Below are positions 1 to 36,544 of a DNA stretch of 36,544 nucleotides, one piece after another. The stretch spans positions 1-36,544 of the forward strand of contig JAFTFV010000057.1 in the NCBI GenBank assembly GCA_017458265.1. The letters are read 5' to 3'. Position 1 is the stretch's first letter. Each line of letters opens with the position of its first letter. The DNA comes from Bacteroidales bacterium. GTDB taxonomy: Bacteria > Bacteroidota > Bacteroidia > Bacteroidales > UBA932. Below the pieces are notes generated by a model that did not search any database, was not told where the DNA came from, and saw only the letters and a list, made by a program, of their open reading frames with translations. The position numbers and the translations under genes are program-made.

Positions 1-20
1 GTAAAAGAGAAAGACACTAT

Positions 21-2525
21 ATGAAAGGAACAGCAGCACCACTTTTGTCATTTTTGGAGGGAGCAAGAAAGCGATTCATTATCCCGGTATACCAGAGGAA
101 CTATGACTGGGGCTTTCCACAGTGCCAGCAGCTTTTTAATGACCTTGTAGACCTTGTCAAGAATGACCGGGCCAATCACTTCTTCGGCTGCATTGTCCGT
201 GCACAGGCAAAGGATGCAGGTGCAGATGAATATCTCATCATTGACGGCCAACAGCGCATGACGACGGTCTGCTTGATATTTCTCGCTATTTATTGGAATA
301 TCAAGCAGGGGAATATTGAGCCCGAAGACCCTCGTCTGGCAGAGAAGATTTATAAGAAATTCCTCGTGGATGAGTTTGATCCAAAGGACAAGAAGATCCG
401 TCTCAAGCTGAATAAAGAAGACCGGAAGGCATTCGATCACCTCGTCGATTTTGGGGACGGCCATGAATTTGAGAATTCCAGAGTGGTCACCAATTATGAG
501 TTCTTCTATAAGCGACTTCAGACGTTGTCATTCCCAGTAGACGATTTCTACGATGCCATTAGAAAGCTCATCGTCATCGACATTTTCCTTGGTGGCGACG
601 ATGATGCTCAGCTGATTTTCGAGAGCCTCAACTCTACCGGGCTTGAGTTGACCGAGGCAGACAAGATTCGCAACTTCGTCCTTATGGGCCTTTCCGAAAA
701 GGATCAGGAAGAATACTACAACAAGTATTGGAGTTACATCGAAAAGTATTGCTCTGGGAACAATGCCCTTGATAATTTTGTTCGAGATTATCTGACGCTG
801 AAATCTCCGACTGGCGAAATCCCCAAGTTTAAAGGAATTTACTCTGCATTTAAGACCTTCTCTGAAGGCCAGAATATGGAGTCGATTTTGTCGGAGATGA
901 AGCTCTATTCTGACTGGTATAACAAGATTCGCTCCGCCAATGTGGGCAATGCTGCAGCTAATGAGATAATGGCCCGCCTCAACTACCTTGAGATGACGGT
1001 CACGTATCCGTATCTGATGGGCTTCTTGGCTTATGCAAAGGATGTTCAAATGGAGGAGAGCGAGGTTAAAGATGTGCTGTCTTGCATCGAGGTATTTATC
1101 TTCCGCAGGCTCGTTTGCGGCTACCCGACAAATGCCTTAAACAAGGTCTTTGCAACGTTACACCAGCAGATTCTGAAAAACAAGCGGGAAAGCGACAGCT
1201 ATTACTCCGTAATGGTCTACCTGTTACAGAATAGGCGCAAGACGATTATCTTCCCGAAGGACGACGAGTTTGTACGGGACTTTACCACTAAGTCGGTATA
1301 CAACATGCGGCCCAAGAACCGCTCCTACATATTCGACAGGCTGGAGAATGGCAGCAGCAAGGAAAAGAACAACGTTATAGACTATATCCAGAAGGGCGAG
1401 CTGACCGTAGAACACATTATGCCGCAGGTGCTCACTCCGGCATGGCAGGAAGCACTGGGTGAGGAGCATTTCCGCATCCACGAAGAATGGCTGCATACCA
1501 TTGCTAACCTCACGCTCACTGGATATAATTCTCAATACAGCAACCGCACCTTCGCCGAAAAGAAAACTGTCGAGAACGGTTTTGCTCAGAGCGGATTACG
1601 CCTTAATCAGTACATCGCGCAGTTCGATAAATGGACGGAAGATGAGATGAAATTGCGCAGGGACAAGCTGGCTGAGCTTGCCAAAGGCGTCTGGCCATAT
1701 CCGGAGTCAGATTATAAGCCGGATGTGCGCCTCGACGATGAGGTTCCCATTGGCGATGAGGACTTTAATTATTCCGGACGGAAAATCACGAGTTTCCGTC
1801 TTTGTGGCACACCGTATTCTGTTGTAGACTGGGCCGGGGCAACAATTACCGTTCTTAAACTCTTATATGAGCTGGATCCTCGCTTCTTAATCGCGGAGGC
1901 CAAGGACCCGAATAACGGATGGATTGTGCCCAAAGATCCAGACGGGCGCTATCCGCATAAACAAATCGCTGATGGCGTTTGGATGAACATGTCCAATGAT
2001 ACCAACACAAAGATTCGTATCATTCGCAGCGTTTATCGGAACTATGATCTTTCCGATGACGACCTGGTATTTACTCTTCTTCCTGCAAAGGAAAAAGATG
2101 ATGCTCCCGCTAATGCCGAGTCCGAAACGTGGATGATGCCCTCAAATAACAACATTTTCCGGGTAGATGATTGTATTGACGACCGGGGCGTTATCTTCTG
2201 GCGGCAGTATAACAATTTCTCCGTTGGTGATTATATTTATCTCTACGGGACAAAACCGGAAAGCCGAATTAAGTATTTAATGCAGGTAGAAGAAACCGAT
2301 ATACCGCATAGCGATGAGATTGATGATAAGGAGTATTGGTTGTCCGAGACTGAATTTAACGAGCGTTCAAAGCATAATCGGTACTTAAAGCTCCGTCTCA
2401 TTCAGAAGATTGAGTCAGATGCGCTATCTCTGGAAGACCTGCTTGAACATGGCCTTAAAGGTGCCCCCCAAGGTGCCATGAGGCTTTCCGGAGAGCTGCT
2501 GGATTATATCAAGGAGAATTCTTAG
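21..2525 (+). CDS. DUF262/DUF1524 (GmrSD-type) nuclease with C-terminal EVE-like region
   Basis: 834 residues. The N-terminal DUF262 domain shows VYQRNYDW (residues 23-30) and the signature IDGQQRMTT (74-82), the nucleotide-hydrolysing ParB-like half of GmrSD enzymes. A DUF1524 His-Me nuclease-like domain follows with EHIMPQ (464-469; H465 is the presumed catalytic His) and a downstream N-x-F-x-x-K pattern. Known GmrSD proteins cut phage DNA carrying modified cytosines. About 280 further residues lie beyond DUF1524: a stretch near 590-690 I do not recognise with confidence, and a last part (about 700-834) with VGDYIYLYGTKPESRIKY and GLKGAPQGAMRL patterns that resemble EVE/PUA-like modified-base readers; this last assignment is inference. 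The ATG is preceded by an A/G-rich stretch (GAGAAAG). The next gene starts 10 bases after the stop. The function as a modification-dependent defence nuclease is inferred from the family. Confidence 0.85.
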   Translation: MKGTAAPLLSFLEGARKRFIIPVYQRNYDWGFPQCQQLFNDLVDLVKNDRANHFFGCIVRAQAKDAGADEYLIIDGQQRMTTVCLIFLAIYWNIKQGNIEPEDPRLAEKIYKKFLVDEFDPKDKKIRLKLNKEDRKAFDHLVDFGDGHEFENSRVVTNYEFFYKRLQTLSFPVDDFYDAIRKLIVIDIFLGGDDDAQLIFESLNSTGLELTEADKIRNFVLMGLSEKDQEEYYNKYWSYIEKYCSGNNALDNFVRDYLTLKSPTGEIPKFKGIYSAFKTFSEGQNMESILSEMKLYSDWYNKIRSANVGNAAANEIMARLNYLEMTVTYPYLMGFLAYAKDVQMEESEVKDVLSCIEVFIFRRLVCGYPTNALNKVFATLHQQILKNKRESDSYYSVMVYLLQNRRKTIIFPKDDEFVRDFTTKSVYNMRPKNRSYIFDRLENGSSKEKNNVIDYIQKGELTVEHIMPQVLTPAWQEALGEEHFRIHEEWLHTIANLTLTGYNSQYSNRTFAEKKTVENGFAQSGLRLNQYIAQFDKWTEDEMKLRRDKLAELAKGVWPYPESDYKPDVRLDDEVPIGDEDFNYSGRKITSFRLCGTPYSVVDWAGATITVLKLLYELDPRFLIAEAKDPNNGWIVPKDPDGRYPHKQIADGVWMNMSNDTNTKIRIIRSVYRNYDLSDDDLVFTLLPAKEKDDAPANAESETWMMPSNNNIFRVDDCIDDRGVIFWRQYNNFSVGDYIYLYGTKPESRIKYLMQVEETDIPHSDEIDDKEYWLSETEFNERSKHNRYLKLRLIQKIESDALSLEDLLEHGLKGAPQGAMRLSGELLDYIKENS

Positions 2526-2535
2526 GGTCACTTTT

Positions 2536-3303
2536 ATGGACGTCATCTTTCTCCCAAATGACTTGCAGGCAGCAACTATTGAGTTGCGCAATAAAGCGGC
2601 TGCTATTCAGTTTCCTAAAATTGTGAAACCAATTTTCGAGAATCTGGAGGAGTGCGGTTTAGACAAGCTTGTAAGCTTTGTTTACAGAGGAGATGTGCGC
2701 GATGTCGATATCCTGTACCCAAAGTTCAATGCCGGGATGCAAGAGAAACAAGAAGATATCGAGAAGATTGTCTTCTTAATGCAAAAACACGGGCTGAATG
2801 TGACGCAAAGTTTGCAGGACGATCTGGTTTTCCTGAAGAAGCAAATTAAACTTAAGGCCACAATCAACAACTTTGAGAATTGGCTCTTGTCGCACCTTGC
2901 ATACCTCGATATCGATGATCTGGAAGTGGAAACCATAGTCTATTCTCCAAAGTCCGGCTTCCTCTTGAAATTCGTAGGAGTCGACCCTATAAAAGAGGAG
3001 GTGGAAAACTTACCGAGCGTTAATGTGATAAATACACCCCCAGTCGTTTCCATTAGCAAAGATGAAGGGGCCACTGCTCCCACAAAAGAGAAAAAACAGC
3101 CCAGCCTCTCTCCAGAGGAATGGAAGAAACAATCGAAAGGTTATCAGTGGGTACAAGAGCAGCTTAAGTTGGGAAAACGCAGAAAGGACATCATTTGCGA
3201 ATTCAATCTTAGGCATCGAAAAGATCCAGACAATTATTCATCCAGAGAGGGCAAAGAACTGAGTGCCGCGATTTTAAGCCATTGGGCAAAAGATGGAAAA
3301 TAA
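2536..3303 (+). CDS. Unknown protein, possible C-terminal DNA-binding domain
   Basis: 255 residues, family not recognised. Three parts are visible: an N-terminal helical region (1-120) with several charged amphipathic stretches, a linker (about 160-190) rich in P, T, K and E, and a C-terminal basic region (about 190-250) containing GKRRKD, LRHRKDP and SSREGKELS. The last part could be a small DNA-binding or HTH-like fold, but no residue pattern proves it. It begins 10 bases after the DUF262/DUF1524 gene and is very likely co-transcribed with it, so a partner role in the same system is possible. No signal peptide or membrane segment is seen. Confidence 0.7.
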   Translation: MDVIFLPNDLQAATIELRNKAAAIQFPKIVKPIFENLEECGLDKLVSFVYRGDVRDVDILYPKFNAGMQEKQEDIEKIVFLMQKHGLNVTQSLQDDLVFLKKQIKLKATINNFENWLLSHLAYLDIDDLEVETIVYSPKSGFLLKFVGVDPIKEEVENLPSVNVINTPPVVSISKDEGATAPTKEKKQPSLSPEEWKKQSKGYQWVQEQLKLGKRRKDIICEFNLRHRKDPDNYSSREGKELSAAILSHWAKDGK

Positions 3304-3328
3304 ATAAAACTCAAGACCTCGCAACAAT

Positions 3329-3631
3329 ATGGGCAACAATCAATATGTAGATCTTTGGGAAAAGTATCGTCCCGTCATAAACACCCTCATCAAGAACGGT
3401 GGTGGTTCTTACCAGCTGTCCGCACATGAGTTTGCGCAGCGCGGGAATCGCGACAGTTATTCGTTTCGGCTTTCCATCCTGAATGGCGAAATCCCGATTC
3501 TGGAAGGCAGCGCTGTCGCAAGGGATCTGAAAACGGTGCTGGATGGCAGTAAGACCTTCAAGTCAAATGCGGCTGGAAAGAACATAACCATCCGCTTAAC
3601 TCCATCGTTCATGTTGGAAGTTTCATTATAG
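3329..3631 (+). CDS. Small unknown protein (100 aa)
   Basis: 100 residues, not recognised. The sequence is soluble, mixed alpha/beta in character, with no signal peptide, no cysteine motif and no membrane segment. It sits 25 bases after the preceding gene and 23 bases before the next small gene, in the same run of + strand genes, and codon use looks coding throughout. It may be an accessory subunit of the neighbouring system, but nothing in the sequence gives a function. The ATG start is the first in the frame after the upstream stop and leaves normal intergenic spacing. Confidence 0.6.
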   Translation: MGNNQYVDLWEKYRPVINTLIKNGGGSYQLSAHEFAQRGNRDSYSFRLSILNGEIPILEGSAVARDLKTVLDGSKTFKSNAAGKNITIRLTPSFMLEVSL

Positions 3632-3654
3632 TCGAAATTCAAAAGTAACCGCAT

Positions 3655-3960
3655 ATGTCACAACTAACCCTCATCAGCACACATCATTGCTCAAAGCTCT
3701 TCAAGACAAAAGTCCCGGCCATTAGAGAAATCCTCCGTAAAGGATTAATCGAGTTTGTCCGCGACGATTCCGACGTATACAAAATCAGCCTAAAGAGTGC
3801 ACTAAACTACGCCTACGCACATCACATTGACATCGATAAAGACTACCTTCGCCAGATTGATACCAAGGTCGCTCCTTGGCGCGAAGATACGCGTGGGGTT
3901 TATGGGAAAAAGACCATCGACCTCGATGTTGAGAAAGAAATCCTGAACTTCGAGGAATAA
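3655..3960 (+). CDS. Small unknown protein (101 aa)
   Basis: 101 residues, not recognised. Residues 15-60 (TKVPAIREILRKGLIEF, then a short strand-like stretch and a second helix) could form a compact winged-helix-like unit, but this is only a shape impression. The C-terminus is acidic. No membrane or export signal. Its stop is followed after one base by the ATG of the exonuclease gene, which argues for translational coupling and a shared transcript. Confidence 0.6.
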   Translation: MSQLTLISTHHCSKLFKTKVPAIREILRKGLIEFVRDDSDVYKISLKSALNYAYAHHIDIDKDYLRQIDTKVAPWREDTRGVYGKKTIDLDVEKEILNFEE

Positions 3961-3961
3961 G

Positions 3962-4771
3962 ATGTCTCGCGACCACACACAAGAGGCACTTGACGAATAC
4001 TACTCCACCGGGATAGATCCAACCGGGGGTGAGATCGGCCTTGACTTTGATCCGGAAACCGGAGATATCCTCAGTGAGAATATTGAGGATATTGAGGAAA
4101 ACGTATTCGAGCCTTCTGGTCGTGACATACAGTTTGAGTACAACGTAAAAGCCGACGGGCACATTTACATCCCCAGCCGGGTTTTGTTCTTTGACACCGA
4201 GACGGACGGGCTCCCGCAGGAAGACAGTCCCAGCGCAGAAGTCGCTCCGGAGAACTGGCCCCACATCGTGCAGCTGGCATGGGTGGAGACGGATGACGAA
4301 GGGCACGAGCTGAGCTTCGGCAGCAAGATTATCAAGCCAGAGGGATTTGTGATTCCCGAAGATGCCACCGCCATTCATGGAATCACACAGGAATATGCAA
4401 TGCGTGTCGGAGAGCCCAGAAAGAAAGTAATGCGGAAGTTCAAGCAGCTGCTTGGCCGCAATTACCTGAACGTTGCCCACAACCTCTGGTTTGATGCCAA
4501 CGTGATTGCAGCAGAATTCTGGCGCTGCCATGTAGATAACGGCCACTTCCTCTACAGCGCTGGCTATTGCACTATGGAGGGCACCACAGATTTGTGCAAA
4601 CTGCCTTTTGAAAGTGACAACCATCCAGATTGCATGTACAAGTGGCCAAAACTAACAGAGCTGCATGAGTTCCTATTTGGGCGCTCTTTTGACGGAGCCC
4701 ACGATGCTCTGAACGATGTAAGGTCGACGGCTCGGTGTTTCTGGGAACTTGTAAAACGCGGATTGATATGA
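3962..4771 (+). CDS. DEDDh 3'-5' exonuclease (DnaQ/RNase T-like)
   Basis: 269 residues. The exonuclease domain starts near residue 73. Motif I is FFDTETDG (D78, E80), the HGIT element is at 139-142, motif II is HNLWFDAN (D178), and motif III is HDALND (H247, D252), so all five residues of the DEDDh active site are present. The family removes nucleotides from 3' ends of DNA or RNA with two metal ions, as in the proofreading subunit epsilon. The first 70 residues are acidic and unlike the housekeeping epsilon, so this is an accessory exonuclease, not the replicative one. It overlaps the following lipoprotein gene by four bases (ATGA). Confidence 0.88.
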   Translation: MSRDHTQEALDEYYSTGIDPTGGEIGLDFDPETGDILSENIEDIEENVFEPSGRDIQFEYNVKADGHIYIPSRVLFFDTETDGLPQEDSPSAEVAPENWPHIVQLAWVETDDEGHELSFGSKIIKPEGFVIPEDATAIHGITQEYAMRVGEPRKKVMRKFKQLLGRNYLNVAHNLWFDANVIAAEFWRCHVDNGHFLYSAGYCTMEGTTDLCKLPFESDNHPDCMYKWPKLTELHEFLFGRSFDGAHDALNDVRSTARCFWELVKRGLI

Positions 4772-4992
4772 GAAAAACGGTGCTCATAGTAATCGCGATT
4801 CTTGGAGTGGCCGCATGCGGCTCCCGGACGCAGGCCCCGGTACCAGATCCGGAGGCCCAGAAGGAGATTGCCCGGCTCGACAGCCTGGTACAGGATCTCC
4901 AGCAGAAGAATGCCGCTCAAGAGGAGCGCATCATGGATCTGGAAGACGACCTTGATGAAGTAATCAGTTATCTAAACCAACAAGGATATTGA
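4768..4992 (+). CDS. Small lipoprotein with coiled coil
   Basis: 74 residues from the ATG at 4768, which overlaps the exonuclease stop as ATGA. A start at 4735 would put 11 polar residues before the signal peptide and lie deep inside the exonuclease gene, so I reject it. MRK, a hydrophobic core and GVAACGS form a lipoprotein signal with lipid-anchored Cys at residue 19. The mature part is short and acidic, with a heptad-like pattern (LDSLVQDLQQKNAAQEERI) typical of a coiled coil. An envelope protein coupled to an exonuclease gene is odd; the function is unknown. Confidence 0.72.
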   Translation: MRKTVLIVIAILGVAACGSRTQAPVPDPEAQKEIARLDSLVQDLQQKNAAQEERIMDLEDDLDEVISYLNQQGY

Positions 4993-4993
4993 A

Positions 4994-5200
4994 ATGAAGA
5001 TTGAGGAAGCCATAGTGTTTGTCCTTGCCTCCTCCGGGCAGGGTATGAAAACCGAGCAGATTGCCCGCGAGATTAATGAGCGCGGTCTGTTCCACCGCTG
5101 GGACATGGTCCCGGTGGATGGCAAGATGGTGTACGCTGTCATTATGTCGCACCCGGACACGTTTTGCAAATCAGAGGGTCGGATAAGACTTCTCATATAG
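4994..5200 (+). CDS. Stand-alone HARE-HTH domain protein
   Basis: 68 residues that are nearly all one HARE-HTH winged-helix domain: a hydrophobic first helix (EEAIVFVL), an MKTEQIAREINERGL recognition-type helix, the R-W-D-M-V-P segment, VYAVIMSHPDTF and the terminal GRIRLL strand. In bacteria this domain occurs in the RNA polymerase delta subunit and fused to restriction and DNA-repair enzymes, where it is thought to connect to DNA or chromatin-like features. Here it stands alone, one base after the lipoprotein stop and two bases before the next start. A DNA-binding role is inferred from the family. Confidence 0.72.
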   Translation: MKIEEAIVFVLASSGQGMKTEQIAREINERGLFHRWDMVPVDGKMVYAVIMSHPDTFCKSEGRIRLLI

Positions 5201-5202
5201 TG

Positions 5203-5478
5203 ATGGACAAGAACAACAATAAAGTGATGGACACTGCGAGGATGCTGTACGCATACCTCAAGGAACATTGCGTTGGCAAGCAGACCTCCACATGGAATCT
5301 CGCTCGGAAAGCCTCTCTCGCGCTTGAAGATAATGACCTATGGGCCGTTCATGAAGCCCTTTGGACAGTTGTCGAAGAAGAGGGCGAGTATGAAATGTAC
5401 CTTGGCAGTTACGCCAATGAAATTGTCGGCGTGCCGTACAACATCCCGTTCAGATTCCGTCTCAAGAAGAGAAAGTAG
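5203..5478 (+). CDS. Small unknown protein (91 aa)
   Basis: 91 residues from the ATG at 5203, two bases after the HARE-HTH stop. An ATG at 5164 in the same frame would overlap the HARE-HTH gene by 37 bases and is less likely. It is mostly helical with an acidic middle (VVEEEGEYEMY) and a basic C-terminus (RFRLKKRK). The family is not recognised. It is the last gene of the tightly packed run 3655-5478, so it probably works with the exonuclease and the HARE-HTH protein. Confidence 0.6.
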   Translation: MDKNNNKVMDTARMLYAYLKEHCVGKQTSTWNLARKASLALEDNDLWAVHEALWTVVEEEGEYEMYLGSYANEIVGVPYNIPFRFRLKKRK

Positions 5479-5506
5479 AAAAAAAAACTATAATCCATAT
5501 TGGCAT

Positions 5507-6445
5507 ATGAAAAAATTCTTTATCATCCTTGCATTATGCATCCCGATTCTTGGATTTGGACAGAATAGAAAATTCGACAAGTTGTTGGATAAATATGACT
5601 GTCTCCCATACGTGCAAGACCTACAAAGTCGCACTGCATATGACTTCTGGTATGCAGTGGTCACAAACAGCCCTCGTCTCAAGAAAACAATGGAGGCATC
5701 TGAAAAAGGGAAAGAGACTTTTGTCAAAGCTCGCCAAAAAGTGGGAAATGTAATGATGCGTGCTAAATACCTCGGTGATAATCGCTCGTATATAACGGAT
5801 ATGCCATTTCTGGATACATTGAGCATGCATTTGCTGGGTGATTTAGAGGTAAAGAAGCTTAGAAGCGATTTTAATATCCGTTTCTATTATGACGATTATG
5901 CTAATGCAATGGCCGACCCGGACGCAAATATCTTTGTGACAAGCGGGCTAATGAACACCCAGGGACTGGATTATAATTCTCTTCTCGGCATAATGGCTCA
6001 TGAATGTGCCCATACTCTTCTTTTCCATGTTATGCAAGAAGCTTATGAAACCGAGGAAAAGTACAGAAAAAATCAAATAGCTGGTGCTATTACAGCTGGG
6101 GTTAATGCTGCTGCGGCTGGATATGCTCAGGCTCAAGGCGTTCAGGTTGACTGGGACGATGTCAATAATACCACTTACCAGTTGGCTGATGCTGCATATG
6201 AAGATGCATACGGGAGATTTCGTTTCAAATATTCGAGAGAACAAGAGCTCGAAGCAGACATTATCGCTTGCCGTATTCTTGATTGGATTGGCGTCGGCGC
6301 AGATCATTACATTCAGGCGCTCGAAGTCATGAAAGATGATGAGGTTGTGTCTAATGGCGACAAGGATGGTGACCATCCGACAATTGCATATCGAGTAAAA
6401 TTTCTCGAATATATGCAAGAAACTCGTCCTCTGTTCAAAGAGTAA
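5507..6445 (+). CDS. Exported M48-family zinc metalloprotease
   Basis: 312 residues from the ATG at 5507; upstream in the frame there is only non-coding-like sequence overlapping the previous gene. MKK plus a hydrophobic core ending at GFGQ is a signal peptide. The M48 zinc site is complete: HECAH (165-169) inside MAHECAHTLLFH, and E249 in ELEAD as the third ligand. The FVTSGLMN segment before it matches the M48 strand that precedes the active-site helix. A C-terminal HPTIAYR element is also typical of the family. M48 enzymes with signal peptides (BepA/LoiP-like) degrade misassembled envelope proteins. It lies 28 bases after the previous gene, with no recognisable promoter between. Confidence 0.87.
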   Translation: MKKFFIILALCIPILGFGQNRKFDKLLDKYDCLPYVQDLQSRTAYDFWYAVVTNSPRLKKTMEASEKGKETFVKARQKVGNVMMRAKYLGDNRSYITDMPFLDTLSMHLLGDLEVKKLRSDFNIRFYYDDYANAMADPDANIFVTSGLMNTQGLDYNSLLGIMAHECAHTLLFHVMQEAYETEEKYRKNQIAGAITAGVNAAAAGYAQAQGVQVDWDDVNNTTYQLADAAYEDAYGRFRFKYSREQELEADIIACRILDWIGVGADHYIQALEVMKDDEVVSNGDKDGDHPTIAYRVKFLEYMQETRPLFKE

Positions 6446-6496
6446 AGATAGGACACATAGCAGGAATAATCTGACACTGATATCGAGAAGCTGCAC

Positions 6497-7408
6497 ATGA
6501 AGACCTACGCACTCTTTCAACAATACATCTGGCTGGTAAACACCATCCACAAGGCAGAGAACGGAATCACGCTGGAGGAAATAAACCAGCGCTGGCTCGA
6601 TACTGATGCAAGCGAGGGTATTCCCATTGCCAGAAGCACGTTCAATCGGCACAGGGATTCCATTCTGGATATCTTCGGCATTATCATCGAGTGCAACAAG
6701 AAGAACGGATTCCGGTACTACATCGACAATTCCGACGTGCTGGAAGAGGATACCATCCAGAACTGGATGCTCTCCACGATGTCGGTGAACAGCATCCTCT
6801 CCGACAACAAAGGCGTGCATAACCGCATCGTGCTGGAGCCCATTCCTTCCGAGGGTGAGCATCTGCACAAGTTCATCGACGCCATGAAACGCGGTGTGCG
6901 GGTTAAGGTGGTGTACCGGAAATACGGAGAATCCGAAGTGCGAGAAAGAGTGGTGGATCCGTACTTTGTTAAGCTCACCAACAAGCGCTGGTACGGCATC
7001 GTCCACAAACCGGACGACAAGGGGCATATCTTTGTGCTGGGTTTCGACCGCGTGCAGTCTCTGGAGCTCACCAGCGAGAAGTTCCGCTACCCGAAGGGCT
7101 TCGACCCCATCGGCTTCTTCCGCAACAGTTACGGCATCCTTTCCGTGCAAGACACCCCGGTGGAGAAAGTGACCATCCGGGCCTTTGGGAAGCAGGTTTA
7201 TTACCTGCGCGACCTGCCGCTGCATCCCAGCCAAGAGGAAGTGGCCACAGAGGAGGATTACTCCGACTTCGAGCTCACCCTGCGGCCTACGCCAGACTTC
7301 TATACACCGCTTCTCTCCAGAGGGCCGCTCATCAAGGTGCTGTCTCCGCAGTGGCTGGCAGATGAGATTAAGCGTCAGCACATTGAAGCTGCGGAATTAT
7401 ACAAATAA
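6497..7408 (+). CDS. WYL-domain transcription regulator
   Basis: 303 residues. Residues 1-75 form an N-terminal helix-turn-helix (ITLEEINQRWL and ARSTFNRHRDSILDIFGI). The WYL domain covers about 130-215, with R164-W165-Y166-G167 at the signature position and the conserved VVDPYFVKL and FVLGFDRV strands. A WCX-type C-terminal extension ends the protein. WYL regulators bind a ligand, often thought to be a nucleic acid or nucleotide, and control defence, DNA-damage and prophage genes (for example BrxR and CapW). It sits 82 bases before a gene whose promoter holds a palindrome, with a second copy 1.9 kb further on; regulation of both by this protein is inferred. I see no such palindrome before its own start. 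Confidence 0.88.
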   Translation: MKTYALFQQYIWLVNTIHKAENGITLEEINQRWLDTDASEGIPIARSTFNRHRDSILDIFGIIIECNKKNGFRYYIDNSDVLEEDTIQNWMLSTMSVNSILSDNKGVHNRIVLEPIPSEGEHLHKFIDAMKRGVRVKVVYRKYGESEVRERVVDPYFVKLTNKRWYGIVHKPDDKGHIFVLGFDRVQSLELTSEKFRYPKGFDPIGFFRNSYGILSVQDTPVEKVTIRAFGKQVYYLRDLPLHPSQEEVATEEDYSDFELTLRPTPDFYTPLLSRGPLIKVLSPQWLADEIKRQHIEAAELYK

Positions 7409-7420
7409 TTTTGAAAAAAG

Positions 7421-7464
7421 TTTGAGGTTGTCCCACAGTTTGAGACAACGCCACATTATATTTG
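7421..7464 (+). promoter_or_regulatory. Promoter with 29-bp palindromic operator, copy 1
   Basis: A TTTG at 7421-7424, then TATATTTG at 7457-7464, separated by 32 bases. A dyad covers 7424-7452 and is centred on 7438: GAGGTTGTCCCA on the left and TGAGACAACGCC on the right, 9 of 12 pairs matching. The first 25 bases (from TGAAAAAAG, 7412 to 7436) are identical in copy 2. It lies 26 bases before the ATG of the macro-like gene and 13 bases after the WYL stop. The spacing of 32 is too long for a normal -33 box, so either a regulator rather than a -33 contact sets transcription or the true -33 box is unconserved. Confidence 0.72.
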
Positions 7465-7489
7465 CTGCGGAAACTAAAAGACGAGCACC

Positions 7490-8488
7490 ATGAAAAAGAT
7501 AGGTAAAAAAATCACTCCTGCATTTGTAACCGAGCTTTCTCGGTGTGAAATCTTCGTATTTGGTAGCAATCTGGCCGGGCATCATGCGGGTGGTGCAGCA
7601 CGGATTGCCTATGATAAGTTTGGAGCAGAATGGGGAAACGGAGTCGGTCCGCAAGGCAGATCTTATGCGATTCCTACCATGCAAGGGCCTGTGGAAACCA
7701 TCAAGCCCTACGCAGATGAGTTCATCGCCTATGCAAAAGAGCATCCGTTGAATCGATTTCTGCTCACCAGAGTTGGCTGCGGCATTGCGGGATTCACAGA
7801 TGAAGAGATGGCTCCGCTGTTTGTAGAAGCCCTCGATATCCCCAATATCTCCATTCCGGAGGAGTGGCTTCCCATCATGATAGCCGAGCCCCATCGAATT
7901 CTTGATGACGATGTCGAAGCACCCAGTGTAATCGACGAAGATGTGCTTCGGGATCTCTGTAATCAATACAAATATGTTATCGGCTCCGGAGTTCAGTCTC
8001 CAAGGCCAGAAATTCGCATCCGCTACATGTCATCCGACGGGCAATTGAGAATCGCAAGCTTCGGTGATTTCTTCTTCTATGGGCAGGAGCTGTATGTTTT
8101 TGATTGTGACGATATGTGGGCATCGGAGCACAATGAAGGTGTTGTCATAGACTATTTCCATGACGAATGCAAAGGGCGTGGATATGCTCATAAAGTGACC
8201 TTTGCCGGAGTTCGGACAGGCATCCGAGATTCCAATGGCAAGATTATTTTCACCGGTGATGTTTGCAAAATTGTACGTGGGGCTTCTCATTACCGTTTCG
8301 CATTCAGTTCTTTTGGAGCAGATGGAAAAAATGGTTGCTACGCCTTTGTCCTCGATAATCACAAACTCACGGTGTATGATTGCGATTCGGTCACGATCGA
8401 CGGGAATATTTTTGAAAAGGAACAGGATCTCGACTGGCCGCAGCCGCTCATCTCGCGCTGCGCATCATACAACAAAGAATCGGCATAA
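7490..8488 (+). CDS. Macro-like FGSN-domain protein with unknown C-terminal domain
   Basis: 332 residues. Residues 1-130 belong to a family common in Bacteroidota with FGSNLAGHHAGGAA (24-37), YAIPTM (59-64), and RVGCGIAGF (94-102). The FGSN/glycine-rich loop and a later GCGIAGF loop look like the two nucleotide-contacting loops of macrodomains, so an ADP-ribose- or nucleotide-related role is plausible, but the family has no settled function that I know. Residues 150-332 form a second, beta-rich region that I do not recognise. The gene is first in a two-gene unit behind the palindromic promoter at 7421-7464. Confidence 0.78.
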   Translation: MKKIGKKITPAFVTELSRCEIFVFGSNLAGHHAGGAARIAYDKFGAEWGNGVGPQGRSYAIPTMQGPVETIKPYADEFIAYAKEHPLNRFLLTRVGCGIAGFTDEEMAPLFVEALDIPNISIPEEWLPIMIAEPHRILDDDVEAPSVIDEDVLRDLCNQYKYVIGSGVQSPRPEIRIRYMSSDGQLRIASFGDFFFYGQELYVFDCDDMWASEHNEGVVIDYFHDECKGRGYAHKVTFAGVRTGIRDSNGKIIFTGDVCKIVRGASHYRFAFSSFGADGKNGCYAFVLDNHKLTVYDCDSVTIDGNIFEKEQDLDWPQPLISRCASYNKESA

Positions 8489-8533
8489 TCGGTCGACAGC
8501 TTCCGCATAGAATAGAAATCAACGACCACGCTT

Positions 8534-9286
8534 ATGAAGATACAACTCATCGGATTCGATTATAATCTGAATCCAAATTCCAAACTTGAAATAACAAAAG
8601 AGATTATTAATAGTTCAGAGGCTGATCTTCTCCTATTCCCCGGCCATACGCTTCGGAACTATGATGACTTGGACTTTCTGGAGGACAATCTCACAAACTC
8701 AAAAACCACAGTCGTTTTGGAGATGGAAGACTCTTGGCCGTCAAGCTGCCTTTACCTTCATAACGCACTGTTTTTGATTAAGAATGGCGAATCAGAAGAA
8801 ATGTTTACGAGTCAGGTTTTTGCAACGGCCGAGGATATCAACGGATTTGAAGTCCTTATGGAGAAGCTGTTTGATGAAATACCTCGCAGACAATTTGAGT
8901 GCTGTGGCAAACGGTTTACCGTTCTTTTGTGCGGGGAAACGGCGCTACTCGCCAGTGCTAAAGCCGAAGGTTATAAGGCCAGCTTCCGTTTCAAGTCTAA
9001 CCCCAAGTTGAACAAGCGCTATGAGCAATTGCTTGCATCGACAGATGTTTTCCTCAATCCGATTCACGACCTGCAGGGTGAGCAAGGAGTGATGTCTCAG
9101 AGGCGAGCTACCTTAAGTGCAGATGGTCGCTATTATCTGTCAACGTGTGCGCTGAATGAAGAGATGTGGGGAAACTTCAACAGCAAGCGAATCCAATATA
9201 TCAGCCATAATGGAGAGGCGCTAACAATTAAGCCAGATATCCATGATGATAAAGGTTATGTCTCAAGAATCGTTGAGATAAAATGA
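8534..9286 (+). CDS. Nitrilase-like protein, probably lacking the catalytic Glu
   Basis: 250 residues. The order of motifs resembles the carbon-nitrogen hydrolase (nitrilase) fold: a first strand (IQLIGFDYN), ADLLLFPGHTL (30-40) where active enzymes have a Pro-Glu, FTVLLCGETA (128-137) with C133 at the place of the nucleophilic Cys, and TDVFLNPIHD followed by a RRATLSADGRYYLSTCALNE stretch near the end. The Glu of the Glu-Lys-Cys triad appears to be Gly37, so the protein may bind rather than hydrolyse. It follows the macro-like gene by 45 bases with no promoter I can see, so they are likely one unit. Fold assignment is inference. Confidence 0.68.
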   Translation: MKIQLIGFDYNLNPNSKLEITKEIINSSEADLLLFPGHTLRNYDDLDFLEDNLTNSKTTVVLEMEDSWPSSCLYLHNALFLIKNGESEEMFTSQVFATAEDINGFEVLMEKLFDEIPRRQFECCGKRFTVLLCGETALLASAKAEGYKASFRFKSNPKLNKRYEQLLASTDVFLNPIHDLQGEQGVMSQRRATLSADGRYYLSTCALNEEMWGNFNSKRIQYISHNGEALTIKPDIHDDKGYVSRIVEIK

Positions 9287-9292
9287 AAAAAG

Positions 9293-9336
9293 TTTGAGGT
9301 TGTCCCACGCTATGGTACAACCTCGATTTATTTTTG
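9293..9336 (+). promoter_or_regulatory. Promoter with 29-bp palindromic operator, copy 2
   Basis: TTTG at 9293-9296 and TATTTTTG at 9329-9336, again separated by exactly 32 bases. The dyad at 9296-9324 (centre 9310) is near perfect: GAGGTTGTCCCA against TGGTACAACCTC, 11 of 12 pairs. The left 25 bases match copy 1 exactly while the right half differs but keeps the symmetry, which is what selection on a dimer-binding site would give. It lies 35 bases before the HIRAN gene start and begins right after the stop of the nitrilase-like gene. Confidence 0.76.
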
Positions 9337-9371
9337 CTTTCAGAAAGTTAAACCTCTTAAGAGCAAGCCGT

Positions 9372-9719
9372 ATGAAAGCAAAAGAAAACAGACCCGTCAA
9401 GAAAGTCCATCTGACTAATTTCCGCATTGCCGGATTCAGCTATTGGGATGGCCCGGAGGCGTTTGAGCAGCTGAAAGTCGGCACTCGTCTGGACCTTGTC
9501 CGCGAGCCGGACAATAAGTTCGACGCCTATGCCGTAGCCCTTTACCTTGGCGACTTCAAGCTGGGCTTCATTCCTCGTGGCGAGAACCATGACATCTCCA
9601 AGTATCTGGACATGGGACTTGATGACATTTACGAAGTCCGCGTCCAGCGCATCTCACCGGACGAGCACCCGGAGAATCAGGTAGAAGTTATCGTTTACAT
9701 CAAGAACCAGAACAAGTAA
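9372..9719 (+). CDS. Stand-alone HIRAN-domain protein
   Basis: 115 residues from the ATG at 9372. An in-frame ATG at 9294 lies inside the operator and is rejected. The HIRAN domain fills residues 14-115: the FRIAGFSYWDG strand, LVREPDNKFDAYAVAL (the conserved P-x-N-x-x-D-x-x-A-V signature), LGFIPRGEN and a final VEVIVYI strand. HIRAN domains, as in eukaryotic HLTF, recognise single-stranded 3' DNA ends at stalled forks; bacterial stand-alone forms are found near helicases, nucleases and defence genes. It is the first gene behind operator copy 2, and the zinc-ribbon gene follows after four bases. Confidence 0.85.
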   Translation: MKAKENRPVKKVHLTNFRIAGFSYWDGPEAFEQLKVGTRLDLVREPDNKFDAYAVALYLGDFKLGFIPRGENHDISKYLDMGLDDIYEVRVQRISPDEHPENQVEVIVYIKNQNK

Positions 9720-9723
9720 GGCT

Positions 9724-9933
9724 ATGGCACACATCTACACCATCCGCTGCCCTAAGTGCGGCAAAGAATACGAAGTCATGAAAGGGATCCTCATGAGTGA
9801 GTGCGACCTTGATCCCATGCCCAAGGAGCGAGAATTTGAGACTCCGGTGAAGTGCCCTAAGTGTGGATTTGAATTCTCCCTACAGGACGAGAAATACAAG
9901 GACAACATCCTGCTGTCCATGCTTGCAGACTAA
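9724..9933 (+). CDS. Zinc-ribbon protein
   Basis: 69 residues with two CPKC knuckles, IRCPKCGKEYEV near the start and VKCPKCGFEFSL near residue 45, forming a four-cysteine zinc ribbon with an acidic connecting loop. Such small ribbons often bind nucleic acid or bridge proteins. No enzymatic motif is present. It lies between the HIRAN gene (four bases before) and the ADP-ribosylglycohydrolase (three bases after), so the three are certainly co-transcribed and may act together. Confidence 0.78.
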   Translation: MAHIYTIRCPKCGKEYEVMKGILMSECDLDPMPKEREFETPVKCPKCGFEFSLQDEKYKDNILLSMLAD

Positions 9934-9936
9934 GTC

Positions 9937-11127
9937 ATGAGAGAAAACGAGAAACTGACACCTCGCGCCAAGGATCAAGTTCTTGGCTGCATGGTTGGCG
10001 GGGCCGTCGGTGATACCTTTGGCTATGCGGTGGAATTCGCGTCCTACGATTCCATCGTCAAGAAGTATGGAGAGAAGGGCATCACACGTTTTGATCTGGA
10101 CAGGCATGGCGTCGCAGAGATTTCCGACGACACCCAGATGTCCCTTTTCACCGCTGCGGGCATCCTGCTGGGAATGACGCGGGGATTTATGCGAGGCGTC
10201 ATGGGCCGCATTGACACCTACTGCCGCTGGACGTATCTGGATTGGCTCCATACGCAGGAATGGACGTCCCGCCACGAGGATGCCCGCGTGGATTCTTGGC
10301 TCATGGATGTGCCGGAGCTGTATTCCCGTCGAGCACCTGGTAATACCTGTCTGGCGGCTCTGCATTCTCTGGAAGCCGGGAAAGAGGCTCGCAACAATAG
10401 CTGCGGCTGCGGTGGTGTAATGCGGACGGCTCCCTTAGCGCTGCTGAATTACCTTCATGGCTACGCAGATGGTGACAAGTCCTACTGCGACATGTGCGCT
10501 GCCGAGGCTGCACGAATTACCCACAAGCATCCTCTGGGCTTCATCCCGTCGGCCATCCTGAACGACATCCTGATGCAGATTCTGCAGGACGACAATAGCC
10601 GCCGGATTGAGGAATATGTGGAAGAGGCGCTGCTGCGGCTCCCGGAAATCGTCTCCGAGGTTGATGGCGAGAAGAAGTATGGCGAGCTCTGGCCGGATGA
10701 GATTAGGAAGCAGAAGCGGCTTCTCAAAAAGGCACTTGATTTGGCCGCTACAGACATCGAAGACCACTACGCCATCGAATCCATCGGCGGAGGCTGGACT
10801 GGCCATGAGGCGCTCGCAATCGCCATCTACAGCGCTGCCAAGCACCGGGACTCCTTCGAAGACGCCATCGTGAGCTGCGTCAACCACTCCGGAGACAGCG
10901 ATTCCACCGGAGCCATCTGCGGCAACATCATGGGTTGTTTGCTTGGCCGCAGCGCCATCCCTGCACACTACACCGAGCATCTGGAACTTTTGGGTGTCAT
11001 CGAGGAGATGGCCACCGACATTTATACCGGATGCATCATCAGCGAATACGACCACTACGGCTCTCCGGAAAAAGAGCGCTGGGAGATGAAGTATTGTGAA
11101 GCACACCGCTGGACACCAATGAAATGA
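9937..11127 (+). CDS. ADP-ribosylglycohydrolase family protein (ARH/DraG-like)
   Basis: 396 residues. The ADP-ribosylglycohydrolase fold shows GCMVGGAVGDTFGYAVE (17-33), the metal-binding SDDT (63-66), and GDSDSTGAICG (319 onward; D320, D322, T324), which together supply the two-magnesium site. A central NNSCGCGGVMRTAPLAL segment matches the family's NGAAMRxxPL element. Members remove ADP-ribose from arginine, from dinitrogenase reductase or from DNA/RNA ends, and some act as immunity proteins. The substrate here is unknown. It is coupled to the next small membrane protein by an ATGA overlap. Confidence 0.9.
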   Translation: MRENEKLTPRAKDQVLGCMVGGAVGDTFGYAVEFASYDSIVKKYGEKGITRFDLDRHGVAEISDDTQMSLFTAAGILLGMTRGFMRGVMGRIDTYCRWTYLDWLHTQEWTSRHEDARVDSWLMDVPELYSRRAPGNTCLAALHSLEAGKEARNNSCGCGGVMRTAPLALLNYLHGYADGDKSYCDMCAAEAARITHKHPLGFIPSAILNDILMQILQDDNSRRIEEYVEEALLRLPEIVSEVDGEKKYGELWPDEIRKQKRLLKKALDLAATDIEDHYAIESIGGGWTGHEALAIAIYSAAKHRDSFEDAIVSCVNHSGDSDSTGAICGNIMGCLLGRSAIPAHYTEHLELLGVIEEMATDIYTGCIISEYDHYGSPEKERWEMKYCEAHRWTPMK

Positions 11128-11276
11128 AGTTCACAGCGGAGGACATACTTTTAGTCGTTAAGTGGGTATGCATTGCCTTCGGGATCTTTGTGGTTCTCGC
11201 GGGCATCTTTGTGAAATCTGATGACACCCAGCACAATGATCCCAACAATTATCCTCCAGTACCACCTGCAATCTAA
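11124..11276 (+). CDS. Small single-pass membrane protein (50 aa)
   Basis: 50 residues, starting at the ATGA that also carries the ADP-ribosylglycohydrolase stop. Residues 9-30 (LLVVKWVCIAFGIFVVLAG) form one hydrophobic membrane segment, followed by a polar, proline-rich tail (NNYPPVPPAI). No function is recognised. The four-base overlap and clean stop argue that it is a real, translationally coupled gene. Confidence 0.6.
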   Translation: MKFTAEDILLVVKWVCIAFGIFVVLAGIFVKSDDTQHNDPNNYPPVPPAI

Positions 11277-11279
11277 ACA

Positions 11280-11588
11280 ATGTTAGACTTCGACTCAGTT
11301 CCTCCGCCAACGGAGATCCCGGATTACGTCTTGTACAGCAAGAGGTATAATCGAGCGTACATTCCGAGGCAGAAAAAACAGCCAAAAGAGGAGTATAGAG
11401 TTGTTGTACACCCGGACAAGGAAAGTGCTCTCAAGGCTGCGAAAATGGCTGTAAAACAGAAGCGCGATCGCTATTTCGGAAGGGCAAGTGACGAGGGCAC
11501 CTATCAAGATGCCTTCAATGTCTATGAGAACAGCAAAATCGTGGAGCAGCACAGGGTTTCTGGAGACTTGCAGATAGTGCAGAAATAA
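11280..11588 (+). CDS. Small unknown protein (102 aa)
   Basis: 102 residues, not recognised. It begins three bases after the preceding stop. The protein is strongly charged, with a basic middle (PRQKKQPKEEYRVVV and KAAKMAVKQKRDRYFG) that could contact nucleic acid, and no signal or membrane segment. It is the last gene of the accessory run before a gene-free stretch and the tRNA. Confidence 0.58.
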   Translation: MLDFDSVPPPTEIPDYVLYSKRYNRAYIPRQKKQPKEEYRVVVHPDKESALKAAKMAVKQKRDRYFGRASDEGTYQDAFNVYENSKIVEQHRVSGDLQIVQK

Positions 11589-11943
11589 CTTGCTATCCCC
11601 GGAATAAGATGCCATATTTGTGACCGAAGAGATGAAAAGCATCGCATAGGTCTTTGACAACCGGGAAAAGTCGTAACCCTTCCGTAACCCTTTTTTCAAA
11701 ATCGGCCCTCTACGTATGTGAGAGGGCCGAGGTATATGTTCACTCGGTGAATCGAACCCAGCATGAAAAGGGGTGTTTTTTAAGCGATTTTTCTGTAACC
11801 TTGTAACCCAAACAGGAACATTAGGTCACACGTTGGTTACAGACTGGCTACAGTTTTTTGGTTCTTTCTGGTTCTGAAACAGGAACGCCAGAGGAACAAA
11901 AAACGTCACAAACTCGCGGAGTATCAAAGGGTTAGGGAAGTAA
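11589..11943. other. Gene-free region rich in GTAACC-type repeats (possible element end)
   Basis: No credible gene is seen here. Paired GTAACCC copies lie at 11673-11679 and 11684-11690 (11 bases apart), GTAACC(C) at 11795-11800 and 11803-11809, and the inverted form GGTTAC/GGCTAC at 11835-11840 and 11846-11851 (11 apart). A perfect 9-bp hairpin (CGGCCCTCT/AGAGGGCCG) covers 11703-11729, and GGTTCT/AGGAAC copies lie near 11858-11896. Clustered direct and inverted repeats next to a tRNA gene resemble integrase arm sites of an integrated element. The recombination crossover itself cannot be placed. Confidence 0.45.
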
Positions 11944-11986
11944 CTAAAAGAAAATCAAGGACTTAAGTTTTACCTTAAATCCTTGA
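11944..11986 (-). terminator. Terminator of tRNA-Ala
   Basis: Read on the - strand just after the tRNA, TCAAGGA pairs with TCCTTGA and TTAAG with CTTAA around a six-base loop (hairpin 11955-11986, one internal mismatch), followed by TTTTCTTTT. This is an AT-rich but well-formed intrinsic terminator five bases past the tRNA end. Confidence 0.75.
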
Positions 11987-11991
11987 CCTTG

Positions 11992-12064
11992 TGGAGCATA
12001 GGAGAATCGAACTCCTGACCTTTTGAATGCCATTCAAACGCTCTACCAACTGAGCTAATACCCC
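11992..12064 (-). tRNA. tRNA-Ala (anticodon GGC)
   Basis: 73 bases on the - strand fold as a full cloverleaf. The acceptor stem GGGGTAT/ATGCTCC contains the G3-U70 pair that identifies alanine tRNAs. The D arm is GCTC/GAGC, the anticodon stem TTTGA/TCAAA has loop ATGGCAT with anticodon GGC, and the T arm is AGGAG/CTCCT with loop TTCGATT. The discriminator is A and the CCA end is not encoded, which fits the cca gene at 32725-34242. The 3' half faces the gene-free, repeat-rich region and the accessory island. Confidence 0.95.
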
Positions 12065-12083
12065 ATATCCCTTAACGGGACTG

Positions 12084-12114
12084 CAAATATAAGGAGGATT
12101 TCTGAATTTGCAAA
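12084..12114 (-). promoter_or_regulatory. Promoter of tRNA-Ala
   Basis: On the - strand TTTG (12111-12114), 19 bases, then TATATTTG (12084-12091): a full match to the Bacteroidota -33/-7 consensus, 19 bases ahead of the tRNA 5' end. Confidence 0.8.
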
Positions 12115-12131
12115 ATATTTTTTAAGTATCC

Positions 12132-13214
12132 TCACTCAACAACCGAAAGCGGCATTTCCCAGCCGGTGATGGTGGAGACAGAGGGGATGAGGACGCTTGC
12201 AACCTTGCGGTGGCCGGCGTAGTTGGGATGCCAGCTGGCGCCAAGGTCGGAAGTATCGTTGAGGGCGCTCGCATGGACGGCACTCCAATGGACATTGGAA
12301 ACGCCGCTGCGGCGCACGGCTTCCTCCACGTAGGCGGCCATCTTCTCGTCGGCCTTGGAGGCGAGGCAGAGGATGGGGGCCGATGGATAATCGGCACGGA
12401 TCTGCCTGAGGAGGTCTGCGTAGCCGGCACACCAGGAGCCCAGCGAAGGCTGCTTCCCAACAGAGAAGTCGTTGGTTCCCAGATATATGACCACCAGGGA
12501 CGGAACGTATGCCGATGCCTTCCAGAGCGGAGAACTCCCCTCCTCTGAATCGAACACATGGGCGTATTTCCCGGGCATCGTAAGCCCGCCTGCATCTGCA
12601 TAATTCCGCACGACGCCCCGGCCGGAATGGCTCACCGTGACCACATCGGCATTGAAATACCTGCCGACGATGGCCGCATAGGTGTAGCTGGGATTCTCCT
12701 CCGAAGCCCTGAAAGGCTCGTCGCGGCCTGCTGCCTCGGTTCCGTATCCGCAGGTGTAGGAATCGCCCACGAAGAGCAGTTTCCTTTCCTTCAAGCCCCT
12801 GGCCTGCAGGAAGCTTCCGTCGGTAATGAATTCCTCCAGGGTAATCTTCCCCTGCTCCCCTTCCGTGCGCTTCTGGATATAGACGGTGTGTTCCTCCTTC
12901 TTAAGGTTCTCCACCACCGGCACCAGAGCCGATCCGCCAAGCGTCAGCACGAAGTCCGGCACCGCGCAGGGTTCCTTGTCCACCCACACGTTAACGTAGT
13001 TGGTTCCGCTGTCCTGATACCTCATTTCCAGGTACTTGCCCTTGAAGCTTACGACAGCGGTCACACCCGTCCAGTCATAGGAAACCTTACCGCCCTGAAC
13101 CAGAGTGCGGCCGATGTAAGTGAAACAGGGAGAATCTGCACTGCGGCTTTCCTTCGCCCCAAGGACGACGGAGAAAGCCATCAACACGGCAGACACCAGC
13201 ACAGCCTTTCTCAT
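12132..13214 (-). CDS. Exported CE2-type SGNH esterase (acetyl-xylan esterase-like)
   Basis: 360 residues. A signal peptide covers about residues 1-20. Residues 25-135 form the beta-sandwich found at the N-terminus of carbohydrate esterase family 2, with YLEMRYQDSG and NVWVDKEP. The SGNH domain follows: FVGDSYTCGYG (S152 nucleophile), YLGTNDFS (G246-D249), and a late SWHPNYAGH (H329 catalytic). CE2 enzymes remove acetyl groups from plant polysaccharides, consistent with a gut or rumen habitat. It overlaps the bactofilin stop by four bases (ATGA), an odd partner for an esterase. Confidence 0.87.
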   Translation of the reverse strand: MRKAVLVSAVLMAFSVVLGAKESRSADSPCFTYIGRTLVQGGKVSYDWTGVTAVVSFKGKYLEMRYQDSGTNYVNVWVDKEPCAVPDFVLTLGGSALVPVVENLKKEEHTVYIQKRTEGEQGKITLEEFITDGSFLQARGLKERKLLFVGDSYTCGYGTEAAGRDEPFRASEENPSYTYAAIVGRYFNADVVTVSHSGRGVVRNYADAGGLTMPGKYAHVFDSEEGSSPLWKASAYVPSLVVIYLGTNDFSVGKQPSLGSWCAGYADLLRQIRADYPSAPILCLASKADEKMAAYVEEAVRRSGVSNVHWSAVHASALNDTSDLGASWHPNYAGHRKVASVLIPSVSTITGWEMPLSVVE

Positions 13215-13624
13215 TGCTTTACCGTCTCTTGTGGTTTCTCTCCGGTGAGCTGTGCCGACAGTTTCTCGAACTGCTGCTCGTCAATCATACGGCACGTTCC
13301 GTTGAATGCGGCATCCAGTTCCACCTGCAGGCGCTTTACGTTGAGGTCTCCCTCTACCGAACAGCCCTTGCGCAGGATAAGCGTATCCTTCACATACAGG
13401 TTGCCGATGAGCTTTCCGCAGAAATCAACGCTGCTGCATACCACATCGCCTTTCACGCTGGCCTTCTCCCCTACCACTACGCGGCCCTTGGAGAAGATGC
13501 GCCCCTCGAATTCGCCGTCGATGCGGATGTCTCCGGGAGAGGTCATCTCGCCTTTGAAAACGGTGCCAGCTGCAATGCGGCTCACATCGTTGACGTTTAC
13601 TGTATTATCCATTTTTGTTGCCAT
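13211..13624 (-). CDS. Bactofilin
   Basis: 137 residues. The core (about 15-115) is the bactofilin beta-helix: repeats of about 17-18 residues with a hydrophobic-G pattern (GTVFKGEMTSPGDIRIDG, then GRVVVGEKASVKGDV, and LIGNLYVKDTLILRKGCSV). Bactofilins polymerise without nucleotide into membrane-associated filaments that shape the cell and localise wall enzymes. Short disordered ends flank the core, as usual. The start is five bases after the secA stop, so it is transcribed with secA. Confidence 0.9.
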   Translation of the reverse strand: MATKMDNTVNVNDVSRIAAGTVFKGEMTSPGDIRIDGEFEGRIFSKGRVVVGEKASVKGDVVCSSVDFCGKLIGNLYVKDTLILRKGCSVEGDLNVKRLQVELDAAFNGTCRMIDEQQFEKLSAQLTGEKPQETVKQ

Positions 13625-13628
13625 GATT

Positions 13629-16600
13629 CTATACTAAGCCCTTTCCGTGGCAGTTCTTAAACTTGAGGCCGCTGCCGCAGGGGCAAGGGTCGTTGCGGCC
13701 GACCCTCTTGTCTACGCGTACGGGCATGCGGCTCTGCTGCTCACCGTTGGTGGAAAGCTGGGAAGGATCCGTGGAGCGCATCTGCTGCAGGTTCCTCTGC
13801 GGGCGCTGGGCCGGGCGGGCTTCGCGGGCGTCTGAAGCGTCACGCAGCGGGATGAATGCCCTCAGGAGGAAGGTAAGGACTTCCTCGTTGAGCTTCTCCA
13901 GCATGTCCGTGAAGAGGTTGTAGCTCTCCAGCTTGTACACCACCAGAGGGTCTTTCTGCTCGTAGGCGGCGTTCTGCACGCTTTGGCGCAGGTCATCCAT
14001 GTCACGAAGATGCTGTTTCCAGTAATCGTCGATATAGTAAAGGATGATGTTGCGGCTCAGTGCCTTGGTTATCTCCTTGCTCTCTGTCTCGTATGCCTTC
14101 TTGAGGTTCACGGAAAGGGTGAGCTGGCGCTTGCCGTTGGAGATAGGGATGGCGATGTTCTCATACATCTGGCCCTGCTTCTCGTACACCTGCTTGATGA
14201 CGGGGTTCACCTTCTCCGTCATGGTGTCCATACGGCGGGTGTAGACCTCCTGCATGTGCTCTGCGAGCTTTTCGGCAATTTCCTTGGGCTTGGCATCGGC
14301 AAAGAATTTTTCGTCAAAGCCAAGGTCGATGGAGAGCTTTGCGATGATGAATTCCTCGAATTCCTGGTAGGACATGCCTTCAGACTGCTCTGCAAGAAGC
14401 ATTGCGGTGTCAGTCATCATGTTCTGGACGTCAATCTCTATCCTTTCACCGGAAAGAGCGTTGCGGCGGCGGGCATAGACGGCCTCCCTCTGGTAGTTCA
14501 TCACGTCGTCATACTCCAGCGTGCGCTTGCGGTAGCCGAAGTGGTTCTCTTCCACCTTCTTCTGTGCCGTCTCAATACTCTTGGAAAGCATTCCGGAGAC
14601 AAGGGCCTCATCGTCCTTCATGCCAAGGCGGTCTACCACGGAGGCAATCCTTTCGGAGCCGAACTTACGCATGAGGTCATCTTCCAGCGAAATGTAGAAG
14701 CAGCTGGAGCCGGGGTCTCCCTGACGTCCGGCACGTCCTCGGAGCTGTCTGTCAACACGGCGGCTGTCGTGACGGGTTGTGCCGATGATGGCAAGACCGC
14801 CGGCCTTCTTCACCTCCGGAGAGAGCTTGATATCGGTACCACGGCCTGCCATGTTGGTTGCGATGGTCACGTGGCCGGTGAGACCGGCGTTGGCAACGAT
14901 TTCGGCCTCGCGGGCGTGCTCCTTGGCGTTGAGGACATCGGCCTTGATGCCTCTCATACGCATCATGCGGGCAAGGAGTTCGGAGGTTTCGACGTCGGTG
15001 GTACCTACCAGCACAGGCCTTCCTGCGTTGGAGAGTTCCACAACCTTGTCGATGACAGCGTTGAACTTCGCCTTCTTGGTCTTGTAGATAATGTCGTCCT
15101 GGTCGTCCCTGATTACCGGCCTGTTGGTGGGAATCACCACCACATCCAGCTTGTAGATGCTCCAGAATTCGCCTGCTTCCGTCTCTGCGGTACCGGTCAT
15201 ACCGGCAAGCTTGTGATACATACGGAAGTAGTTCTGGAGGGTGATGGTTGCAAAGGTCTGGGTTGCAGCCTCAACTTTTACGTTTTCCTTTGCCTCAACG
15301 GCCTGGTGCAGACCGTCAGACCATCTGCGGCCTTCCATGATACGGCCGGTGGACTCGTCCACAATCTTCACCTTGTTGTCCACGATGACGTAGTCCACGT
15401 CCTTGGTGAACATTGCGTATGCCTTGAGCAGCTGGATTACGGTGTGGACGCGCTCGCTCTTGAGGGAGAATTCCTCCATGAGTTCGTCCTTCTTCTCGGC
15501 CTTTTCTTCGGCCGTGAGGGAAGAATGAGTGATCTCGGCTATTGCCGATCCCATGTCCGGGAGGACGAAGAAGTTAGGGTCGGAAACGCTGTTTGCGAGC
15601 ACCTCGTGGCCCTTGTCGGTCATGTCCACGGAGTTCAGGATTTCTGAGATGACGAAGTAGAGCTCGTCCGTGACGGCGGGCATCTCACGCTCGTTGTCCT
15701 GGATGTAGTAGGCCTCTGTCTTCTGCATCAGCTGCTTCATGCCGGGTTCGGAGAGGAACTTGATGAGCGGCTGGTACTTGGGCAGACCCTTGTGGCAGCG
15801 GAAGAGGAGCTTGCCGCCTTCGGCCTCGTCACCTGCCGCGATGAGGCGCTTTGCCTCGTTCAGGGTATTGGTCACGAGGGCCCTTTGCTTGTTGTAGAGG
15901 TTCTCCACATAGGGCCGATATTCCATGAACTGCTCGTCTCCGGAGGCCTTTTCCATAGGTCCGGAAATGATGAGCGGGGTACGGGCGTCGTCGATGAGGA
16001 CGGAGTCAACCTCATCCACGATGGCGTAGTGATGCTTCCTCTGGACGAGGTCTGTCATCCTCACGGCCATGTTGTCGCGGAGGTAGTCGAAACCGAACTC
16101 GTTGTTGGTGCCGAAGGTAACGTCACAGTTGTATGCCTTCTTGCGGGCGTCGGAGTTGGGCTGGTGCTTGTCGATGCAGTCCACGCTGAGGCCGTGGAAC
16201 ATGTAGATGGGGCCCATCCACTCGGAGTCACGCTTTGACAGGTAGTCGTTCACGGTAACCACGTGCACGCCCTTTCCTGCGAGTGCGTTAAGGAACACGG
16301 GAAGGGTTGCAACCAGGGTTTTACCTTCACCGGTTGCCATTTCCGCAATCATGCCCCTCTGCTCCTTGTTGGTCTTGACACCGCCGTTCAGGACGATACC
16401 GCCGATGAGCTGGACATCATAGTGAACCATGTCCCAGGTAATCTCGTTGCCGCCGGCAATCCAATGATTCTGCCAAATGGCCTTGTCGCCCTCGATGGAG
16501 ACGAATTCGCGGCCTTCGGCTGCCAGGGTCTTGTCGAACTCACTTGCCGTAACCTCGATGGTGGGGTTCTGCGCAAAGCGGCGTGCGGTAGACTTAACTA

Positions 16601-16940
16601 TTGCAAATGCCTCGGGAAGGATTTCGTTCAGGATGACCTCGATGGCGTCGTCCTCGTCCTTCACCAGTTTGTCGCTCTCGCTTGCAAGAGCCTCCTTGCG
16701 GGATACGGGGATATCCTGCTCCAGTTCTTCCTTGATCTCTGCTATACGGTCTTCAAAAGGCTTCTCCACCTCACGGATACGGGCTTTGAGGGCCTCCGTG
16801 TGTGCACGAAGCTCATCGTTCGAGAGTTTGTCAATTTCAGGGTAGACGGCCAGAATCTTGTCAAGGACGGGCTTTATTGCCTTCATGTCCCTGTCACTCT
16901 TAGTGCCGAATATCTTCTTAAGTACGTCTGCTACTGCCAT
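13629..16940 (-). CDS. secA: Preprotein translocase ATPase SecA
   Basis: 1103 residues, the long form usual in Bacteroidota. It drives proteins through the SecYEG channel using ATP. Walker A is GEGKT (G204-T208), the DEAD-like Walker B is [16 protein letters not shown], the helicase-like Q-x-x-G-R element is [15 protein letters not shown], and the second nucleotide domain holds [12 protein letters not shown]. The C-terminal tail ends in [16 protein letters not shown], the zinc-binding SEC-C motif that binds SecB or ribosomes. The start ([18 protein letters not shown]) matches the family. Its first 23 bases overlap the end of the upstream glycosyltransferase gene, and a separate promoter lies inside that gene. 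Confidence 0.98.
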
Positions 16941-17781
16941 AATTGTTTTTATGTATATCTCGCAAAGATACTAATTCCGGCAGTATTTTACAAATGCCGA
17001 AAAAGTCCTTGAACGGTTTCAAACTAAAATACTTCACTGATTTGACAAAAGTGAAGAGCACCACAAAGATAAAGCGCTCCCACAGCGGCCGGTTTATGTC
17101 GCACAGCCTCACCATGGAACCGACTCTGTAATTCCTGTCGATGATCCTCTCCTTCGTCTCCTTCCTCTGAGCCCTGTCATGAACAGCCTTCGCCTGAGGA
17201 ATAATGCCGATCTTCCATCCATGATAGCATGCCCTGTTGCACCAGTCATCGTCCTGCCCGTAATACGGAAAGATGTCGGAAAACATGCCGATCACCCTCA
17301 GCGCCTCCACTTTCACCAGCCAGTGCGCCGCCATAACCCTTCCCACCTGCACTACGGGCGCATTTCCGCCGGCATTATAGATTTTGCCGAACTGCGCATC
17401 ATACGCCTTGTACCCGTCTGTCATCTGGAGCGGGCTCAGGACGGCATATTCTGGATGCTTTTCCGCTGCGTCAACCAGCGTTTCAAGCGCGCCGGGCGCC
17501 AGCCAGGCGTCCTGGTTTAGGAGATAGACGTAGTCGTAATTATGCGACAACGCCCATTCGAAGCCAAGGTTGTTGGCCTTGGTGAAGCCAAGGTTCTCTG
17601 CAGAGCGCACCAGTTTCACGCCAGGGAAATGTCCCTGGATCCAGTCCGCGCTGCCGTCGGTGGAGTCGTTGTCCACAACAAAGACAGATTTCTCGACTTC
17701 GCTCGAAATGACAGAGGAGAGGCACCGTTCGAGCCAGCGCATGCCGTTATACGTGACTATGATGACGAGAACGCGTTTCAT
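16918..17781 (-). CDS. Family 2 glycosyltransferase (rhamnosyltransferase-like)
   Basis: 287 residues from the ATG at 17781; a start at 17829 would add 16 residues overlapping the previous gene. GT-A fold: LVIIVTYNG at the N-terminus, [11 protein letters not shown] for the UDP/dTDP-sugar loop, YLLNQDAWL at the metal position, and [13 protein letters not shown] for the acceptor and base region. Best match in style is the rhamnosyltransferase branch of GT2. It adds one sugar in the O-antigen or capsule pathway encoded upstream. Residues around [10 protein letters not shown] come from a 28-bp palindromic repeat embedded in the frame (17686-17713). It overlaps the neighbouring GT2 by ATGA. Confidence 0.88.
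16963..16994 (-). promoter_or_regulatory. secA promoter inside the GT2 gene
   Basis: On the - strand TTTG (16991-16994), exactly 20 bases, TATCTTTG (16963-16970): a full consensus match. It ends 22 bases before the secA ATG and lies within the last codons of the glycosyltransferase gene, so secA can be transcribed independently of the polysaccharide cluster. Confidence 0.8.
17686..17713 (-). repeat. Protein-coding palindromic element, copy in the GT2 gene
   Basis: The - strand carries TGTCATTTCGAGCGAAG followed by TCGAGAAATCT, identical over 28 bases to the element at 34053-34080. It is an imperfect inverted repeat (ATTTCnnGA ... TCGAGAAAT). In the GT2 frame it reads V-I-S-S-E-V-E-K-S, between the first strand-helix and the sugar-nucleotide loop. 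Confidence 0.85.
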
Positions 17782-18581
17782 GAGAATATCTTTCGGTAGA
17801 GAAGACGGAGTTTCCATGCCAGAGACCACTTGGATGCCTTGCGGAAGGAACTTTCGAGGCGGGCATACTCAACAGTTTTCAGAGGGTCGCAGAAATATCT
17901 GGAATACAAGGCCTTGTGCTTTTCCCAGAGGCGGTGGCGGATATCCTTGAGGGCATCGTCCGTCACTCCCCTGTTGCGGGAATTCCTGCGTGTCCGGTAA
18001 TAGAAGCATTCGCTCTGAAGCTGCAGCACTTTGGGCTCACTGACGCCTTCAAGAAGCGAGAGCCAGAAGTCCCAGTCCTCGAAGCCGGTCCTGAACTCCG
18101 GGTCGAAGGAGGTGGCATCGGCCTTTCTGAAAAAGCAGCTGATGTAGAGGCAGTTGCGGGCGAGCATGGTATCCATGGAGAAGGGCGGGAGGTCCCAGGT
18201 GGTTTCAGCCCCGAAGCGGACGCCTTTTCCGTAGACGACGGTAAGGGTTGGGTCTGCGTCAAGGGCGGCTACGGCATCGGCCATGTAGCCACTTCCGATC
18301 ATGTCATCGGCATCAAGGAAGAGGATGTACTCCCCTTCCGCGAGCTCCAGGCCCTTGTTCCTGGCAGCGGCAACGCCCTGGTTTTCATGAAGGACTACCG
18401 GGATGAAGCGCTGGTCGGAGGCGCAGAAATTGGTCATGACAAGGCGGGATTTGTCGGTGGAGCCGTTGTCCACGATGAGGCATTCCCAGTCCTCGAAGGT
18501 CTGTGTACGCACGCTGTTCAGGGCATCGGAAAGGTACTGCCCCAGATTGTAGCAGGGAACGATGACGCTTACTTTCGGCAT
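17778..18581 (-). CDS. Family 2 glycosyltransferase
   Basis: 267 residues from the ATG at 18581, where MPKVSVIVPCYN opens the GT-A fold. An ATG at 18608 would overlap the upstream gene by 40 bases and adds residues foreign to the family. IVDNGSTDKS and ILFLDADDMI (the DxD motif binding metal and the nucleotide sugar) are present, then FRTGFEDWDFWLSL, the usual ED catalytic-base region. Transfers a sugar to a growing lipid-linked glycan. It overlaps both neighbours slightly (13 bases before, four after) and belongs to the flippase operon. Confidence 0.88.
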   Translation of the reverse strand: MPKVSVIVPCYNLGQYLSDALNSVRTQTFEDWECLIVDNGSTDKSRLVMTNFCASDQRFIPVVLHENQGVAAARNKGLELAEGEYILFLDADDMIGSGYMADAVAALDADPTLTVVYGKGVRFGAETTWDLPPFSMDTMLARNCLYISCFFRKADATSFDPEFRTGFEDWDFWLSLLEGVSEPKVLQLQSECFYYRTRRNSRNRGVTDDALKDIRHRLWEKHKALYSRYFCDPLKTVEYARLESSFRKASKWSLAWKLRLLYRKIFS

Positions 18582-19543
18582 ATATGGTCTCTCACTTTGA
18601 GGAGCCACTCCAGGAAGGAGCGCTTTCCGGGTTTGTAATGACTGCGGAGCCAGCGGTAGCGGCGTGTGCGGAAAAGATGGAGGTCTTCGCCGGCAAACAC
18701 CTGTGTCACAGGGGCATATCCCTTGAAAGGATCGCCGATAACTTCCTCTATTTCAGTGGTGATGGCGCCGGCAGAACGCATCCTCAGGAGGGCATCCTTG
18801 CTGTTCAGGAGAAAAAGGCTGTCCTGCGGACCGCTGCCCACGTTGGTAACCATGTAGTGGACGATGAAGGCGTCGCGGAGATATCGGACTCCGTTCTGCA
18901 CCTCGACGTTCCAGACGTCCGGAAGACGTACTATCTGCCTTCCGGCATTGGTCTTGGCAAGGGAGGGCTGGTCCGGACGTATGCCCTTTTCATAGCCGGC
19001 CAGGTAGTTTTTCTGCCACTCGCGGAAGAAGTCGTGGTTCGCATCGGTATCCCGCACCAGAAGGACGCCGGAATTGTAGTAGAATTCGTCACCAGAGGGG
19101 TTGTAGTCCAGTTTTCGGCACATGTTTATGGTCGCCTGGCGGTGAGGATGCTCCAGGAATGCAGAGTGAAGGTCCGGGGCGGCGGCAAGATCGGCCTTGA
19201 AGGAGTCGATGGCGTCAAGGGGGCGGGCGATGACGGTGTCGGCATCTATGAAGAGGAAGTCCCCTTTTACGTACTCGCGCATGCCGGTCTTAAGGAGGCG
19301 GGAGCGCTTCATCGCCGGGATGGCAGGGTCGAGCGGGGCCACAAGAACCTCTGAGAACAGCGCCGTGAAGGCCTTGGAGAGGGGGTTCCCGTAGAGCCAG
19401 CCATCGGCAGTGGCCTTGTCCGTGAGAAGGGTCATGGACGCGCCTGGGTTATGCCTTGCACAGCTGGACGCGCTCACGAAGGCCTGCTCCAGATACACGT
19501 CGGAAGGGCCGCTTACAAGTATATATAAGAGTTTGGTTTTCAT
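18569..19543 (-). CDS. GT8-like glycosyltransferase (GT-A fold)
   Basis: 324 residues from the ATG at 19543 (MKTKLLYILVSG); the open frame upstream lies in the flippase gene. FLFIDADTVIARPL supplies the D-x-D for metal and the nucleotide sugar, followed by EFYYNSGVLLVRD and RPDQPSLAKTN, the order seen in GT8 and related galactosyl- or glucosyltransferases. A C-terminal basic region (RTRRYRWLRSHYKPGKR) could touch the membrane. The ATG overlaps the flippase stop as ATGA, which supports coupled translation in a polysaccharide cluster. The exact GT family is not certain. Confidence 0.8.
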   Translation of the reverse strand: MKTKLLYILVSGPSDVYLEQAFVSASSCARHNPGASMTLLTDKATADGWLYGNPLSKAFTALFSEVLVAPLDPAIPAMKRSRLLKTGMREYVKGDFLFIDADTVIARPLDAIDSFKADLAAAPDLHSAFLEHPHRQATINMCRKLDYNPSGDEFYYNSGVLLVRDTDANHDFFREWQKNYLAGYEKGIRPDQPSLAKTNAGRQIVRLPDVWNVEVQNGVRYLRDAFIVHYMVTNVGSGPQDSLFLLNSKDALLRMRSAGAITTEIEEVIGDPFKGYAPVTQVFAGEDLHLFRTRRYRWLRSHYKPGKRSFLEWLLKVRDHICRK

Positions 19544-21063
19544 TTTCTCTTGAGCTTTGAAAGGATGAAGGCCTTTTCCCCGGGGGTGAGGCAGGAATTG
19601 TTCCAGATGGAGACTGCCGTGAGGACAACCCCTGCTGCGGCAATGACGATGAACCTCCACCACGAGGCGGGAAGAACTTCATACAGGCAGGTGACGACTG
19701 GGAGCACTATTAGAGCCGGGACCAGCGCAGGCCAGACGGCCTCCCTTATGTATTTTCCTGCGGGAAGACCGGTTTCCCTGCCTGTGACAAGCAGCATAGC
19801 CGCCCCCTTGAGGATATAGAAGCCGATGAAAGCCGCATACCCCGTCCATGCCGGAAGCCCGCAGCGGTACATTATCCAGGTACACGGAAATGCCAGTATT
19901 GCCACTGCCGATGTGATGAGATAGAACCGCGTCACCCTCCCGCTTGCCTGCTGCAGGACATTTAGGGTGCTGGGCGTGAAATCCACAAGGAAACTCACCA
20001 GCGTGAGCTTTGTGAAGAGTGCCGCCTCAGGGGGAACATCCCCCACCCAGAGCCTCAGGATGGTCTCAGAGTCTGTGATGAACGGGACAAGGAGCACGAA
20101 AAGTATCCAGAAATAGTACTTGGAGCCCTTGCACACCAGTTCGAAGGCATATTCCCTGTTGCCGGCGGCATAGGACTTTGTGAGCTGCGGATTGAGCGCC
20201 AGGGCAACGTTGGTGGCGAACTGCCTCACAACCTGTTCTACCTTGTCTGCAACTCCCCTTGCGGCGTTCATCCCGACGCCGAAGAAATGGTTCATGAGCT
20301 GGTTGATGCCCTGCGTATTTATCATGTATGTGCCGCTGCCGATGAAATTCCACCCTGCAAATGCGCCCATCTCCTTCACCAGCGCGCCGCTTGCCTTTGG
20401 CACTCCGCGGCACTCCTTGAAGTGCACCATGGCATATACCGCATATGCACCGCGGACGAGTATGGCTACGGCAAGAAGCAGCCAGGCATATACCACCAGC
20501 TTGTCACTTGAGGAGAACCACACACCTGCCGCCACGGCAAGCTTGAGGACTGCCTCCAGTATCGAGATGTACGCATAGGCATCCATGTGCTCATGAGCAT
20601 TGATGGTTGCCATGTACGGAAGGCTCATGAGGTTCACGATGAGAATGAGCATCGACGTCTGCAGAATTACGTCCGCCGCCGCCATCCTTCCATCCGGTAT
20701 GACCATCTTGCAGTGAAGATACCAAAGGCCGATTGTCTCCGTAAGCATAACCAGAAGCAGAGAGAAGCCCGCCATTACCGCAAGCCCGGTGCCTACAGTT
20801 ATCCTGAGCCTCCTCTCATCTCCCTTTCCCAGCGCCACCGTTATGAACCGTGAAATTGCCGACTGCACCGTGTTCATCACCAGCATGAACATGGTCACAA
20901 CACCGCCCACGGCGCTGTAAACGCCGTAATCCGTCACTCCAAGGGAGCGGATGATGATGCGGTAGGTCACAAGCCCTATCACCAGCATCACCAGCATGCG
21001 CACATACAGATACACCGTGTTGCGCGCTATCCTCCTGCTATTTGCCGAAATCTGCGGTTCCAT
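19540..21063 (-). CDS. Polysaccharide flippase (Wzx/MATE-like)
   Basis: 507 residues from the ATG at 21063; an upstream TTG in frame at 21072 would add only three residues and lies in the -7 box. About 12-14 membrane segments are visible, for example VRMLVMLVIGLVTYRIII, GVVTMFMLVMNTV and FWILFVLLVPFI, with the N-terminal YLYVRMLV-x-RSLGVTDYGVYSAVGG pattern of O-antigen/PST exporters. The family flips lipid-linked sugar units across the inner membrane. It heads the operon of three glycosyltransferases that follow. Confidence 0.88.
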   Translation of the reverse strand: MEPQISANSRRIARNTVYLYVRMLVMLVIGLVTYRIIIRSLGVTDYGVYSAVGGVVTMFMLVMNTVQSAISRFITVALGKGDERRLRITVGTGLAVMAGFSLLLVMLTETIGLWYLHCKMVIPDGRMAAADVILQTSMLILIVNLMSLPYMATINAHEHMDAYAYISILEAVLKLAVAAGVWFSSSDKLVVYAWLLLAVAILVRGAYAVYAMVHFKECRGVPKASGALVKEMGAFAGWNFIGSGTYMINTQGINQLMNHFFGVGMNAARGVADKVEQVVRQFATNVALALNPQLTKSYAAGNREYAFELVCKGSKYYFWILFVLLVPFITDSETILRLWVGDVPPEAALFTKLTLVSFLVDFTPSTLNVLQQASGRVTRFYLITSAVAILAFPCTWIMYRCGLPAWTGYAAFIGFYILKGAAMLLVTGRETGLPAGKYIREAVWPALVPALIVLPVVTCLYEVLPASWWRFIVIAAAGVVLTAVSIWNNSCLTPGEKAFILSKLKRK

Positions 21064-21069
21064 AATCAG

Positions 21070-21077
21070 CAAATATA
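21070..21077 (-). promoter_or_regulatory. -7 box of the flippase operon
   Basis: TATATTTG on the - strand ends six bases before the flippase ATG. No clear TTTG lies 19-21 bases upstream; that stretch is the hairpin of the repeat at 21082-21125. If used, the mRNA would have a leader of only a few bases. Confidence 0.5.
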
Positions 21078-21081
21078 CATA

Positions 21082-21125
21082 TTTTTATGGAAAAGGTCTG
21101 CCGATAAAAAGCAGACCTTCGCCAT
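21082..21125 (-). repeat. 44-bp repeat with hairpin, 3' end of spt
   Basis: Read on the - strand this 44-bp stretch is identical to 24070-24113 on the + strand. It holds a 9-bp stem, AAGGTCTGC/GCAGACCTT (21093-21119), with a T-rich nine-base loop, followed by TTTTCCATAAAAA. It starts two bases after the spt stop and so probably works as its terminator or 3' end element. The T-run sits in the loop as well as after the stem. Confidence 0.8.
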
Positions 21126-21127
21126 AA

Positions 21128-22318
21128 TTACTTGATAATTCCTTCTTCCTTGAAGACCTTGGTGAGCGCATCCACCGCCCTGTCTACCTGCTCACGCGTG
21201 TGCGTTGCCATGAGGGAGAAGCGGATAAGAGTGTCCTGGGGAGCGCATGCCGGCGGAATGACGGAGTTGATGAATACACCTTCGTCGAATGCACGCTTGG
21301 TAACGATGAAAGTCTTTTCAAGGTCACGCACATACAGAGGGATGATGGGGCTCTCTGTCTCGCCGATTTCGAAACCGGCCTCCTTGAAGCGCCTGAGGGC
21401 ATAATTTGTCACATCCCAAAGCTTCTGGATGCGCTCCGGCTCCTTCTGGATGATATGAAGGGCTTCAAGGGCGCTTGCGGTTGCAGCCGGGGTGTCGGAT
21501 GCCTGGAAGATGTAGGTACGTGCAGTGTGACGGAGGTAGTTGATGATGACCTTGTCGGCAGCGATGAAACCGCCGATGGCTGCAAGGCTCTTGGAGAAGG
21601 TGCCCATGATGAGGTCTATCTCGTCCGTTAGGCCGAAGTGGTTGCAGACGCCGCGGCCTTCCTTGCCGAATACGCCAAGGCCGTGGGCTTCGTCCACCAT
21701 GATGACCACGTTCTTGTACTTGTGCTTGAGCTCTACAATCTCTGGAAGCTTTGCGAGATCTCCTTCCATTGAGAACACACCGTCTACGACGATGAGCTTC
21801 ACGGCCTGGGGCAGGCAGCGCTTGAGGCAGCGCTCCAGATCCTTCATGTCGTTGTGCTTGTAGTGAAGGCTCTTTGCAAAGGAGAGACGGCGGCCGTCCA
21901 CGATGGAGGCATGGTCGCGGTCATCGCAGATGATGAAATCGTCCTTGGTAAGGAGCTGGGGAATGACGCCGGAGTTCACTGTGAAACCGGTAGAGAAGAC
22001 CAGGGTCTCGTCCTTCCCCACAAACTGTGCGAGTTCCTTTTCAAGCTGTACGTGGATGTCCAGGGTGCCGTTGAGGAAACGGGAGCCGGCGCAGCCGGAA
22101 CCGTATTTCTTCAGGGCCTCTACGCCTGCATTGATTACGCGTTCGTCTCCTGTGAGTCCTGTATATGCATTTGAACCGAACATCAGGATGGGCTTGCCGT
22201 CCATGATGACTTCTGTTCCCTGCTTCGATGTTATCTGGCGGAAATAGGGGTAGATACCCTTCTCCATCATCTTCTGTGGCAAATCATACTTTGCCAGTCT
22301 TGCATGTAAAAGTCCCAT
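21128..22318 (-). CDS. spt: Serine palmitoyltransferase-type PLP enzyme
   Basis: 396 residues of the alpha-oxoamine synthase family, which condenses an amino acid with an acyl-CoA. The PLP lysine is K243 in TFSKSLAAIGG. D209 and H212 in VDEAHG, H136 in DDRDHASI and SGCAGSRFLNGT are the other cofactor and substrate elements. The MGLL-x-x-x-LAKYDLPQK start and LMFGSNAYTGLTGDERV closely resemble the enzyme that makes the sphingolipid base in Bacteroides and Porphyromonas, so I prefer serine palmitoyltransferase over 2-amino-3-ketobutyrate CoA ligase (Kbl), its near relative. It acts in the cytoplasm in membrane sphingolipid synthesis. Its promoter is divergent with glnS. Confidence 0.85.
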   Translation of the reverse strand: MGLLHARLAKYDLPQKMMEKGIYPYFRQITSKQGTEVIMDGKPILMFGSNAYTGLTGDERVINAGVEALKKYGSGCAGSRFLNGTLDIHVQLEKELAQFVGKDETLVFSTGFTVNSGVIPQLLTKDDFIICDDRDHASIVDGRRLSFAKSLHYKHNDMKDLERCLKRCLPQAVKLIVVDGVFSMEGDLAKLPEIVELKHKYKNVVIMVDEAHGLGVFGKEGRGVCNHFGLTDEIDLIMGTFSKSLAAIGGFIAADKVIINYLRHTARTYIFQASDTPAATASALEALHIIQKEPERIQKLWDVTNYALRRFKEAGFEIGETESPIIPLYVRDLEKTFIVTKRAFDEGVFINSVIPPACAPQDTLIRFSLMATHTREQVDRAVDALTKVFKEEGIIK

Positions 22319-22352
22319 ATTATATATGGTTTAGTTAAGGTTTAGTACGGTG

Positions 22353-22408
22353 CAAAATTACGAAAAATATTTAATATGCCTAATTATGCAGATTTTTTTG
22401 TAATTTTG
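22353..22408. promoter_or_regulatory. Divergent -7 boxes for spt and glnS
   Basis: TAATTTTG occurs on the - strand at 22353-22360, 34 bases before the spt ATG, and on the + strand at 22401-22408, 22 bases before the glnS ATG. Both match TAnnTTTG. No clear TTTG is found 19-21 bases upstream of either, so the -33 elements are weak. Confidence 0.6.
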
Positions 22409-22430
22409 GACGTTAATTCGCAACATATCT

Positions 22431-24065
22431 ATGGAAGAGCGCAAACTGAATTTTCTTGAAGAGATCATCGAAAAGGACCTTGCGGAAGGCAAGGTGGACT
22501 CCATCATCACACGTTTCCCCCCGGAGCCCAACGGCTATCTGCACCTCGGCCATGCAAAGAGCATCTGCCTCAACTTCGGCCTTGCAGAGAAGTACGGCGG
22601 CAAGACCAACCTCCGCTACGACGACACCAACCCCACCAAGGAAGACACCGAATACGTGGATTCCATCAAGGAAGACATCCAGTGGCTTGGCTTCAAATGG
22701 GACAAGGAACTCTACGCATCTGACTACTTTGACCAGCTTTACGCCTGGGCAGAGGAACTGATTCAGCGGGGCCTTGCATACGTGGATGATGAGACACAGG
22801 AGGAAATCCGCCTGCACCGCGGCACCGTGGACAAACCCGGCGTGGAAAGCCCTTACCGAGGCCGCAGCGTGGAAGAGAACCTCAAACTCTTCCGTGAGAT
22901 GAAGGCCGGAAAATACGCAGAAGGAGAGAAGGTTCTCCGTGCAAAGATAGACATGGCTCATCCCAACATGATGTTCCGTGACCCTCTCCTGTACCGCATC
23001 AAGTTTGCCCACCATCACAGGACCGGAGACAAGTGGTGCATCTACCCCATGTACGACTTCACCCACGGCCAGTGCGACTCCATAGAACACATAACCCACT
23101 CCATCTGCACCCTCGAATTCGACGTCCACCGTCCCCTGTATGACTGGTTCATCGAAACCCTGGGCATCTATCCTTCCCACCAGTACGAGTTCGCCCGTCT
23201 CAACCTCACATATACCCTTATGTCCAAGAGAAAGCTTCTGGAACTTGTCCAGAAGGGCCTTGTGAGCGGCTGGGACGATCCCCGCATGCCCACCCTCTGC
23301 GGTGTGCGCCGCCGCGGCTACACGGCAAACGCCCTCAAGATGTTCTGTGACAAGATTGGCGTTTCCAAGCGTGACCAGCTCATGGACATACAGCTTCTGG
23401 AGTGGTGCGTTCGCCAGGATCTCAACGAGCGATCAAACCGCTACATGGTTGTCCAGGACCCCATCAAGCTCACCATCACCAACTGGCCTGAAGGCAAGGT
23501 AGAGTGGTTCAACTGCCCCCTCAACCCGGCAGAACCTGACGGAGCCAAGCGCCGCGTCCCCTTCACCGGCAATCTTCTCATCGAACGTGCCGACTTCATG
23601 GAAGACGCCCCCAAGAAGTTCTTCCGCCTCAAACCCGACGGTGAAGTTCGCCTCAAATACACATATATCGTAAAGTGCAATGAGGTCATAAAGGACGAAA
23701 ACGGCGAAGTGGTGGAGCTCAAGTGCACCTACGACCCCTCCACCGAATACCGCGCCGTCAAGGGCACCATCCACTGGGTGGCAGAAGAATACGCCAAGAA
23801 ACTGGAAATCAGGAACTATGACCGCCTCTTCACCCTTGCCGACATGTCCCAGGTTCCCGAGGACAAGGACTACAAGGACTTCCTGAACCCCGAATCCCTC
23901 ATCCTTGCAACCGGCTATGCAGAACCCGCCCTCCTGGACGATGCCTCCGGCATTGCCGTCCAGTTCGAGCGCACCGGCTACTACGTGAAGGACAAGGATT
24001 CCACCCCTGAGAATCCGGTCTTCAACAAGACCACTTCACTCAAGGATTCCTACAAACCGGAATAG
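22431..24065 (+). CDS. glnS: Glutaminyl-tRNA synthetase
   Basis: 544 residues. Class I aminoacyl-tRNA synthetase that charges tRNA-Gln. The HIGH motif is HLGH (38-41) inside RFPPEPNGYLHLGHAKSI, and the KMSKS-type loop is MSKR (264-267). DDTNPTKEDTEYVDSI, YDFTHGQCDSIEHITHSICT and GWDDPRMPTLCGVRRRG are all GlnRS-typical. The C-terminal two beta-barrels that read the anticodon (from about residue 330) are complete. Length fits bacterial GlnRS. The stop is followed after four bases by the 44-bp hairpin repeat. Confidence 0.98.
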   Translation: MEERKLNFLEEIIEKDLAEGKVDSIITRFPPEPNGYLHLGHAKSICLNFGLAEKYGGKTNLRYDDTNPTKEDTEYVDSIKEDIQWLGFKWDKELYASDYFDQLYAWAEELIQRGLAYVDDETQEEIRLHRGTVDKPGVESPYRGRSVEENLKLFREMKAGKYAEGEKVLRAKIDMAHPNMMFRDPLLYRIKFAHHHRTGDKWCIYPMYDFTHGQCDSIEHITHSICTLEFDVHRPLYDWFIETLGIYPSHQYEFARLNLTYTLMSKRKLLELVQKGLVSGWDDPRMPTLCGVRRRGYTANALKMFCDKIGVSKRDQLMDIQLLEWCVRQDLNERSNRYMVVQDPIKLTITNWPEGKVEWFNCPLNPAEPDGAKRRVPFTGNLLIERADFMEDAPKKFFRLKPDGEVRLKYTYIVKCNEVIKDENGEVVELKCTYDPSTEYRAVKGTIHWVAEEYAKKLEIRNYDRLFTLADMSQVPEDKDYKDFLNPESLILATGYAEPALLDDASGIAVQFERTGYYVKDKDSTPENPVFNKTTSLKDSYKPE

Positions 24066-24069
24066 AACA

Positions 24070-24113
24070 ATGGCGAAGGTCTGCTTTTTATCGGCAGACC
24101 TTTTCCATAAAAA
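24070..24113 (+). repeat. 44-bp repeat with hairpin, 3' end of glnS
   Basis: Identical over 44 bases to the - strand of 21082-21125. Stem AAGGTCTGC/GCAGACCTT (24076-24102), T-rich loop, then TTTTCC. It begins four bases after the glnS stop and has the same direction relative to its gene as the copy behind spt, supporting a role as terminator. Confidence 0.8.
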
Positions 24114-24146
24114 GTGCAATACAGGTGCACGTATGGCAAAATCAAT

Positions 24147-24181
24147 GGCGAAGGTCTGCGGCAAAAAAACAGACCTTCGCC
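24147..24181 (-). terminator. Hairpin behind the aspartokinase-like gene
   Basis: A perfect 12-bp stem, GGCGAAGGTCTG/CAGACCTTCGCC, with an 11-base loop that on the - strand begins with seven T. It starts six bases after the aspartokinase-like stop and shares its stem sequence with the hairpins behind spt and glnS. It may stop transcription from both sides. Confidence 0.7.
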
Positions 24182-24186
24182 AAAGT

Positions 24187-25431
24187 TTATTTCAGCAGAG
24201 CTGCAGCCTTGTCAACGTCGGCCTCGTCAAGCACCAGCGAGATGGAAAGTTCCTCGCCGCCCTGGGCCGATGCGATGATGTTTATGCCGGCATCTCCTAT
24301 GACGCCGAAGACCTTTCCGGAAGTTCCGGGAAGGTTTTTCATCCTGGAGCCGAATACAGTGACGATACCCACAGCCTGGTTGAGGACTACGACGTCGTCC
24401 AGAGGAAGGAGAGGATTCTCCTCAAACAGATGCTTGAGGGCGCTCAGGGCCTGTTCCTTGTCCTTGGAACGCACTGCAAAGCTTATTGAATACTCGGAAG
24501 AAGTCTGGGCGATGAAACGAACGTTCACCTTGGCCGCCGCCATTGCGGAGAATATGGATGAGGACATTCCCACTTTTCCAAGGAGGCCCGTACCGTAAAC
24601 GGTGATGAGGGCAAGATCCTTGTCAGTGACTATGCCTGTACCATGAGAGGAACCGGTAGAGATGATGGTTCCCTCAAATGCAGGATTGTCGATATCCTTA
24701 ACCATAATGGGGATATTGGCGTTCTTTGCAGGCCAGATGGCGGAAGAAGCGAACGGAGCATGTGCGGCTGCGCAGTAGTGGGTGGCCTCGTCATAGGTCA
24801 TGGCCTTCACGCCCTCGATTCCTGGGCCTTCCACATGGAATTCTATGCTTTCTGCACCCAGGGCAGATGCGATGAGCGAAGCCATGAGATGTGCACCGTC
24901 CTTGCCCACCCTGACGATGTAGCCGCTGGTGAGCTTTCCATAGCCGCCGGAAATGACAACGGGGCCGATTCCCTTCAGGCGTGCCACCATTTCCTTCTTG
25001 GAGGCGGCCCAGTCAAAGTGCTGGCGGGTTTCGCAGAGCATGAGTTCCGTTCCGTCTACGAGTACTCCTTTGACCTTGTCGTTCACGGCCTCTGCGCAGA
25101 GGCGGGCGCATTTTGCCATGACGTAGTCTTCAAGGGCTTCCGGAGATGTCTGGATGTACATTGCCTCCCTCAGGTATGAAGAAACTCCGTACAGGACAGC
25201 ATCTACGCTGTCTTTGTACTGCTGAGAGCCGTCGAATGCATCGAAATATGCCTTGATTTCAGAGAAGATGGAATCGGCAGGTTTCTTGTCTGTTATTGCA
25301 GTGCGGATGGCATCCCTGAAAAGGTTTTCAACTGATTTTTCGGGCCTTACGACTGCGATGGTGTCGTTTGTGCAGAGAGCTGCGATGCTTCCGATCTTGT
25401 CTCTTCTGAGAAGGAATGATTTTACTGTCAT
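24187..25431 (-). CDS. Aspartokinase-like protein with degenerate kinase domain and two ACT domains
   Basis: 414 residues from the ATG at 25431 (MTVKSFLLRRDKIG); the 20 codons before it look non-coding. The overall plan is that of monofunctional aspartate kinase: an amino-acid-kinase domain to about 260 and two ACT domains (LALITVYGTGLLGKVGMSS near 275 and VGIVTVFGSRMKNLPGTSG near 350). However, the N-terminal K-F-G-G-T-S phosphate loop is absent, and the GRGGSD motif of active enzymes reads VRVGKDGAH. It therefore probably lacks kinase activity but could still sense an amino acid. The ACT pair is well conserved. A true aspartokinase should exist elsewhere in the genome. Confidence 0.8.
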   Translation of the reverse strand: MTVKSFLLRRDKIGSIAALCTNDTIAVVRPEKSVENLFRDAIRTAITDKKPADSIFSEIKAYFDAFDGSQQYKDSVDAVLYGVSSYLREAMYIQTSPEALEDYVMAKCARLCAEAVNDKVKGVLVDGTELMLCETRQHFDWAASKKEMVARLKGIGPVVISGGYGKLTSGYIVRVGKDGAHLMASLIASALGAESIEFHVEGPGIEGVKAMTYDEATHYCAAAHAPFASSAIWPAKNANIPIMVKDIDNPAFEGTIISTGSSHGTGIVTDKDLALITVYGTGLLGKVGMSSSIFSAMAAAKVNVRFIAQTSSEYSISFAVRSKDKEQALSALKHLFEENPLLPLDDVVVLNQAVGIVTVFGSRMKNLPGTSGKVFGVIGDAGINIIASAQGGEELSISLVLDEADVDKAAALLK

Positions 25432-25455
25432 GGCTAATGCGGTTTTGACTATCCA

Positions 25456-25483
25456 CAAAATTACAAATAATTCCTTAACTTTG
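25456..25483. promoter_or_regulatory. Divergent -7 boxes for the aspartokinase-like gene and yicC
   Basis: TAATTTTG on the - strand (25456-25463) lies 24 bases before the aspartokinase-like ATG; TAACTTTG on the + strand (25476-25483) lies 23 bases before the yicC ATG. Both match TAnnTTTG; no TTTG is found at the right distance for either. Confidence 0.6.
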
Positions 25484-25506
25484 CACAGCAAAAAGACATT
25501 TTCGGT

Positions 25507-26406
25507 ATGATTCAGTCAATGACAGGCTACGGCAAGGCCACCGCCTCGCTCAAGGGAGGCTCCCTCACGATAGAAATCCGCACCCTCAACGGCAAGAGCG
25601 CAGACATCAGCATCAAGTCCAACCTTCTCCCAAAGGACAAGGACCTGGAAGTGCGCAAACGCCTTGCTGACAGGCTCGTGCGCGGCACCATCGACCTTTA
25701 TCTCACCTATGAGGCCTCCGGAGCGGACGCCGCCCACACCATCAATGCCGATGTCTTCCACTCCTACTGGAAGAGCGCCGTCAAGGCCCTGGACGAGGAA
25801 ACCGTCTTCACGAAGACCTTCCTCAAGGATCCGGGCGTCGGCAGCATCCTTGCCAGCGGCATAATCCGCCTCCCCGACGTAGTCCAGGCCCAGAAGGCCG
25901 ATGTAATCTCCGACGAAGAATGGCCGGCCGTATCGGCAGCGCTTGACAGCGCAATCGACGCCGTATGCGACTACCGCGCAAAGGAAGGCGAAGTCCTGTA
26001 CAGGGACGTAACCTCCCGCGTAAAGGAGATACTAGCCCTCTATGATGAAGTGGAAGCACTTGAAGGCGAGCGCATTGAAACCGTGAAGGCAAAGCTCACC
26101 AAAGCCCTTGACGAACTGGCTGCAAAGCCCAATCCCGAACGCTACGAACAGGAACTGATCTTCTACCTGGAAAAGTACGATATCAACGAGGAGAAGGTGC
26201 GCCTTCGCCAGCACTGCAAGTACTTCATGGACACCATCGACAGTGAACCCTACCCCGGCAAGAAACTCGGCTTCATCATCCAGGAAATGGGCCGTGAAAT
26301 CAACACCACCGGCTCCAAAGCCAACCACGCAGGAATACAAAAGAGAGTCGTTCAGATGAAAGACTCTCTCGAAAAAATGCGTGAGCAAAGCATGAATGTG
26401 CTATAG
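25507..26406 (+). CDS. yicC: YicC family endoribonuclease
   Basis: 299 residues, full length. The start MIQSMTGYGKA is nearly invariant in the family, followed by IEIRTLNGKSADISIKS. The C-terminal DUF1732 part shows EEKVRLRQHCKYFMDTI, KLGFIIQEMGREINTTGSKAN and a basic end. YicC/YloC proteins are endoribonucleases acting in RNA turnover and stationary-phase adaptation. The gene is divergent from the aspartokinase-like gene and ends tail to tail with the nucleotidase: both stops lie in the six-base palindrome CTATAG, with no room for a terminator between them. Confidence 0.93.
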   Translation: MIQSMTGYGKATASLKGGSLTIEIRTLNGKSADISIKSNLLPKDKDLEVRKRLADRLVRGTIDLYLTYEASGADAAHTINADVFHSYWKSAVKALDEETVFTKTFLKDPGVGSILASGIIRLPDVVQAQKADVISDEEWPAVSAALDSAIDAVCDYRAKEGEVLYRDVTSRVKEILALYDEVEALEGERIETVKAKLTKALDELAAKPNPERYEQELIFYLEKYDINEEKVRLRQHCKYFMDTIDSEPYPGKKLGFIIQEMGREINTTGSKANHAGIQKRVVQMKDSLEKMREQSMNVL

Positions 26407-27261
26407 CCGCACTTTGAATTCACCCATATAGGCGCCCATCCAGCCGGTCTGGACGATGGGGATTTCCTTGCCGTCAAGGTTCTTGACCATGTCAGGTTTC
26501 TCGAGGAAGGTGTGGGAGTGGCCTCCTACGAAGATATCCACATTACGCGTAGCTGCGCACAGCTGCGGGTCAGTGATGTCGCCGGGGTTGTGTTCGGTGT
26601 AGCCGATGTGGGTAAGGGCGATTACAAGGTCGCACTGGGGGCGGAGCTCATCGGCATACTTCTGAAGGCTCTCCACCATGTCGAAGGAGGGAACGCGGTC
26701 TGCAATGTCGCCGGCCACCATGTCCTTGAGCTTGCAAAGAACGCCGATGATGCCAATCTTCTTCCCGGCCTTTTCCACTATCACGTATGGTTTGATGTAC
26801 TTCCCTGCCTCGAAAGGCGAGAAATCGTAGTTGCACACCACCACGGGGCATTCCAGTGAGGAAAGCTTCTCTCCAAGGGCCTCCAGGCCGTTGTCGAACT
26901 CGTGGTTGCCAAGGGTTACGGCGTCGTATTTCAGGGCGTTCATGACCTGAATTTCCACGTCTCCCTTGTACTCCGAGAAGTAGGTAGTTCCCTGCCAGAA
27001 GTCTCCAGCATGAAGAAGGAGGACGTTCTCAGGGCCGTCGGCCTTGCGGACGCTGTCTATGTATGCCGCCCTTTCAAGGGCGCCGCCCATGCCGGCGTAG
27101 TCTCCGCTGCGGATGGGCTCCATGTGGCTGTGGGAGTCGTTTACGTGAAGGATGGTAACCGAGGCGCGGCTATTCATCCACTTCTTGCCGGCAGTATAGC
27201 CAATCAAGGCTCCAAGTGCCAGAAATGCAATCCCGAGTATTAATATCGTACTCTTTTTCAT
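26401..27261 (-). CDS. 5'-nucleotidase, metallophosphatase half
   Basis: 286 residues. After a membrane anchor or signal (ILILGIAFLALGALIGYTAG) comes only the N-terminal metallophosphoesterase domain of a UshA-type 5'-nucleotidase: ILHVNDSHSHM, LHAGDFWQGT, TLGNHEFDNG, ALTHIGYTEH and GGHSHTFLEKP give the complete two-metal site. The substrate-binding C-terminal domain is absent here and is encoded by the gene three bases upstream. The pair is expected to remove phosphate from nucleotides outside the cytoplasm. It is the last gene of the ABC exporter operon. Confidence 0.88.
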   Translation of the reverse strand: MKKSTILILGIAFLALGALIGYTAGKKWMNSRASVTILHVNDSHSHMEPIRSGDYAGMGGALERAAYIDSVRKADGPENVLLLHAGDFWQGTTYFSEYKGDVEIQVMNALKYDAVTLGNHEFDNGLEALGEKLSSLECPVVVCNYDFSPFEAGKYIKPYVIVEKAGKKIGIIGVLCKLKDMVAGDIADRVPSFDMVESLQKYADELRPQCDLVIALTHIGYTEHNPGDITDPQLCAATRNVDIFVGGHSHTFLEKPDMVKNLDGKEIPIVQTGWMGAYMGEFKVRL

Positions 27262-27264
27262 AGC

Positions 27265-28131
27265 CTAGTCCTCCATGATTACGCGGCCGTCTGCATTGCC
27301 GTCGATGATTATTCCCTTTGACTCGCACTCCTTCACATAGTCGAGCATTACATCCACAAGCAGGGTGCGTGTAAGCACTACTTTCTCTGCCAGGGCGCCC
27401 ACCGCGATGCGGTCTCCACCGTCAAGGAGGAAGTCGATGGTGGTAATGTTGTAGATGCGGTCGGGGTCGATGGGTTTTCCTCCCACCAGGGCGGACACCA
27501 GCTTATGGTCCTTGACTCGGATCTCTGCGCCGCTGGTGGCCTGGAAGGCCTTTGTTCCGGCGAGCTGCTCCAGCAGTCTGGTAAGGTTGGAGCCCTTCAT
27601 CTTCACGTAGCACATGTAGTTCTTGAAGGGGAACATGGACTGGATGTCCTCCAGGGTGATTGCACCTTCAGGCATTGGGGTGCGTATACCGCCGAAGTTG
27701 GTGAGGGCGAAGTCCATCGGCACCTTGAAGTCCCTGCTTCCGCGGGCGCGGAGAATATCGGCAAAGAGGTTGCCCAGGGGAAGGTCCGGCTCTGTGCGGA
27801 GGTTCAGCATCATCTTGGCGCTGTGGCCCACCACGACCTTGAGGCCGGCAAGCCTGGGCTGCGCTTCCATGAGGATGGAGGCCACTTCAGGGACGGGACT
27901 GTCTTCCGGGAAGGCCACACCATTGGGGGCGATATACCCTTCGTCCGTGAAGGTTCCAAGGGCGGTGTTCACGTTTTCCATGGTGACGCTCTTCGCGCCC
28001 ACGCGGTGCCCGTCCATCGCAACCCTCTTCCAGGTAATCTCCGGGCCGTCCTCAGTAATGGCCGCCCGGGTAACCAGCAGAAGTCCGATACCCAGGAGAA
28101 GCCACATTATCAAACTGCCGTAATTCTTCAT
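27265..28131 (-). CDS. 5'-nucleotidase, C-terminal substrate-binding half
   Basis: 288 residues from the ATG at 28131, right after the permease stop; the open frame upstream lies in the permease. A membrane segment (LIMWLLLGIGLLLVTRA) is followed by the 5_nucleotid_C domain: PLGNLFADILR, FALTNFGGIRTPMPEG, DIQSMFPFKN and FLLDGGD, the residues that in UshA stack on the base and contact the ribose. This domain normally follows the metallophosphatase in one chain. Here the order is reversed and the halves are separate genes, each with its own membrane anchor. It should pair with the downstream product. Confidence 0.87.
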   Translation of the reverse strand: MKNYGSLIMWLLLGIGLLLVTRAAITEDGPEITWKRVAMDGHRVGAKSVTMENVNTALGTFTDEGYIAPNGVAFPEDSPVPEVASILMEAQPRLAGLKVVVGHSAKMMLNLRTEPDLPLGNLFADILRARGSRDFKVPMDFALTNFGGIRTPMPEGAITLEDIQSMFPFKNYMCYVKMKGSNLTRLLEQLAGTKAFQATSGAEIRVKDHKLVSALVGGKPIDPDRIYNITTIDFLLDGGDRIAVGALAEKVVLTRTLLVDVMLDYVKECESKGIIIDGNADGRVIMED

Positions 28132-28132
28132 A

Positions 28133-29545
28133 TTACTTCTGCTTAAGCCACTTCCAGAGGTCCTTGAACGTGGATTTTTTGCCATACATCAGGATTCCCA
28201 CCTTGTAAATCTTTGCCGATGCCCATGCGCAGGCGATGAAAGTGATGATGAGAAGGACGATGGAAAGGATGAGTTCCCATGTTGCAACGCCGAATGGAAG
28301 CCTTGCCAGCATAACGATGGGCGATGTGAAAGGAATCATGGAGAACCAGAACACCAGCTGGCTGTCGGGCGCCTTGAATGCATACAGGGCAACGAAGAAG
28401 CCAAGAAGCAGCGGAATGGTTACCGGCAGCTGGAGCTGGTTGGAGTCCCCTTCATTCTCCACGGCCGATCCGATAGCCGCAAATAGCGACGCGTACAGCA
28501 GATACCCGAAGATGAAGAACAGCAGGAATGCAATCACTATCTGGCCGATGTTGATATTGCCCAGCGTCGACATGATGGCATTCAGGCCGGAAGGCTCTGC
28601 AGCGACTGCAGCGGTGTCTGCGGCAGCCACCGCGCTTTCAAGGTCGATGGTAGCGTCCGGCATATGCACGCCGGGAGTCATGGACTCAGTCATCTGGGCC
28701 GTCATCTGGGTCATCTGGTCATCTCCCATTGCGCCCATGATCTTGTCCTTGCCGATGATACCCATTGCCGCGGCAATGATGACCAGCGTGAGGACTATCC
28801 AGAGAAGGAACTGCGTAAGGGCCACAAGTGCAACGCCGATGATCTTTCCGAACATGAGTTCGGTTGCCTTCACCGATGAAACCAGCACCTCAACCACCCT
28901 GGAGCTCTTCTCCTCGATGACCGAAGACATCACCATTCCGGAGAACAGGGCGATAAACATGTAGAGCGCCATGCCGAGTATCATGGAAATGGCCATGTAA
29001 ACGCCTGATTCGGAGATGGATTCCTTTCCGGATTCGTCGATGGTATAGCTGTGGAGGTGAATGTTGGATTTAACTCCGGCCATAATTTCCTCCAGGTTCT
29101 CGATGCCGTAGGATTCGATGCGGTAGGCTTCGATGGCGTCATTGATGCGGTTCTCCATGAGGGAACCCGTATCAAGGCCGAGGGGCTTTTCGGAGTAGCT
29201 GTCGGCAGTGACGGTGCGGGTTTCGGGGTTCAGTTCTCCTATGGACAGGAGAACGTCGATGCCGTAGGATTTGAGGTCTGCCTTGACTTCATCGGCAGTA
29301 ACGCCCTCCAGGGGGACGTACTCGATTATTTCGTTGCTCTCGAGGAAGGGGGTGACGATGCCGGAAGCGTCCAGCACGCCAACCTTCTTGGCCTCTTCCT
29401 TGGTTCCCATCATGATGACGGAAGGAAGGACGGCGATAGCTGCGAAGAGGATAGGTGCAAGGAAGGTGATGATGAGGAAACTCTTCTTCTTTACCTTGTT
29501 AAGGTATTCCCTGCGGATGATGATTCCAAGTTTTGAGATATTCAT
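28133..29545 (-). CDS. ABC-2 type exporter permease (NatB-like)
   Basis: 470 residues. The N-terminus (IIRREYLNKVKKKSFLIITFLAPILFAAIAVLP) is the first membrane helix of NatB-like permeases and is followed by a large external domain (about 50-180). Five further hydrophobic helices lie in the second half, including MYMFIALFSGMVMSSVIEEKSSRVVEVLVSS, the coupling region of ABC-2 proteins, and a final FIACAWASAKIYKVGIL. A Met-, Thr- and Gln-rich loop (about 285-310) is unusual. It works with the ATPase gene two bases upstream. Substrate (sodium, drug or lipid) is unknown. Confidence 0.88.
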   Translation of the reverse strand: MNISKLGIIIRREYLNKVKKKSFLIITFLAPILFAAIAVLPSVIMMGTKEEAKKVGVLDASGIVTPFLESNEIIEYVPLEGVTADEVKADLKSYGIDVLLSIGELNPETRTVTADSYSEKPLGLDTGSLMENRINDAIEAYRIESYGIENLEEIMAGVKSNIHLHSYTIDESGKESISESGVYMAISMILGMALYMFIALFSGMVMSSVIEEKSSRVVEVLVSSVKATELMFGKIIGVALVALTQFLLWIVLTLVIIAAAMGIIGKDKIMGAMGDDQMTQMTAQMTESMTPGVHMPDATIDLESAVAAADTAAVAAEPSGLNAIMSTLGNINIGQIVIAFLLFFIFGYLLYASLFAAIGSAVENEGDSNQLQLPVTIPLLLGFFVALYAFKAPDSQLVFWFSMIPFTSPIVMLARLPFGVATWELILSIVLLIITFIACAWASAKIYKVGILMYGKKSTFKDLWKWLKQK

Positions 29546-29547
29546 GA

Positions 29548-30402
29548 CTATGCCTCCTCCTCTGTTACAAGTTTTATAAAGATGTCGTTCATGCGGGGCA
29601 CCACTTCCCTGAAGGAATTGATCCTGACCCCCTTGGAGATGAGTTCGGTAAGCCTGTCGTTGACCTTGTCCCTGGGAACGAGTTCCTGGCGGCGTTCTAC
29701 GCCCTCGGTAAATTCGAGTTCCACGTTGTCTTCACCGTAACGGCGGCGGATTTCGTCGGTACCGCCGGTAACAACAAGCTTGGACTTGTTGATGAGGGCA
29801 ATCTCGTCGCAGAGTTCCTCCACCGACTCCATGTTGTGAGTGGAGAGAATGACGGTTGCGCCCTCGTCCTTGAGGCGCAGAATCTCCTTGCGGATAAGTT
29901 CTGCGTTGACTGGGTCGAAGCCGGAAAAAGGCTCGTCCAGAATCATCAGGGACGGTTTATGGACCACCGTGGTGATGAACTGGAGTTTTTGGGCCATACC
30001 CTTGGAGAGTTCCTCAACCTTCTTGTTCCACCAGTCCTGGATCTCAAAGCGGACAAACCACTTCTTGAGTTCCGTGGCGGCATCCTGGGCGCTCATGCCC
30101 TTGAGTTGTGCGAGGTACATGGCCTGCTCCCCTACCTTCATTTTGCGGTAAAGGCCGCGCTCCTCGGGCAGGTAGCCGATGGCTGCCACGTCGTCCTGGG
30201 TGATTGGATGCCCCTTGAAGAAGACCTGGCCTTCGGTTGCGATGGTGATACGGTTGATGATACGGATGAGCGTGGATTTGCCTGCTCCGTTAGGACCAAG
30301 GAGTCCGAAGATTTTCCCCTCCGGAATATCCAGCGACACTCCTGAGAGTGCCACCTTCTCTCCGAAGGTCTTGGTCACATTCCTGATCTCAATGATATTC
30401 AT
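29548..30402 (-). CDS. ABC exporter ATPase (NatA-like)
   Basis: 284 residues. Walker A is LLGPNGAGKST, the signature is ELSKGMAQKL, Walker B is LMILDEPFSGFDPVN and the switch His lies in LSTHNME. The YLPEERGLYRKMKVGEQ Q-loop region is typical of the NatA/DUF4162-containing exporters, and the C-terminal 60 residues carry the DUF4162 extension. It powers the permease encoded two bases downstream. Transcription starts at its own promoter between this gene and holA. Confidence 0.93.
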   Translation of the reverse strand: MNIIEIRNVTKTFGEKVALSGVSLDIPEGKIFGLLGPNGAGKSTLIRIINRITIATEGQVFFKGHPITQDDVAAIGYLPEERGLYRKMKVGEQAMYLAQLKGMSAQDAATELKKWFVRFEIQDWWNKKVEELSKGMAQKLQFITTVVHKPSLMILDEPFSGFDPVNAELIRKEILRLKDEGATVILSTHNMESVEELCDEIALINKSKLVVTGGTDEIRRRYGEDNVELEFTEGVERRQELVPRDKVNDRLTELISKGVRINSFREVVPRMNDIFIKLVTEEEA

Positions 30403-30418
30403 ATTGCTGTGTTTTCTG

Positions 30419-30449
30419 CAAATATAATAATAATTTATTGTGTTGCAAT
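30419..30449 (-). promoter_or_regulatory. Promoter of the ABC exporter / nucleotidase operon
   Basis: On the - strand ATTG (30446-30449), 19 bases, TATATTTG (30419-30426), in an AT-rich stretch; it ends 16 bases before the ATPase start. The -33 matches only three of four bases. Confidence 0.6.
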
Positions 30450-30457
30450 AATTATTT

Positions 30458-31498
30458 TTAAATATTCAACAATTTCACCACCAATTCCTGCAGAAGCTCA
30501 GCCTGGGTGGCCTCGCCTGCATTTGCCCCGCCCTTGGACTTGTAGTCATATTCCGTTATGAGGGACACGGCCGTTATGCAGCGGTCCAGCGGATAATTGC
30601 GCACTGCCGCATCATATTCCTTCATGAAATACGGGTTCACGCCCAGGACCTTTGCGGCGTCTGCCTGGCGGCCTTTCTGGATGAGGGCGTGATACTTCAG
30701 GATACGTGAGAAATGGTTGCCTATGGGGCCTGTTGCGGCCGGCATGGCAAAACGAGGTGCGGCACCGATGCGTGCAGCAATCCTCAGAGCCTTTGCCGAA
30801 TCCCTGAAGCTCAGACACTTCGTGAGTTCGAAAATGCTGTACTGACGGCTCACGCCGACGTTTTTCTCTACATCCTCTACGGATATTTCCTTTACGCCTT
30901 CGGGGAGGTTCTTGAGGAGTTTTTCCGTTTCTACGGCTATCTTTCCAAGATCTTCTCCTGCGCTCTCTGCAAGGAGGGAGCATGCCTCAGGATGGATTCT
31001 GAGGCCTTTTTCTTCGTAGAAACCCTGTATCCAGCGCGGAAGTTCGTAGTCCCTGAGGAGATTGGATTCCAGCACCTCTCCCGTCTTGAGCACTGTCTTG
31101 TACAGGGAACGGCGCTTGTCTGCCGATGCGCGGTGCATCAGAATCACCAGCACGGTGCTGTCAAGGGGCTTTTCACAGTAGATGGCAAGTTCCTCGAGGG
31201 ATTTCATCTGCTGGGCTTCCTTGAGGATTACCAGCTGCCTTTCCGCCATCATGGGGAAACGGCGGGCGGCGGTAATGACGTCTTCTGCCGTGCAGTCCCC
31301 GCCGAACATGACCGTCTGGTTGAAGTCCTTTTCCCAGTCCTGCAGGCAGTTCTCCTCTATGGCTTTTGCAACGAGGTCGGGGTAATAGGGTTCGTCCCCC
31401 ATGAGGAGATAAACATACTTGAAGATGCCGCGGCGGACATCTTCAAGTATATTCTTGGCCTGACGGTCAACCTCTATGTATGACTTGGCCGCTGCCAC
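30458..31498 (-). CDS. holA: DNA polymerase III delta subunit
   Basis: 346 residues starting with GTG; the first base pair overlaps the hpf stop (TAGTG). The delta subunit opens the sliding clamp within the clamp loader. The N-terminal domain shows YLLMGDEPYYPDLVAKAI (the GEE/F-type element where delta has no working P-loop), then FGGDCTAEDVITAARRFPMMAERQLVIL, and the middle domain LAESAGEDLGKIAVETEKLL. The C-terminal helical collar ends in AELLQELVVKLL. Length is normal for the family. Last gene of the cca-xerC-hpf operon. Confidence 0.92.
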   Translation of the reverse strand: MAAAKSYIEVDRQAKNILEDVRRGIFKYVYLLMGDEPYYPDLVAKAIEENCLQDWEKDFNQTVMFGGDCTAEDVITAARRFPMMAERQLVILKEAQQMKSLEELAIYCEKPLDSTVLVILMHRASADKRRSLYKTVLKTGEVLESNLLRDYELPRWIQGFYEEKGLRIHPEACSLLAESAGEDLGKIAVETEKLLKNLPEGVKEISVEDVEKNVGVSRQYSIFELTKCLSFRDSAKALRIAARIGAAPRFAMPAATGPIGNHFSRILKYHALIQKGRQADAAKVLGVNPYFMKEYDAAVRNYPLDRCITAVSLITEYDYKSKGGANAGEATQAELLQELVVKLLNI

Positions 31499-31788
31499 TA
31501 TTTGGAGAATTTCTTCTCTTTGGCACGGACGATGCGCTCCTTGAGGGCGTCTGCAGCGTCTGTTACGGCTTCTTCGAAGGTGCGGGCCTGACGTTCTACG
31601 ATAAGGTCTTCACCGGGGAAGCGGGTCTGGAGCTTTACGCTTTTGTTCTCTGCGTCCGGGAGGATGGAGAGAGTGACGTCGATGTCTCCAAGGTTGTCGA
31701 AGAATTTCTCTACCTTGCCTACTTTCTTGTCAATGTAATCCAGCAGCTTTTCGTCTGCATTGAACTTGAGGGACTTCACATTAATCAT
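31498..31788 (-). CDS. hpf: Ribosome hibernation-promoting factor (short form)
   Basis: 96 residues, the short HPF/YfiA form without the C-terminal dimerisation domain. Beta-alpha-beta-beta-beta-alpha fold: VKSLKFNADEKLLDYIDKKV, DVTLSILPDA, SVKLQTRFPGEDLIVE and the basic helix AADALKERIVRAKEKK. It binds the 30S decoding centre and shuts down translation in stationary phase. In Bacteroidota it typically lies behind xerC, as here; the two overlap by eight bases. Confidence 0.93.
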   Translation of the reverse strand: MINVKSLKFNADEKLLDYIDKKVGKVEKFFDNLGDIDVTLSILPDAENKSVKLQTRFPGEDLIVERQARTFEEAVTDAADALKERIVRAKEKKFSK

Positions 31789-32728
31789 GGCTTTCTCCTT
31801 TTTTTGCCCTTGGATGGGCGTTAATGTATTGTGTCTTGAGCCTCTCTACGGAATTATGGGTGTAGACCTCGGTGGCGGCAAGGTTGGCGTGGCCCAGCAT
31901 CTGCTTTATAGCCTCGAGGTCTGCTCCTTCGTTCAGAAGGGCCGTGGCCAGGGAGTGCCTGAGGACGTGTGGGGATTTTCTCCCCGGTATGCCGGCATCG
32001 CCAAGTTCCTGCTTTACCGCTCTGTCTACGTATACCGGATAAAGGGGCCTGCCCTTTTCCGTAACCAGAAGGGGTGAATCCTTGGTTCTTTCCCCATCCG
32101 TCAGAGAAGCTGCATGTAAATATAATGAAATTTCCTGAGTTGTAGAATCAACCAGCGGAATTTCTCTCATTTTATCTCCTTTTCCCCTTACCCTCAGGGT
32201 TCCCCTCTCCATGTTCACGCTGCCGATTGTGAGTCCCAGCAGCTCTGCGCGCCTGATTCCGGTGGTATACAGGAGGAGGATGATAAGGCGGCGGAGCCTC
32301 CTGCGGTAAAGATCGGCAAAGAGTTTGTCCGAGGCCGATTCAAGGAGGATCAGTTCATCTTCGGAGGCGGCGTGCTCCGTGGCGGCGAAATACTCTTCCA
32401 GGGAATTGTCCGTGACGTATTCCGGGAGGCGCTTTCCCATCTTGGGGCGGCGTACACTGCGGGCTGGGTTGGATGTGATGACGCCCTCCTTCATGAGGAA
32501 GTTGCAGAAGCCGGAAAGGGCCGACATGTGAAGGTGCACGGTCCTTGGGCTGATGCCTTCTTCGATGAGGTGGCCTTCGTATTCGCGGAGGCGGGACGGT
32601 ATGAGGTTGGAGACAGTGTCGCCGCCGGCCCACTCCGTGAAGTTCTCCAGCGCCTGCCGATAGAGAATCTGAGTCCTTTCCGAATATCGGCGGACGTCGC
32701 GAATGTAGGCTATGTAGCGGTCTGTCAT
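31781..32728 (-). CDS. xerC: Tyrosine recombinase XerC/D
   Basis: 315 residues. The N-terminal SAM-like core-binding domain (1-100) is followed by the catalytic domain with R159 (TGIRRAEL), K183 (RGKGDK), H254 and R257 (HVLRH), H280 (LGHANL) and the nucleophile Y289 (EVYTH). All six catalytic residues are present. It resolves chromosome dimers at dif; I chose xerC over xerD because of the place next to hpf, without sequence proof. A loop near 128-145 (LESASDKLFADLYRRRLRR) is longer than usual. The ATG overlaps the cca stop by four bases. Confidence 0.92.
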   Translation of the reverse strand: MTDRYIAYIRDVRRYSERTQILYRQALENFTEWAGGDTVSNLIPSRLREYEGHLIEEGISPRTVHLHMSALSGFCNFLMKEGVITSNPARSVRRPKMGKRLPEYVTDNSLEEYFAATEHAASEDELILLESASDKLFADLYRRRLRRLIILLLYTTGIRRAELLGLTIGSVNMERGTLRVRGKGDKMREIPLVDSTTQEISLYLHAASLTDGERTKDSPLLVTEKGRPLYPVYVDRAVKQELGDAGIPGRKSPHVLRHSLATALLNEGADLEAIKQMLGHANLAATEVYTHNSVERLKTQYINAHPRAKKGESHD

Positions 32729-34242
32729 TTCTTTACAGGCTCAAGGCCGTAGATTTCGAGGGCTTTTCGGCGCATGAATTCATCGGCAGCCTCGAAGGTG
32801 TACGGGATATCGCCGTCAAGGACGGCTTCCTTCACCATTTCCTTCAGCTGGCCGATGGTATTGCAGGGTTCTATCCCGAAGAGTTGCATCACGTAGTCGC
32901 CGGAAATGGGGTTTTTCCAGTTGCGGAGTTCGTCCTTGGCCTCAACCTCGGACATCTTCGCCTTCACCCTTTCGAAGTTGTTCCTGAGGCGGGTGACCTT
33001 GGCGGGATTCTTGGAGGTGATGTCGGCATTGCACAGGAGCATGAGGTCGTCGATGTCTTCGCCGGCATCGAAGAGGAGGCGGCGGACGGCGCTGTCGGTG
33101 ACTTCGTCGTCGACGAGGGCTATCGGCCTAAGGTGGAGATTCACCAGCTTCTGGACGTACTTCATCTTCTCGTTCAGGGGCATTTTCATGGACTTGAAGA
33201 TGCCGGGGACCATGCGGGCGCCAACCACTTCGTGGCCGTGGAAAGTCCAGCCCTGCCCAGGGACGAAGCGCTTTGTAGCAGGCTTGCCGATATCGTGGAA
33301 AAGCGCGGCCCAGTGCAGCCAGAGATTGGGTTCGCGGCCGGCTTCCTTCTCGAAAAGCACTACGTTGTCGAGCACCTGGAGGGTGTGGGTGAAGTTCTCC
33401 TTGTGGCCTTTGCCGTCAACGGTTTCCACGCCCTTGAGGCGGGAGAGTTCCGGGAGGAATTCCTTGAGGAGACCGGTTTCCTCCATGATTTCAAAGGCCC
33501 TGGAGGGCTTTGGCGCCATGAGCATCTTGTCCAGTTCCTCAACAATGCGTTCACGGGAGAGAATCTGAAGGCGCGGGGCCATGTCTTTCATGGCCTGAAG
33601 GGATTCGGGAACTATTTCGAACTGATGCTCGGGAGTGCTCAGCTGAACTGCAAAACGTATGGCCCGCAGCATGCGGAGAGGGTCGTCGCTGTATGTCTGG
33701 CTGGGTTCGAGCGGTGTGCGTATAATGCCTGCGGCAAGGTCCTTTATGCCTCCGAAGGGGTCTACCAGCTCTCCATAGTCCTCTTCATTGAGAGAAAACG
33801 CCATGGCATTTATGGTGAAATCCCTTCTGAGCTGGTCTTCTTCAAGGGTTCCGTCCTCCACGATCGGCTTCCGGCTGTCCCGGTTGTATGATTCCTTTCG
33901 CGCTCCCACGAACTCCAGCTCCATTCCATGATACCTGAGCATAGCCGTCCCGAAGCTCCTGAACACGCTCACCTTGGCATGGCACTTTGCCGCCACCGCC
34001 TCTGCGAGGCGTATTCCAGGCCGCTCCTCCCTGTCATTTCGAGCGCCTTCCTTGTCATTTCGAGCGAAGTCGAGAAATCTCTCATCCGCCTGCACCACAA
34101 TGTCAATGTCATTGTTCGGCCTACCAAGGAAGCAGTCACGTACATAGCCGCCTATCACATAAGCGTTCAGTCCCAGTTCCCGGGCCGTGCCGGAAACCAG
34201 CCTGAACACCGGTGCGTCCAAATATTCAGTAACTTTAGTCAT
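32725..34242 (-). CDS. cca: CCA tRNA nucleotidyltransferase
   Basis: 505 residues. It adds CCA to tRNA 3' ends, needed because the tRNA in this window lacks an encoded CCA. The head domain shows GGYVRD (31-36) and DID (45-47) carrying the metal-binding aspartates; RRDFTINAMAFSL and DDPLRMLRAIRFA are the family's NTP-binding elements. An HD domain follows with LFHDIGKPAT (H316, D317). Residues about 54-76 ([20 protein letters not shown]) are an insertion encoded by a palindromic repeat at 34032-34080, directly after the DxD strand. It overlaps both neighbours, by 8 and 4 bases. Confidence 0.95.
   Translation of the reverse strand: MTKVTEYLDAPVFRLVSGTARELGLNAYVIGGYVRDCFLGRPNNDIDIVVQADERFLDFARNDKEGARNDREERPGIRLAEAVAAKCHAKVSVFRSFGTAMLRYHGMELEFVGARKESYNRDSRKPIVEDGTLEEDQLRRDFTINAMAFSLNEEDYGELVDPFGGIKDLAAGIIRTPLEPSQTYSDDPLRMLRAIRFAVQLSTPEHQFEIVPESLQAMKDMAPRLQILSRERIVEELDKMLMAPKPSRAFEIMEETGLLKEFLPELSRLKGVETVDGKGHKENFTHTLQVLDNVVLFEKEAGREPNLWLHWAALFHDIGKPATKRFVPGQGWTFHGHEVVGARMVPGIFKSMKMPLNEKMKYVQKLVNLHLRPIALVDDEVTDSAVRRLLFDAGEDIDDLMLLCNADITSKNPAKVTRLRNNFERVKAKMSEVEAKDELRNWKNPISGDYVMQLFGIEPCNTIGQLKEMVKEAVLDGDIPYTFEAADEFMRRKALEIYGLEPVKK
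34032..34080 (+). repeat. Protein-coding palindromic element, copy in cca
   Basis: The full 28-bp unit lies at 34053-34080, identical to the element in the GT2 gene, and a 14-base half copy (TGTCATTTCGAGCG) precedes it at 34032-34045. In the cca frame (- strand) it reads R-F-L-D-F-A-R-N-D, and the half copy gives a second A-R-N-D. Confidence 0.85.
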
Positions 34243-34639
34243 TCATTTCCTCCCACATGGGCGCTTTATTCACAAACTCGAAACCGTCATCTGTGCGGCC
34301 GAACATGAAAGTCTTGACGCCGTTGGTGATCACAATGTACTTCACATCCAGTTCCCTGTTGTAGCGGATAGCCTGGTCTACGACCTCCTGGTCCAGAATC
34401 ACCTCAGGCCTTTTGCACTCCACTATCATGAGCGGCTGCGCACTGCGGTTCCAGACTACGATGTCGGCCCTGTACTGCTTTCCGGCATGGGTAAGCGCCA
34501 CCTCGGAGCCCATCATGTGCTCCGGCACCCCCATCCCCTCATGCAGCACCGCCGATATGAACCACTGCCTCACCGCCTCCTCCGGCGTGTTCCTCACACT
34601 CTTCTTCCTCAGCGGGTCCCATATGTAGTCTGATTGCAT
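34235..34639 (-). CDS. Type I restriction enzyme R N-terminal-like nuclease domain protein
   Basis: 134 residues from the ATG at 34639 (an ATG at 34681 would lie upstream of the promoter). It is one HSDR_N_2 domain: YIWDPLRKKSVRNTPEEAVRQW, then the PD-(D/E)xK core with D59 (RADIVV) and E74-x-K76 (VECKRP), then a last strand, TFMFGRTDDGFEF. The active site is complete, but no helicase follows. Such small proteins are widespread in Bacteroidota in front of housekeeping operons; their role is not known to me. Here it opens the cca-xerC-hpf-holA operon. Confidence 0.85.
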   Translation of the reverse strand: MQSDYIWDPLRKKSVRNTPEEAVRQWFISAVLHEGMGVPEHMMGSEVALTHAGKQYRADIVVWNRSAQPLMIVECKRPEVILDQEVVDQAIRYNRELDVKYIVITNGVKTFMFGRTDDGFEFVNKAPMWEEMND

Positions 34640-34642
34640 GTT

Positions 34643-34674
34643 CAAAATTAGCTTTTTATTCCGACTTCTGCAAA
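34643..34674 (-). promoter_or_regulatory. Promoter of the hsdR_N-like / cca / xerC / hpf / holA operon
   Basis: TTTG (34671-34674), exactly 20 bases, TAATTTTG (34643-34650) on the - strand: a full consensus. The -7 box ends three bases before the ATG at 34639, so the message would have almost no leader. Confidence 0.75.
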
Positions 34675-34720
34675 TTTCCATCCGCGCCCTCCCGCCGTTC
34701 CTTCCCTTGCCGCCCCCGCT

Positions 34721-35140
34721 TAAAGCACATTATCGGCCTCCTGCACCTCAAACCGTGCTTTAACGCCACCTACGGACCCTGTCTAAAGCACACTATCGGC
34801 CTCCTGCGCCTCAAACCGTGCTTTAACGCCACCTCTGCACCCCGTCTAAAGCACACTATCGGCCTCCTGTGCCCCAAACCGTGCTTTAAGGCCACCTACG
34901 GACCCTGTCTAAAGCACACTATCGGCCTCCTGCGCCTCAAACCGTGCTTTAACGCCACCTACTGACCCTGTCTAAAGCACACTATCGGCCTCCTGTGCCT
35001 CAAACCGTGCTTTAACGCCACCTACGGACCCTGTCTAAAGCACATTATCGGCCTTCTGTGCCTCAAACCGTGCTTTAACGCCACCTCTGCACACTGTTTA
35101 AAGCACACTATCGGCCTCCAGCACCTCAAACCGTGCTTTA
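34721..35140 (+). repeat. Left REP-like array, seven 63-bp units
   Basis: Units start at 34721, 34784, 34847, 34910, 34973, 35036 and 35099, exactly 63 bases apart. Each has a conserved core of 42 bases, opening with TAAAGCAC and closing with GTGCTTTA (an 8-bp inverted repeat), with CTATCGGCCTCC and CTCAAACC inside, then a spacer of about 21 bases (GCCACCTACGGACCCTGT in most). Copies differ by only a few bases. It lies between the hsdR_N-like promoter and the transposase; no gene is seen in it. Confidence 0.93.
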
Positions 35141-35190
35141 ATGCCAGACGTATACAATCCCTATATACTGTGGCTGAGATTACTGTTTTT

Positions 35191-35227
35191 GTCAACGTTT
35201 TTATGCTAAAACCGTTGACAATTTTTT
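35191..35227 (+). terminator. Hairpin with T-run before the transposase
   Basis: GTCAACG pairs with CGTTGAC, extended by TTTTA/TAAAA with one mismatch (12 of 13 pairs, three-base loop, 35191-35219), followed by ATTTTTT. It has the form of a + strand intrinsic terminator, although no + strand gene precedes it; it could shield the transposase from read-through or be a structured element of the transposon end. Confidence 0.6.
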
Positions 35228-35286
35228 CCAAAATATAGCCTTAGACACACATGCATTGCCTTTTTTAAACCTTTATCCGTTTCACC

Positions 35287-35318
35287 TTTGCGTACACGGA
35301 TAATTGTCATAACCTTTG
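35287..35318 (+). promoter_or_regulatory. Probable transposase promoter
   Basis: TTTG (35287-35290), 20 bases, AACCTTTG (35311-35318), which differs from TAnnTTTG in its first base. It ends 18 bases before the transposase ATG. Confidence 0.5.
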
Positions 35319-35336
35319 CCATAAAAACATAAACTT

Positions 35337-36245
35337 ATGAATGACTGGTTAACAAAAAGAATTAATGATTGCTTTCACGTTTATTCCGACGGGACGAGAT
35401 TGGATGTTTTGTTTGAAACAGATGAGGACAAACGTTTCATGATGAACCTGCTCCCTATAGCCGCCCACTTTTGCGGGCTTAAAGTAATATGCCCAGAGGT
35501 TATGGATACCCACTTTCACGTTATCGTCAGAGGGCATGCAGATAAGATAGAAAAATTCAAGAGAGAGATTAAACGCCTCCTGGTCAGATATTTTCGCAGA
35601 GACGGCAGATGCGAAATTGTCAAAAACTCTATCTGGATCAATGCCGATGCCATCCAAGATGAAGATGAACTTCGTCGCAAAATCATTTATGTGTTGAGAA
35701 ACTCTACGGAAGCAGGATTCCCACTACTCCCCGAAAACTATCCATGGGGCCCGGGCAAGGCTTTCTTTCAGGCCGATGATGCCAGTACACACAGAGTCTC
35801 TGACCTTTCTTACCGAGAAGCCTGTAAATTATTCAGAACCAGACTACATTTGCCAGACAGTTGGGAATACAATGACGTTGGCATACTTATACCTCGGACA
35901 TATATGGATATGCAATTCATTACGAAATCAGTTTTTACTTCTACCCGTCAGTTCATTGCCTTCCTCAATGCAAGGAAAACAGACCTGACCGATATGGAGT
36001 CGGCCGATGCCAGGGCTTTTATGGAACGACGCGACGAATCCAAGCTTAGGGAAGAAACAAAGTCAAGATGCCAGAAACAATTCAACAGGCCGATAAAGCA
36101 ATTGACTAAGGCCGAAAGAATAGTCATTGCCAAACAGTTATGGGATGAACGCCGTACGTTCTCTATCAAACAATTAGCGCGTGTCACCAGCCTCAATGCT
36201 GATGTTCTGAAAGTAATTCTGCATCAGACATCCAGTGACCAATAG
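35337..36245 (+). CDS. REP-associated tyrosine transposase (Y1/HUH, RAYT)
   Basis: 302 residues. The Y1 transposase (IS200-like) domain fills residues 1-160: the N-terminal FHVYSDGT strand, VMDTHFHVIVRG with the HUH pair H59 and H61, and RRKIIYVLRNSTEAGF with Y118 as the nucleophile that forms the 5'-phosphotyrosine bond. The C-terminal part (about 245-295, LTKAERIVIAKQLWDERRTFSIKQLARVTSL) looks like a helix-turn-helix. RAYTs cut single-stranded DNA at REP hairpins and are usually single-copy, non-self-mobilising genes. The gene lies between two arrays of a hairpin-forming repeat in opposite orientation, and the right array starts three bases after its stop. Confidence 0.9.
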   Translation: MNDWLTKRINDCFHVYSDGTRLDVLFETDEDKRFMMNLLPIAAHFCGLKVICPEVMDTHFHVIVRGHADKIEKFKREIKRLLVRYFRRDGRCEIVKNSIWINADAIQDEDELRRKIIYVLRNSTEAGFPLLPENYPWGPGKAFFQADDASTHRVSDLSYREACKLFRTRLHLPDSWEYNDVGILIPRTYMDMQFITKSVFTSTRQFIAFLNARKTDLTDMESADARAFMERRDESKLREETKSRCQKQFNRPIKQLTKAERIVIAKQLWDERRTFSIKQLARVTSLNADVLKVILHQTSSDQ

Positions 36246-36248
36246 TAT

Positions 36249-36542
36249 TAAAGCACGGTTTTGGGCACACGGGGCCGATAGTGTGCTTCAGCCAGGGCCC
36301 AGCAGGGGCGTTAAAGCACGGTTTGGGGCACACGGGGCCGATAGTGTGCTTTAACCAGGGCCCACCGGGGGCGTTAAAGCACGGTTTGAGGCACACGGGG
36401 CCGATAGTGTGCTTCAGCCAGGGCCCACCGGGGGCCTTAAAGCACGGTTTGGGGCTCACGGAGCCGATAGTGTGCTTTAACCAGGGCCCATCAGGGGCGT
36501 TAAAGCACGGTTTTGGGCATACGGGGCCGATAGTGTGCTTTA
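36249..36542 (-). repeat. Right REP-like array, at least five 63-bp units, inverted
   Basis: Units start at 36249, 36312, 36375, 36438 and 36501, exactly 63 bases apart, and the array is cut by the window end. Each unit is the reverse complement type of the left array: TAAAGCACGGTTT opens and CCGATAGTGTGCTTTA closes. The core is shared with the left array, with differences in the middle (GGGGCACACGGGGCC here, GAGGCACAGGAGGCC there), and the spacers differ more (CCAGGGCCCACCGGGGGC here). Confidence 0.93.
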
Positions 36543-36544
36543 GA

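Follow-up and report, generated by a model that had tools for sequence, protein, structure and literature searches.

Binding of a palindromic operator by a WYL-domain dimer is an already known mode of regulation. DriD of Caulobacter crescentus has a wHTH-helices-WYL-WCX fold and, in the available text of a preprint (PMC12340889), acts at several promoters with a poor -35/-33 element, its palindrome covering the place of that element and keeping a fixed distance to the -10/-7 box. PafBC of mycobacteria, which has the WYL-WCX fold, is described in the accessible part of its source (PMC11804915) as a heterodimer using a -26 motif, which activates by placing itself between the promoter DNA and region 4 of sigma. 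BrxR of BREX islands binds as a dimer to an imperfect inverted repeat with a 5-bp spacer, present twice in one island (PMC9122601), and CapW of CBASS binds as a dimer to palindromes in the promoter of its immune operon (PMC9122588); both are repressors and, in the portions of these papers at hand, the E. fergusonii BrxR site lies downstream of the promoter and the CapW site over the -10. SiwR of Mycobacterium smegmatis is a WYL activator of a single adjacent operon of DinB-like genes, with a 19-bp palindrome between -35 and -10 (PMC10693628, available text). In predicted counter-ADP-ribosylation systems, an ADP-ribosylglycohydrolase is associated with a WYL or Nudix factor, with vWA, macro and nuclease components as variable parts (PMC9503650, section 3.8); a coupled phosphatase domain occurs in a little over 55% of ADP-ribosylglycohydrolase-centered systems (PMC9503650).

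Here, we describe a computational analysis of two promoters in a 36,544-nucleotide contig of an uncultured Bacteroidales bacterium (the window). By sequence comparison, their dyads are very probably operators of an adjacent WYL protein, within a promoter module spread through many Bacteroidales metagenome-assembled genomes (MAGs). What is new is the WYL clade, the exact position of its dyad over -33 ahead of a TAnnTTTG box, and the fact that modules between WYL and HIRAN are exchangeable. Among the matches listed in searches of the open-access literature on WYL with HIRAN, Bacteroides or Bacteroidetes, palindromes and Bacteroidales defense, no title or opening of an abstract describes such a regulon; the nearest paper (PMC9503650) names WYL and HIRAN genes as separate neighbors of another gene.

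Results

The locus contains a WYL gene, followed by two gene modules each headed by a dyad (Table 1). Module 1 comprises an A1S_2505-type gene, whose YopX match (Pfam 1.8e-4) is slightly below cut-off, and a gene for a 250-aa protein. The second dyad precedes genes for a HIRAN protein, a zinc-ribbon-like protein and an ADP-ribosylglycohydrolase, so that, as in the predicted counter-ADP-ribosylation systems, a glycohydrolase is coupled to a WYL gene; no phosphatase partner was found among the ten window proteins scanned with Pfam, which are part of the neighbors. Homologs of the glycohydrolase occur in only 5 of 83 related loci and those of the zinc-ribbon-like protein in 7 of 83. The region upstream of the WYL gene encodes a protein of GmrSD/Orf5 type (PADLOC Orf5 1.6e-175) as well as a DEDDh exonuclease. 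A minus-strand ORF of a repeated unit is present at 36193-36459, near the contig end.

Table 1. Features of the WYL locus in the window
Feature	Position	Strand	Remarks
WYL regulator, 303 aa	6497..7408	+	Pfam WYL 5.3e-10, WCX 2.6e-8
25-nt copy 1	7412..7436	+	Identical to 9284-9308
Dyad 1	7424..7452	.	12-5-12, 29 bp, 9/12 complementary pairs; conserved core 7427-7449
-7 box TATATTTG, module 1	7457..7464	+	Starts 7 nt after the 23-nt dyad 1 core
Module 1 gene 1: A1S_2505-family N-terminal domain, YopX-like C-terminal part	7490..8488	+	NCBIfam NF049995 1.7e-41
Module 1 gene 2, 250 aa	8534..9286	+	No family match in Pfam, PADLOC and NCBIfam scans
25-nt copy 2	9284..9308	+	Identical to 7412-7436
Dyad 2	9296..9324	.	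12-5-12, 29 bp, 11/12 complementary pairs; conserved core 9299-9321
-7 box TATTTTTG, module 2	9329..9336	+	Starts 7 nt after the 23-nt dyad 2 core
HIRAN-domain protein, 115 aa	9372..9719	+	Pfam HIRAN 2.6e-13; PADLOC PDC-M03B 4.1e-15
Zinc-ribbon-like protein, 69 aa	9724..9933	+	4 nt past HIRAN; zinc-ribbon matches all below cut-off
ADP-ribosylglycohydrolase (DraG/ARG type)	9937..11127	+	Pfam PF03747 2.2e-62; 3 nt past zinc ribbon

The promoters at 7427-7464 and 9299-9336 have 25 identical bases in common and head the direct-repeat list for window positions 1-12200 (55 nt, 80% identical). A first-pass annotation of this DNA had noted their matching geometry and the symmetry kept by their differing right halves; both observations were confirmed, the latter by a recount of the pairs. 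It had also reported an equal gap between an upstream TTTG and the -7 box. This gap is indeed 32 nt at both window sites, but the TTTG itself is found in only one of three near relatives (L200), the other two (L199 and L279) having TTCG, and its candidacy as a -33 element was rejected. The conserved spacing is instead the 7 nt from dyad core to -7 box. With up to three mismatches, the dyad pattern matches twice in the window (0.03 expected); in the assembly, the dyad alone is not distinctive at this stringency (four forward matches, four in a backward control), the window dyads being the best at 0 and 2 mismatches. The combined dyad and -7 box pattern matches exactly only at the two window sites in the 2.13-Mb assembly, with seven further matches at 2 or 3 mismatches, one of them the opposite strand of dyad 2. 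Another dyad, approximately GCTTGCGCA-N5-TTGGCACAAGC, occurs at three promoters of the same genome (G000:C29:2552, C56:6738 and C31:11276; L314, L315 and L317), where it is as far from the -7 box as the window dyads are.

The earliest hint of conservation was the presence of the dyad next to WYL genes 37-67% identical. Relatives were collected by a WYL-clade search of named genome contigs, from which the best 80 of 165 were kept, and viral contigs added three. The 80 are mostly Bacteroidales MAGs with titles pointing to herbivore guts; RUG in MAG names presumably denotes rumen. A site model of 38 columns, built from 13 sites, was applied at a threshold of 16 bits to 74 held-out loci (1.20 Mb) fetched by WYL similarity alone. 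Left out of this set were the window, seven loci that gave seeds or were grouped with them (L204-L207, L213, L215 and L217), L281, a near-copy of L280, and L222, which shares the contig of L043 and has no site (with L222, the count below becomes 66 of 75). The model identified 114 sites of at least 16 bits in 66 of the 74 loci, against 2 in reversed sequence, and 104 of these sites have the orientation of the WYL gene. A site lies less than 400 nt from a WYL end in 50 of the 74 loci, and eight have no site of at least 16 bits. With the seed loci counted in, sites scoring 14 bits or more were found in 75 of the full set of 84 sequences. The 111 held-out sites of at least 18 bits have the approximate consensus [CG][TC]TGT[AC]CC[AG][CT]GATTTG[GA]NACAAC-N7-TA[AT][CT]TTTG. 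Their 5-nt spacer is non-random and asymmetric (about CGATT); DriD binding is likewise asymmetric in the text available for that protein. Other WYL clades yielded lower-scoring sites, 15 in 284 kb (L044-L058) and 6 in 226 kb (L139-L198).

Homologous islands that keep the WYL gene thus mostly retain the dyad. Assignment of the WYL protein as the regulator, initially offered as an inference, is strongly supported by this comparison, and the proposal that the two transcription units form one WYL regulon likewise appears to hold. It is improbable that a different protein binds the dyads and the WYL gene merely adjoins them. Two loci (L136 and L123) do have a HIRAN gene and a site with no WYL match in the fetched stretch, and the three differing dyads of the window's own genome stand on contigs apart from its two places above the WYL cut-off, of which the other encodes a protein 35% identical to the window's. 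However, the held-out sites were recovered in loci fetched solely by WYL similarity and are largely co-oriented with WYL. Furthermore, with a site model trained on most of the positives, the site is present at all 9 HIRAN loci where the adjoining WYL is 50% or more alike, counting the L119 piece as WYL, and at 3 of the 16 other HIRAN loci (p 1e-4). In L138, whose adjoining WYL protein is 42% alike, the dyad before HIRAN is another one (7/9 pairs), with its distance from the box unchanged.

Symmetry was assessed by counting paired changes over 126 sites, a set that takes in the seeds and in which common descent overstates significance. Pair 1/23 is matched in 71 sites (46.0 in shuffles), pair 6/18 in 66 (44.2) and pair 2/22 in 65 (57.4); the only pairs above shuffles are 1/23 and 6/18 and, weakly, 2/22 and 4/20. 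Pair 7/17 has no clear excess, the remaining arm pairs hardly vary, and the two spacer pairs examined show no pairing. Operators of one locus have 14.2 of 18 arm positions in common, compared with 13.0 after label shuffling (0 of 2000 shuffles as high). The 12-5-12 dyads with their paired changes match the BrxR/CapW type of site, an imperfect inverted repeat of 10-11 bp arms with a 5-bp spacer close to a WYL gene.

The spacing is equally regular. In a scan with the arms alone and no spacing set, which gave 11 matches in reversed sequence, T[AT]nnTTTG stands exactly 7 nt downstream of 85 of 106 dyads and never at 6 or 8 nt; inspection of the other 21 by eye showed several with an imperfect box in that position and others located inside genes. 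The dyad stands over the -33 position, exactly 7 nt ahead of the TAnnTTTG -7 box. Upstream of this box, TTG at gaps 19 and 20 is found in 0 of 22 operator promoters, against fractions of 0.11 and 0.18 of 174 other promoters, although the missing -33 box is not independent evidence, since the dyad itself excludes TTG there. In a set of 104 non-identical WYL genes drawn from several clades, palindromes lying upstream in sense, whatever their sequence, peak with their center 23.0 nt before TTTG, where they number 14 (mean 0.55, maximum 3, at 65 other offsets); only 14 of the 104 genes pass the strict palindrome test. Because the listed palindrome sequences differ between clades, it seems that different arms occupy this position in other WYL clades, L138 being an example.

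That the window pair arose by recent local promoter duplication without a common regulator is very unlikely. The 25 identical bases would suit such an origin, as would L042, where the operator-promoter block is found twice, and L122, where it is found once. Nevertheless, the differing right halves of the window dyads keep their symmetry, and paired changes, together with the exact spacing, at many loci indicate selection.

The AF2 model of the WYL regulator (pLDDT 83) has, with limits read from the model, a wHTH at about 1-78, helices, a WYL barrel at about 134-195 and a WCX domain at about 223-300; helix 46-60 is the likely recognition helix in this model. The predicted wHTH-WYL-WCX fold is near that of DriD, the best PDB match, followed by PafBC, BrxR and CapW, with PafBC and BrxR tied by Z (13.1 and 12.9). 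The DriD match reaches TM-scores of only about 0.5-0.6, at 16-18% identity.

Discussion

We slightly favor a DriD-like activator over a repressor of the BrxR or CapW type, because of the -33 placing and because the WYL model is closest to DriD; on balance we think it somewhat probable that the dyads are operators of the WYL dimer and that it switches on both modules. The dimer would bind the two dyads, each over the -33 of its promoter and 7 nt before TAnnTTTG, the first heading the A1S_2505-type and 250-aa module and the second the HIRAN, zinc-ribbon and ADP-ribosylglycohydrolase module. Its WYL domain may take up a signal, possibly a nucleic-acid fragment, such as single-stranded DNA, that arises through damage or phage attack. 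The signal-bound dimer would then span the missing -33 element and hold the sigma factor and polymerase, such that both modules would be turned on together, presumably in defense or repair. In contrast to DriD, the sites lie in modules near the WYL gene, and their consensus, about GTTGTnCCR-N5-TGRnACAAC, differs from the ATACGAC-N7-GTCGTAT of DriD in the available text. Unlike PafBC, the window protein would not act as a heterodimer at a -26 motif, and unlike SiwR, which has other cargo, it would serve more than a single adjacent operon.

BrxR and CapW, cited in the first-pass annotation, remain apt as WYL dimers on palindromes, the dimer being predicted here, but become second-best comparisons, since the modeled WYL fold comes nearest to that of the activator DriD and both are weaker structural matches. 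A repressor of their type that binds the same dyads, obstructing RNA polymerase until a ligand releases it during infection, is nonetheless a reading with considerable merit, if not the one we would choose. The proven WYL proteins of defense islands, BrxR and CapW, repress defense genes, and negative regulation of ADP-ribosylglycohydrolase systems by WYL factors has been predicted (PMC9503650, section 3.8). In the portions of these papers at hand, the Acinetobacter BrxR palindrome also overlaps the predicted -35 (PMC9122589), and the 12-5-12 dyads are closer to the BrxR R-BOX, an 11-5-11 repeat found in two copies in one island (PMC9122601), than to the 7-7-7 of DriD. Nine sites precede a WYL gene, which suits a self-repressor, whereas the available text describes DriD as lacking self-control; in the window, the site model finds no site upstream of 6497. 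The modest TM-scores to DriD also count against the DriD-like activator, as does L119 (G171:C43), which keeps the dyad and a HIRAN 85% identical, yet has as recognizable WYL only the C-terminal 36 residues.

Dyads of this kind are found ahead of many unrelated genes, and the content between WYL and HIRAN varies among relatives. HIRAN lies downstream of WYL in 34 sequences, within 350 nt in 19 and behind an insert in 15. The 19 close pairs all have a site in between except L256, and a site lies within 200 nt of HIRAN in 30 of the 34; the four without are L207, L214, L216 and L256. Two sites between WYL and HIRAN occur in 6 of the 15 insert loci (the window, L205, L215, L260, L268 and L272), one of them always less than 200 nt from HIRAN. 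The commonest layout with HIRAN is thus WYL-dyad-HIRAN, and the window is the form with a two-gene module inserted and a dyad for each unit. The operator-promoter-leader block occurs once in the empty locus L122 and twice in L042, which is filled with a 698-aa gene. L199, whose WYL protein is 99% identical (92% over 988 nt of DNA), is without module 1 and HIRAN of the window; its post-WYL operator precedes the zinc-ribbon and glycohydrolase genes, and an additional site, weak at 16 bits, lies at 4804. In L212, the order is WYL-dyad-HIRAN-zinc ribbon-glycohydrolase. The view that each within-locus operator pair is a duplication was only partly supported, with 8 of 68 block pairs above the 99% level of between-locus pairs and the window pair outside the 15 best within-locus pairs.

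An ATG ORF follows within 250 nt at 112 of 129 sites (median distance 37 nt), the other 17 being without one of 50 aa in that distance. The commonest first ORF after the 112 sites is HIRAN (27), with WYL in 9 and 43 further clusters, some probably in the wrong frame, such as L210_1416 over HIRAN. A Pfam scan of 20 hand-picked first genes identified, among others, MmeI-type restriction, GmrSD, PD-(D/E)XK nuclease, T5orf172, T4 Rnl2-like RNA ligase and ADP-ribosylglycohydrolase proteins, as well as a UmuD-like S24 peptidase whose gene is followed by umuC; eight of the 20 had no match. By its sequence families, this cargo would fit defense and nucleic-acid repair; many modules have no known function, and some appear lipoprotein-like.

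A broader and more doubtful proposal is that, in gut Bacteroidales, an ssDNA-sensing, DriD-like WYL activator controls a plug-in regulon in which operator copies serve as homology seams. If so, any gene landing behind a copy of the -33 operator would join one alarm response, and the seams would allow gain and loss of HIRAN, ADP-ribosylglycohydrolase, nuclease, restriction, RNA-ligase and UmuDC modules. A clear operator with exact promoter geometry makes the regulons of many uncultured Bacteroidales readable from sequence, hints at unknown genes in the same response, and offers a simple test of activation versus repression through spacing changes or deletion.

Genes for umuDC lie behind a WYL-type dyad at L210:2417-3498 and L258:2724-4491, and at L282, where umuD was seen. 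A general link to SOS was rejected; a umuD search matched 84 of 149 genomes, and among the 30 of these loci that were examined, a site reaching 16 bits is present at L282 alone, whose protein is 94% like that of L210. UmuDC is an occasional cargo of dyad promoters. Three contigs filed as viral (L279, L280 and L281) also carry a WYL gene with dyads, and in L279 the WYL protein is 82% identical and HIRAN and glycohydrolase are present; such contigs may be misfiled, or they may represent islands carried by mobile elements.
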